A program made the position numbers and the translations under genes. From Utricularia gibba (Eukaryota; Streptophyta; Magnoliopsida; Lamiales; Lentibulariaceae), in assembly GCA_002189035.1 (NCBI GenBank), contig NEEC01000002.1:4115001-4179000 (forward strand): a stretch of DNA of 64,000 bases, given 5' to 3'. A model generated the notes under the pieces. That model ran no database searches. It was not told the DNA's origin and saw nothing but the letters and a program-made list of their open reading frames with translations. Shown here piece by piece: positions 1 through 64,000 of the stretch (the first letter of the stretch is position 1; every line of letters begins with the position of its first letter).

Positions 1-1394
1 AGAAAGCCCAAACGCAGATCTCGGAATACGGTATATATCAGATAAAGAGATGCTGAAAATACCTTTCAATGTACTCCGTTGTTCACCAACCGCCAATAGT
101 AGACGGCCTCTACGATATCCACATGTGAAGCACTTCATCGATAACCTTCTCAAGGCCATAGAATGCTAGTTGATCTCTTCAGGTGCTAGTAAAGAAAGTC
201 GCCCCTTTGTAGATGAATCTTAGAGAGAACGCAAATATGGAAACTCTGCGGATCAAATCTATTGATAGATATTTGGTAACATATCAAATCAAATCTCCGT
301 GAAGATCTTATTTTATGGAGATATGTGTATGTTCCAAATCTTGTTTATATCAGATCTTTTATTTTGAGTTTAATTAATATTAATCTCAAAATAACTCTCT
401 ATTTAATTTATTCACTTTACGAATTACATCTCATGTAATTATGTCAATCCATTTTATATCAATGAGTGACTCCACTATTGTGTGTGACTCTATTGACTTC
501 TTCAATCAACGCCGAAATAATGGATTTTATTAATTAACTCTTAATTAAAAAATGCATTATCATCGATCATGAGTGATGTCTAGCAACATATCATAATCCC
601 CAAGATATAAGAATAATCAGGTGAATTGATTGATCCATTTCATGACCAGCCACAATGCAATAAACATCTTTCATCCTACTTCTATCTCATTCAATATCAG
701 AACATGGGTGCTTGTCTTTCTGATGTATTGAACTTATAATTGCATTTAAGCACTAACACTTAATGACCTACTCAAACACTTCGAGTGTCATCGCCCTGCG
801 CACAGGACTTAGTGTTAGGCTTTGATGCAATTACTTGAGATAAGATCTCATAGCTAACATGAGTGATGAATCCTTTATTGATCAATCAATTATCCAACCT
901 TAAAGAGTCACATCCCTTCTCATCCATACTAGGCAAGGCATGGTTGGAATCCCATTAGTAAAGAATGAAAATGCGAGCTTAAAATCAAGATAACTTTATT
1001 GATCTTAAGTTTAAGGTTACTTGTATGACTGTCATATTTGAGATCTTGCTACTAACACTTGATTAGCTTCCCATAGTAGCATCTCGATAGCGAGTCATTC
1101 AGTGAATCAATTCTCTAATCGACACTCATAGATAAGTTCTAATAATCTCATTACATCAATTGTGAGAACCATTGCCAAAATATTTTAGGAAACTCAATGT
1201 GTGTTAGCTTATCCTTGTTTGTGATATCCTCATTTCACAAATACTCTTGCCAGAGAATTTTTAACTTGAACATAAATGCTGAAAGAATCTCACATTATGA
1301 TCTCATCATAATTTCTATAGTACATAGATCAAGTAGAAGATTTTATCAATGATATGAATTTGATCACAATTCAAAGTAAATATCAAAAGATAAC
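1..1394. repeat. LTR-like dispersed repeat, copy 1 (left end cut by window)
   Basis: This stretch is collinear over its whole length with 10170-11568, so it is one member of a dispersed family. The other copy begins TGTTGGG and ends ATAACA, so the family has the TG...CA ends of an LTR, roughly 1.45 kb long. Copy 1 lacks about the first 55 bp, which lie outside the window, and ends with AACA at 1394. No tRNA-primer site or polypurine tract was recognised beside either copy, so superfamily and orientation are unsettled. No credible ORF lies inside it. Confidence 0.6.
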
Positions 1395-1659
1395 ATTTGC
1401 TAATGAGTTGATTGTCGCTAAAACACATACATCAACATCTTGTTGAAGTGACATTGTTAATAATGACAACATTGTCGTTTAACATAACTTACAAATTATT
1501 GAGACTGACTTTGATTAAAGGTTTTTGTCTGAGAAAAGGGAGATCATTGAGCAAATTATGTAATGTTTCATTCATATGGCTAAATCCACGAGGTGTGATA
1601 TTTTGAATGGGTTGTCGAATACAAACTAGAAGACAATTTAATGGTTTCTAGACTTCACT

Positions 1660-3740
1660 TAATAGAACAAAACATGCTATTGGATGTTGTTGTTGGCAAC
1701 ACCATGCCAAAAACGATGGATTCTAATCAAGGCCACCATTCTATATCTCAAAAACTAAAGCTATTAGTAGAAAATGACCTTTACATTGGAGACTAGTAAG
1801 GGATAGTCAACAAGATTTTCCAACCATAACTTGATGATTTCATGTCGATATATATAGCTGACATGATCATGAAAACAAAGGAAGATGGCCTATCTAACGT
1901 CCAACTTTTCACAAACTGCTTCACCACTCTATAGTAGTGTCAATAAATCTCAACATCAAGAAGTGTTGATTTGGGTTCAGGAGTGGCAAGTTCTGTAGTG
2001 ATTAAGTGTCCAAAAAAGTTATTGAGTTTAGTCGGGAAAAAATTAAGGCCATACTATACATGCAACCTTTTCAAACACAATGTAAGATTCATGTTCTAAC
2101 CAAGAGATTAGCTACTTTGAGTAGGTTGATTTCTATATCTATGGAAAAGTCATTATCGTTCTTCATAGTATTGATGAAGGCAAATTTGCTTGTGTAGGAC
2201 AATGAATAAAAAGAGCTTTTTCATCCGTGAAGGAATACCCTATGTCTCCTCACACTCATCTAAAAACCAAATCTAGGGCATCATCAAGGATTATATATGG
2301 CCATTTTAGAGCAAAAAATTGATCCATTGAGTTGTACACTTTAGATTTGAAATTGGTGCCAAGGAAAAGTGTCAAATTCCATGTGATACAAGACTTCATT
2401 GTGGAAGTGAAACCTTGAGCATCTATCTTCCATCAAGTTGAACTATTATGTTTGAAAATGGATGGCTCTACCTTATCTCAGTTCTTAGGTGGTGTTTTGA
2501 ATCCCCCAGCTGGTAATGCTATATATTGATGTTATGTCTTTTTAACATGTTTTAATATTTTTTTTCATGAGAAATAGGGTAGAAAAACATGATGTAGTGG
2601 GGATACATCCTAATTTACGTGGTCTAAGGTTGTGCACAACCAAAACCTAAAACAGATCAATATTGCATTACTCAAATACAAAAGTGTGCCCAAGGTTGTG
2701 TTCATTTTGCACTCTCCAAACCCATTCAGTGCTGCTTTTTGCCATTTCCTATTTCACTAGATTTATCTTCAACAGGGTAATTGGTAGAATCAGAAATTGG
2801 AAAGAGAATGCAACAAGAAAAAAGTTAGTATATGGGTGGATGAAAAATAGAGAGGAGAGAGCTCCCTAGTGAGGAGCCGGAGAAAACTAAAGATTGACGA
2901 TCTAGGAAAGTTTGATGGACATGAAGCAGAAAATTAAAACTCTTGAGAAACAATTATGAGAGAAGTCTGAGGCAGAATAATTGGAAGTATATACTTGAAT
3001 ATTGGACTATTGCCTCAATGCAAATGTCAGAAGAAATACAATTTTGATGACCATAAAGGATAAATAGATTTTTCTATCATTAATCAGTTTCAAGAGGAAG
3101 AAGAATTGAAATATTTTATGAACATTTACTTCACTTATTTTTGCATCAAAATCATGTCGGCACTTGATCTGTTTATTTTAGTTGTATGCCATCTATTTCG
3201 TTGCCCATTTATCATTGCATTAGTTAGAGTGAACTTAAAATGGGTACATGTGGTTTCAAATTGTTAGTTTCTTTCATGTAGCTGCTACTTTCATAGAAAA
3301 TATATGAAGTCTATTATTTCATAAAAGTCTTTGTTACCTTATCACAGGAAAAAATTTTAACCAATGACTCTATTTAGTCTAGTTTGTGCATAACATTTAC
3401 AACTAAAAATTCATTGGTCTCTCTGGATTTAAGTAAAATTGCTACCACTAGTTTTATTTTCTTGTTGAATAATTATGGAATGCATATTAAATTTACAAAT
3501 GTTTTGATGGGAAAAAGGTTTCTAGATGTGTGAGAGCAAGAAAAAAAATCCCATTCATCACACATGTGAATGAAGTTTCAATACCATTCAATGACCAACA
3601 CCTTAGAATATGAAGCCTTCTTATTAGCCATGGAACTAGCAATGGAGATTGTGATATCTCAAATTAATGCAGAAGTGGAATTGAAATTGATGGTTTCTTA
3701 TTTCAAATGAACTTTTCAGGTCAGTGAGCATTTAGTGGAG
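1660..3740 (+). pseudogene. Tat-type Ty3/gypsy pol relic (RT and second RNase H), split by an insertion
   Basis: Broken plus-strand frames show the expected order of a Tat-lineage polymerase. RT palm remnants at about 1660-1960 include MDSNQGHHS and a decayed YVDD box. A segment at 2006-2197 reads EKIKAILYMQP...LTKRLATLSR and matches the connection region after RT. KFHVIQDFIVE at about 2365-2400 matches the linker before the second RNase H. MDGSTLSQFLGGVLNPP (about 2458-2510) starts that RNase H, and TLEYEAFLLAMELAMEI (about 3600-3650) continues it. The last two pieces should be adjacent but lie about 1.05 kb apart. Multiple stops and frameshifts make it non-functional. Confidence 0.7.
2526..3570. 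other. Unidentified ~1 kb insertion in the Tat relic
   Basis: This interval separates two halves of the second RNase H of the flanking Tat relic. It is AT-rich, carries only short ORFs, and I recognise no domain, LTR or terminal inverted repeat in it. Both boundaries are approximate because they come from where the coding similarity stops and resumes. Confidence 0.4.
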
Positions 3741-3772
3741 GCTTAACTTCAAAAATTAAAAGTGTTGTGTTG

Positions 3773-4095
3773 TGATAAATGAAAATTTTTTTAAGTCATT
3801 GCAAAAGTTGAAATTTTCGTATTAAATAAATTTATATTCCCTGATCTATACAAAATACGAATTTAGAAAACGTGTATAGCGGAATTCGGGGTCTATCAAG
3901 GAGCAAGTGCTTGCAAAGTGTTTTCTTAGATGCAAAATCGCAACATAGATGTCACTCTTAATCTAAGCTCAAACTAACAGTAGTAGTCAAGTTCAATACA
4001 CAATATCAAGTCTCAACACTAAAATAAAAAATATTGGTTCTAATACCAAGTAACACTAAGATGCCTTAAAGGTGTCAAGGTAACGTGGTGCTAAG
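3773..4095 (-). repeat. Athila-type LTR 3' fragment
   Basis: It starts TGATAAATG and is collinear with 21602-21925, including the tract cgtatNaaataaatttata and the tract aagatgccttaa. Read on the minus strand this is the 3' end of an Athila-type LTR finishing in TTTATCA. It stops abruptly at 4095, exactly where the hAT terminus begins, and the missing remainder is not found after the hAT end at 12491. Confidence 0.7.
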
Positions 4096-4334
4096 TAGAG
4101 GTGGGTTCGGTTCGAACCAGAACTACAATTCGAACCGAAACCGTCAATTCCGGTTCCGGAATCGGAACATTACGGTTTTGGTTCGGTTCGGCATATTTGG
4201 AACCGTGGAACCGATGGTTCCAACCTGTGTGTGAACCATACTATTCACAATTCTGAACCGAAACCGTCGGTTTGGAATCAAAAAAATTTTAAAAAATCAT
4301 AAAAAAAAGTAAAAAATTAAAAAAAATTAAAAAA

Positions 4335-4338
<4 letters not shown>

Positions 4339-4382
<44 letters not shown>
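4339..4382. repeat. (TA)22 microsatellite
   Basis: An uninterrupted TA dinucleotide run lies inside the left subterminal part of the hAT element. Its length is likely to vary between individuals. Confidence 0.95.
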
Positions 4383-4384
<2 letters not shown>

Positions 4385-4386
<2 letters not shown>

Positions 4387-4625
4387 GCACTTTTTTCAAA
4401 CACCCATACGATTTACGACGGAAGTGGGTGCTTGGAAATCTTCTCAAACACCTCTTCCCAGACATACTGACGATAGATGTGGGTGCCTAGAAAATGATCT
4501 CAGGTCCCCTCGTGACACTCTTACATGAGGCATGACCAAATGCGGGTGGCCAGGGAATGGTCTCACTCTTTCAGATGTTTTTCCCGGACACTAACAAGCC
4601 AATGTAGGTGTCTGTAAAAATGTAA
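4385..4625. repeat. Left internal repeat modules of the hAT element
   Basis: A motif of the form GTGGGTGCCTRGRAAAT followed by TCTCA recurs about every 60 bp (near 4425, 4479, 4543 and 4605), diverged between units. Several units carry an inverted partner such as cacccat...gtgggtg and could form hairpins. Similar modules occur at 8970-9215 and, more loosely, at 11580-11790, all within the same hAT element. Confidence 0.65.
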
Positions 4626-5107
4626 TTTTATTATATATGTTTTCAATTACTGATAATTTTATCAATTTAATAATTTATTTCATTTATTGTATATACTATA
4701 AATTATAAAATTAGAGTGAGATTAATAAATATAAAATGTATAACCTCAATAGAAAAATATTAAATTACTCAAATTTAATGAATAATTTTCAACGAAATAT
4801 ATATTTTAACATTTCATTACCTACATATTTTTCTCAATAACTAGTTATGTGTTGCCAAAATCTCTAATTCATCCATATTGGTAGCACAATGCATATTTAA
4901 ATATAAGTATATATTTAAAATACTCATTTGAAGACTGTGCACACTGTGGAGTTGCACATAGTTTTGAAAGTAACCGTTGCTATTAATTTAATAAAAAAAT
5001 TTGTCTATATATATGATATGATTATCTTATAGTTTTCTATTACTTTCTCTTATTGTCTTATCACTCATTACCAAAAATAATTCTATTTCAACTTCTACAT
5101 ACAACTC

Positions 5108-5578
5108 GTGATTGGAGATACTCTCAAATCTCAAGTTTCAAATTTCCACTTGAACGACATTGGTGAGGCCTACAGGGTAACAGGTTTTTTTATTTTTTAC
5201 AAAATGGAGGGGTCTGGTTTACAAAATTCTTCTGAAGCTTCTCAAGCTGATTCTACTATACCTTGCGTTTTTGAAAATGATAAAGAATTTTCTTTTGGGG
5301 AAGACCTTCAATTTCTACAAGAGCTTGAATGTGGTCCCTTACCTAAACATGATGATTTTACTAGTCCTCAAGAAGTGGGTTCTTCTACCTCATTGACTCT
5401 CCTTTGTCGTAAAAGATTAAAAAATACTAGTGATGATTCTTTGGATGTTGGAGAGCATTGTTTCCAATCCCGAAAAAAATTTCTTGTAAACATTGTGGTA
5501 AAGAGTATACTTTTAAAAAAGGTTTGGGGAACCGGTACATATAAGAGGCATGTTAGGGAGAAGCATAATGATAAATAA
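5108..5578 (+). pseudogene. hAT transposase N-terminal part with frameshifted BED zinc finger
   Basis: The ORF runs from an acidic, Ser-rich N-terminus to a BED-type finger. The first metal pair is read in another frame as CKHCGKEYTFKKG at about 5485-5520. The second half, GTYKRHVREKH, is in the annotated frame at about 5533-5572. A one-base indel near 5520-5530 therefore splits the finger. BED fingers of hAT transposases bind the element ends in the nucleus. Translation stops shortly after the finger, and downstream coding similarity is interrupted by the LTR insertion starting at 5614. Confidence 0.7.
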
Positions 5579-5613
5579 CCACAGTTTCGTCAGACTAGAT
5601 TATGTTTAGGGGG

Positions 5614-6763
5614 TGATGAGTGATTTTGTATCGTTCCAAAACATGTTCTTCCACTACTCTTGAGTGTTGTTTTTACTTATCTTAGACTCCACTTTCTCAT
5701 TAATCTCAATTGATTTTGCATCTTTCACACTACTTTGATCTTTTTGGAGATAAAGTGTATTTTTTTTATTTTTAAGGTACTTTTGGATCAAATTGAGGAG
5801 AAATCAAGACCCATCAAATTATGGACTTGATGGGCCCTGAATCTCAGCCCAAGACTCGGTCAAATGATGAAGATTTGGTCCAAGATTCGTGGATAAGATA
5901 GAGATATGAAAAGATCTTCGAAGATTTGGATAAAAGATTTGGATAGAAGATCTTATCCAAGCCCATCGAATAAACTCAATATAAAGACTTGGATCTAGTC
6001 TCCTATAAATACCCTACCCTCTCAACCATTAGAGACGTCTTTGACCACTTTTACTTTAAATCTTTCTTATTTTCGTGTCTATTTCCATGTTTGAGTCAAG
6101 TCTGCGCGTGTAGACGCTTGCGGCTGAGGATCTGTGATGAAGCCTTGCTTGCGCAAGTCCTGCGCGTGTGACTGTTTTACTATGTTTTTCGACATTTAAA
6201 TTGAGGTTTGATTCTGTTTTTCGCAACGTTTTCTTTACCAACGTGCTCTTTAGTATCACATAACCCGAAGCGAGTGTGGGAGAATCAAAGGTTGGCCTCA
6301 AGCACCTAAGGAGAAGGGCTCAATCGGACAGCGTTGGTAAGGCACATTCTATCTAATCTGTCTACGAGGTATGAGGTGTAGGGGTTTGATTTGAGTGTGG
6401 GGAAAACATGGGTTATCACAAGAGGTGAAATGGCTCTGGTACGGTGGTTGTTTCCATAATCCCACAAAACAAGGGACGGTGCTATAATGGTCACCGAGTA
6501 GCACTATTTTAGCATAACACCCCAAAGCTTGCGCAAGCAGGTAAGTCTTCAAGGTTTACACACATGTGTTTGGGCGAGTTTTAAGCAAGGTGAATCCTGG
6601 ATCTAAAACCAATTTTCTTATTGTTATTAAAACCAAATCTTTCTCTTGTTTTCGTTCTTTTTTCAGTCTTTGTTTGAAAAGAAAATTCCAATAACAATTC
6701 CCTGTGCATACGATCTTATTTTATTAGTTCAAAGGTTTCTGTGCACTTGCAGAATCACCATCA
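5614..6763 (+). repeat. 5' LTR of the deleted element
   Basis: It runs from TGATG to CATCA with imperfect inverted ends (TGATGAGTGATTTTG against TGATGGTGATTCTG). A likely core promoter is ctataaataccc near 6003-6010. The first ~200 bp recur at 59474-59678, showing that other members of this family exist in the window. Confidence 0.8.
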
Positions 6764-6769
6764 AGTTTT

Positions 6770-6787
6770 TGGCGCCGTTGCCGGGGA
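6770..6787 (+). other. Primer-binding site, tRNA-Asp type
   Basis: TGGCGCCGTTGCCGGGGA lies six bases after the 5' LTR. It is the complement of the 3' end of plant tRNA-Asp, the primer used by many Athila- and Tat-type Ty3/gypsy elements. A one-mismatch version occurs on the minus strand at 46971-46988. Confidence 0.9.
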
Positions 6788-6968
6788 ATTGTATTCCTTT
6801 GGATTTTCTTTTCTGATTTCGTTTTTTGTTATTTCTTATTTTTCTGTTATTTTCGTAGTTTTTCTCTATTTGGGCACTTGCACAAGCAGCTGGTTTTCTC
6901 CATACAAAAAAAGAGGTAAAAAAAAATCTTTTGTTTTCAATTTTCGTTCATCATTTGCTTGTGTAGAT

Positions 6969-7155
6969 ATGAGGAGACTTGATCGAGATGTAACCTTTAA
7001 TCTTGAATTTGAGAAAATTGATGGGCGAATTAGATCAAGAAACCGGTTTGCACAACAATATTATCCTTGGGTGGCAGATTCTAGGATGCGTTCTCGAAAG
7101 ATGGATGACCTATTTTATCCTGAAGAATCACGTGTTGAGAGATGCATCCTTGAGC
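6969..7155 (+). pseudogene. gag N-terminal fragment
   Basis: About 60 codons are open from MRRLDRDVTFNLEFEK to an Arg- and Glu-rich stretch (RMRSRKMDD), and then join the residual 3' LTR end. This is the expected position of gag after a PBS. The fragment runs in frame into downstream hAT coding sequence, so the 225-codon reading frame at 6741-7418 is a chance fusion rather than a real protein. Confidence 0.6.
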
Positions 7156-7174
7156 ACAAATCACCATCAGGGGG

Positions 7175-8873
7175 TGATAATAGTGTGGGATTATCTAATT
7201 TTGTTTTTAATTATAAACTTTTTCAAGTAAGTGTGGTGTGCTATTTGATACATAATGAACTTCCTTTTTCATTAGTTGAAAAATCTTCTTTTAATGATAT
7301 GTTTAAACAAGCTCAACTAGGATACAAAAAATTTTCTAGAAAAACCGCACATCATATGGCACTTGAGGATTTTAAAAACATGCGTGACTCTTTAATTTCT
7401 ACTTTTAAATCTCGATAATGTAATTTTGTTTGACTTGTGATGGTTGGAAAGGTTGTAATAATGAGGGTTATATTGTTATTACATGTTCTTGGGTAGATAA
7501 TTCTTGGTGTATGCAAAAACGAATTTTAGCTTTTCAAAAATGGCCATCACCACATAATGGTTTTTCTATTGCTAAAATCATTGAAAAGGTTACAGCATTT
7601 TATGGACTATCTGATAGGAATTTTTCTATTTCTTTGGATAATCCTCTGCAAATACAAATGCTATTGACATTTTGAAAAGAAGCATGACTCCTATGTTGAA
7701 TAGCATTTTTTTCCACACTAGGTTTACTTGTCATATCTTAAATTTGTGTGTTCAAAATGGTTTAAAAGAATGTGAATTTTTTTAACTCCTATTCGTGATT
7801 TAGTTACCATGATTAGAACTACACCTAATAAAAGAGATTATTTTAAGAGGATTTGTCAAGAAAGAAATATCTCTTATTGAAAATTTAAAAGTGATTGTCT
7901 AACTAGATGGAATTCTACATATGATATGTCACAATTTTTGATTCCTTATAAAAATGTTCTTATTGAATTTTTTGAATCTTTTACGGGTTTAAATTTCTTG
8001 ACTAATTCTATTTTTGAAAAAATAAGAGATTTAGAAAATTTATTAGAAACATTTTATTCTTGTACTAAGATTTTGAGTGGTATTTATTATGCAACTTCTC
8101 AACTTTTGCTTTCATGTATTTGTAAAATTTCGTTTGCTTTTTGTGATCATCAAACTGATTGTGATTTTTTGGGAGATGTAGTGCGAAATATGAAAAATAA
8201 GTTTTTGAAATATTTTGATGAAATCCCACATTTGTTTCTTATTGCACCTATTTTGGATCCTCATATTAAATCTAGAGGTATGAAAATATCACTTGAATGC
8301 ATTTTAGAGTCATTTAGTGTAGATGATGTTGCTTTTTCCATTAAAAATTGTGAAGAAATAGACGTTGATGCTAACAATGTTTTACGTGCCATGTATTCTC
8401 TTTATGCTTCTAAATATAGTGATCTTAGTGTTCCTATTCCTAAAACAGGTAATAATTCGATGTTTGGCAGTCGCAATCAGATGGACATTATTCGTAGAAA
8501 ACATAGCTCATTTGTGTCATCCTTTTCATCATCTTCATTAAATTCTGTTGATCAAATTACACTTTACAATAATACTCCTATTGTTGAGAGTGTTGATGAT
8601 GACAACTTTGATATATTGCGCTGGTGGAAGACAAATTCTACTACTTACCCTATCTTGGCTAGAATGGCCAAAGATCTTCTAACACCTTCACCATCTACAG
8701 TAGCATCCGAAAGTGTGTTTAGTGCAGGGGGACGAGTTCTTAATCACAAGCGGTCCAAGTTGAACGTAGAGACCCTGGAGGCATGCATTTGTCAAAAGAA
8801 TTGGCTAGAGGCATTGAAAAGAAATCACACATTATCCTCAAGTTCAAGTGAAGATGAAGTTGAAGACTCCTAA
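7175..8873 (+). pseudogene. hAT transposase core and hATC dimerisation domain
   Basis: Plus-strand frames resume hAT similarity right after the nested LTR element: a helical region at 7180-7418, then LTCDGWKG-type catalytic-region sequence at about 7430-7675. The intact 315-codon frame 7926-8873 holds the C-terminal part. It includes FDILRWWKTNSTTYP, STVASESVFSAGGRVL, HKRSKLNVETLEACI and NWL, the hallmarks of the hATC dimerisation domain. The protein would cut and rejoin element ends. Frameshifts and stops near 7418, 7675 and 7790-7880 split it, so this copy cannot encode the whole enzyme. Confidence 0.85.
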
Positions 8874-8969
8874 TTTGAAAACATTGTGTGCTCAATGAAG
8901 TACTATTATTTTGTAAAAGTACATTGTATTCATGGCTTTCATTAAAATTATATGACCCAGATACTTACC

Positions 8970-9215
8970 AAAACCTTTGGATACATGCTTACCAGGCATC
9001 CACATGCGCAAATGTTGGTGCCTGGAATATGGTTACACTCATAAGGATCGAGCATAAGGATAGAGTGCAATATTTTTATTAAAATAAATAATGCACTCGA
9101 TCCTTATTGTTCCTAAAGATAGAGTGCCTGGAATATGGTTGCTCATTTGTAGACACCCTTCCGAGGCACCCACATGAGGGAAGTGGGTGTCTGGAAAAAA
9201 CTGTCTCAAATCTAG
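8970..9215. repeat. Right internal repeat modules and a 14-bp inverted repeat
   Basis: The module seen at 4385-4625 recurs here, for example GGTGCCTGGAATATGG near 9018 and 9130 and CACCCACATGAGGGAAGTGGGTG near 9160. The latter can fold into a 6-bp-stem hairpin. Between them lies an inverted repeat, AAGGATAGAGTGCA (9056-9069) against TGCACTCGATCCTT (9092-9105), with one mismatch. Confidence 0.65.
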
Positions 9216-9770
9216 TGTTATTGAATAGTGTTATTGAATATTTTTAGTGAAATTAATCTTATTAAATCTAGTTTTTATTGAATTTTTTCGGACTCTACTT
9301 TTATTCAATCTAATCTAATTAAATTTGTTTGTTAATTTTTTTTTTTTTGATTCTGTTCTTATTCAATATTTTTTAAAGATATTTTTTTCAATGTATTTTT
9401 ATTCAATCTATTCTTATTGAATACTTTTCTATCTATTTTTATTCAATCTATCATTATTAAATATTTTTTAATCTATTCTTATTGAATATATATTTATAGA
9501 GTTTAATGTTATTGAATATTTTTTTCAATACCTTTTTCGAATATGTGTATTCAATTTATTGCTATCAAGTTTAGACTTGTCAAAATTACTCATATTTAAT
9601 ATTTTTATTGAATATTTTTGTTGAATCTATCGGTAATAAATCTTTTTTTCTTGTAATATTTGATACCTTGGACAAAAGGGATATATAAGATCTTATACTT
9701 CTTTTCACAAATATGCAAAGGAGTTTTATTGACATTTTATCACCATTTGTGGATGCACTGGGGACAAAAC
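9215..9770. other. AT-rich non-coding hAT interior
   Basis: Low-complexity sequence built from many variants of ttattgaat/attcaatct. No ORF or domain was recognised. Confidence 0.6.
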
Positions 9771-9880
9771 ATTATTAGTGTGGTGTGTTGAAGAATCCTT
9801 GAGTATCCCAAGAGAATGATGACTTGTCCTAAGAGAGTAACGATGTTGAAGGGGACGAGCTCACACATGGTCTCAATGAT

Positions 9881-10116
9881 ATGGATGAGAAACTTGAATT
9901 TATAACAAAGGAGAATGAAGAGCTTCGCTACAAGTTGGAATGGTATGAGAGTCGTTGGGTATATACCGGACCCTCTTTGAGTGCCTCTGAGCCTCAGCGA
10001 AAGCTGATAATCTTGAATGTCAATGGTGTGCTTGTAGACATCGTGTATAGAGCTGGACCGTCAAGGTCACGAATCCCTCCAAATAAAATTATATATGGCC
10101 GATCAGGTACTAAAAC
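9881..10116 (+). pseudogene. Fragment resembling an FCP1-like (HAD) phosphatase gene
   Basis: The frame encodes a short coiled-coil-like start (EFITKENEELRYKLEWYE), then QRKLIILNVNGVLVDI and later NKIIYGRSGTKT. The pattern KLIILDLNGLL is the N-terminal strand and catalytic loop of plant FCP1-like HAD phosphatases. Here the nucleophile Asp of the DxNG loop is replaced by Asn. Coding similarity stops at 10116, where the LTR-like repeat begins. The fragment lies inside the hAT termini, so it may have been acquired by the transposon. Too little is left for activity; the family call rests on one motif. Confidence 0.5.
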
Positions 10117-11568
10117 TGTTGGGTTTCTCGTAGACATCATATGTCTCAAAAGCAGTGGAATTTTAAAAATTTTCAAAAACCCCCAACGCAGATCTTGAAT
10201 ACGGTATACATCAGACTAAGGGATGCTGAAATAATTTTTAAATGACTCCGTTACTCACCAACCACCAATAGGAGACGGCCTCTATGGTATACACACGTGG
10301 AGCACTCCGTAGATAACCTTCTCATGGCTCTTGAATGCTGGTCGAATTTCTCAGGTGCTAGTAGAGAAAAACGCCTCCTTGTGGATTAGTCTCAGAGAGC
10401 ACGAAGACCCTTAGAGCATATCACAAGATCTAAATCTTTTGATAGATATTTGATAAGATATCAACTCATATCTCCGTAAAGATCTTATCTTGTGGAGATA
10501 TGTATATGTTCCAAATCTTATTTATATATGATCTTTTATTTTGAGTTTAATCAATATTAATCTCAAAATAACTCTCAATTTAATTTATCCACTTTACCAA
10601 TTACATCTCATGTAATTGTGTCATTCTATTTTATATCGTTGAGTGACTCCACTATTGTGTGTGACCCTATAAGCTTCTTTAATCAAGGCCGTAATAATGG
10701 ATTTATTAACTAACTGTTAATTAATCAAATCCATCATTATCGATCATGAGTGATGTCTAGCAACATATCATGATCCCCAAGATGTAAGAATAATCAGGTG
10801 AACTGATTGAGCCTTTCCATGACCAGCCACCATGCAATGAACAGCTTTCATCATACTTATATCTCATTCGATACTAGAACATGGGTATGTGTCTTTCTGA
10901 TATATCAAACTTATAATTACATTCAAGCACTAACACTCAATGACCTACTCAAACAATTCGAGTGTCATTACCCTGGGCCCAGGACTTACTGTTAGGTTTG
11001 ATGCAATTAATTGAGATATGATCTCATCGCTACCATGAGTGATGAATACTTTATCGATCAATCAAGTATCTCCAACCTTAAGGAGTCACATCCCTACTCA
11101 TCCATACTAGGCAAGCCATGGTTAGGTTCCCATTAGTAATGAGCGAAAATGTAAGCTTAAGATCAAGATAACTTTGTTGACCTCAAGTCTAACCTTACTT
11201 GCACGGCTGTCATATTCGAGATCTTGCCACTGACACTTGGTTAGCTTCCCATAGTAGCATCTCGAAGATGAGTCATCCAGTGAATCGATTCTCTAATCGA
11301 CACCCACACATAGGTTCTAGTTATCTCATTACATCAATTGTGAGAACCATTGCCTAAACAATTTAGGGAACTCAATGTGTGCCAACTTATCCGTATTTGT
11401 GATATCCTCATTTCACAAATACTCTAGCTAGGGAGTTTTTAACTTGATCATGAGTGCTTGAAGAATCTCACATTATGATCTCATCATAATTTCTATAGCA
11501 CATAGATCAAGTAGAGGATTTTATCAATGATATAAATTTAATCACAATTCAAAGTAAATATCATAACA
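10117..11568. repeat. LTR-like dispersed repeat, copy 2 (full length)
   Basis: It begins TGTTGGGTTTC and ends CATAACA, matching copy 1 at the window start in the same orientation. The ends form a short TGTT/AACA inversion. The five flanking bases (AAAAC before, TAAGA after) do not match, so simple recent insertion with a target duplication is not supported. It truncates the FCP1-like fragment. No internal genes. Confidence 0.6.
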
Positions 11569-11578
11569 TAAGATTTGC

Positions 11579-11790
11579 CTCAGAATTAAGGTTGTTCTTC
11601 GAGGTCATCCAGGCATTCTGATCCATTATTGAGGGTGTCTGCGATCTTCTATGTAGTCTGGACACCCTTAACGAAGGCAACGTGTACTTTAGAATTAGGG
11701 TTGTGGTTAGAAGTTGTCCAGACACTCTAATCCATTATTAAGGGTGCCTGGGATCTTCTCTGGAGCCTGTACACCGTTAAAGATTATTAA
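11579..11790. repeat. Two diverged ~110-bp tandem units
   Basis: Two successive units share agaattaNggttgt, ccattattNagggtg and gggatcttct-type blocks, starting near 11581 and 11691. Each contains ggtgtctg...ctggacaccc or ggtgcctg...cctgtacacc inversions related in style to the other internal modules of the hAT element. Confidence 0.65.
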
Positions 11791-12310
11791 GATACGTGAA
11801 ATATATGATGTTAATTTTGAAAATATAATCTATTTAATCCTTCTTATTTTTTTTTTCAAAATATATGAAGTTTGGAAAATCTTTATAAAATAGATAATGT
11901 TTTTATTTTAATTTTAAAAATACAAAATACATACAAGAGATTATATAAAACAACTATATAAACATCTTCATTTTAAAAATAAATATATAAATAATAACTA
12001 TATACATTTTATATGATTTGTAATCTTGTTGTATTTGTTTTAAAAAATTTAATTTTATCAAATATATATTCAAATGCTAATAATTTAATTATTTATTTCA
12101 TTTATTTAAGTCACAAATTATATTGATTTTAATTATACTTTATTGAGATAGTTTATCAAGTAATTTAAGTTAATGTTTTTTATAAATTAATATAGTATAT
12201 TACCTAATATATCTAATTAAATACAAAAATTAATATTGTTAAATATATTGTTTTATAATATTCAAATATTAAAAAATTAATAATTATTAAAAATTTCACT
12301 GCCAGTCACA
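11790..12310. other. AT-rich spacer inside the hAT right arm
   Basis: Very AT-rich, no ORF longer than a few dozen codons, no recognisable domain or repeat. Confidence 0.6.
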
Positions 12311-12491
12311 CATAATGATTCATATGGGTGACTTTAAAATACCTACAAACAGTAACCGATCGATTCCGGTTATGGTTCGGTTCGCAAATCTCAACTCCAG
12401 TTTCGAACTGAAACCATTCATACGGTTCCGGTTTCTTTTCGGTTCAAGGTTTTGGGATACGGTTCCGAACCGAAACCGGATCCGTTGCCTA

Positions 12492-13713
12492 CAGTGAACC
12501 TCGGTTTTGGAATCGACAGTATTGGCAATTCTGAGCTTGACTAAGGATATATTTTTTTGTGATCAAATATTTGGACCGAATAGTGGAGATATTCAACTCA
12601 CTGGATTTTCTACCCATCTAATTTTTGGGAGTCAGAGAGGAAAAAGATTCCGAAGGGATTGAAGGAAAAGAATGGAAACCCTAGGGATAATGGAAAACGG
12701 GAGAGGAAAAACTCGAAGACCCAACGGAGCGTAAGCTAATCGAGGAATACAGAAAAAAGCGAGGAGTGTACGGGTACCTGAAAAATTCACGATTTCCGGT
12801 GGGTATCATGGTGGTGAGGTACGACGTAGCACGACGGAGCACAAAAAGCACTAAAATCTCATGAGCAGAAAGGAGCAAAGGGGGAAAAATGATGGGAGGA
12901 GCGCGTATTTATAAGAGAGATATTCGGAAGATGAAGCGGCAAGTTGTAATGAACACGAATAAACGTGGAGCGCCCAAGAAACGATGCGTGGCATAGATAT
13001 CGGTTTAAATCGGGATGAGACCTACTCATGGGAAAGTGGCACACATGAGATCGGTATAGCAGTAATTCTGATTCACCGACCTGCCTTGGAAAGGCCAATA
13101 TCGGTAAATCAGAGGGGCTGAATGGTGGGGTTTAAATCGGATTGGGTTAATCGGTCTCTGAAAAGTTGCCAAAAGGTGTTTTGACGGAATAGCACAAGCC
13201 GACAGACCGATAACTGTTGGAATCTGCCAGCAATGGCCATTTGCACAATCTAAAAAGTAGCCGAATTACGTCAATGACAGAGCAGGTGGCGGCTATCCGA
13301 AAAGCAGAATCATAGTACGTGCAGCAGGCACAGAAAACAACCGACACCTACGGAATTCAGAACTCGATCAGATCAACCTCTCTTATAAATATAAAAAATC
13401 CCGAAGAAAGAAGGGGTCGACTTTAAGCTCTCCACCTCCATCTAGTGAAGTCATTTTCTAGCGAGCTTCAACAAGCTTCATGGTTTTTTCGTTCTCCAAC
13501 GGTTTCCACGTAAAAAATCCTTGTCTATCTTTATTTCTATTAATCACTCTAGGCCTAATACTTAAACCCTATCCGGAAACAACGCATCTAACCGTATCCA
13601 TAACTCGAAAATCAGCCCTATCTGAATATCAATTTTCATCCACAACAGTCTCCACGAATTTTCTCTATCTTGTTATGTCTACAAAGTCAATGGAATTATC
13701 TCCAATAGCCTAA
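12492..13713 (-). repeat. Repeat C, copy 2
   Basis: On the minus strand this matches 38805-39950 in order. A TATA-like TATAAAT (12907-12913, complement) lies about 300 bp before an ATG at 12617 that opens MGRKSSELNIS. Copy 1 shows the same arrangement with MGRRSGKLNIP. On the plus strand a second TATA-like box (near 13383-13392) precedes the 77-codon ORF 13480-13713. That ORF aligns with a minus-strand ORF in copy 1 (shared GFHVKN, and PYP followed by TH). The copy is cut at 12491 by the hAT right end. The transposon superfamily is not established. Confidence 0.65.
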
Positions 13714-14125
13714 TTCATTCTAAAGATGCCCATTCAGTGCACATAATACGGCTATCGCTTGTATTTAAGTAAGCACAACCTTGGAATATGCTGCAACAAG
13801 CATAGAATCTATGCACACTTACAGTAACTTTAAAATTATAGAAGCACACCTACAATAACTTCATCATCAGCATCCATAGTGTTGGCTACCTTATTGAAAC
13901 AAGTTTCCAACTTGGTTAAGAAATCTATAAGGAGGTAGTACTCTTTTTTTTTTCATGTATACACTTTACTCGATATGTGTAGAAGTGTGTGGATATAAGT
14001 TCTTAGATTATGCTTCCCAAACTCAGACTGCACCCCTTGGTGATACCCACTTCTGAATCCATTTTCTATCTTTCCACCCATCATTCAGGTTTGTTTGTTT
14101 TTTTTAGTAGAAGCTTCACATGGGT
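13714..14125. other. Spacer without recognised content
   Basis: Moderately AT-rich sequence with no ORF, repeat or motif that I can support. Confidence 0.5.
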
Positions 14126-14129
14126 TAGG

Positions 14130-14690
14130 CATATCAAGAGATGAAAGTTGGGCCCAACCGGGCCAGCCTGACCCTATTTCGAAAGGCTTTAACCAATTTT
14201 CAGGCTAGGGTCAGGCTGAAGCTCGAATACATAAAAGAATGATTACTATGGCCCTAACCCGATTATTTATTGGGTTGGGTTGGCTATACCTGTCACATGA
14301 GCCTTCTATATAATAAATAAAATATTTTAAAAAATTATTAAATATTAATATATATTTACATATTATTTAAATAATTTATAGAAACAAATTTAAAATTATT
14401 ATATAAATTATTAATTCATATTATTTATCCTAAAAATTAAATAATATATATATAATGAAATAAAATTATTCAATATTAAAAATCATTATAATTATAACAC
14501 ATAAAAATCCTATTTTTAAATGGGCCATATGCCCATTGGGTTTTTAGACCGGAAGCCCGATCAGGCCTAAGAGATTTGGGCCAAAAAACTCGATTATTTT
14601 TCGGATCATCAGTATACAAACCCAAGTCCGATGTTTTTTAGGACTGAGCTGGGCTGGCCCACGAGGTTAGACTTCAACTAAGATCATAAA
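14130..14690. mobile_element. hAT-like non-autonomous element
   Basis: Two GC-rich arms full of GGGCC-type motifs (TTGGGCCCAACCGGGCCAGCC at 14149-14169 and GGGCTGGCCCACGAGG at 14650-14665) flank an AT-rich core without coding capacity. The arms are roughly inverted relative to each other. This layout is common among short hAT derivatives. Exact termini and a target duplication were not found. Confidence 0.5.
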
Positions 14691-14784
14691 TTGGTCAAAC
14701 GGTAACATGAATTTGAGGTTAGAGGGAAGATAATATATTTACAATATTTTTGTTTTACATGGAAAACAATATATTTATAATTTC

Positions 14785-15320
14785 ATACATACATAGGTTG
14801 TTTGATGGCAGAAGCAACAAAGCGCTATTTGACTTTGTTGATTCAAATTTTACAAGAGCTAAAAGATTTAAGAAGCAACTGTGGCTATATATTCAAATAT
14901 GCATCAATAGTAATAAGTTAGAATGCAAAGAAACAATTGGATATTGCACAGTCTAACAATGAAATTGAATATGTCGCTGCTTCACTTGTAGCGAATCATG
15001 CCTCCTAGCTAAGGAAGATGCTCATGGACCTCCATAAAACAAATCAAAGAGCAATGATGGTGTTATGTGATTGACAAAGTGCAATTGCAATGATGGTGTT
15101 AAAGATCCAATTTTTTATGAGAGAACAAAATACATCTCCATCAAGTATCATTTCATTAGAAAGAGATTGAAAAATAAAGAATTAAACTTGTACACTATTG
15201 CTCACAAGAATAAGTTACTGTTATATTTACAAAGGCTTTATCTCTCTGTCAAGATTAAGCTCATAGGAGAGCTTGACAACACATTTGAGCATCTTCCAAG
15301 AGATTAAATTCACGAACTCT
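14785..15320 (+). pseudogene. Ty1/copia RNase H relic
   Basis: Broken plus-strand frames read, in order, DFVDSNFTRAKR, then QSNNEIEYVAASLVAN, then DPIFYERTKYISIKYHFIRK. These correspond to the copia RNase H pattern with an A-EAEY-A core and the conserved RTKHIDIRYHFIRE tail. Stops and frameshifts separate the blocks. No LTR was found beside it. Confidence 0.75.
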
Positions 15321-15831
15321 AGGTTGTCAAAAGGAATATCATCTATACTACTTCTCTTGAGGTTTTTCAAGATTCAAAGATCTTTGAATGGGATTACAAG
15401 TCAACATTGAGATCGATGCTAATAATTTTCATGAACTCATATCTATTTAAAGCCTTCGATTGTATTTTGTTTGTTATAGTTTTTTTTCTCTTACAAGTAC
15501 AATCATTTTGTTTGAACCAAAGAGCCTTCTTTCATATCCGCAAATGCTGATAGATCTATTCTTTATCCCTCCCTTTCAGATTAACAGTTTCGTTAATGCA
15601 TATTCACTTCTATGCCATGAAACCATTCTTTTGGCCAAAGATTCGTTGAGCAAGAAGTAGTTTTTTCTTTGGGAATCGGTGTTGATTCTTTGGGAACGCA
15701 GCGTAGCGGGAAACAAACAATCTGAGCGTGGGGGAACTTCGCCACAATGATGAGAACTTCAACAGTTTGTTCGACACACTAAAAGAAAGCGACAAAAGTG
15801 TAGTAAATTTTCCGGTATAGATGTCTTTCAT

Positions 15832-16331
15832 TCACAATGCTGTAATTTCGCTTCTTTGCGAGGGACTACGCCAGAATCCGGCACTGTAAAATGTGTCCCA
15901 CATTTCCTTTTCAAGCTCAATTGCTTCCTGGTCTTCTGACATCGATTCCATAGCATTGACCATCACTAAATGTCCTGTGGTTACCGGCGGGATCTCGATG
16001 CCGAACGCCTCATCCTCATCGTAATCAAACATCGGCGACGACGCTGCCGCCGCTCCCGTGGACTTTTTCATCATCCGGCGATGGCGCGTCTGCTGCAACG
16101 CCTTACGGCACAGGCCTGCTGGCAACTTGTAAACAACCATAACCAGAAGGTTGGCCAGACCGCAGGGGCAACAACAGCACACAGCGACGCAATCCGCCGT
16201 GGTCCCCCGGCGACCTCAGCCATCCGCACTTTCCGCATCCCGCCGCGTGATGAGAAACTGTCGTTTTCCAGAAGCGGACGACGCCGATCGCCGTGGAAGG
16301 TTTGCGCTCGGAGGACGACTTGTTTCGGCAT
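15832..16331 (-). CDS. Small Cys-rich plant-specific protein, one-base frameshift
   Basis: A single-exon gene. The N-terminal part starts MPKQVVLRAQTFH at 16331 and reaches MAEVAGG; the remainder continues in the next frame as TADCVAVCCCCPCGLANLL, then VYKLPAGLCRKAL, ending with EKEMWDTFYSAGFWRSPSQ. Together this is about 166 residues and matches the layout I know from an uncharacterised plant family: AEVAGG, a CCCCPCG cluster, a hydrophobic stretch, and a C-terminal EMW-F-GFWRSPSQ motif. The frames join across a CCCCC run at 16204-16208 that is one base short. The Cys cluster plus hydrophobic segment suggests membrane association; function is unknown. An upstream TTG in the same frame is not a credible start. 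Confidence 0.7.
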
Positions 16332-16379
16332 TTGTGTGAGGAAATTAGATCTGAAAACCTTCTCCGATCTCAATGATTG

Positions 16380-18715
16380 TTAATCCTTCCGTATCGAGCG
16401 GAATCGAAAATCAGCCTCCTGCAAATGAATTCCAAAAAGCTGTATAAACTACCTTTCAGATTTTACGGGTGTGAACAGTGCAACGAATCGCCGGTATCAG
16501 CCGGCGGCGAATGCGCCGGACGACGAAACGTTTCTGATGCTACAAAAATCCTTCGTAGTTGCGGGGCATCCGTTGAATTAAATATGAAATGGCGGAGAGG
16601 TGAGAACTCAAAAATCTTCGGTTCCGCGAATTCAAAGCTGAAATCAGGAAAATCGGTATCGGAATTGAGGAAAATAGAGGTGAGAAATGATTCATTTTTG
16701 CATTTTAATTTTTCTGATAATTTAATTAATTTTAAAAATTTTAAGAATAAAATTTCGATTATTAAAATAATATATTTAAATATTAATATAATAATTTTAA
16801 ATATAACAAAAACATGAATTTCAATTTATGTAATATCAACAATTAAAAATAATTCATGAAATTAAAATTATAAATATTCTATAATTCAAAAGTAACTAAT
16901 TATCATTAAATTATGTATAATTAAAATATTTTGAATAATATTAATTCTGATTATCAATAAAATTTTATCTAATATTTTTAAAATCTTAAATTAAATATTT
17001 TATAAAATATTAAAAAATCAAAATATAACTTAATTTACCTTTTAAATTAAAAAAATTGGTTCAAATATAATTTAAAAAAATGTTTAAAAAGAATGATTTT
17101 TAATTTTCTAATCTTTTGAGCGACGTCAATTTAAAATTATTTTATATTTATTTATTAAAGATATTAAATTATTTTAATTGTATATCCCATTTTCATATAT
17201 TTATTCATAGTTTTTCCTAAGTAAAAAAGTATTTTGTCTAAATGTATTCATATATATTCAACTATATTTTGTTACACTTGGTAATACCTATAATAATAAC
17301 ATACTTGAAGCAAGTCATAACACTCGATGATGTAGTCTTAAGATTGTCACCACATCCTACAAATACATCTCGTGAGAGACAATGTCTAGGCACACTTAAT
17401 GCTCGATGGCACATTTTTGTAAAAGTCGCAAGTGGTAGTGTTTACGAATTGATTCAATTTTAGTTGCTTTGAAAATATTTTATAGTAATAATATTGTTCA
17501 GTACTCCAATAAGTATTGAAGGCATTCTCAACCACTACTTTCTATCGAAGCATTAGAACTGAATTTGGCGTATTGCTATCATTTTAATCTGCCCGATTGT
17601 AAATTTTGATTAATTATGCAATTTTTTGATCTATTATTTTCTGTCATCTATATATTAAAAATTATAACTGAATATAATTAAAAGGTTATCACAAGTACTT
17701 CATGAGGTTTTGATCTCAATGACATAGGTCCCAGTCATAGATATGCAATAATATAATCAACGTATATGACACATAACATTGATTTAAAATAATATTTTTC
17801 ATATAATTAATTTATACGTTTTTTCTGAAAAAATTTTTTTTTGGAAAAATTCAGTTTTTTTCGATAAAATTCATTCAAATTTTTTTTCTAATAATGATAT
17901 GATATAATGGTATGATAAATCACAATTCATTATAATATAAATCTAAACACTATACCAACTTCTCATATTGACAGTAAAATGAATTTGAAAGGATAACGAC
18001 CAACTTTAGTGACTTAGAAGTTGATGTGTGTGTAATACAAAATGAGAACCTAATCAGAATGTGGAAAAGTTCACAATTTATCCTTCCAAAACATATCTAT
18101 TGAGATATTAGAATGATGCTTTTATGCAATCATATGTATTTTTTCACTAGAAAAGAGAAGCTTGATGCTATTATGATTCACTCGATTAAAATAGCGGCTC
18201 TGGAGTTTTGTGTCACAGAAAATGATGAAAAGGAGTATGATCTAGGGTGCAAAAAAAGTTGTGTGGTAGACAATTTTGCATCAATGTTAACAAAACAAAG
18301 TGTCTACAACCATGCTTAATACATTGTATTACAATTCACCTTCTATTTATATGATATTATCTGTTTCGAACTCTCTATCTTCATGACTTTACGTTTTTCC
18401 ATTAGAAATAAAATACCTCATACAAAATTAGAAGGTTACTTCTATTTAAGCACTCTCCTCCTCCATTCATAATCAATATGAGTTATCATCATAATATTTC
18501 TGGACTTGCATCCTCCCCTTGTTAGTACACCTTCATCCCAACATTGGCATGAGATCAGGTTTGGCTTTGATACTATATGTTATGACATTACAAATAAAAT
18601 TTTTATTATTATCAAATAAAATATTACATTATCCAAATACAAACAAAATAAAGCACAAAGCAAGATATCTAAAAATCGAACAACAACATTCAAAAAGTAA
18701 GGAAACCTAATGATG
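16380..18715. other. Upstream region and AT-rich spacer
   Basis: The first 300 bp (16380-16680) are GC-richer and probably hold the promoter and 5' leader of the gene ending at 15832. The rest is extremely AT-rich. Short ORFs at 17242-17463 and 18113-18319 show no family that I recognise. Confidence 0.5.
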
Positions 18716-18719
18716 TGAC

Positions 18720-19358
18720 TTAAGAAGAAAGTAAAACATTCTATGTTTCATCATCACTTCCCCCATCTTCATCTTCATCCTCATTTAAAATTATGCTTTG
18801 AACATTGTTCGAAGCTTGAATCCAATCTTTCAAGAAAATGCATGCTTTCAAAGTGTCTGGTGCTAAGTAAGATCGTTTTGACGTTACAGTTCTTCCACCT
18901 GCACTAAAAGTACTTTCCGAAGCAACATGTCAGAGGTGTGAAAATATCTTTGACAACTTTAGCTAAAATGGAGTAATGTGTGGAATTATTTTTCCACCAT
19001 ATTAGAATATCAAAAAAATCATCTTTACAATACTGTAAATGCACCATTGAGTTATATAACTTAATTTCATCATATGAAGATGTGTTACTCACATGAGGAA
19101 CTTCAACAAGGAGTGCACTTCAATAATCATCTTGAACCTCTTCATTTTCATGAGAATTATTGGTGACATCAATCTTATTTTCTCTAACATAATTCTCATA
19201 ATAAATCCATGGCCCTTCCACATTAATATTATACATCCCAACAGCATTATCATACATATCTTTAAAACCAAGACTATTATAATACTTAACAAGTAAATCA
19301 AGTCCATGATAAATGAAAAATTATGTAATGCCATTAAAATTGAAAATTCACGTATCAA
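18720..19358 (-). pseudogene. hAT transposase C-terminal relic
   Basis: The minus strand encodes FDILIWWKNNSTHYSILAK in the frame 18904-19092. After a one-base shift near 18930 it continues with ASESTFSAGGR, KRSYLAPDTLKACIFLKDW and an acidic tail. This is the hATC dimerisation domain. Upstream frames (19089-19358) hold decayed pieces of the preceding helices. It is a different hAT family from the 4-12 kb element, judging by the residue differences. Confidence 0.8.
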
Positions 19359-19380
19359 ATAAATTTATAGTCTAATTCAC
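19325..19380 (-). repeat. Short Athila-type LTR end remnant
   Basis: The sequence around cgtatcaaataaatttata matches the block just inside the LTR end at 21640-21665 and at 3812-3833. It lies between the hAT relic and the downstream ORF of the Athila-type element, where a 3' LTR would be expected. Confidence 0.45.
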
Positions 19381-19429
19381 AAACACCACATGATAAATAA
19401 TTCACATTTGTACAATGAATTAAACCCAA

Positions 19430-20830
19430 GTACTTGTCCAAAAGCACAACCAAAATCAACAAATGAACATATCTTCAACATAAGTAAGCTTTTATATTCC
19501 TAGCCACATATTGATCAGTCAATATTTAATATCTTTCTTCAACATCATGCAACAATGTAGATGAAGTATGTGAATCAACATTTTCTTTTGAATATAGACC
19601 TAAGGCAACATTCCACTCAACAATTGAAAAGGAAAAGATTTTCCCTAGTAATCTGAATATCACTACATTGGGTGTAAGCATAGTTTTTGGTTTTTAATAT
19701 TAAAAGATTGAAGCAAATTCGCAAGCCAATTTCACATAAGACAACTAGTTCATGTCACATAAGCTTAACAAGGTAGTTCCTTCAAGCATGACATCAACAT
19801 TTTCCACTATTCCTAATTTCACTATGATCTCAAAATCAATTATCTGAAAAGGCATAACTTTTGCTTATTTTTCCTCATGATACCTGTCTACATGTGTCTC
19901 ACTATCTAAAGTTAGGTACATGAGAGTTGAGCATGTCAGCATGACGCTTGAAATAGGGGATGCCTTTGTTGGTCATTGTTCCATGGGATATCCCTTTCTT
20001 TTCATCCATGTGTCTCCCTTGACTCAAAAATAATGGAACATGATCAGGCAAAGATTTCTCCCTTTTTGCATCTGGTTTCTTCTTGGTTAGCTTCACCTTC
20101 TAATTTTTCTATTTCTAGCTCTTTTGCTTTCCTATTTTTGTCTTGTGCCCTTCTCTTGACGAAGTTTTCATCAACATCTTCTTCCGCAAACATATTGGAA
20201 TATTTAGATATGATTGCTCTTCTCCTTCCTAAATCTATTCATGCTATTCTAATTTTTCCACAATCTTTCAATCTCTTTCTTCTTGATTTCATGTGATTTC
20301 TTCAACCACTGCCACTTTTTTTTTCCTTTAGGTTGATGATTCTCCTCCACGTCTTCACTACCTCTCACAACACTCTTTTTTTAGTTTGTACTTTTTCTAC
20401 TATTCATTTTTCTTCCTTTCTTCTTCTCACTCAATATCTTTGGTCTCTCAACAGGTTCTTCCTCTATTACCTGCTTGCCAATACCATTGTAATTATTCTA
20501 CCAATCCTTCAATTTCTATTGAATGCGAGGGCTGGTGGTGTTTTTAGTTGCTTGCTTCTGAAGGTTCTCATGCCTCCAAGGCAAGAATTCTTCTTAGGTG
20601 CACTGCATGCAAAAAGCCTTCCATCTCTTGAAATTTATCCTTTGTAGCAATCGACACTTTGTGTTGTTCGTAGATGGGAGCAACAAACATTTCACCCCTA
20701 GTTTTCCTTTTTTAATTGCTCTGAACTATAGTTTTCTTATCAAGTTTTGTACCAATAGCATTATGATGTTGGGTCTTTGCAAGCATTTCATGATTTTTTT
20801 CTACAATCCTGAATAATACTAAGAAAAATT
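19430..20830 (-). pseudogene. ATHILA downstream ORF (ATHILA ORF-1 family) relic
   Basis: Read on the minus strand from about 19865, the frame gives MPFQIIDFEIIVKLGIVENV, then LSYVKLACEFASIF, then IFSFSIVEWNVALGLYSKE and ILTDQYVA. This aligns block by block with 59690-60070 on the plus strand (DFEILVELNIVDKV, AYVELSYEFASTF, FSFSFAEWNVALGFCSK, ILTDQHV). Both fit the ATHILA ORF-1 family found downstream of pol in Athila elements. Upstream, a Lys/Arg-rich stretch (about 19900-20350) would be its N-terminal region. Many stops interrupt it. Confidence 0.75.
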
Positions 20831-21059
20831 TGCCTAGGGTAAGGGGCATTTTTGTAAAACTAAATTTTTATTGTAAATTTCAAAATAACTCCCTACTAAA
20901 CGTAGTATATCTTTTTCCTATGTAATGACTCCATCCCCCTATTTTTTTTCAATAGGAACATAAAAAAAAATGAACATAACTCCTAACTTGATCTTAAAAT
21001 AATGCTAAGTTGCTACAAATAAAAGTGAAAAGGAAACACGATAACTAAATAAGATCTTA

Positions 21060-21561
21060 GCCATGGGTCACATCCAACAAGCATCATTGTTTTAAGTCTT
21101 GAACTTAACTTCAAATGCGTTCTTCATTGTTGGTGCATCCTTCAAGATGATGACTTAAGCATCCTTCACAAACCCATTCTGAAGGTTTTCATAAAAGATT
21201 TTTAGTCTATGCTCATTCACCACAAATCTGTTATTAGTATCTTCATCATGGATCCTCACTACATAATATGGAAAAAGTTCACCACAAATAGATTGATCTA
21301 GCATGATTTAAGCTTCCTTGGATGTAACTTTAATCTAGACTGAAACATCAATACTTTCTCCTCGACCTCAAAAGATCTTTGAAAAATGTGCTTATCATGA
21401 TAATCATTGATCCTCGTTTTGAAAAACTTGAAGCTCTCGTAGGCATTATTTCTCAACTCTACCAATTCATAAAGTTGTAACTTCCTTTGACTTGCACTAA
21501 GACACTCATCTAGATTCATTCTCTTCACGGCCACTAGGCTTTGTGGTCCAAAACTACTCAT
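21060..21561 (-). pseudogene. Athila-type integrase C-terminal relic
   Basis: The frame 21298-21561 contains KRMNLDECLSASQRKLQLYE, YHDKHIFQRSFEVEEKVLMF and LKLHPRKLKS. It aligns with the integrase C-terminus at 41950-42474 in the same orientation. It is followed downstream (lower coordinates) by the ATHILA ORF relic, the normal order for this lineage. Confidence 0.8.
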
Positions 21562-21601
21562 AGTCTACAACGTTTGTCATAGACTAACCAAAATGGTGAA
21601 T

Positions 21602-22770
21602 GATAAACGAAAATTTTAGCAATGTTGTTGCAATAAAATCAAATTTTCGTATCAAATAAATTTATAATCCCTAATCCTCACGAAATACAAATTAAACACA
21701 AAATGTCAAGTGGAATTCAGGGCCGATCTGAAGAGCTTGTACTTGCTAAGTGTTTTAGTAGATGCAGAATTCGAAATAAAAGTGGTTCTTAGTCTAAGCT
21801 TGAACTAACAGTGGTAAGCAAGTTTAGTAAACAAGGTCAAGTCTCAACGTTGAAGGTAACAAATACTGGTTCTAACAAAAAGTAATGCTAAGATGCCTTA
21901 AGGATCTATAGGTGATGTGGTGCTAAGGTGCCTAATTTAATTTACCATGTTTCTATACTCACAACTCTAAACAACCTAAGTCTATTCAGGTCATTCATCA
22001 TATTTTTGGCTAAGCTAGTCCTCAATATCATAACCAACAATACAAAGTGCATAGAACTAGATCTACTCACTTCTATTGGTTGTATCTTGAACTAATACCT
22101 ACTGCTCCCACCTTTATTTGTTGGTATACCTCTAAATTAAGCATCTGAGTTGCAAAGTTACTTGTTCCCCTCTTTAGGTCTACCCATGGAATGATAGAAA
22201 CAAGAACTAAGAAACAAACATAAATCATATCATTAACCCTAGACCCACATCACTATACTTCATCTTAAGGCATCCCTAAGGTTCTAGGTACTCATGTATT
22301 GAAGGCAAAACATGATAACATTAAGATAAAGTAGTGAAAATATCAAGGACATCGTGAAAGAGTTGGTTGCAAAAACTAAAAACGTCAACAAATGAAAGGA
22401 AGGTAGTAATAGTTCTAATTTCCGTCTGCTACTGTTCATAGGTCGGAACAGTAGCACTGGATTGGGTGTTGATCTTTATTCTTCACGTTGAAGGTTCTTC
22501 TCCAGAAAATTCCCCTTGTTCTTCCCTCTAGTTCCTTGTTCGTTGTGTTCGGGGAGAAGCCCCCTTCGTGTGTGTGCTACTGAAGCTCCCCTTGAGATTC
22601 TCTCTCCTCTAGTTTTTCTCTCATCTCTCACTTCCTAAAGCAAGTAGAATCTCTGACAGTTCTGTTCCTCCTACCCCTGACTTGCAGACTGCCATTGTGA
22701 CAGTGTACTCATTGCTCCCTACTTCTCCTGCTACATGGTGACTTGCACGAAATCTTTGTGTCTGGTACAA
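21602..22770 (-). repeat. Athila-type LTR, truncated
   Basis: It starts TGATAAACGAAAATTTT, which is the LTR 3' end on the minus strand. It is the reverse complement of the LTRs at 57316-58522 and 61556-62930 over the blocks CCATGGRTAGACCTAAGGAG, ttagaggtagaccaac and tgacttgcacgaaatc. Similarity is lost near 22770, before the LTR start, so the copy is truncated. Confidence 0.75.
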
Positions 22771-23560
22771 CTAAAAAGCAAGATACTAGTAAGTCTAACT
22801 CTTATACTAAGGGGCAGACTAGCATGATCTGATTAGGATGAAGAGGAGTTTTAGCATGATATTGGAGCAAAACTTTTGGGAGCTCCATATATGAAAAAAG
22901 GAGCTCTCCTTAAAGAAAGATAATTTTTTTTGACGTTTGGAAGAGAAGATTGGAGACAGCAACAAATTGTATTTTTTGACGAATGATAAGGATGAAGAGG
23001 AGTTTTAGCATGATACTAGCAAAACTTCAGCATTCAGAAGTTCCATTGAGCAAGTCCAATACACAGAAGAAAGAAAAAAATGTCTAGCTACAGGCTATTC
23101 AAGAAGAGATGGAGAATTTGGTGAACATTGTATTTTATGCACCTTTATTCGTGACACTTTCTACTTCTTGCATTAACATTTCTTGCTTTAACAACCAGTT
23201 GCTTTGAAAGTCCAGTTTTAATGGAAGTATTATGACTCTTGTTTTCATAATTTTTCATAAGTACAACTCTAGAACACAATTTAAACCTGAGCAGGAACTT
23301 TTACGTGCTTTCATGAAGTTAAATTCCTATTTAAATGCACAATGAACCATTAGTTGTTTCAAATTTGAATTTATGGATTTTATTTCCTACTTTCCAATTT
23401 AGTAGTGTGGAGAAAATTTTTATTAATTTAGTTAAAATAGAGACACACTTCTAGAAAATCTCATGTTTAATGCAACTACGCATATGATCAATAACTAAGA
23501 ACCGTTAGCTCTTTATGGATCAACTTGGGCTTACTATTACTACATTAATTTCTTTGCAAA
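22771..23560. other. Unassigned segment with a 30-bp direct repeat
   Basis: Nearly identical 30-bp blocks (gatNaggatgaagaggagtt followed by ttagcatgat) occur at 22831-22860 and 22985-23014, 154 bp apart. No ORF or family was recognised. Confidence 0.6.
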
Positions 23561-24110
23561 TTATTTGTGAATTTCTGCTCAGAATACAAATTACTTTTGA
23601 TGGGCAAAACCTCTAGGATTATGACACCTATAAAATTTTCCATCCATCATTTATTAGTCAATTGTTCAATGTCACTAGAAGCTGAAAAATATTTGCTCAA
23701 AAACACATTTTTCATACTAGACATATTAGTTATGCTTCTTGGCATTGAGAATTAAACCAAGTCTTTACACTTCCTTCTAATATAAACTGAAATGCAATTA
23801 AGCATATAGCATCCTCCATCATGCTAGTACTTTTGAAAGATTAACAGATAGTTGGAACAATATCCAAGTGCCTATGTGAATTCTCTTCTATTTTTTCCAT
23901 AATACTTTGAGAGAAAATTCATCATAGCTTGTTTTAATTCATTTAGTGCACCATCACAAATGCACAGTCCTCTATACATGTTGTCTATAGAATTTAGCTC
24001 ATTCAAAGTTTTCTCTTACTCTGACATGATCGAATCATGTTGATACATGGTAAGGGCTCTTCTCAACTTGGCTAACTCCTCACTCTCTTTTGGTTCCTCT
24101 TAGCAGCTCT
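23560..24110 (-). pseudogene. Athila-type gag relic
   Basis: Nucleotide blocks on the minus strand align in order with gag at 46390-46810, for example aaatatttgctNaNaaaNac, cacttccttctaNtNtaaa and the start region ending in the complement of ATGTCAGAGTAAGAG. Gag forms the virus-like particle of the element. No long frame survives. Confidence 0.7.
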
Positions 24111-24149
24111 CTTCATTGCATGGGAATTTCATTTTTGTTTATAATATTA

Positions 24150-24475
24150 GCTGTTTTTTGACATGTATCACAAGCTCTACAAAAACAAAAACAAGAAAAT
24201 CTAAAAAAGTAGAAGGCCAATAATATCCACTGTCAAGTACCTTCTTTGCTGTTCTATTCGGTGCATGGAGATGTCAGTATGGGAATGAATGTCAAAATTC
24301 AATCACTTGATCAATGTCACCATTGGATAAGCATCTACATACAACTTCATTGCTAAAATTCTTCTACATAGCTCTTCAATTTCAGTTTCTCATGGCTCTT
24401 CAAATTCTCGAAAATTTGCCATATGGAAAGAAAGTTAGATATATCTACACACCAAGGTTTTCTAGTCTTCCTTGA
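24150..24475 (-). pseudogene. Athila-type integrase zinc-finger relic
   Basis: The minus strand reads HAPNRTAKKVLDSGYYWPS with a following decayed Cys pair. This corresponds to the N-terminal HHCC finger of a Ty3/gypsy integrase and to 42785-42900 in the better element. It continues the host sequence into which the solo LTR at 24481 is inserted. Confidence 0.7.
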
Positions 24476-24480
24476 CAATG

Positions 24481-25591
24481 TGATAATACATATTTTTGAG
24501 TTACTCAATGCATGGAATTCACTCATTTTGTGCTACAAAAATTAACTTTTATTGCCTAGTTCTATATTTTTGCACCTAACTACCGTAGCAGTGCCAATTT
24601 AGCCTCAACCTTCTAACAGTTTCCTTCGAGCAATGCAGCACATGTCGCAACACAAATTCCAAGGAGCTGAATATGAACAGTATGGTGGCATAAGTCTGAA
24701 AAAGAGTACACACAAAGTCCAAGAAGGTGAAAAAATGAGATTTTGGACAAAAAGGGAGGGAAGATGAGAGAGAAGACAGATCTCCCCTTGGAGACTTATG
24801 AACAACTTTCTGGAGAAGGTTTTCTGGGGAGGAAGAAGGATGAAGACGAACAGGAACTAAGCTCATGCTTGAAGATTATTTTCTATTTTCCAAGGATTAT
24901 TACTCCTAGCTAAGATTAGCTAGCGACGCTTTCTAGGTTTCTGTCAAACATTTCAGTTTCCTGCTTGTTTATTTTCTAGTAGTCGACTGAGACATGAATG
25001 CATTGTGGATGATGTTTTCTCTTCTATTTTCGTTTGTCTAAGCACTTAGAGGGTGCCTTGGGGTGAAAAGAGGAGAAATATGCTAACCATTCTTAGACTT
25101 AATAAACTATAAGTCACGCCACTTCCTTAACCAACCAGGATAGATCCAGGAGGGGGAAGTAGTGAAACCCAACTTAACAACCCTAATTAGAGGTAGACCA
25201 AAGATCAGGGGGAAAACTAGAATCCGAGTAGACCTAGATCTTGTGAGTTAGTTTTATGATTTATGGTTTGTGTGAGCTTGTTTATTGATGAGCATACATC
25301 CCCTAGGAGTCCCAAGGCATCATCCATTCCATTCCAGAAACAACCGAGCTCCAGAACTTGTTACTTTTCTTTACTGTATTTCGTTTTAGTACTGCCTTAG
25401 TCCTAGCTAAGACCAATTTTAGCAACGTGACACTGATTTCATGCATTAACCTTCACATAGCAAGCATCTGCTCTTCGTGTTCGACCCTAATCACTATGCT
25501 CATAATTGTTTTATGCTTGAGCGTGTATTAGGATATAAATTTATTTGATAGGAAGATTTACATTTACGACGTGTAAATTTTTCGTTTATCA
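24481..25591 (+). mobile_element. Solo LTR, Athila-type, with CAATG target duplication
   Basis: It starts TGATAATACATATTTTTGAG and ends TTCGTTTATCA. The 5 bp CAATG flank it on both sides (24476-24480 and 25592-25596). No internal region is present, so this is a solo LTR left by recombination between two LTRs. It sits inside the minus-strand Athila relic, between integrase and RNase H remnants, and is therefore younger than that element. Confidence 0.9.
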
Positions 25592-25599
25592 CAATGCCA

Positions 25600-26900
25600 T
25601 AACACTAATTAATTCAATCGGAAAAGCATCAACTATCTCCTCTTCATCCAATGGATTCTCTATCCTACTCAAATGATGAGGTCAGTAGTTCTCATTTCCT
25701 AGTTTATCCTTAATTTCATCATCAAACACTTGGAGCAAAGGCACCCAACCAAGCAACCTTGGATTTGTGTACCACTTCAACATTAGATGTCTTATGACTG
25801 CATGGGTAGTGTGTACTATTATCTTACTCTCAACCAAATAAATCTTGAACTTTTGTAGGGCAAAAACAATAACCAACATCTCTTTCTTCGTGGTTATATA
25901 ATTTTTTGTGCATCATCTTGAGTTTTTAAGGCATAACTGATCACAAGGTTTTTGATGCATCACACATAACATTAAATGGTTAGTTCTAGTCATGAGCTCA
26001 AATCAATGATGTTGTTGTGATTGCATCTTTCAATTTGTTGAAAGCTTTTTACAATGATCTAAAAACTCAAACTTAGCATCCTGTTTCAACAACTCAATAA
26101 AGGATTTAGAGATTGTTGAGAAACCCTTGATGAACTTGGGATAAAAACTAACATGCCTGAAAAATGGTTGTATACCCTTTACGTCTTGAGATGGGATAAG
26201 ATTAGATATCGCATAAACCTAAGTAGGAACCCGTAAACCATCATTCGAAACAACATGTCCCAACACTATTCTTTGTCTAACCATGAAATGGTATTTTTCC
26301 TAATCAAGAACTAAATCTATTTGATCAATAAAGGGGAGAGGGTAATGGTCCTTTCTCGTGACATAATTGAGTTTTCTATAGTTAATACATGATTTCCACT
26401 CATTTTGTACTCTTGTGATAACTTGGTTCTTTTTAGAATTTATAACAACATTGATTCTTGTCTTTTTATAGGCACCACGTGAATGCGATTAACCTAAAAT
26501 TACAAAAATGATCGAAGCTTTCAGTAGTTCACTACCTCCTTTTCCACAACTTCCATGAGGGTGGGATTTAATCATTTTTGAGGTTATCAGATTGGCTTGG
26601 TATCATCTTTCAGGAGTACTAAATGCGGAGAAATTGATGGGCAAATTGCTTGAATATCCTCCAAAGTCCAACCAATCGCTTTCTTATGTTTCTTTAGCAT
26701 CACTATAAGATTTCATCCTATTCAAGAGTGAAATCAGAACTAACAATAACAAGAAAACTATTTCCCTCTCCAAAAAAAATGTACTTTAAGTGCTCGAGGA
26801 GAGGTTTCAATTCAGGTTTCTTTTGGCAAGAGACTTTACCAAACCCAACTTCATTCGAAGGCATCTCCAACTTTAACTCTGGTGTCACACTTGCTTCTTC
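25600..26900 (-). pseudogene. Athila-type RNase H and reverse transcriptase relic
   Basis: The frame 25682-25879 gives MLVIVFALQKFKIYL, TTHAVIRHLM and PRLLGWVPLLQVFD, the RNase H region (compare 43211-43408). Decayed RT blocks follow at about 26030-26500. The frame 26718-26933 ends with ELKPLLEHLKYIFFGEGNSF, the segment that precedes RT in Athila polyproteins. Stops and indels are frequent. Confidence 0.75.
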
Positions 26901-28000
26901 ATCCACTTCCACCATGATCAACTTCTTCTTCAATCTTCTTTGATCACCATGCCAACTCTACATACACCAACTTCGAGTTCACCAGATTTGAATGTTACAA
27001 ATACAACTTTGGGTATAACATCTTTGATACCTACATGAGCACAACCCTAGTAATTCCTTCAGGAATGGCGGTCACTCTTGTGGCCTGAATAAGTCTAATA
27101 TTGGTCTTCCTCAAGGGTATGAGACCAAAAGACTCATAAACATCTAGTGGCATCATTTTTATTGCTGCTCCTTATTCACTCATAAGCATCCTCCTATTTT
27201 CGCAAATACAATGTATGTACTTGTATCACCACATTTAGCAGGAAGTCCCTTATCAATAATGTTCACATCTTCTGTACTAAATTGATGAAATATTTATTTG
27301 TGAATTCAATGAGGGTTGAGAAGGTAACTTTCCAACTTTTTTTTCAATTTCTCAAACTTGGGTGACCAATTGTTTAACTCGTTTCTCAAGATTTTTGATG
27401 GCTCCTTAGATTGATTCGTTCTCTTTTTTTGTTTTCCTCTCTTTCTTTGAGGGTATCCATAAGCATACACCTCATCATTTCTTCCAAAGATGGTTCTTGC
27501 TTTGCCTGATCATTCCTTTGATGAGGGGATTGATGTAGTCTTTGCATCAATAGCATCTAACTGAGTTCTCAAACTTGGGTGTCCTTCTGCTCCCTCTAGC
27601 AATAGCTCCCTCTTCTCATCAATGGCAATAATCCTTCCATAATAAAATTTAATCAAGGTATGCTTTTCAAACTCATGATGGGGATAACTTGCAAGCAAGG
27701 TGCTGAATTTACCCTAATATTAATGAAGTGGGTCTTCCATTAATTGATAAACATTAGTAATTATTCATCTCAATTCTTCGGCCTTCATGAATGGAAAATA
27801 CTTGTTCAAATATACTTTTTTTCATATCTGTCTAACTTTCTGTGCTTCTAGACTCCTAAGTGTCAAACCACTCGTTTCAATCTCCTTTTTGTAATACCTC
27901 TGAATGGGACCAACACCAAGGTGACCAGGATGAGCATCCACAAGTTGGTGAAAGACTTCTTCTAATAGGTATAAAGATTGGAAAGAGTCAAGGTGTGGAA
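26900..28000 (-). pseudogene. Athila-type gag/protease relic
   Basis: Minus-strand blocks between about 27480 and 27990 correspond to gag around the zinc knuckle and before it (frame 27510-27698, then the region of 46216-46700 in the other element). The protease part (about 27000-27400) is too decayed to show the active-site Asp with confidence. This is the 5' portion of the same element as the RT relic. Confidence 0.55.
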
Positions 28001-29640
28001 GGTTAGGCTTTAGAATCTTCTAAAGGGCTTGTTAGGCCAAATTTGGGGTATAAGTTGGTGATTCAACCCTTGTGCGGGATTCATTAGGTTTACAATGATT
28101 AGATTTGTGAGAATGATAGGATCTATACCCTCATAAGGGAAGGGTGAGGCTGATGGTGATGAGGACGGTGAATGATGAGGGTGATGGGGATCTGAATGTC
28201 ATGAGGCAAAGCTGGTGTATATGCTCATTATGAGAGAAAAAGTGAATATTGATGGGATTCGCAAGAGGAGAGACATACAATAATGACGATGGCAAAGGGA
28301 GGTAGATTGTATTAGTGATAGTGAGATGTATTCGATAGAAAGGTAACAACTTTATGCTTAGAATGTTTTGAGTTATATGTTGTTGTTGAGATCTAACCTT
28401 CATAAGGGGTGGTGGAAAGCATGGATCAATAAGACTCTGTTGAATAGAGCAATTCTCTAAGAGTTAGCTGGGCAAAGCACCTCTAGCACTTTTCCAAGCA
28501 AGGCAACTTCTTATGAGCATTTAGCAATATTGGGAATGCACTGCCAATGGCAACATGGTCAGACCACAATTGGAGCCACGTGAGTTCGTGTAAAGATGGG
28601 CAAGGTTGTAATGGCAAAGCCAGGCATGAGTGCTTGGTAGGATGGACACCAATCATGTTCCATGTGCTAGAGCATGGATAGACAAGGGATTTCGTGCATC
28701 TAGTGTAAGGACTAAGGCATTCTTGCAGATACGCAGCTCATGAGTGGGCAGGTGGGGCTACAGGTATGATCATAATGGCAACAATGAGTGAAAAGGGCTC
28801 AATGGGTGGAGGCCATCCATGTGTACCATGTGCAAGGGCACAAACAAATAGTAGATAGGATGTGATTAGTTATGGGATGAGGTCAACGATGGTGTAGATG
28901 AAACAGATGGGAAAGGGGCTGAGAAAGGAATCAAATAGAGGAAGTTTTACATAGATTCGGGCTAGTGTGATAGATGGGATGGAAACTCCTACATTAGAAC
29001 TGACTTCTTACACTCTCCAATATAGGTGGCGAGAATGGTAGCGAGGTGGAGGAGGCAGAGGTGTGTCTCCAATGAGGATAGGGTATGAAGGATGGTGCAT
29101 TGAAGTAAGTGGATGAGACTTCCTTCATTAGTCTTATTGTGTAGTTTTTCTAGTTTCATGGATATGATTTTGCCTTGTATCTTAAACCTTAAATACATCT
29201 TTATAATAAAACATGTTTCTGATGCTTGATACATGTGATTGGATGAGTCAAGGCAAGAGTGTCTTGGGAGGGGCCTTGCCATAAGCCTCATGCCTCGGAA
29301 TGATGGAGGCCACCAAGGATCGCTAGGTGTGTAGGAGAGGTGGTATGATGAGGTTGACACACCCACACACATGTTCCTAGTTCATCCCAATGAAGATCAG
29401 ACACCTAGAGCATGGGAGGGTGTCAATAATGGCTTAGCATCTAGGGTGTAGGTCATAGGTCGTTACACCTTCTAGTGTAAACTGAAAAAACTTTGATAAG
29501 CATGTTGTCTTGAATCACTTCCTTTGGCCTAACAATAGAAAGGTGTATATGATATTTTTTTTTTGTTTTTGACTTGAAGCATAAATGGTTGAAATAATTA
29601 CATAAGCAAGTAATTAAAAACATGCCAGTCATAGAGTCAC
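28000..29640. other. Unassigned, probably decayed repeat DNA
   Basis: Contains only short ORFs, none of a recognised family. The stretch 28120-28960 is purine-rich with many ATG/GATG steps on the plus strand. No LTR end or terminal repeat was found. Confidence 0.45.
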
Positions 29641-29784
29641 AAAAATGCAAGGAACAGGTTGTTCCGGCTCGATATCGTCAAGAATTCCTTACTATTGCAT
29701 GGGAATGGGCCGAATTTATACTAAGAATGAGATCCATAAAGAAATAATAGGGAAGCACAAGGAAAAGAAACTGTTCCATTTTAG

Positions 29785-29896
29785 GTTGCGAACAGTGATT
29801 CGATTGATGGTGAAGAAAGAGAATTCTTGATTCAGTTCTCTGCCTTAACGACATAAAAAAGGATTGATCAAATTCTATTGAGTCTGACTCATAGTG
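29785..29896 (+). pseudogene. ycf2: Plastid ycf2 fragment in the nucleus (NUPT)
   Basis: The plus-strand frame from 29785 reads VANSDSIDGEEREFLIQFSA, an in-frame stop two codons later, then KRIDQILLSLTHS. This matches a conserved segment of plastid Ycf2, a large plastid-encoded protein. One codon has become TAA, as expected for non-functional nuclear plastid DNA. Similarity ends abruptly on both sides; the 29645-29784 stretch may be another organelle piece, but I could not identify it. Confidence 0.7.
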
Positions 29897-29899
29897 GAA

Positions 29900-32060
29900 A
29901 ACTTAGATTCTAAATCACTGCATCCAACCCCCTTTCTTGACTTTCCTTCGGGTAGACAAAGGGACCTTCTCTTCTTTTTTACGGGATGCTATCTTGTGGA
30001 AGGCGCTCTTCTTCACATAGTCTTTCACATTGTTCTTCTCTCTTCTAATAGGTGAACAGCTCCACCTTCCTTCTTACTCATCTGTAGTTTCGGCTCCATC
30101 ACAATTTCTCCCTTCCAAACTCAAAATGGTGATGTTACTTTAACTCCTCAATGAATTGTTTTTGATCCTCCCACCTGCCAATCACTAGAAAAATATTCTC
30201 AAAGAGAGCTCCCCCTAGTTGTCACTTCTCATCCTCTCTTATTTGTTCACTCTCCCTTCTTTTTTATTCTCCTTCTTTCCAATTCAACTTCTCGACTGGC
30301 TGTGTTTCTAACTTTCCCATGTTCCAAAAAACAACTCACAAACTAGTTAAATCACTTGGCCCAACCCAAATGGGTCAGACATGCATAGACCCTTTTGAAC
30401 AATAGGCTTAGTTTTTTATGAGATTAAGGAAAAATAAGGCTCATTCAAGTTTTCATTAAGCAAAATTGGAGCTAACATGCTTTGGGCTAATTTCTTCCCT
30501 AATTCAAGTATTTCTATCTTATTAATACTAAAAAAAATATAAAAACATTAAGATAAAATACAACACTACACTATCCTACAATGATAATAGACTTGTTCAC
30601 AAGTCAACTTAGTCAAGATCTAGACAAAACATATGACAAAGGTTAAATACACATTGCATCTTAGTACCTAGCTCAACAATGTGGCATGACAATTGATGTT
30701 CACAAGTAATAGAATGTAGGGTCATTACTCTTACAAGATTTGAGGTAACAATCATAGTGTGTGAAATTCATCTTCAATTAGTCTGGTCTTTACTAGCACT
30801 TACTTTTTGATGGACATGGTGGCTCACTTCCAGCGGATTTATCAACCTCTTCGACCACCACATCTATCAAAAATTCAGGGTGAATTATAGCCAAATAGCA
30901 ACAATTAGAGGATGCACAAATTAACTTTAACACAAGTATGCTCTACAATGGGTTCTATTGTCTTTTCCCTTTCTTTGGGTGACCTTTGTGACCTTCTAAC
31001 ACATCCTCAACCTCATCAAACATGCGCCCTGCAAATTTTATTGAAAAACACCACACATTGAGGGTAATTAACTTACCACAATCCCATTAAACCATAACAA
31101 TAAGTTACCTAATTTTTTTAGGTCAAATCATCCTCATGCTACTCAACTGCATTGGAATTCCTATCTCCTATCAACATTATTTCTAAGGGACCATCTTTTT
31201 CTAGTATATTGACACATTTAATAACCTCAACTTCACTTACGATTTCCTTAATATAGTTATAACATTTCATCCACACACTAACCAATTAGGCATTTTCATA
31301 ATCGTAGGAAACAACAATTTCACGAAAGTATCACAACAAAAAAAAAAAAAAAAACGCTCAGATCAATGTAAGTATCCTTACCATCAACTTACTTATGTCT
31401 CCTAAATTGGCAAATAAGTCTGCCACCATAGTGTAGTCCGAAAAAGTTGCCTTCAAAGCATAGCTTGCTTGTGGGATTCTGCGATACACTGCCGCTACTC
31501 AACACCATTTCCCTCAAATCTTGGCATTTGACCACCATCTAGAAGTCTGCAATCATGCCCAAATGAGTGGAAATTGGGATAAAATTGCTGGAAAGAATAA
31601 ATTAAATGGGTGAGGGTATTTCAATAACTTTCCATGGTCTCCGGTTACTAATTCTACCATATGACCGAATTTTGTAATCGACGAAAATTATTGTGATGCA
31701 AGTTTGAAAACAAGACAACATGCTAATCATTTTTTGAAATCATCTCAAAAAGAAACAATGGCCAGTTTTTGCCAAAGGAAAGCGCTCTTAGGAAGGCAAA
31801 AATCCTCTAATGTTCTTGATACTTTATGGGAACACTTAATCTTCTTGTTACCTTTTAAGCTAGTCATGAATTTTTTTTCTTTCTGATGTGCAACACTCTC
31901 AATTTTCCCATTTTTTGGATTACCATCTACCTCTTTTCCTTTTTACTCGATTTCCATAATCACCTAAAATAGTTGAATATTATGAAAATCTCTATAAAAA
32001 CACATAAAAATTCTTAAACTCACTAACATATAATAATTTGTTAATAGGAATAATTGGGCT
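29900..32060. other. Intergenic region without recognised genes
   Basis: Mixed AT-rich sequence with short ORFs only. A 17-bp poly(A) run lies at 31338-31354. Some minus-strand stretches (31050-31600) look faintly coding, but no family could be named. Confidence 0.5.
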
Positions 32061-32135
32061 CGAAGCATTATACAATTGGATCTTTTCCCTTTGAGTACTG
32101 CAGTTCTCATGTAATCTTCAATCGAGGTTTTTGCA

Positions 32136-32142
32136 TATAAAA
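32136..32142 (+). promoter_or_regulatory. TATA box of the receptor-like kinase gene
   Basis: TATAAAA in an AT-moderate context, about 310 bp before the chosen start codon and 130 bp before the first in-frame ATG. Transcription would start near 32165-32175. Confidence 0.5.
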
Positions 32143-32445
32143 GGAACATGTGAGGCGTTAAACCGGGCCTTGACTGAACCGGGTGGATTCCAAATTTATC
32201 CGGTAAGCATATTGTGAGAGAGAAGCCTTGGGGTTTTCTCAATATACGTATACTGGAAACTAGCAAATGGCATGTCATCGATGTCTTCTTCCCCGCCACA
32301 GTTAAAATTTTCTCTACCTCAATTTCCCCGCCACCCCGTTTCACCGTTTACGAATATCCTATCCCTCCGACGACGACGGCCGTGCCCCATGACGGCGCGG
32401 CGCAACCACTACCAATCCTTCCTGCCATCCAGAAAGGCGGTGAGG

Positions 32446-34778
32446 ATGGGCCAGAACTGCATGAAATACCACCATATTATTCCTCTTATCGTCATCCTGT
32501 CGCATTTCATGGTATCCTCCGGAGAGCCGGAGGGCGAAATCCTTCTCAGATTCAAGGAATCCCTCCAGAACGTGGACGCATTGTCGAATTGGAACGATGC
32601 TAATCCACCTTGTACGGGTCTTCACGCGAATTGGATTGGGATTTTATGCAACCACGATGGTGTGTGGGGGCTACGTCTTGAGAACCTGGGTTTGGGAGGA
32701 ATCATCGACGTTGAAGCTCTCGCAAAACTAACCAACTTGAGAAGCGTCAGCTTTGTGAAGAACAATTTCGATGGGTCGCTACCGATTTTCTCCGGGATGC
32801 CGAGGCTGAAGGGCATTTATGTATCCAAGAACAAATTTTCGGGCGAAATCCCATCTTACAAATTTCAGGGTATGCTTTCTCTGAAGAAACTTGATCTTTC
32901 TGACAACCAGTTGTCTGGTTCGATTCCACCTTCTATAGCTGCGTTGCCTCGTCTTGTGGAACTGATGCTCCAGGATAATCATTTTGATGGAGAAATTCCA
33001 CAGTTTCTTCCAGATAGGCTGAAATTCCTCAACCTTTCAGACAATCAGCTCGTTGGCGAAATACCCCCCTCCCTAAGTGCCTTCAATGTTGCTTCATTTT
33101 CTGGTAACTGTCTCATCCCAGCTTGTTAGTCTTTTTTCAGTTGTAGTAGCTACTTGATATGGTGGACCTAAAGTAAAGTGGCTATAAAGGTTGGTTTTGT
33201 TGTAGTTTCCTTTACTCAGAATTTAGCAAAGCAAATTAATTTCTGGTAAGTGTCTCATTTCACCATAGCCACACTGTCTTTTTGAACAATCTCCCTGTAA
33301 TTTAAGATAAGGTCTACATGGTTCCTTATACGGATTGCTACTCTTCCCCGTACTAAAAGCATTTTCAAAATGTCGAGCCTCATCAGTTCTGACACATGTG
33401 TATGCTGCATACTTGAAATTGTAGACTTGAAGTGAATTGGCAATACAGGGTGGTTTGGCTGTAGTTTCCTTTTCTCAGAGACTAGCAAACAGAATTGATT
33501 ACACTTGATAGAGTTTTGTCCTTGGGGCAGGCAATAAGGATCTCTGCGGAACGCCTCTGGGAGTATGTGATAAAACATCTAAGCTAACCATAGGAGCGAT
33601 TATCGCAGTATCAGTATTCAGTGTGGCAGCGATCATTGCACTTGTGATAGTCTTCTTCATCCTTCGCCGCCGTCGACGACCCATGGGATGTGCTGCTGTT
33701 GCTTCCTATATCGGGCCAGTATCAGAATCTGTAGATGTGGAGAAAATGGAGCTTGCTCCTTGTTCCGTTCCGTCATCGGCTCCGAAAATCAGCCAGAAGA
33801 AGAGGTCTACGTTGAGTGTGAAGATCACATTCCTCAAAGAAGGCAGAGACGAGTTCGACATGGCGGACTTGCTTAAGGCTTCAGCTGAGATCCTCGGGAG
33901 TGGAGTCTTCAGTTCGACATACAAGGCATTGCTGAATACCCGGCAGGTGATGGTCGTGAAACGATTCAGGCATATGAACAATCTGAGTAAGGAAGAGTTT
34001 CATGAGCATATGACGAGTCTCGGCAGATTAAGGCATCCTAATCTGCTTCCCGTGGTGGGATTCTATTACAAGAAAGCAGAGAAGCTCTTCGTCACCGACT
34101 ACGTCGAACACTCCAGCCTCGCTTTCCATCTTCATGGTATGATCTTGACCGACTGTTGGGGGTGATTTCCGATATGGGATCATTGTTTATTATGATGTGA
34201 TAGGGAAGAGATCTCAGGGTCGGCCAGGCTGGTCTGCAAGGCTGAACATTATAAAGGGAGTGGCAAAGGGGCTGGTGTATCTTCACGAGGAGCTGCCGAG
34301 CCTTACCACGCCCCACGGCCATCTGAAATCATCGAATGTGCTTCTCGACAAAGCGTACACCGGGATCCTCACTGACTACGCGCTGGCTCCTCTGTTCGAT
34401 CAGGAGCATGTGCAGGAGTGCATCATCTCCTACAAGTCGCCGGAGTACAAGCAGAGCCGGCGCATCAGCAAGAAGACCGACGTATGGGGCCTTGGGATCA
34501 TGATTCTGGAGATCTTGACAGGGAAGTTCCCTTCTGGGTTCCTGCAGCAGGGCCAGGGGAGCGGCATAGACATGCAAATGTGGGTAGAAACAGTGGTCTG
34601 GGACACGAACAGCGAGGAGGTGTTGGATCCGGAAATGGAGAGGACGCTGAACTCCAAGATCGAAATGATGAAACTTTTGAAGATTGGATTGAGCTGTTGT
34701 CAGGGAGGTGTCGACTCCAGACCTACCGTCAAAGAAGCGATGCAGCAGATCCACGAGATTGGGGAAGAACATGGGTGA
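32446..34778 (+). CDS. Pollen receptor-like kinase (LRR pseudokinase), three exons
   Basis: Exons are 32446-33103, 33531-34136 and 34204-34778, giving 612 residues. Introns of 427 and 67 bp have GT...AG ends and matching phases. The protein has a signal peptide (KYHHIIPLIVILSHFMVSS), an N-terminal LRR cap, about five LRRs, and one membrane helix (LTIGAIIAVSVFSVAAIIAL) followed by RRRRR. The kinase-like domain contains LLKASAEILGSG, VVKRFR and KTDVWGLG. The catalytic HRD is HGH (HGHLKSSN) and DFG is DYA, so phosphotransfer is unlikely. This is the hallmark of the PRK family, which acts at the plasma membrane in pollen-tube growth through ROP-GEF partners. The start at 32446 places the signal peptide near the N-terminus; in-frame ATGs exist at 32272 and 32389. 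Confidence 0.9.
33104..33530 (+). other. Intron 1 of the PRK gene, internally duplicated
   Basis: The donor region TCTGGTAACTGTCTCAT (33100-33116) recurs as TCTGGTAAGTGTCTCAT at 33242-33258. A second block at 33189-33242 recurs at 33449-33500. The upstream donor must be used, because reading through meets a stop at 33127-33129. Confidence 0.8.
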
Positions 34779-34858
34779 GCTTGATCGATGCAGTGAGCGA
34801 ATAGGACGCCGTTTCTTGTTTTTATAAGCCTTTGGAGATGAATTCATTCAGGACAGAA

Positions 34859-34864
34859 AATAAA
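34859..34864 (+). terminator. Polyadenylation signal of the PRK gene
   Basis: AATAAA lies about 80 bp after the stop codon, followed by a T-rich tract at 34884-34910. Confidence 0.6.
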
Positions 34865-36175
34865 TGCAGCAGAGCATGGTGCTTTTATTTTATTTTCTTT
34901 TTTTTTCCTTCGCGTTTTAGAATAATATATTTTCTTTTTTATTATTCCTTGGCGTTTTAGAATAATATTAGCCCCAGTTGAAAATGACGGTAAATAATTT
35001 ATTGGACTACAACAATATGAATTTTGTATATATTTTATAGGGAATAGCAAATGGGCATGAGTTAGGCATAATTCATATACATAGGCCAATAAAAACAACA
35101 CATGGGTGTGGCAGCCTTGTAAAAATACTACATAGGCATGAGTTATATATAATCTATGTCCATATCTTTAATTTTCAATATAGTTTATATAAATTGTACC
35201 AGTATCTTAATTTTTAATGAAAAAATGGAAGATTTCAATATTTATATTTTTGTTAATGAAAATATACAAGATATGTATTATTAAAAGTTAAATATATTTA
35301 TTATATTATTGATATTTGATTTTTTTGATTAAAAATATTTAATATAATCTTTTAGAAAATTACAACATTTTTTTTTAATTTAGGTTTGATCGGTCAAAAC
35401 CGAATTTGATTGATCAAACCTGTTTTTGTACTAAACGAGTTTTATACCGATTTGATTTTAAACTTCATTGAAAAAAAGACTACAATGTAAAGAGCTTTGA
35501 CAAAACAATATAGATGGATTACACAATAAAGAAATAATGCAATTAATGAAGAATATGCATTTTAAGAAAGAACCAAACTTGTAATGTGGGGTGGTGAAAT
35601 ATCATATTTATATGACACAAAGAGAATTCAATGTGAAAAAAAAAAGATAAAACTTAATTCCTACTATGTGAAGATTTACAAAGTTGGATAAATGCATTGA
35701 AAATTAATAACTAACATCTCATATGTGTAATTTCACATTGCAATTGAGCAATGATGCAATTGTCAATCTCATGTGTAATTTCACATTGCAATTGAGCAAC
35801 GATGCAAATGTCAACTTGACATTGCTCTCATATTGGTTCCTCTTCTCCACCTTGAACATAAAGCTATTGTAGTTATGAAAATTATTAGGAAAATATTCTA
35901 TGATAAGTGAAATATCAACATATATGAATTTATGTAATGCACATATATGAATTACAATTTTATGATTGAGAAACAATGTCTTCAAATTTATGATGATACC
36001 TCGTAGATTTATGTCAAAAACTCATGAACTATTATGAAATTGAAATTTTGCGTATGTAAAATGATGTGAATTTTCTAATTCATATATGTTGAACATTTAG
36101 ATTTCATGTAAATATCTTCGAATATTATCGCTTAATATTTGGTAGCACATATTTTTTAGTATTTAGGAGTAGTAA
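34865..36175. other. AT-rich spacer with a palindrome and a tandem duplication
   Basis: AGGTTTGATC (35382-35391) and GATCAAACCT (35412-35421) form a perfect 10-bp inverted repeat around a partly symmetrical centre. Two ~50-bp tandem units (starting at 35718 and 35768) share tgtgtaatttcacattgc and attgagcaaNgatgcaa. No gene was recognised. Confidence 0.7.
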
Positions 36176-36179
36176 AATG

Positions 36180-37005
36180 TCTAATATTTTTCCACAAAAC
36201 TCAAGTTTTAGCATGAATTTCTATGCTTTTGTGATTTGTAGTGCAATAGTGTGTTTTATTCCTCGAAAAGAGCACAGTAAAATTGCAAAAAGTATGAAGA
36301 TAAAGCTGAAAAAAATACAATTTAATCCCAAGAAAGAAAAAAAGGGGATTTTGGAAATGATGGGAGAGAGAACAAGGGAGAGGACTTTAAAGAACGAACA
36401 ATACACTTTAGGATATCTCCCCATCATAAGAACACCAGAGAACAAGAAAGAAGATTAGGGAAAATGAGCTCCATTTCGAAGATTTCTTCTACTCTTGAAG
36501 AACACTGTTTTTAGTTGAGACTAGTTCTAGTTTTTTTACGTAAACAATTTGTTGTTTATGCTCTATTATGCATCCTATGTTGTTGTTTAACTTTCAGATC
36601 CGAATGTTGCTTAAGATATGTTATGAAAATGTTTCTCTTCCTTTATCATGAGTAGTTAAAGTACCTAGTGGTGCCTTGGTGTAAAGAGATTAATAAGTTT
36701 ATTATTCATTAAACCAAATTAACCAATTATCACATTATTTCCTTACAAACCAGGATAGATATAGAAGGAAAAAGTAGTGAAACTCACTAAACAACCCTAA
36801 TTAGAGGTAGACGAAAAATTAGGAAAAATAAAGGTTTGGGTAGACTTAGGCCTTTGCTTGTTATGTCAATGATATATGGTTTAGGTGAGATAGTTGTAGC
36901 AATTTGCATGTTAACCCTAGGAATCTCAAGGCACCATCCACTTCATCTTAAGCACAACCGAGCTCAAAATTTTATTGCTTTTCTTTACTGTATTTTATTG
37001 TAAAT
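36180..37005 (+). repeat. Athila-type LTR fragment
   Basis: Collinear in the plus orientation with the solo LTR at 24481-25591. Shared blocks include gggattttgga, accaggatagatNNaggagg, caaccctaattagaggtaga and ttttctttactgtattt. Both ends are missing, with similarity lost near 36180 and 37005. Confidence 0.7.
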
Positions 37006-37990
37006 ACTCTAACTGACAAGGAGACACCGAAATAGCCTCATGTGATTATCCCTTGTACAATTGAAAGGAAAGAGGATTACCATTGATTGTTCTCAAAATT
37101 AAATTCTACGTATGTGCTCAAATATTGCCAATGATCCATGGTGTGTACGAGGTCATTACCTGTCCAAAGTATCCCAATCATTGATAACTTACTATCTCCC
37201 TCGAACCAATAGAGTTGGAGATGGTGCTCTTTACCTTGATCTTTATCAAAATTCACAAGAAATGGCTGGCTATTCATGGATCGTGACTGAGAGACATTAT
37301 AAAAAGACTATAACATGACGTATAGTAATATGCAAAATTCGGAAGAAATTCAGTAAGAAACCGACATTAATGCTCAAGGCATGGAACGAAACTACATCTA
37401 TTCTCATAAACTAATAAGGTTTAACCATGAATGACCATGAAAATAGAAACCTAAAAGTAAGAAAAGTAAAAAGTAAGTTCAAGTGAGAAAAGTAAGTTGA
37501 GTGAAAAGTCTGATCTAAGGGTTACAAGTTTTGTTTTAATTCACTTCACGTGCATTAACTTCCTCTGCTCTCTTTTCATCATTCCTTATATCTTGTTTGT
37601 GCTGCCAGATTTCCCATTCGTGTAAGTAATTGCCTTATCATTACTGTAGACTCTCACATGTCGTAAGCTATGGGCTTTGAATAGTGTTAGTCCTCCAAGT
37701 CACGTAAAAGGCATGAAATATTAGTATCTTGTCTCCTGCAAGTTTCTTGCTATACTCCAAGACTGCTTCCTACCACATTTGGATGAAAGTATATGGAAAC
37801 AACATAAAAATGTAGATAAATAATAATAATTTGATTTTTCTAATAATATAAAATACTTATTAATAAAACTCGTAATTTGGGCGATTTAAGTCTAACTTAA
37901 CACACAATAATATAGAATAAACACGTAGAAAATGATACTTAACAATGTATTACCACAAAATTTAATTTTGAAATATATTAATGAACATTC
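37006..37990. other. Spacer without recognised genes
   Basis: Short ORFs only (for example 37077-37277 minus and 37112-37318 plus), with no recognisable family. AT-rich towards the end. Confidence 0.5.
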
Positions 37991-37995
37991 TCTCA

Positions 37996-38440
37996 TTGGG
38001 CACTATTTATGATATATAAGTGGAGCCCCACACTATTTGGGCGGTGCTTGTGTGACACAAGTGATCCCCATAACCTTATAGATGCTACATATGAGTTAGA
38101 AACAGTGGCCAGGTTTGTGTGGACACTACTTGTGACTCATATGCAGTAGTTCCCATATAGTTCTGGACATCACTTGTAAATCATAAGTAGTGTCCAACAT
38201 GTCCTAGACGTCACTTATATATCCTAAGTGGCGCTCATCACATCATGGACATTGTTTATATGTTATAAGCTGTGTGCACACAAATCTAGGAGTTGCTTAT
38301 AAGTCACAAGCAACGCCCATAGTGTCCTAGGCACTCTTTATGTATTATAAGTAGCACCCAACTCACGGTAGACGTCGCTTGTTACACATAAGCAACATGC
38401 AAAGCGATTTAGGTATTGCTTAGTACTTATAATTAATATC
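37996..38440. repeat. Array of about ten hairpin-forming repeats, ~41-bp period
   Basis: Successive units follow the pattern GGACRTYRCTTAT-N-ATAAGYRRYGYCC and are separated by about ten bases. Examples are ACATCACTTGTAAATCATAAG (part of 38167-38194, pairing with TAGTGTCC), GTTGCTTATAAGTCACAAGC (38292-38311, then AAC) and the unit at 38369-38396. Each unit is itself an inverted repeat with a 7-11 bp stem. From about 38165 the spacing is regular (units near 38165, 38207, 38247, 38289, 38330, 38371 and 38411). Earlier units are more diverged. There is no ORF. Confidence 0.85.
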
Positions 38441-38804
38441 GAACATCATTATCTATTTTAAATAGTTTTAAAATTGAAAATAGTATATGCTGCATATTGG
38501 GGGTGAGTTTGGTATTAATGTATGATATACTCCAAAATAATAATAATTCACACTAAATATATAGCTTCAAACAAAACACTGTTTATTTTTTATATCTAGA
38601 GAAAAAAACTCCTCACCCTACTCATGGATATTTTACCTTGTGTGGTTGGCATAGTTGAGAAACTAGTCTCATAGCCAACATAGTCTCCTTGTGTCGATAG
38701 ATAATGCAATGATGATCATTGGCGCACATCTCTTTGACCTAGGTTTGGTTGAGATGATGCATGATGCATTGCGTGTGGATATTATTGAGTAGATTTGGTT
38801 TGGA

Positions 38805-39960
38805 GTGTCTAATCACATCGACCTTGTTAAGGGAGAAAATCGGCATTGGGGTCGGAACCGATTTTCGGTTATGGGGTTGACCGGATGTGTCGAATCTGGG
38901 TATGGGTTTAATGTTTTGTTTGGTGCGGTTAACGAAAGTAAAGAGGAAAAAAGATTTTTTACATGGAAACCGTCGAAGAACGGAAAAACTACGAAGTTGT
39001 CGGAGCTCACCGAAAAATATCTTTGCTAGATGAAAGTGAGGGAAAAATGCAGGTTTGAGGGCTTAGAGTCCAACCGTTTCCTCTTTAGAATTTCCCCTAC
39101 TTATAGAAGAGGTCAATCTGACTGAATCCTGAATTCTGCAGATGTCGGCTGCTTTCTGTGTCTATACTATTATCTTGTTTTTCATATAACTGCCACCTAC
39201 ACTGCCGTCATTTGGCCACTTTTCAGACTATGCAATACGGCTGCTGCTGTCAAGTCTCTGACACATATCGGTCTGTCGGTCGACGCCAGATTGTCAGAAC
39301 ACCTTTCAGCACCTTTTCAGTAGCCGATTAATTGCATCTGATTTATACCCCATCATTCAACCCCTCTGATTTGCCGATGTTGATCTTTTCAAGGCAAGTG
39401 GGTGAATCAGGTATCAGTCGCCGATTTCGGGCATACCGCTTTCTCATGAGTAAGTCTTAAACCAATTTAGACCGATTTCCTCACCATGCGTCACCTCCTG
39501 AGCGCGCCACGTTTTTTGTCACTCATTTTGGGCACCTCAAACGACGTGCGTTTTGTCTTCCGAATATCTCTCTTATAAATATGCGCTCTTCCCGTCATTT
39601 CTCCCCTTTTCTTTCTCCGTTCATCCGTGAGATTTCAGCGCAGTTCGTGCCCCATCGTGCTCGTCCGCCACCTTCACCACCGTAAACCTGCTGGAAACTG
39701 CGATTTTTTCAGGTATCATTCGGTTCTTCGCCCTTTTCATTCGACTTCTTGGGGTTTGATCGGGTTCCCCCTTTTCCTTCTGAGTTCTACCCTCCTTCAG
39801 GTTTCCGCTTCATTCTAGGGTTTGATCCTTCTTTTGTTTTTCCGAAAATGGGTAGAAGATCTGGCAAGTTGAATATCCCTTGTCTTCACATTCGATACTC
39901 GATCCCCCGATGAGTACCAAATTTCTCATGCTCAGGATACCGAAATCCCTTGGGGGGTAG
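38805..39960 (+). repeat. Repeat C, copy 1 (promoter-like part)
   Basis: The reverse complement of 12492-13713. It carries TATAAAT at 39574-39580, about 275 bp before an ATG at 39849 that opens MGRRSGKLNIP. The minus-strand frame 38813-39010 aligns with the plus-strand frame 13480-13713 of copy 2. It is unclear whether this is an LTR or the promoter region of a DNA transposon. Confidence 0.65.
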
Positions 39961-40721
39961 GCGAGAGCGCTCTCCCCCCTTTCAGCCTCCCGATTCCTCT
40001 CGCCTATTTTGAAAGCGGTTTATGCTTTCCTCTTCACCCTCTGATTGTCCGCTTTCTTCATATCTTCACAATACCGCTTTACTGCCTTCCCTCGAATTCC
40101 ATCTTTTACTTCACTACCTTTTTATTCTTTTTGGCTGGTATGGATTCGGCTATGACTTTAGTAGACTTTCTTCAACTTTTTAAGATAGCCATTCGTAAGG
40201 CAAAGTCTCTGATGGATGGCCGATCTCATTTCAAGTTCCACCGATTTGAGGACAATCCTAACTTCTTTGTGAAAGCTCTTGATACCCACTACAATTGGTG
40301 GTCTTCTTTTGTCTGGGTAGCACCCCCTTTGAGTTTTCGGTGGAACTTCCTAGTTAATCCCCCAACACCCATTAGAGTGAAACTCTTTGGTGCATATCGG
40401 TCCTCTTCCGAATCCCGCGAAGTCCTATACTAAAGGCTTAGCCGAGGTTCTATCTGGTACGAATCTAGTGCCTTGATGTTTTCGAGGGAATCTCTGAAGA
40501 GGCCAGGTATTATCGGTCGTTCTCACGACCCCCACTTGCCTGATATCGTGTCTTTCGAAGGTACCAATTTGCAAAATCCTCCCTCTAGTGCTTCTCCGAA
40601 TCTTCCCCTTATTCCAACTTCTTCCTCGATTCCCCTAACTGCTCAAACCATGGCCACCAAGAAAAAGAAGAGGGTTAAGGCGCTTGCCCATAAACCCTCT
40701 AAGAAACAAAGAGGTAGTTAG
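39849..40721 (+). pseudogene. Transposon-associated ORF of repeat C
   Basis: After the MGRRSG start the frame breaks. It resumes with YFESGLCFPLHPLIVRFLH (about 39998-40054), then the frame 40131-40433 with FKFHRFEDNPNFFVKALD and WWSSFVWVAPP. A Lys-rich tail follows (frame 40473-40721, KKKKRVKALAHKPSKKQR). The FxSGLxxPLHPxxxxFL pattern and the following layout are common in plant transposon-associated proteins of unknown role. Several frameshifts and stops are present. Confidence 0.5.
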
Positions 40722-40739
40722 GTTCTGGTTCCCCAAGTT

Positions 40740-41880
40740 TCAACATTTGCAACGTGTCGTAACTGTTTTCCCGGTTTTCGGCTGCAGCTGAAGAGATGGC
40801 CTGGAGAAGTGCCCAGGAAAACTCGGTAATGGCCCGCTTTTCTACCGAGATGCATTGATAATTTAGTTGATTTAGGTCTATCAATGCATACTTCCTTTTT
40901 GCAAGTAGGGTCATGGACTAATGTAAATGGTTCTAGTGACCATCTATCCTCAATACAAGTGGTTAAATTTGATTCTCATGTATCTTAATCTGCTGATCAA
41001 TATTGACCATCCAGCATGTGTGTACACATTCAATTACCTATAAATCAGAAATAAAAGCAAGCATATATAATGAAAATGATTTGTCATATATAATGGGAAC
41101 ATAGTATGCCAAAATTTTTCTATTTACGACACTCACATGTGCCTTGAGCAACCATGACCATACATTTCTTTTGTTTATTGTTTTTCTTATGAGTAGTAAC
41201 CAAAACCTTCATTTGTGCATAATCAACTAACTTTATTGATGCATGAGAAATTGGTTTATCCCAATTTGCATATAGCTCGTGCAGTTGATCAGGAAAAACA
41301 ATGTGTCATTGATATTGATCAAGTATTTTTTTATATCTTTAGGAGAAGTAATGCCCACATTTTGCAAACTTCACTGATTCATATAAACAACAACAACAAC
41401 ATTAGTAAGTGTGAATCCTCTTATCTTTGTAGTCTAGTCTCACACTCACCTATGCCAATGCGCATAGGAGTGAATGCGTTGCTTCCATTAATACTCGGTT
41501 CTTGCACCACACCTACATCATAGTCATAGTTGTCATTTCAAATTACATGGTTAATATAGAACTAGGTAAGAGTTGGACTTGTACGGGTACAAGGGTAGCA
41601 AGCATTCTGGGAGAGGTTTCTTCAATTCTCAAGAACAAAGTGAAACGTTTTGAAACAAACGAAAGTTACAAGGAAATTTACTTGCAAATTCACCAAGGGT
41701 TTGAGGGTAAATCTGTAAAATCTTGACAATTAACTGTTACCCCTGTACTTATCTCACCTGTAACCGCAATGTAACTCCCCATTTTGCAATAGGAACATAG
41801 CAAAAACTCTGCAAAATAACTCCTAGCTAAGTCTAAAAGTTCAAAAGTAAAATAACATGAAAATAAATATAAAAACAACC
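40740..41880. other. Unassigned segment between repeat C and the Athila element
   Basis: No family was recognised. It occupies the place where the 3' internal region and 3' LTR of the minus-strand Athila element should be, so that end has been lost or replaced. Confidence 0.5.
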
Positions 41881-41949
41881 GAAATGAAACTTGGGTTGCC
41901 TCCCAAGAGCATCCTTGTTTTCAGTCCTGGACTAGACTTTGATGAAGTT

Positions 41950-42865
41950 CTACGTTGTTTCTGTGTCTCTTAGGACAAGAACTTCAACTTCTTCAGCCAA
42001 ACTATTTTGAAGATTTTCATAAAAAATCTTCAACCTATGTCCATTCACAATAAAACTTGTGTTAGTCTCTCCATCATAAACCTCCACTATTCCGTTTGGG
42101 AAAACTTCCTTCATTGTAAATGGTCCAATCCAACGAGATTTGAGTTTCCCTAGATGTAACTTCAGCCTAGATTGAAACAGCAAAACTTTCTGACCAACTT
42201 CAAAGGACCTCCTGGAAATATGCTTGTCGTGATAACTTTTAGTCCTAGATTTGAATAACTTTGAGATTTCATAAGTATCATTCCTCAATTCTTCCAGTTC
42301 TGAGAGTTGTAATTTTCTTTCGCTTGCACTGAGACTTTTATCAAGGTTTAACCTCTTCACTACCCACCAAGCCTTGTGCTCTAATGCAGCAGGTAACCTG
42401 TAAGGTTTTCCATAAACTAACCTGAATGGCGAGGTTCCAATTGGTGTTTTATATGCTGTTCGAATTGCCCACAAAGCATCCCTTAGTCTCAGACTCTAGT
42501 CCTTCCTGTTCGGGATCACCACTTTCTCCAAAGTCTGTTTGATCTCCCTATTTGATGGCTTGTACCAGACGTTGAAATGCTTCAAAACATTTCTAAAGGC
42601 CTGATTATAAAAATGCGTACCTCGGTCATTGATCAGCGCCTTAGGAGTCCCTTACTGCACAAAAATGTTGTTATGCAGAAAATTTTATGGGGAATGGCCC
42701 CATAAAATCAATGCCCCAAACATAAAATAATTCACATACCAGGATTCCTTGCTGAGGCATTTCATCCCTATTTGATAAATTTCCCACTCTTTGGCAAGGC
42801 TCACAACCCTTACAATAAGCATAACAGTCTCTAAAAATGTGATGCCAGTAGAATCCACAGTCCAA
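41950..42865 (-). pseudogene. Integrase of the Athila-type element
   Basis: The frame 42671-42865 holds the HHCC finger (WHHIFRDCYAYCKGCEPCQ) and the start of the catalytic core (YVWGIDFMGPFP). The frame 41950-42474 holds the end of the core (MWAIRTAYKTPIGTSPFRLV) and the C-terminal domain (YHDKHISRRSF, KLKSRWIGPFTMKEVFPNG). The integrase inserts element DNA into chromosomes in the nucleus. A frameshift and stops separate the two parts, and the catalytic region between 42480 and 42670 is decayed. Confidence 0.85.
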
Positions 42866-43004
42866 AATTTTTTTGGCAGTACGGTTTGGTGCATGATGGC
42901 CACCAAAGGGTCCTACATGACAAGAATTTATAATCTTAGGAATTTAAAACTCATGAACACACCTTCGAATGATGCCATCATTGCATCTCTTCCAAAGGTA
43001 AGGA

Positions 43005-43560
43005 TCAATATTTGGTGTCACTTTTCAGTTTGTTCTTCGTGCGATAATCAATTCCTAGAGGCATCACTCCCGTTGAAACAAAGTTAGCCAAGTCTGCGAA
43101 CCATGGTTCACAAATATTAGTCCTAACTGAGAATAATTGTTCATCCGGAAATGTTTCAATGATAGGACTTTCAGTCCTTTGCCCTTCCATCCTGCTGAGA
43201 TGGTCAGCAATCAAATTCTCCCTTCCAAGCCTGTCCTTAATTTCAACATCAAAGAGAACCCTCTGATCAGCCGTGGTTTGGTCTCCTTCTTCTCCATCAA
43301 GTGTTTTACAGCCGAATGATCAGTGTATACCACAACTTTGCTGCCTAAAAGATAGGAACGAAATTTTTCCAAAGCAAATATCACAGTCAAAAATTCTCTT
43401 TCAATCACAGTGTAATTTTTCTAGACTTCATCTAATGTTTTGGAAGCATAAGAAATAACATGATGTTTTCCTTCAATTTTCTATCCTAAAATTGCTCCTA
43501 CAACATGATTATTAGCATCACACATAATTTCGAAATCATACCTCCAATCTGGTGGTTGCA
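43005..43560 (-). pseudogene. RNase H of the Athila-type element
   Basis: The frame 43211-43408 reads [33 protein letters not shown] and KPRLIRG, the typical end of the RNase H domain. MIADHLSRMEG (frame 43005-43214) follows and leads to the integrase. The enzyme removes RNA from the RNA-DNA hybrid during replication of the element. Confidence 0.85.
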
Positions 43561-43575
43561 TCACAAAAGCAGTAG

Positions 43576-44517
43576 TCATAGTCTCTTTCCTAGAAATAAC
43601 ATCAATCTTAGAAAAATTCTGAATAAATCTCCGTAAAAATCAACATGCCTCATAAATGATCTCACATCCTTAACATCAATGGGATACGGTAATTCAGTCA
43701 TAATCTCAATTTTTGCTTTGCCTACCTCAATACCTTTCCTAGAAATAACATGGTCAAGCACAATTCCATGATCAACCATAAAATGGCATTTTTCAGAATT
43801 AAGAACAAGATTTTTTTCAACACATTTTTGCAATACTTGATCCAAATGGTGTAAACATGACTCATAATTCTCTCCATATATTTTAAAATCGTCCATAAAA
43901 ATTTCAATAAAATCCTCACCTAAGTTTGAGAAGATGCTGGTCATACACCTCTGGAAGGTAGCAGGGGCATTGCACAACCCAAAGGGCATCCTTCTATAGG
44001 TATAAGTTCCAAATGGACAAGTAAAAGTTGTCTTGTCTTGATCCATACCTGAAATTGCAATTTGGTTATATCCACAATAACCATCTAAAAAGCAATAAAA
44101 AGATTTTCATGCTAATTTTTCAAGCATTTGATCAATGAAAGGTAAAGGGTAATGATCCTTCTTGGTCACTTCATTCAATTTCCTATAGTCTATGCACACT
44201 TTCCACACATTTTGGATTCTTTGTGGCACCTGTTCTCCCTTCTCATTCTCCACCACTGTCATACCAATTTTCTTGAGCACCACATGGATTGGACTCACCC
44301 ATTTACTGTCTGTGATGGAATAGATAATACCTACATCATGAAGTTTGACAATTTCCTTCTTTACCACTTCGATCATGTTGGGGTTGAGGCATCTTTGTGG
44401 CTGGCGAACTGGTTTAGCTCCATCTTCTAATAGAATCTTGTGCATACATACTGAAGGAGAGATGCCTTCAATATCTGCAAGGGTCCAACCAATTGCCTTA
44501 TTCTTTCTGATAAGCAC
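43576..44517 (-). pseudogene. Reverse transcriptase of the Athila-type element
   Basis: The frame 44107-44517 carries the fingers (WTLADIEGISPSVCMHKI, VCIDYRKLNEVTKKDHYPLP). The frame 43576-44046 carries the palm, with FGLCNAPATFQRCM and the active-site box IFMDDFKIYG, then LNSEKCHFMV. The two are separated by a short decayed stretch, including in-frame stops near 44050-44106. The FMDD residues are intact. Confidence 0.9.
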
Positions 44518-44685
44518 CTCTAGCAGTCACGATTCTTGGTCTAAGCTAAGACTATTACAGATGATAACAGGGTTGTTCATTTCTTCATCCAAGAATGCGT
44601 ACTTCAGGTGTGTGGGCAGTGGCTTCAACTCAGCTGTTCTCTCCTCCAGGGTCTTGATTTGCATAGCATTCACTTGTTCTGACCC

Positions 44686-45381
44686 TTATTCAGCTTCCAC
44701 TCTTGCAAAAAATGATTCCTCATGCTCTTCTTCCTTCTCTTGAATGACCTTCTCAAAATGCTCCTCAACCAATTTATCCATGACGTCCACTGAGCATAGA
44801 CTCTCAAGGATGATGGTTGTATCCCTTGAACTTCCAGCAGGCATATTCACCACATAGAAGTCTGTTGGAAACACTAGCAGCTCAATCTTCACTAGAACAT
44901 CTTCAACCAAGCCTTTTGGAGAAATAACTCTTCGGTCAGCAAGCTCAATTTGCACTCCTGAGGCTTATAGAGATCCTAACCTGAGAGTCTCATACATAGA
45001 AAATGACATCAAGTTTATAGAGGCTCCTAGGTCAGCCATTGCTTTCCTGATGTTCAGGTCGCCTATTTTGCAAGGAATAAAAAATGTTCCAGGATCCTTG
45101 CGTTTTTCAGGTAGCTTCCAAGTCAAAAGGGCTGAGCAACTTTCACTTAGCTTCACCTTGCCTTTTTCCTTCATTTTTGGCTTTGACATATTGAGCTGCT
45201 TAAGGTACTTCACGCTTTTAGGCACTAAGTCAATACACTCCAACAATGTCAAATTTAATTGGGTATTACCCAAAGCTCTCAACATTTTTTCTTTCTCATT
45301 TTGCTCCTCTCTCACTTTCAGCGTTCCTAGAAATGGTGGTGGGGTTACTTTTACCATGAGAGGTTCTGTAGCAATTTCCAC
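44686..45381 (-). pseudogene. Aspartic protease region of the Athila-type element
   Basis: The frame 44965-45381 has TFFIPCKIGDLNIRKAMADL followed by GASINLMSFSMYE. In Athila proteases the active-site triad appears as DLGAS-type variants, and here it reads DLGAS. The frame 44686-44955 continues with LADRRVISPKGLVEDVLVKI and FYVVNMP, the second half of the fold. It would cleave the gag-pol precursor. A stop at 44962-44964 divides the two. Confidence 0.8.
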
Positions 45382-45899
45382 CTTCTATTCTTCAGCATCT
45401 CTTTCCACCACAACTTCATATTCTTCTCTCGCCGCTAAATTACTCTCAATTTGGACTCATTCTCTTCCAGGTTTTTCTTTTCTGCTTCTCAATGTCATTG
45501 CGCTGATATTTTGTCCTTCTCTAGAGTTGGGATTCTATTTGGCTTGCGACAGTAGGCTTCCTTTTTGCTTCAGTTCCCTAACCTCTGTTGCTAGCTGAGT
45601 AACTTGAATTTCCAGATTCTTGATAGCTTGTTAGTTCTCAGCTTGGTTTCTGATGGATTGGATCATAAAAATCTTCAAAATATCCTCCAATGAACTTCCA
45701 GAATTTCCTCCCGAATTATTCTGGTTTGGAGGCTGAAAGTGCTGTTGCATCTGTTGGTTTGGTTTGCGAAATGGTGGAGCTTGATAAGAACGTTGCTGCT
45801 GCTCCTAGAAATTTTGCTGAAATCCTTGCTGTCCAGCAAATGAACTCTCACCCTAGTAAGAATTATCATTGTTACTTCATCTGAAATTCGAATGATCCC

Positions 45900-46967
45900 T
45901 CCATCCAGGATTTAGGTGTTCAGTAGGGATCATATTTCTTCCTTTGTGGCTCCATATATCCCATAGCTTTCATATGCTCCTCCTCCATCAATTCGAGACA
46001 TTTATCAGCAATATGTCTCATCCTGTGGCAGTTCCTACAAGGCATATTTTTAGCTTGGAATAAAAATAACTCCTTCATCATCTTACATATGTCATCCACA
46101 TTTTTCATCAGCTCACTTTCTGATGACTTTGGCTTGCATTCTAGCTCATAGACTGTTCTGTTTGACACTTGCTTCCTAATGATGTGCCTGAAGTGCTCAG
46201 CCAACTCCTCAAGCAATGCAAGAGCCTATGTGGGAGTCTTTTTCCTCAAAAACCCACCTACTACAGAATCCACCATAGCTCTATCTGTGCATAGAAGTCT
46301 ATCATAAAAATATTTGACCAATGCATTGGTCTGAAATCCATGATGTGGGTAGTATCCTAGCAGATGATTAAAACGCTCTCAATATTTATGTAAAGATTCA
46401 CCATTTGACTGCTCAATGTCATTGATTTCCTTATTCCTTCAGCCGTTGAAGCAGGGAAATATTTGCTGAGAAATACTTTCTTCATCCCACTCCAATCTTT
46501 GATGCTCTCAGGCTTCAAAGAGTTGAATCACTTTTTTGCACTTCCTTCTAGTGTAAATTGGAATCCCCTCATACATATGGCATCCTCAGTCATCCCAGCA
46601 CTCTTAAAAGATGTGCAAATAGAGGTGACATTATCAAGATGTTCATGTGGGTTTTCACCCACTTTCCCATAATATTAAGGTAGAAAATTAATCATAGATA
46701 GCTTTAATTCGTTGGCTATGTCATCAGAAAACCTGATACACAACCCCTATACGTATGGTCAATTGCATCAAGTTCATTCAGGGTCTTCTCCTGTTCCGCC
46801 ATGATAAAATTAGCTTGAGTTACAATAGGGAGTCTGCTCAACCTTGCTGCTTCTCTCACCCTTGTGCAGTTCTTGCTGATAGGTCTCTCGATTTCTGGAT
46901 AGATAACAAGATCGCCTACACTAGAAGAACGCAAATGTATCAACCAAATCTCAAAACAATTAAACAC
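45900..46967 (-). pseudogene. gag of the Athila-type element with CCHC zinc knuckle
   Basis: The start is MAEQEKTLNELDAIDHTYRG (inside frame 46716-46967). Broken frames in the 46220-46700 stretch hold the capsid-like retrotransposon gag core. The frame 45920-46216 ends with a canonical knuckle, CRNCHRMRHIADKC (C-x2-C-x4-H-x4-C). Gag packages the element RNA in cytoplasmic particles. At least three frame breaks are visible. Confidence 0.8.
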
Positions 46968-46970
46968 CGC

Positions 46971-46988
46971 TCCCCGGCAACGGCACCA
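46971..46988 (-). other. Primer-binding site, tRNA-Asp type (one mismatch)
   Basis: The minus strand reads TGGTGCCGTTGCCGGGGA, differing by one base from the perfect tRNA-Asp site at 6770-6787. It lies three bases inside the LTR end at 46992. Confidence 0.9.
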
Positions 46989-46991
46989 ATT

Positions 46992-48127
46992 TGATAAACG
47001 AGGGAAAGGAAAGCATCTTCAGAAGACATCTTAATCAATATATTGTTCTCAAGGCTAAACAACAACATAAGATGCGTAACAGAGCATAAACAGTAAGTTT
47101 TTCAAGTAGGGAAAACGAAAACTAGTCTCAACTAAGAGCAGTGTTCATCAAGAACGAAAGAAAATCTTCAAAAGGGAAGCTTGTTCTTCTCTATCGTTAT
47201 CCCACTCCTTCTTCCCCTAGAAAAAATTCTCCAGAAAGCTATGTCGTGTGTCTCCAATGGGGGAAATCTTTTTTATCCCTCCATCTTGTCCCCCTTTTTA
47301 TCCAAAATCCTATTTTTTCATTTCTTGGATTTTGTATGTACTCCTTTTCAGACATTTTTCCTCATCCTTGCTACTACACTGTTCATATTTGGCTCATTGG
47401 GATTTGTGTTGACGACATATGCTGCATTGCTCAAAGAAAACTGTTAAATGTCATTTTCTAGTTTATTATTAGGTATTATTATGTATTAATCTAGTGTTAA
47501 GTCTCCCAATTAGGAATTATATTGATAAGTAATTGATTTTCCTAGAAAAATTCTATTTTCCTATTTTGTATATATTTTCTTTGTCTTTTTCGTGCACTTT
47601 GACCGAGATATGTCAGGAGGCAGTTGTGGAGTGTTGCGGGAGGATAGACTCTGACTTGTCGTGCCTTGCACATAACTTGGAAAAATTGTGGGTGGAAGAC
47701 TGACATGGTATGTCAGAGTTTGCAGCAATGATTGGGCGCACTCAAAGGAAAGCTGGTGGCACACACAAGACACGGTATGTCTGACTTAATCTTCCCTCAT
47801 TTACTCCCACGCACTGTTCCTGATTCTAGCACTGTTCTCGGCCTGAACTTGCAGACTACAGGCGGCAGAACAGTGCCCTTTGTCTTCTACAGCTTGGTGA
47901 CTTGCACGAAATCCAGATTTCTTCCTTGACTTTCGGGTTGCTGCTAGACTCCAAAATCGGGTTAGACATGGGGTGGACTAAATCAAAGGATTTAGCCCAC
48001 TAATACACCAAAAATCATATTTTACCTAATCAAATAAAAATACTAAAAATTATAAAATTAGCATTTAAACATAATTAAAAATTTATGATTTTTCATATCT
48101 TAAAACATGAAAATTTGTCTGTTATCA
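46992..48127 (-). repeat. 5' LTR of the Athila-type element
   Basis: On the minus strand it starts TGATAACAGACAAATTTTC and ends CCTCGTTTATCA next to the PBS. Its first third matches the LTR at 61556-62930 (gggctaaatcctttgattta, accccatNtctaacccg), while its last third matches the solo LTR at 24481-25591. It may therefore be a recombinant between two LTR subfamilies. Confidence 0.75.
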
Positions 48128-49076
48128 ATTCTTCTCCCCTCCAAGGAGGAATAATACTTAGCTTCCATTTTTCGTTCTGTTTTCATGACCTTTTGTGGCT
48201 AAAACCCCTTAGTTTCTAGGAGAAAATGAAAATTTCTTCCATGTCTTGAGCACTACACTCGGTTCTTCATTGAACTCATTCCGAATTTTGCATACTTACA
48301 CACATTTTGTTGCAGTCTTTCTATAACGACTCTTATTCACGGTTCATGAGTAGCAAGCCACTCCTCACGAGTCTTGATGAAGAGCAAGGTGAAGAGCACC
48401 AACTCCAACCCTATTGGTTCGAGAGAAGTTGCGAATTGTTTGTGACCGAGGTACCGCGATAGTGGACAGGTAGTGACCTCGTGCCTGCCACTGGTCATTG
48501 GCAACAGTTGGGCACACGCGCACAATTCGGTTTTGAAGGCAATCGACGGCAAACCTCTTGTCTTCTTAATCGTCCAAGGGGGAATCACATGAGGCTATTC
48601 CTGTGCCTCCTTATCAATCAGAGTGTAAGGGAGAGTAGATTATTCCTTACTCCTAGAACCAGCTATTCGGAGGGAATCAGTGAAACAAAGTCCACTTCCC
48701 AGGAACTGCAACCCATAGTCAAGGTTCATCACTTAGATTGTAACTTTTATTTTTGCATCTCAAAGATCCCTTTTTACAAATCCGTGACAATTTGTGAAAG
48801 TTTCCTATAAAACACTTTTCGCAAAACTCAACTCCCTGATATCGATACTTGTACTACGCTCTTTTGTGTTCTATGTTTTATATATTTAAAATTTGTTGAA
48901 GAAACGACATGCAACAAAAACTATTAGAAGTAAGGTAGATTTAGTCCCAACTAAGACTAAAATAACACAACTACGTAATATGCGCAAAAATATAGAACTA
49001 GACAGTAAAACTTAATTTTTGTAACACAATATGAGTCATTTCCCTATACTCAATCACTCAAAAATATGTGTTATCA
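48128..49076 (-). repeat. Second Athila-type LTR piece upstream of the 5' LTR
   Basis: The minus-strand start TGATAACACATATTTTTGAG matches the beginning of the solo LTR at 24481, and similarity continues through cctagttctatatttttgc. Towards 48128 similarity to known copies is lost. It may be a truncated LTR into which, or next to which, the younger LTR was inserted. Confidence 0.55.
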
Positions 49077-49495
49077 CACATGCAACAGGACATGTGATGC
49101 ACATGTAAGATGGCACGTGGCATGCACATAATGATGGTCACTTGAATACATTTGATTGGCTAGACTAGTCTAAAGTAGAACAAGTTAAAACTAAATAGCA
49201 AAGTCCTTAAAGCTTGAATCCTCACATTTTACCCCAGAATAATAAATACTACGCAAAGTGGTCATAATATACAGCCCAGCCCAAATGGCCTGATTGTTCC
49301 TGGGCCTAGATTAATAATAAATTCACCCCAACAAGCAAATCAATGTAATATAGGCCCAAAATACGTTTTTCACTAAATAAATTCACTAACACTAATTTAC
49401 CCTATTTCACTTGACATTTTTACGTATTCTAACTCACCTAAATCCTTATCCCAACAGTGAAAAATAATCATAAATACTACCAATTTTGACACAAC
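49077..49495. other. Spacer without recognised content
   Basis: No ORF, repeat or motif that I can support. Confidence 0.5.
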
Positions 49496-49499
49496 ATCA

Positions 49500-50501
49500 A
49501 CGTCCATAGGTATGTGGCTCTTCAATGCCCATTATTTTTCCAAATCGCATCACAAGTGAAGCGAATCCTCCATTTGCATCCCTGCTCCTTCATCTTATAA
49601 CAATGATATTCATTGTACATCCCCTGCTACACTTTATATGATACAAATTTACGACCACTTTTGAAACTGTATTTCACCACATCATTAATGAAGACTTATT
49701 TTGATTTAAATCGTTGACGTTTGAAGAATGAAGTGGGCACTAAGTTAATGGAATATGAGATATCTCTAGAATATGAATCTTCATCTTGTAAATCATTTCT
49801 AATAAAATTAGAAGGTGCTCAATGTGTGTCATCAATATCAGTTGATTCATGATTGAAAAAATCTTGTTTCCCTTCTTTTTCCTCATTTATATCCACGGAT
49901 TCCTCGATAGCCTCATTTCTTTGTACATCATAATTACAATCACAATCTTGCAACTCATCAAATAAAATGTCATTGGTGTCCAATTGGTCAAGCATATCAT
50001 CGTCGTCTTTTCACACAAAAAATAATCAAAATGAAGTAATATCTACCAATGGAATACAATTAAAGCATGGATATTTTAAAATTTTAGGGATTTCATCATA
50101 CCATCTTTTTGTGCATTTTTAACATTCTCAACATTCAAGTCACCATCAAACCCCACATTCTGCACTTCCACTACCTTTGGAACTTGATGAACAAAAATAT
50201 AAAATCTCAAATGTGCATGTGTCAGATTGAAAGCATATAATAAATCATGGTTGGAGCTAATACCCAGAATTTGTGTACCACCAAAAGAAGAGTCATAAAA
50301 TTGAATACTTATTTAAATTTCAAATTGGATTGGATATACATCATATATTGAATATAATTCTTCTCACAGACGACTCAATGATATCATGCCATTAAAACTT
50401 TGAATGCACACTGGTGGCATATCATATGCTATATAATTGTTGGGATATTCAATCACATTACCTCCATAGAAAATTTTTTCACTGATAATAATTGAATCCA
50501 T
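49500..50501 (-). pseudogene. Mutator-like (MULE) transposase N-terminal relic
   Basis: From an ATG at 50501 the minus strand reads MDSIIISEKIFYGGNVIEYP, a typical MULE start, and stays in frame for about 120 codons apart from two stops. After a probable intron (about 49990-50090) come an acidic stretch and YNEYHCYKMKEQGCKWRIRF, the first half of the Cys/His DNA-binding domain of MuDR-type transposases. The catalytic domain is absent. It has few lesions, so decay is relatively recent. Confidence 0.7.
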
Positions 50502-50878
50502 CTACTTACCTGCAATAGCTGAAATTAACTCTAGAATGAGAAAGAAGAAGGGAGGTGGATGAGTGTACAATTCACGAGGGGCAACATTTATATGATACAA
50601 AAGCACAATGTTGGGTAACAATGTAGGGACACCATGTCACGAGATATCAACTAATTAGACATATTACTTTTATAAAAGATTGGATGGGACTATACTTATA
50701 CTTTATATCACATCATTGTTTTAAATAATTGATACAATAAGACATGTGACATGGTCAATCATGTATATTAAATAACATAAGCTAGGAGGTTACTAATGGA
50801 TTGAACACTGTTTACTATCAATAACTAGAATCTAAAACCAACTATGTGCTATCTATTATTGTTGAGAAGCCCTAAGAT

Positions 50879-52032
50879 GTGTTTGAATGCTTCTTGTTTT
50901 CTGCAAGCAGCACTCACATGCATCTCGGCAATGTTTACCTCTGTGAGCATGAGGGATGGACGATAATTTTAGTGAAAGCCTTTGAAGTTGGCTTAAAATT
51001 TTCTTTGAACCCATTTTTAATCCATCTATTCACCCATCGAAATCTTCCATTCGATGCTCTTACACCTTCAGCTTTACTTCTGGTTTTTACTTTTCTTCAA
51101 TTTTCGAATGAAGAAGGAATTGAACCAACTATAGTTTGTTTCCTTTACATTGTACAATGGAAGAGTGATCCTCAATCTAGTGGATGGTATTTTCAAACCT
51201 ATAATCACAAGAAATTATTCTCTGTGGCATCTAGAGCTTTTGATAACAAGTGTAAGTATAACATCATTGTTATATCATCAAGTTATGCTAATTGGTCATT
51301 TCCATTTTTATACCTGAGAGGCAAAGCCATTAATACTGATCATGTTTTTTATTTGCTCCATAATGAGGAATATGAGGATATGAAGTCATCTTCACCAAAA
51401 GAATTACCATTGGCAATAGATAAAAAACAAGTCTCAATAGCTTAGGTGCTTAGGAATGAATGTCCCAGGTAATGTATGTTTTTTCATTTATGCTCATCAA
51501 CAATAACTACAAATATATCACATGCCGGATTACATCATATTTGAGGAGTTTCGGAATGGAATCAGGTAGAAGAGGAGCCAAGATGGGGCCATCGAAAATA
51601 GAGAGCACAACAACAACAAATTGATGAAGAAGGTGAAAATGAGGACATGGAGGAAGAAATCAAGGAATAGAGTAGCATGCCAAACATTCCAACTTCTTCT
51701 AAAATAGAAAACCTCAAAAGAAAGGTGCAAGAAAATGAGCCATCGTTGAAGATCTCAAGAATGCTAAAGAGGAGTTGATTGGTGTTAAGAATACACTGCA
51801 AGTCTTAAGAAAAGAAGTAGAAAAATTGAACAATGAGTTGACAATTCAAAGGTCAAAAGTGAAGGCATCTAATGCAACAAATAATAGGTTACAGAAGCAG
51901 TTAGACAATGCTAATCATCTATGGAAGGAAAAAGAGGGGCAAATATATACATTGAACGTGCCCCTTGAAACGACTCCAATTCCAATACAAGTGGTTTATA
52001 CTGAAGAATATGCATATCATTCTAGAAGTTGA
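50879..52032 (+). pseudogene. Transposon-associated ORF with coiled coil
   Basis: The frame 50879-51445 (188 codons) contains WTIILVKAFEVGLKFSLNPF, LPFDALTPSALLLVF and WYFQTYNHKKLFS, the arrangement found in many plant transposon-associated proteins (compare the repeat C ORF). After a gap with stops, the frame 51775-52032 encodes LRKEVEKLNNELTIQRSKVK and further heptad-like sequence, a coiled coil. The minus-strand MULE relic nearby may or may not belong to the same element. Function unknown. Confidence 0.55.
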
Positions 52033-52139
52033 GAAAGTAAAAAGGGAAAGGAAAAGAAGTGGTAGGATAATGGCTTTGATTTTCATTTTTGAATTATTGT
52101 ATGACACATGGTTTTTATGATGAGCTTTTGATTGTGTCA

Positions 52140-53635
52140 ATTATTAGAAATGACTAATTTTTCATATATTGGTTTTTGGTGATTTTGTTTGATATATTGA
52201 AAGAATGCTTCGTTATTGATCTATTTTTCTTTATATTAAAAATGTATCACTCTTCTAGTTTACAATGATTTTTGAAGAGTGCTTAAATAAAAATTAGTAA
52301 TAGACATCTATATCCTATTTCTGGGCATAGACCTCTAGTGTGCACATTGGTGTCTATATAGAAACTATGTGACCCTTCCGTATTATTGTGTTTCCGAAAG
52401 TGTGTGGGATACATATGATTCAAAAACCAAAATTGGGGAAAAACAATTCTTTATTTTTTTATGGACCACTTATTTCATATAAATAATTGTTTTATTCTGT
52501 GATGTATAATATATGTGGATATATATATGATTTAATTTAATTCATCTATGATAATGTTTATATTTTGGTTAGTTGATTATTCAAAAGATGTGTAATATCT
52601 TTTATGTTCATCAAATTTTTGAGAATTCAATGGTAAAAATCAATCCCATAATACATTGTAATTAAATACATGAAATGATCATCTGTCAAATTTCAGTGGG
52701 GCGAGATGGCCATATTTTAAATTAATCTCATTCTAATGAAATGAGGAAGAAAAAAAAAATGAGATCAAAAAGATCATTTCAGGAATTAAAGTGTGGTTTT
52801 TTTGGGGATGAAGAACAACCCAAAATAAAAATGAAATGAAGAAATTGAAGAACACTTAGTTTACTATTCATCATCTTTTTGCATTTATTACTATAAACAT
52901 ATTTGCTATGATCTTTTATGTTTTACCTTATTTCGTATAAATTGTGTCTATGTATTAATAGTTCTAGTTTAGAATTTATTTTTTATCATGATAAACATAA
53001 TACATTAACTTTAATATAACCAATACTTAGCTTCTTGTGATTGACCTTAATTCTACTACATAATATCTTCTAAATTGTATTTATTAATAGTTAGATTTTA
53101 TAAATTTATTTGATATGAAAAATGAAATATTATAATGACCCTAATTTTTTATTTATAAATCAGGAATCTTTATCCCTCAATTTACTTAAACTCATCGATT
53201 TTCTTATTTCCCACATCAATTTCACATGAATCGTTTTCTACATCGATTGGCGTCTTTGTTCACATCAATTTCATAGGAATCATTATTCCTCAAATTCCTT
53301 AAAATCTTGGATTTCCTTAGTTTCCGCGTCAATTTCACATTTCACATGAATCGCTTTCCACATCGATATTACTCTTTGTCCCCATCAATTTCATAGGAAT
53401 CATTATCTCTTATCCCTCCATCTTATTGTGTTCTCAATGAATTCATTATCATCTCCAATTTTATCATTTTCCATATCATCCACGTGTTTGTTTTGTTTGT
53501 GACAAGGGTTTTTCGAAACTACAATCAACAAACATTTTCAAATTAAAATATTAACTTCACACACAATATAATACTGAAAATTATGATGAAAATAATAATA
53601 AGCATTTTCAGGAAACAAAAACTGCTGAGGATTAA
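52140..53635. other. AT-rich spacer with a ~120-bp tandem duplication
   Basis: Two adjacent units (about 53171-53285 and 53286-53405) share acatcaatttcacatgaatc, catcgat and catcaatttcataggaatca. The second unit has a short extra atttcac. The rest is AT-rich without genes. Confidence 0.65.
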
Positions 53636-53698
53636 AACCGGTTGGTTTATTTGATTTTTTATTCTCATTCCGAAAGCACATACAAGAGGATGGCAGCA

Positions 53699-53704
53699 TT
53701 TATT
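53699..53704 (-). terminator. Polyadenylation signal of the 2S albumin gene
   Basis: AATAAA on the minus strand, about 60 bp after the stop codon; a second one lies at 53658-53663. Confidence 0.6.
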
Positions 53705-53761
53705 GACACTTGGGGGTTCTGCTTCATCGTAGCAGACCGACCCCCTTGTGTTTGTTTGTCT

Positions 53762-54259
53762 CTAAACAAAGACAAGGCGGAAGCTGCATTGCTCTGTTCG
53801 CAAGTTGCAGCGGCGTGGGAGTTCTCTGGCCTTCTCATACACCTCCTCCGATCGCCCCCTGCCGCCGACGATGCCTCCCCATCCCTGCCCCTGTTGCTGC
53901 TGCTGCGCTCGTTGAGCCACTTGCTTGATTGCTTCGCATTGGCATTGCTCCTCGAAGTTCCTCAATTCTTCGCAGCATTCTCTCAGACTCTGCTCCTGCT
54001 CCTCAAACGGCTTCTCCACAAGTTCCTCTCCTCGGCCGTACCCCCCGCGGCGCGGCTGAGAAAGGTACCTCTCACAGCTCTGGAGACGGGCGCGCACCTG
54101 TCCCTGGACCTGCTGGCGGCACCGCTGCTGGCTCTCCATCTCTCGACCTTCCTCGGAAAAGGTGGTGGTGGTGATTGTTGTGGTGTAGGAGTTGGCAGTG
54201 ACGACTGCAAGCATCGCCATGGCAACGAGCGCTGCAACTATGGGCCTGTGGTGAGCCAT
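53762..54259 (-). CDS. 2S albumin seed storage protein
   Basis: An intronless gene for 165 residues. It has a signal peptide (MAHHRPIVAALVAMAML..., cleaved near Ala22), a short Thr-rich propeptide (SYTTTITTTT), a small-subunit region (QQRCRQQV...LQSCERYL) and a linker. The large subunit contains LRECCEEL, EEQCQCEAIKQV, a poly-Gln stretch and LPRRCNLRTEQCSF. The eight cysteines follow the conserved C...C...CC...CxC...C...C pattern that forms four disulfides. The precursor enters the ER and is processed in protein storage vacuoles of seeds; members are common food allergens. N- and C-terminal motifs resemble sesame-type 2S albumins. Length is normal for the family. Confidence 0.95.
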   Translation of the reverse strand: MAHHRPIVAALVAMAMLAVVTANSYTTTITTTTFSEEGREMESQQRCRQQVQGQVRARLQSCERYLSQPRRGGYGRGEELVEKPFEEQEQSLRECCEELRNFEEQCQCEAIKQVAQRAQQQQQGQGWGGIVGGRGRSEEVYEKARELPRRCNLRTEQCSFRLVFV

Positions 54260-54316
54260 TGAAAGTGCTTGTGTTGGTGAAGGAGTGAGTGTCTGGGAGG
54301 AGGAGAAAGCTGGATC

Positions 54317-54322
54317 TTATAA
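54317..54322 (-). promoter_or_regulatory. TATA box of the 2S albumin gene
   Basis: TTATAA within CCTTATAAGATCC on the minus strand, about 60 bp before the start codon, leaving a short leader. Confidence 0.65.
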
Positions 54323-54337
54323 GGAATCCCACAGGGC

Positions 54338-54356
54338 TGCATGGCTTTTACGTGTC
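54338..54356 (-). promoter_or_regulatory. RY element and ABRE-like site
   Basis: CATGCA (54338-54343, minus strand) is the core of the RY element bound by the B3 factors ABI3/FUS3/LEC2. ACGTGTC (54350-54356, plus strand) is an ABA-response core. They sit 7 bp apart just upstream of the TATA box, a classic arrangement in seed storage protein promoters. A further CCATGC half-site lies near 54395. Confidence 0.65.
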
Positions 54357-54544
54357 TGTTTGGATAGTAACAGGTGGATCGATCATGAGCAGGAGCAGAA
54401 GCATGGCGTTCCCAAGCTTCCACTTCGATTCGAATGTGCCCGTGAGTGAATGTCGTGAAACCCAATTCAATTGCTCGAAAACTAATAAACCCTGATTAAC
54501 TGCCACCCGTATTCTCAGGCTTTTGAGATTTGCTGAAAACAGTG

Positions 54545-56461
54545 TTACCAATAGTCATTGCAAGAACAAGTGCCACTGGCAAAATGGTGAAAACGAGTGG
54601 CATCTCTGACCACAAACCGATGATCAGAGACTTGGGTGACTGCTTTTACGAACGCATGGCACTCGTCACATATCCTCAAGTTCTTGATCACCAAAATTTC
54701 TGCGCCTGCGTCTGCCTCGAGAAGCGCAAATGCGATGGCCAACCTTTCACTGTGTGCAGTCGCAGCGGACTTGCTGCTAGCGATTTGATCTCCGGGACCA
54801 GGTGGCTCCTCCAGGGCTTCCAAAGCAGCCAACTTGGCATATATGTCTTTCGTCTGAGGGTGAGATCTATCCCCAGCTACAAAGATATGAATCTTGCCTT
54901 TGCTTTCGACGTAGCTGTAACCGGGGTCTTTCCTCAAGCCCCGTTCGTGCATCATTACGCGCATCCTCTGCACACCTTTCTTGTCGCCCGTTTCAGAGTA
55001 GATATTGGATAGCAGCACATAGTAGCCTATGTTTGTGGGCTCAATCTCAATGACATTGTTGAAAGCTAGTTCTGCTAAATCGACATTTTTGTGGATCTTG
55101 CAGGCACCCAAAAGGGCGCCCCACACCGCGCCATCTGGAGGAAACGGCATGGACTGAATGAGCTTGCAAGCATCTGCAAATCTACCCGCACGGCCTAGAA
55201 GATCAACAACGCAGGAGTAATGTTCTGAAGCAGGGAGTAAGTTGTACATCTCCATTGAATTGAAATACTTTAAGCCTTTCTCTGTAAGACCTGCATGACT
55301 ACAGGCAGCAAGAAGACATACAAAGACAGTTCCATCCGGTTGAATCTTGGCCTTGATCATTTTGTCGAAAAGATCTACAGCAATCTCTCCATGTCCATGC
55401 ATTCCATAGGAACCTATCATGGCTGTCCATGAAACCAAATTCTTTTCTTGCATGGCATCAAAAATAAACCGCGCTCTTCGTAGATTACCACACCTGGCAT
55501 ACACACTGATCAATGAATTTTTCAAAAAGGGATTGGATCCAAATCCCATATCCTCGATCTTCTTCTCCACCTCATGGCTAATGCTCTGCGCTCCAAGATT
55601 AGCACATGAAGATAAGACGCTGACCAGCGTTACCTCATCAGGGCGTACTCCAAGTGATTTCATATTATGGTAAAGATCCAAAACCTCTGTTCCAAGCCCG
55701 TTCTGTGAATACCCAGATATCATCGCATTCCATGTAATCAAACCCTTCTCAGGGATTTCAGCAAACAGCCTCTTCGCTAACAAAAGAGAGCCACAACGCA
55801 CGTACATAGACAAGAAGCAATTGGCAACAGCCACAAAGCAGGTCAACCCATATTTCAGTGACCAGGAATGAAATGACATCCCCAAAATCAAATTTGAGGG
55901 GCATAGAAAACCAGAAACCAATCCCAAAATCGTAACTTCATTAACCAGGACCTGATTAGCCATCATATTTCTTACCAAAAGCATCCCCTCATTAAGTCTC
56001 TCCCTCTGGATTAGACCTGATATGAACGCATTGTAGGAAACCGTTGACCTAACCGTTTGAGGAATTTCATGAAACACGTTGGATGCATCATGAACAGAGA
56101 AAAGCCTGCAATAAATAGAAATCAAAGCCGTCTGCACAAATGGCTCGAGGAGGCACCCTAACTTGATAACATGACAGTGAATCAACGATCCTAAAAAAGG
56201 AATCTCCAAGGCAGATGATGACTTCAGGACAAAAGGAAAGGTGAAGGCATTTGGTGAGGCACCAGACCGCATCATTTCACGGTAGAGCATCAGAGCTTGG
56301 CTATACTGGCCATGTTTAGAGAGCTCTCTCAGCTTATCGTTCCATGCCCCAATGACTGCACTGCCGCGACCAGCAGCATATCTGGTAGTAATTCTGTTAG
56401 CTTGCTGTTGAATCACTGTTTTGATGGTGCTTACAGATACTTTCTGCCTACTCAGGCTCAT
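54545..56461 (-). CDS. MEF10: PPR protein, PLS class with E and DYW domains; likely MEF10 orthologue
   Basis: An intronless gene for 638 residues. A Ser/Arg-rich N-terminus (MSLSRQKVSVSTIKTV) suggests mitochondrial import. PLS-type repeats run from about residue 40 to 450, e.g. VSYNAFISGLIQ, ITWNAMISGYSQNG and VSWTAMIGSYGMHGHGE. E/E+ motifs follow (VWGALLGACKIHKN, YVLLSNIYSETG, KDPGYSYVE). The DYW deaminase domain has HSERLAIAF, CDECH and the terminal CNDYW. His and Glu of HSE and the CxxC pair form the zinc site and catalytic centre for C-to-U editing. Order, length and motifs closely resemble what I recall of Arabidopsis At3g11460 (MEF10, a mitochondrial nad2 editing factor). Orthology is inferred. 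The stop lies only 285 bp before the 2S albumin start codon. Confidence 0.9.
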   Translation of the reverse strand: MSLSRQKVSVSTIKTVIQQQANRITTRYAAGRGSAVIGAWNDKLRELSKHGQYSQALMLYREMMRSGASPNAFTFPFVLKSSSALEIPFLGSLIHCHVIKLGCLLEPFVQTALISIYCRLFSVHDASNVFHEIPQTVRSTVSYNAFISGLIQRERLNEGMLLVRNMMANQVLVNEVTILGLVSGFLCPSNLILGMSFHSWSLKYGLTCFVAVANCFLSMYVRCGSLLLAKRLFAEIPEKGLITWNAMISGYSQNGLGTEVLDLYHNMKSLGVRPDEVTLVSVLSSCANLGAQSISHEVEKKIEDMGFGSNPFLKNSLISVYARCGNLRRARFIFDAMQEKNLVSWTAMIGSYGMHGHGEIAVDLFDKMIKAKIQPDGTVFVCLLAACSHAGLTEKGLKYFNSMEMYNLLPASEHYSCVVDLLGRAGRFADACKLIQSMPFPPDGAVWGALLGACKIHKNVDLAELAFNNVIEIEPTNIGYYVLLSNIYSETGDKKGVQRMRVMMHERGLRKDPGYSYVESKGKIHIFVAGDRSHPQTKDIYAKLAALEALEEPPGPGDQIASSKSAATAHSERLAIAFALLEADAGAEILVIKNLRICDECHAFVKAVTQVSDHRFVVRDATRFHHFASGTCSCNDYW

Positions 56462-56870
56462 GAAATCTGACCATGGAAGTAATGCCTACAATTTTACTGG
56501 CTTGTTGTTCTTTCTGCCAATCCAACATCTGTTTCCCCGAATTTCGCTTCCTCGCCAGGCTCATTTCGTATTACCGGAAAAGCAACGTAAATCAGAAACG
56601 CCGGATGGAGGTTTACCAGGCGAAGCAAAGGAAAGGAAAAAATCCCGAAGCAAGCCGAAATCACATCTGCCAAAAAAACAAAGGCACATTGCAGCACAGC
56701 AGGATATAAGTCCAACTTCAGCTTCTAATTAATCCCAACGAGTTATCAAGTTCTGGGTTTGGAAAACCACAATGCACACATCATGTGGACAACCCCAAAT
56801 GAAGATTCAACTCACAACAAATTCTACTGAATCGAAAAAGAGAGTCGATCAACGAAGCAAAAGGCAATGG

Positions 56871-57077
56871 TCATGCGGTGTCCGAATAGTCATCGAGCAT
56901 TTTCCTGATTCGGTCCCTGAGAAATTGTGCCCTAGCCTTGTGGCGCGCCTGCTGTGGAGCGACGTTGGAGAAAGAAAGGTGAGACCCAATGGAGATGCAG
57001 CCAATTCCCGTTAATAAACAGCAGATGGATACAACCGCTTGCGCCTTGGTAACCGGAAGCATCCTCCTTCTCCTCAT
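56871..57077 (-). CDS. Small plant membrane protein, 68 residues
   Basis: The ORF starts MRRRRMLPVTKAQAVVSICC, continues with a hydrophobic segment (VVSICCLLTGIGCISIGSHL, one probable membrane helix) and ends in a basic, helical tail (QQARHKARAQFLRDRIRKML) and DDYSDTA. The start is the first in-frame ATG; longer readings use TTG. Similar short proteins with an MLPVT-A-AVVS start and one membrane helix exist in plants to my knowledge, but no function is known. It lies 409 bp upstream of the PPR start on the same strand. Confidence 0.65.
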   Translation of the reverse strand: MRRRRMLPVTKAQAVVSICCLLTGIGCISIGSHLSFSNVAPQQARHKARAQFLRDRIRKMLDDYSDTA

Positions 57078-57315
57078 CGTGATCGTACACAACAAGCAAG
57101 CGCACTTCAATTCGGAAAAAAGGCCTACGGCCCACGACTATGGCCTGCCCTTGTGGTATCTCAAGCCCATTTCAGATCTAGAATTGATTTGTACATCATT
57201 AATTCCCACAATTTAATAGTTTTGCAAAAATAGTCTCTATGGATTATTTTGTATTCCTACTGTTTAAATAATTTGGCATAATTAAATCCCACTAGTTTAA
57301 AATAGTATGTATAAC

Positions 57316-58522
57316 TGATAACTCATAGATTTTCCTATTTTTTAATATGAAAATTACAAGTTTTTAATTATGTTTAGTTGTTTATTTTATAGTTTTAAGT
57401 ATTTTTATATGATTTATTAAATATGTAGTTTTTGTGTGTAAGTGGCTAAATCCTTTGATTTAGCCCATCCCATACAAGGATTTCGTGCAAGTCACCATAC
57501 AGCAAGGAGCAATGAGTATATTGTCACGGCGGTAGCCTGCAAGTCAGGGACAGGAGCAGCAGAGGTGTCAAAGATTGTACTGGCTTTGGGAAGTGAGAGG
57601 CGAGAAAAAGACTGGAGGAGAGAGAATTGCAAGGAGAACTTCAGTAGTTAGCAGCACGCACACGAGGGGGTTCCCCTCTAAATCCAACATGACGAATATT
57701 GAACCAGAAGAAGAAAGAAGGGCGATTTTTTGGAGAAGAACCTCCTGCGAGAAGAACAAAGACTAGGACCCAGTCCAATGCTACTATTCTGATATGTGAA
57801 TAGATGGAAACCAAAACTCTTACTGCTTTACTTTTTTTGTTGTTGATGTTTTTAATTTCTGCAACCAAGTCTTTCTCAATGTTCTTGACATTTTCGCTAC
57901 TTTATGTTAATGTTATCATATTTTATCCTCCAAGTATGAGTAGCTAGAATCCTAGGAATGTCTTAAGGTAAAATATGGTGGTATGGATCTAGGGTTGATA
58001 ATGAAATTTATGTTTGTTTCTTAATTCTTTTTTCTATTATTCCATGGATAGACCTAAGGAGGGAACAATAACTTCACAACTAAGATGCTTGATTTAGAGG
58101 TAGACCAACAAATCAAGGCGGTAGCAGTAGGTATTAGTTCGTGGTAAAATCAGTAGAACCAAGTCGACCTAATTCTATATAGTTTAGCCTAATTGCAATG
58201 TTGGTGATGATATTGAGGACTAGTTTAGCCAAAAATGTGATGAATGACTTGGGTAAACTTAGGTTGTTTGAAGTTGTGAGCATAGGAATATAGTAAATTA
58301 AATTAGGCATCTTAGCACCAAACCACCTACAAATCCTTAAGGCATCTTCGTATTATTCTATGCTAAAACCAGTAATTGTTACTTTCTGTATTGATACTTG
58401 ATTTTGTTTACTAAACTTATTTACTTCTATTAGTTCGAGCTTAGACTAAGACTACTGTTATTCCGAATTTTGCATTTGTTGAAACACTTAGCAAACAACA
58501 TTGCTGAAATTTTTGATTATCA
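57316..58522 (+). mobile_element. Solo LTR, Athila-type, with ATAAC target duplication
   Basis: It begins TGATAACTCATAG and ends TTTTTGATTATCA. ATAAC flanks both sides (57311-57315 and 58523-58527). It is collinear with the LTR at 61556-62930 (for example tttattttatagttttaagt, gctaaatcctttgatttag, gacctaaggagggaa). It has no PBS or internal region. It lies about 240 bp upstream of the small membrane-protein gene. Confidence 0.9.
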
Positions 58523-58578
58523 ATAACAGTCTGTAACAAATTCCATAAACCACACCCTATAACTTTCTACAACACATT

Positions 58579-58805
58579 TGATGAGCCCCAAGAAGATAAT
58601 GAAATATATTGAAAGAATAATGAGGAGTTTGACCAACTGAACACATTTGAGACAAAGATCATTCCACCAAGACCAATTACAAGAAGTAAGAGCAAGATAC
58701 TAGAAGCAAATCTCAAGGTTCTACTCAATATTATTGGAATCAATATTGAGCCTGAAATATTAACATCAAAGGAGTTCAATTATTGGAGTCTCAATCTAAT
58801 TTAAA
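58579..58805 (+). pseudogene. Ty3/gypsy polyprotein tail
   Basis: A short plus-strand frame with one stop contains PPRPITRSKSKILEANLKVL. GPITRS-K-type sequence is a frequent C-terminal end of Ty3/gypsy polyproteins, just before the 3' LTR. The preceding polyprotein is missing because of the solo LTR and deletion. Confidence 0.55.
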
Positions 58806-58837
58806 GCCTAAAACATCACCCATCTTTCATGGGTGTT

Positions 58838-59190
58838 ATTGGACTTGAAAGCTTTCCTTTCTTATTTAGTTTGAGTTTTGTAATGTTGGAGCCCAATTCT
58901 AGAGTATAAAAACTCTAGAGATGTAGTCTTTGAGGACCTTTAGTCATTTTCATATATGTTGTGAGAATTCTCCTCTTCTTTGAGTGCTTGAACACTCTTA
59001 ACTTATTAAGCTTTGAGCTTGTGGCGTACTAGGATTATCACTTCCAATCCTCCTCTCTTTTCTGAAGTGTGGCTCCTAATTTTCTTTGTTTCGAAGTCTG
59101 GTTGCAAGAAATTCATTCTCTTGAGGGTAGGCTTGGGTGGGTTCTCTTCTAAGCTTCAAAATCACCTCTTGTTCATGCGTTGCTAATCTC
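58838..59190 (+). repeat. Probable LTR following the gypsy tail
   Basis: Non-coding, with a TATA-like gtataaaaactct near 58900-58912, directly downstream of the polyprotein tail. Exact ends were not found. Confidence 0.4.
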
Positions 59191-59473
59191 TATAGATTAA
59201 AAGGTCACATCAACATTCATTGACAGTGTCCTATAATGCTTTGTATCACACCTATTAGCATTATTCTGCAACGATATACAAAAAATTATAATGATATCTA
59301 ATAAGTATAAAATCTCATTAATATAATGATTAAGTGTACACAAATGATGGGGAAGTGAAACGATTGGGATGGTTATGAGAACAATGATTTTTGTTGGGTA
59401 TTTATATAATGGACTATTTTTGTCAAAAACCAAAGCATTGGGGACTTATAGTGCCAAAACATGTTCATTTTTT

Positions 59474-59678
59474 ATAAGTGATTTTGTATCGTTCCAAAAC
59501 ATGTTCTTCCACTATTCTTTAGTGTTGTTTTTACTTATCTTAGACTCCACTTTCTCATTATTCTCAATTGATTTTGCATCTTTCACACTACTTTGATCTT
59601 TTTAGAGAGAAAGTGTATTTTGTGGATTTTTAGGGTACTTTTGGATCAATTTGAAGAGAAATCAAGACCCACCAAAGG
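59474..59678 (+). repeat. LTR 5' fragment of the family at 5614
   Basis: About 205 bp match 5618-5822 closely, starting agtgattttgtatcgttcc and ending gaaatcaagacccaNcaaa. The match stops at 59678, where the ATHILA ORF begins, so two element types are joined here. Confidence 0.8.
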
Positions 59679-59689
59679 TGCCAAGGTAT

Positions 59690-60656
59690 TACCCTACCGG
59701 CATATTGATTTCGAAATTCTTGTTGAACTAAACATAGTAGATAAGGTTTACACCATGTTTGAGAATTCTGCCTTCATGACTTTATTTGAGTTAAAACTTC
59801 CTGCATACGTGGAATTGTCATATGAATTTGCCTCGACTTTTGCTTACAAAATTCCAGAAACTGTTTTGGAGCCTGCTGCTGTTTGCTTTCGTTTGATGGG
59901 CACTGAATTTTCGTTTTCTTTCGCTGAGTGGAATGTTGCTCTTGGTTTTTGCTCAAAACAGCAAGTAGATTCGCATGATTTCACTGCTTCTTTATTCGAT
60001 TATCCAGCAGACTTTGATGCTGAAGAATTTTATGGGATTTTAACTGATCAGCATGTCATTGAGTTTAAGGCAAAAGGAACAAAATCTGAGCTGTTTGTTG
60101 AACCATTCATGCGTTATGTTCATATGTTAGTCACTACAACTCTTTTCGGAAAAAATATTGGATTTAATGCTCTTTATAAACGTGAACTATTTGTGTTTTG
60201 TTTCTTTTTTTTAAGCGATCTCTAAACTTAAGTGCAATGCTTGGTGAGCAAATGAATAGAGATTATAGGCGTACTAAAATTCAGCAACTCAGTTTCGGTC
60301 ATATTGTTACGCATCTTGTTAATACTTTATGTCCAGAAAAGCTGTCTAAATTTGAATTCTTCCATGTTGAGACTAAGACAGTGCCATTGGATGCGTATTC
60401 ATTAAAAGTTGCTGGACTAATCAAAGCCCAAGGAAGTGGGTTTGTCTTTAGATCTTTGGCAGGACTGGAAGGAAGTGTTATCCCAAGGAAGAAGAAAAGA
60501 GATACTGCTGCGCCATCAACCTCAACCCCAGCTCTAGGAGAGAAACGCTGCTGCTGCCCAAAAATCTTGGAGGTGATGAGCAAAAAAATTTCAGATTTGA
60601 TTAGGGTGATCTCAGAGTTAAAACAGGGAGTGGCCGACGCCTCCCTAAACAAGTAA
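59690..60656 (+). pseudogene. ATHILA downstream ORF (ATHILA ORF-1 family), frameshifted
   Basis: The frame 59593-60225 reads HIDFEILVELNIVDKVYTMF, AYVELSYEFASTF, CFRLMGTEFSFSFAEWNVAL and FYGILTDQHV. The frame 60198-60656 continues with LSAMLGEQMNRDYRRTKIQQ, LSFGHIVTHLVNTLCP and a Lys-rich, coiled-coil-like tail. The two frames meet at an eight-T run (60205-60212), suggesting a one-base indel. The ORF is found downstream of pol in Athila elements; its role is unknown. It is better preserved than the minus-strand copy at 19430-20830. Confidence 0.8.
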
Positions 60657-61555
60657 CTTGCTGCTAGAACGATTTAGTATAGTAGGTCTTTATTTTTGTT
60701 TTGTTTTCATGTTTAGGATTCTATTGACGTCAAAGGATGCTATCTAATAGTCTAAGTCTAGACTTAGAGTCGTGTTTAACATAGGTCTTGTTGAGTAGCA
60801 GTAAACTGTTTCCGATGGCTAAGTGGTTGAACATTATAGCTGCTAGATGAATTTTGTTGCATGAGTTTTGCAGACATTTTTTATACCTGTGAGCATGTTT
60901 TTATCTTTTTATTTTATGAGAGCATGTGCATGACCCGAGGAATCTAAGAAGTGTGTTCTAGATCATTTTTATATGAATTGTTGAACTTCATAGTCATTGT
61001 GGAATAGGTTGCCAACCACGAAAAAAAGAGAGGTGAATAAAGGGTCTGAAAAAAAAAAAAGAAGAAAAAATTGAGACCCAAATCCTAAAAAGCAGCACAT
61101 ATTAAAAGAGCATGTGCGGACTCAATAAATAGTGAAAGGGTGAGCGAAACTAATCCGGAGGAGTATGAAGGAGCCTGGTGTTATAAGGTGTGAGTGTTTG
61201 GCCAATACTCAGGAAAAAGAAAAGGCAATCACATTATGCCTGGACTAGTCTGGAACAAGCTACCCCTTCACTACACAAAAAAAAAAAAAAAAAAAAAAAA
61301 TGGGTTGGCAACCGTGACCTTAAGTGACTTTGGAGGGATCAATTCTATGAGATATGATCTTCGAAAACACTCATCAAGAGGAATCTACTCATGCACATTT
61401 GAGTGATGAAATGACTTGCACACTTGCACTTCTTTAGCTCATGCACCGATATTTATTTTCAGTTGTTTATGTTTATCGCTGAAGCTGAAGGAACTAGTTT
61501 TCTGTTAGTCTTAGGTAGGACTTGGGGACAAGTCTAGTGTCGTTGTAGCATAGTG
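60657..61555 (+). other. 3' internal region of the Athila-type element
   Basis: Non-coding sequence with purine-rich tracts (61020-61080), a 24-bp poly(A) at 61277-61300 and ttggggacaagtctagtgt near 61522-61540, which resembles the polypurine region before the 3' LTR. Confidence 0.6.
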
Positions 61556-62930
61556 TGATAGCACACAAATTTTCAAGTTTTAGGATATGAAAAATCATGA
61601 ATTTTTAATCTTGCTTAAGTGTTTATTTTATAGTTTTAAGTGTTTTTATGAAATTTAGGAAAATGTAATTTTTGGTGTGATTAGTGGGCTAAATCCTTTG
61701 ATTTAGCCTACCCCATATCTAACCCGATTTTGGAGTCTAGTAGCAACCCAAGAATCAAGGAGGAGATATGAATTTCGTACAAGTCACCAAGCTGCAGGAG
61801 ACAAAGAGCACTGTTCCGCCGCCTGCAGTCTACAGGTTCAGGCCGAAAACAGTGATGTTTTCAGGAATAGTGCGTGGGAGTAAATGAGGGAAGATATTAT
61901 TTTCGAAAAGGAGAGAGCGGGAAAAGAGAACACACAGCAAGGGGACGGAAAGGGGTCTTCTTCCCCAACGGGAGAAACACCAACCAGAGGGGGGAAGAGA
62001 GGCCTTCTTCATCAAGAACAACACTGGAGCCCAATCCAGCACTACTGTTCCGGGCTGTGAACATTAGCTAGCAGGCGGAAAAACAATATCTATTTGCTTT
62101 CCGTTTTTCTGAACGTTTCAAGTTTCTGCATTTGACTTGTGACAATGTTTCTACCATTTTGACCAGCTTATATGAATGATATCGTATTTTATTTCCAAAG
62201 CATGAGTGGCTAGAGTCTTAGGGATACCTTAAGGTGAAGGGGTGTGGTGTGTGCTTAGGGTTAATGATGAAATTTATATGTATTCTTAACTCTTGTTTCT
62301 AACAAACCATGGGTAGACCTAAGGAGGGAAATAAGTAATTTCACAACTTAGAAGCTTGGTTTAGAGGTAGACCAACAAACCAAGACGGGAGCAGTCGGTA
62401 TTAGTCCAGGGTAGAACCAGTAGAACCGGGTAGACCTAGTTCTATATACCTTGCATGCGGGTAGACCTAATTGCAATGTTGGTTATGATATTCGGGACTA
62501 GCTTAAGCTAAAAATATTATGAATGACCTTGGGAGACCTAGGTTATTTGAAGTTGTGAGTGTAGGAAGATAGTAAATTAAGTTAGGAACCTTAGCATGAC
62601 ACCACCTACAAATCCTTAAGGCGTCCTCGTATTAGTCTGAGTCAAAACCAGTACCTGTTACTTTAGCGTCAAGACGTGATATTGCTTACCTACTTTTTTT
62701 TATTGAACTTGTTTACCACTATTAGTTCGAGCTTAGACTAAGACCTACTGTTATCCCGAATTATGCATTTACTAGAACACTTAGCAAACACAAGCTCTTC
62801 GTGATCGATCCCGACATCCACTATACAAGTTTTCTAAATTTGTATTTTGTGTAGATTAAGGAGTACAAATTTATTTGATACGGATTTTCTATTTTAATTT
62901 GCAACGATATTAGGAAATTCCCGTTTATCA
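61556..62930 (+). repeat. 3' LTR, Athila-type
   Basis: It starts TGATAGCACACAAATTTTC and ends CCCGTTTATCA, about 1375 bp. It is collinear with the solo LTR at 57316-58522 and, inverted, with 21602-22770 and part of 46992-48127. It follows the ATHILA ORF and the purine-rich tract in the expected order. Its flanks do not form a duplication, as expected for the inner side of a 3' LTR. Confidence 0.85.
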
Positions 62931-64000
62931 CAACAATAAAGAAAAATTTATGTTTATCAAACCACAATATAGTTGAATTTCTTCAAATTTGGTTTCAAAT
63001 TGTACCTTTTTTTATTTTACCAAAATGACTTGTAAAAAAATCTTTATATATTTTTTATTCTTGTGTTTTACTTGAATGCTAGTATGGTTGATTAGCTGTT
63101 TCAAATTAGTTGAGATTGTAAATATTGCTATGGAGGTAAAATCAAGATCACTGGTTACAACATTGACGTCACATATCATAGAAAAATACTTTTGAATTGT
63201 TGGTAGACTAGGAACATCAATGTAAAACTGCAAGCTATATTATCCAATATTCTAAAAGTATTTTCAATCAAATAATCTTAAAATTCTGATGGTTATTATA
63301 AGAGAGACATCCCTTTTATATATCAAAAACAACGTCTAACAAATGCAACACCCACTTCCTATAAAATCAATGAATTTGTACAAATACAACAACTTCCATT
63401 TTCCACTAGAAAAAACTATTAGGTGGTTACAAACAAAACCTTTGATTGAATTAGCTATGTGATCATTTACGTGCATGGTTGCACCCTCTTAACCTCGTAA
63501 CTTCAGTCTTGCAACCTTAGAAATTAAGATGAAGTGGTTCTTGTGGTTTTGATCTCATGAAATCAATAGAGGAGTGTCACTCTCTTTACTAACTCCACAT
63601 GGTTACAACCTCTCTTTTCTTTTTCTTTCAATTCCTCAATCTTATACCGTATGGTGGCTAAAACTTTATAAGGAGTTGCCTCAATCATGTTTGACAGTAT
63701 GTGTCAACTCTCCCATAAGTCTTCTACTTGAAAGAGTCACACTGCATCTCAATTTCATTATACATCATGATACACATCAATATCAATACATATTTTATAG
63801 ATTTTTCTTTATTCAAAATTACCGAATACAAATCATTTCAAAAAAGGATCAAATTATTCTCTAGTAACAAGCGTCTCCAATATTCAAGTATCTAGTAGAG
63901 AGTTACAAAATTTAGAAGTTGGATTTGAAAACTAGTTTTTAAGACTCGATAGATTTGATAAACTTTAAAAAAAATTTGTAACTTCCTAATTTCATCCCAA
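62931..64000. other. Window end without recognised genes
   Basis: AT-rich sequence with short ORFs (63012-63233 minus, 63574-63864 plus) that match no family I know. Confidence 0.5.

Follow-up and report, generated by a model that had tools for sequence, protein, structure and literature searches.

The 64,000-bp stretch of Utricularia gibba DNA analyzed here (hereafter the window; C451:4115001-4179000 of a 100-Mb genome in 516 contigs) contains an array of eleven palindromic units, termed array A. This array belongs to the non-coding interior of an old and inactive Mutator-like (MULE) DNA transposon family of the type with terminal inverted repeats (TIRs). Its most probable role, to which we give a probability of roughly 0.6, is that of a row of binding sites for a DNA-binding protein encoded by the element itself; we infer the binding, the binder and the effect alike from the sequences.

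The palindromic array and its units

Array A spans positions 37991-38444. Four units of ~41 bp each begin at 37991, 38032, 38073 and 38114 and, after a 3-bp shift, seven more occupy 38158-38444, beginning at 38158, 38199, 38240, 38281, 38322, 38363 and 38404; no strand is assigned to them. The units are imperfect palindromes whose 14-bp arms enclose a short loop. When array A is compared with itself at an offset of 41 bp, the identity is 0.513; 1000 dinucleotide shuffles averaged 0.258 and reached at most 0.317, and every shuffle (n = 1000) stayed at or below 0.370 for all shifts from 20 to 129. A sequence-only reading of the window had proposed an array of hairpins with a period of ~41 bp, and the eleven units and their self-identity bear this out. 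It had also described each unit as an imperfect palindrome. This description holds, as standard pairs occupy 77% of the stem positions in the units of the window alone, compared with 25-44% when the partner arm is slid by 1-3 columns, and the stems that it cited as examples are found in array A. The stems are nonetheless imperfect, and the third, ninth and eleventh units are among those that fold poorly alone.

A palindrome pattern scan of the window returned five sites, all five inside array A, where 0.01 were expected. Tandem Repeats Finder did not detect array A because the unit copies are too diverged. The absence of a coding explanation was rightly noted before: no long open reading frame crosses the array, and the longest frame has 54 amino acids. 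The GC content of the array is 0.40, compared with 0.31 and 0.33 in its flanks.

A decayed family of MULE transposons

The same kind of array occurs at no fewer than 12 related loci of the genome, with differing unit numbers. A DNA search placed related loci on C4 (two), C1, C507, C413 (two), C451, C2, C255, C304 and others, and all examined loci that keep the region have an array at the position of array A, again with a variable number of units. The unit model recognizes 56 distinct units in eleven sources. Across the genome, the palindrome pattern matched 16 sites (0 in the control); every locus examined lay in or beside the element genes of the family, and two extra loci found by the pattern alone also adjoin such genes. 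A MITE or a satellite was rejected on this count of 16 sites genome-wide, located in loci of the MULE family where examined.

The relatives C4b, C507 and C2 encode the MULE transposase domain PF10551 (E 5e-14 in C2; 6e-15 and 1e-13 for the other matches). In C2, the match is accompanied by a SWIM zinc finger (PF04434, E 4e-5, above the cut-off), to which the window segment 41093-41416 is homologous. In the gene order of the family, the transposase lies on the minus strand, reads toward the array and ends just to its right. A second gene, to the left of the array, matches PF04195 (E 6e-11 in C2); its next segment appears FCP1-like by eye and has no Pfam match. A third gene on the right also matches PF04195 (E 3e-8 in C4b). 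Early Pfam scans of short decayed open reading frames gave mostly chance-level matches.

Left element ends reading GGGTTAATTTGAGAGAT were located upstream of the array in C507, C1 and C4a, and a right end beyond the transposase in C4b. Terminal inverted repeats are found in the C304, C2 and C1 copies, and a right TIR in the window. No clear target-site duplication of the 8-11 bp typical of MULEs emerged: the candidate at C1 is TAAAAACCT versus TAAAAATTT, matching at 7/9 bases and shifted by one base, C304 gave an ambiguous picture, and no matching repeat was found for C4b, C507 and C4a in the flanking stretches compared. The MULE terminal repeat itself holds short inverted GAGAGATGGCCATCTCTC-like repeats (L040 364-480 and L008 4280-4350). 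Subfamily 1 carries the array in the element interior, some 2.8-3 kb away from the left element end. C4b has lost its left part but retains, upstream of the transposase, an array whose 41-bp self-identity is 0.69. In C2 and C304, additional units occur in or close to the right TIR, with mirror-image counterparts on the left side; motif sites are absent from the C507 and C4b TIRs. All copies seen are decayed.

The membership in a DNA transposon suggested by the sequence-only reading is thus confirmed by the MULE transposase in the relatives and by collinear pieces of the transposase, the right gene and the TIR in the window. The search for other copies and flanking TIRs that it had recommended recovered the related loci, as well as TIRs in C304, C2, C1 and at the right end of the window element. 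Its subterminal placement of the array fails for subfamily 1, given the distance from the left end.

The copy of the element in the window

The decayed MULE occupies most of 37.95-52.73 kb, including array A, which has the 3' end of the minus-strand transposase on one side and the place of the second element gene on the other. A short element-derived left flank at 37945-37990 (AATGTATT...TAATGAACATT; unstranded, aligned to L003) is common to other copies, and 38445-38836 on the minus strand is element sequence 3' of the transposase gene, also present in the C1, C507, C413, C4b and C451b copies. We located the transposase and the right gene by protein searches with the C2 and C4b pieces. The C-terminal part of the transposase, including the SWIM-finger region, lies at 40853-41416 on the minus strand (63-69% identity to the C2 and C4b pieces) and carries stop codons, four of them within 41093-41416. 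Its N-terminal half (49528-49866, minus strand; 52-54% identity, E down to 1e-32) and its start region (50274-50522, minus strand; 52% identity, E 6e-22) follow, and these searches found no match to the catalytic segment in the window. A single unstranded palindromic unit at 50878-50918, weak in score (17 bits, E 0.028), is likely a remnant of a second array (array B) upstream of the transposase; its relative position equals that of array B in L042. The right element gene, PF04195-like and then coiled coil, lies at 51014-51999 on the plus strand, with 52-62% identity and conservation in C4b, C2, C255 and C451b; PF04195 falls below its cut-off here (E 4e-4). The right TIR (52148-52729, unstranded) ends at 52729, and its minus-strand end reads GAGATTAATTTAAAATATGGCCATCTC.

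Foreign DNA splits the element at about 38837-40851 and 41565-49493, and the left gene, the left end and the left TIR are missing. A repeat also found in C413 and C255 adjoins array A at about 37944-37957. In view of the interruptions and the missing left gene and left end, the element in the window is broken and old.

Several other features lie in or near the element. An insertion of ~2 kb interrupts the tail of the MULE at 38837-40851 and holds an open reading frame matching PF04195 weakly (E 0.66). The insertion splitting the transposase includes, at 41950-45384, minus-strand polyprotein fragments that appear Ty3/gypsy-like by eye. Related repeats in opposite orientation lie at 36135-37944, adjoining array A, and at 46992-49081, within the 41565-49493 insertion; a 1.3-kb piece similar to the former is lodged within the C413 transposase, where an apparent ~5-bp overlap would be in keeping with a solo LTR. 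Near the right end of the MULE, 53762-54316 and 54545-56485 are apparent host genes by eye on the minus strand (a 2S-albumin-like seed protein and a PPR protein). Farther away, 9866-10093 is 38% identical to exon 2 of the left MULE gene and represents a further relative of that gene, and 7881-8873 is a 330-aa open frame that appears hAT-type transposase-like by eye.

A proposed protein-binding array and its alternatives

Both arms of the units separately keep a 12-14 bp motif, TGGGCGYYGCTTAT, and the spacers are nearly random. The mean pairwise column identity is 0.604 in the arms and 0.327 in the other columns (chance, 0.259), and the true arm register was the best among all 41 rotations. Motif arrays occur at three non-coding places of the element. 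The array could be a functionless tandem repeat of palindromes that originated in a single slippage event, was inherited and has slowly been lost, as the variable unit number, the decay of the copies and the predominance of transitions among the substitutions would allow. We consider this unlikely, since the arms are far better conserved than the spacers of the same units and the motif recurs in separate arrays of both subfamilies and in TIRs. Part of the arm conservation could still stem from how tandem units propagate and not from selection on binding.

In well-kept copies, successive motifs lie ~20-21 bp apart, close to two turns of the helix, and alternate in orientation. The sites in C2 alternate at 4429-, 4449+, 4470-, 4491+ and 4511-, and those in C4b every 20-21 bp from 6496+ to 6599-. 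This alternating two-turn phasing most likely reflects sites for a protein along a single face of the DNA rather than a folded RNA. The array might instead act as RNA, its transcribed inverted repeats forming hairpins that feed small RNAs or end the transposase transcript. The consensus arms could pair across 14 bp, many units fold alone, and the transposase gene ends immediately upstream of the array. Hairpins, however, do not need alternating motifs at equal 20-21 bp spacing, arrays are in some cases situated upstream of genes or within TIRs, and an Rfam search matched no family to the array.

The lack of clear stem co-variation also speaks against RNA. The sequence-only reading had seen stem changes that keep the pairing and suggested that the fold is preserved, but swapping the arms gives nearly equal pairing. 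In 24 units of the family, pairing was 78.9% versus 78.0% after arm shuffling, with 119 of the 500 shuffles as high. In 48 non-redundant units, Watson-Crick pairing was 0.645, compared with 0.619 in global shuffles (39-44/2000 as high) and 0.630 in within-locus shuffles (169-178/2000 as high), an excess of at most 2-3 percentage points. The check for compensatory substitutions proposed with that claim therefore gave no clear excess in the family. The eleven units of the window alone showed a weak one (covariation score reached in 12 of 500 shuffles, pairing in 36 of 500), and relatedness among units can produce as much. Because transitions predominate over transversions (130:33), independent mutations in the two arms are expected to produce G-C to A-U double changes. 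Mostly, the arms in the family are without clear co-variation beyond that of shuffled arms. A structured RNA was rejected on this result and on the Rfam search, and we regard any role of the array as RNA as very unlikely. A decaying palindrome rich in transitions can thus show apparent co-variation of its stems without selection on RNA.

In our protein-binding model, the two inverted copies of TGGGCGYYGCTTAT in each 41-bp unit would present alternating sites about every 20-21 bp on one DNA face. In the active element, an element-encoded protein, either an accessory protein or the transposase, would have bound them cooperatively and controlled transcription, silencing or transposition. Tandem gain and loss would have altered the unit number, and the window copy would have decayed afterwards. 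As all copies seen are decayed, the function is not readable from activity, and structure prediction for the left accessory protein gave a poor and uninformative model (pLDDT 43). The earlier suggestion of a transposase-binding array stands as far as protein binding is concerned, which is the best reading of the array; the transposase specifically is graded lower. A transposase-binding array required for excision, like the TNPA sites of CACTA elements, is a narrower form of the binding model that we find rather unlikely. The C2 and C304 copies have units in their TIR regions too, and other MULEs carry subterminal repeats (PMC5225508), but the window-type array lies kilobases from the ends in subfamily 1, and the C507 and C4b TIRs are devoid of motif sites.

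The layout of the array resembles that of known VANC and CACTA arrays. The non-coding motif arrays of Arabidopsis VANDAL MULEs are targeted by the anti-silencing protein VANC; like the U. gibba family, VANDALs are MULE transposons with accessory genes (PMC5735166, PMC10398659), and the U. gibba family likewise has tandem repeats of short motifs in non-coding regions that vary between copies. The VANC motifs (YAGTATTAY; AGTTGTCC or AGTTGTAC) are other sequences, unlike TGGGCGYYGCTTAT, and the text on VANC targets mentions neither palindromes nor hairpins (PMC5735166, PMC10398659). In contrast to VANDALs, the U. gibba family has TIRs, and its accessory genes match PF04195 rather than DUF1985. 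Pfam scans of the fragmentary accessory open reading frames found PF04195 and a coiled coil, and neither DUF1985 nor DUF287. By this protein domain test, the array does not appear to belong to a VANC system.

In the soybean CACTA element Tgmt, subterminal motifs repeated in direct and inverted orientation could fold into numerous stem-loops and were proposed as binding sites for a TNPA-like protein (PMC2613891); the repeated motifs with a GC-rich and an AT-rich part are a further likeness (PMC2613891). CACTA arrays are subterminal, however, and here we found a MULE transposase, non-CACTA ends and, in the window, an internal array. Ends beginning with CACTA and a 3-bp duplication mark CACTA elements; the ends in this family read GGGTTAATTTGAGAGAT. 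A CACTA subterminal array was rejected on the transposase type and these ends. Muta1 and other mosquito MULEs also have repeated short motifs in non-coding element DNA (PMC5225508), but theirs are subterminal tandem repeats of 9-15 bp inside the TIR (PMC5225508). The literature compared consists of open-licence papers, and a repeat-library entry for the array-bearing family may already exist.

The family might even be a TIR-type MULE lineage with a VANC-like system of its own, in which a non-VANC PF04195 accessory protein binds helically phased alternating arrays adjacent to its own genes and regulates the silencing of the element, although we hold this specific proposal to be doubtful. The TGGGCGYYGCTTAT array gives a defined motif for binding work. 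A separate MULE lineage having other accessory genes together with a two-turn palindromic array would suggest repeated evolution of such arrays.
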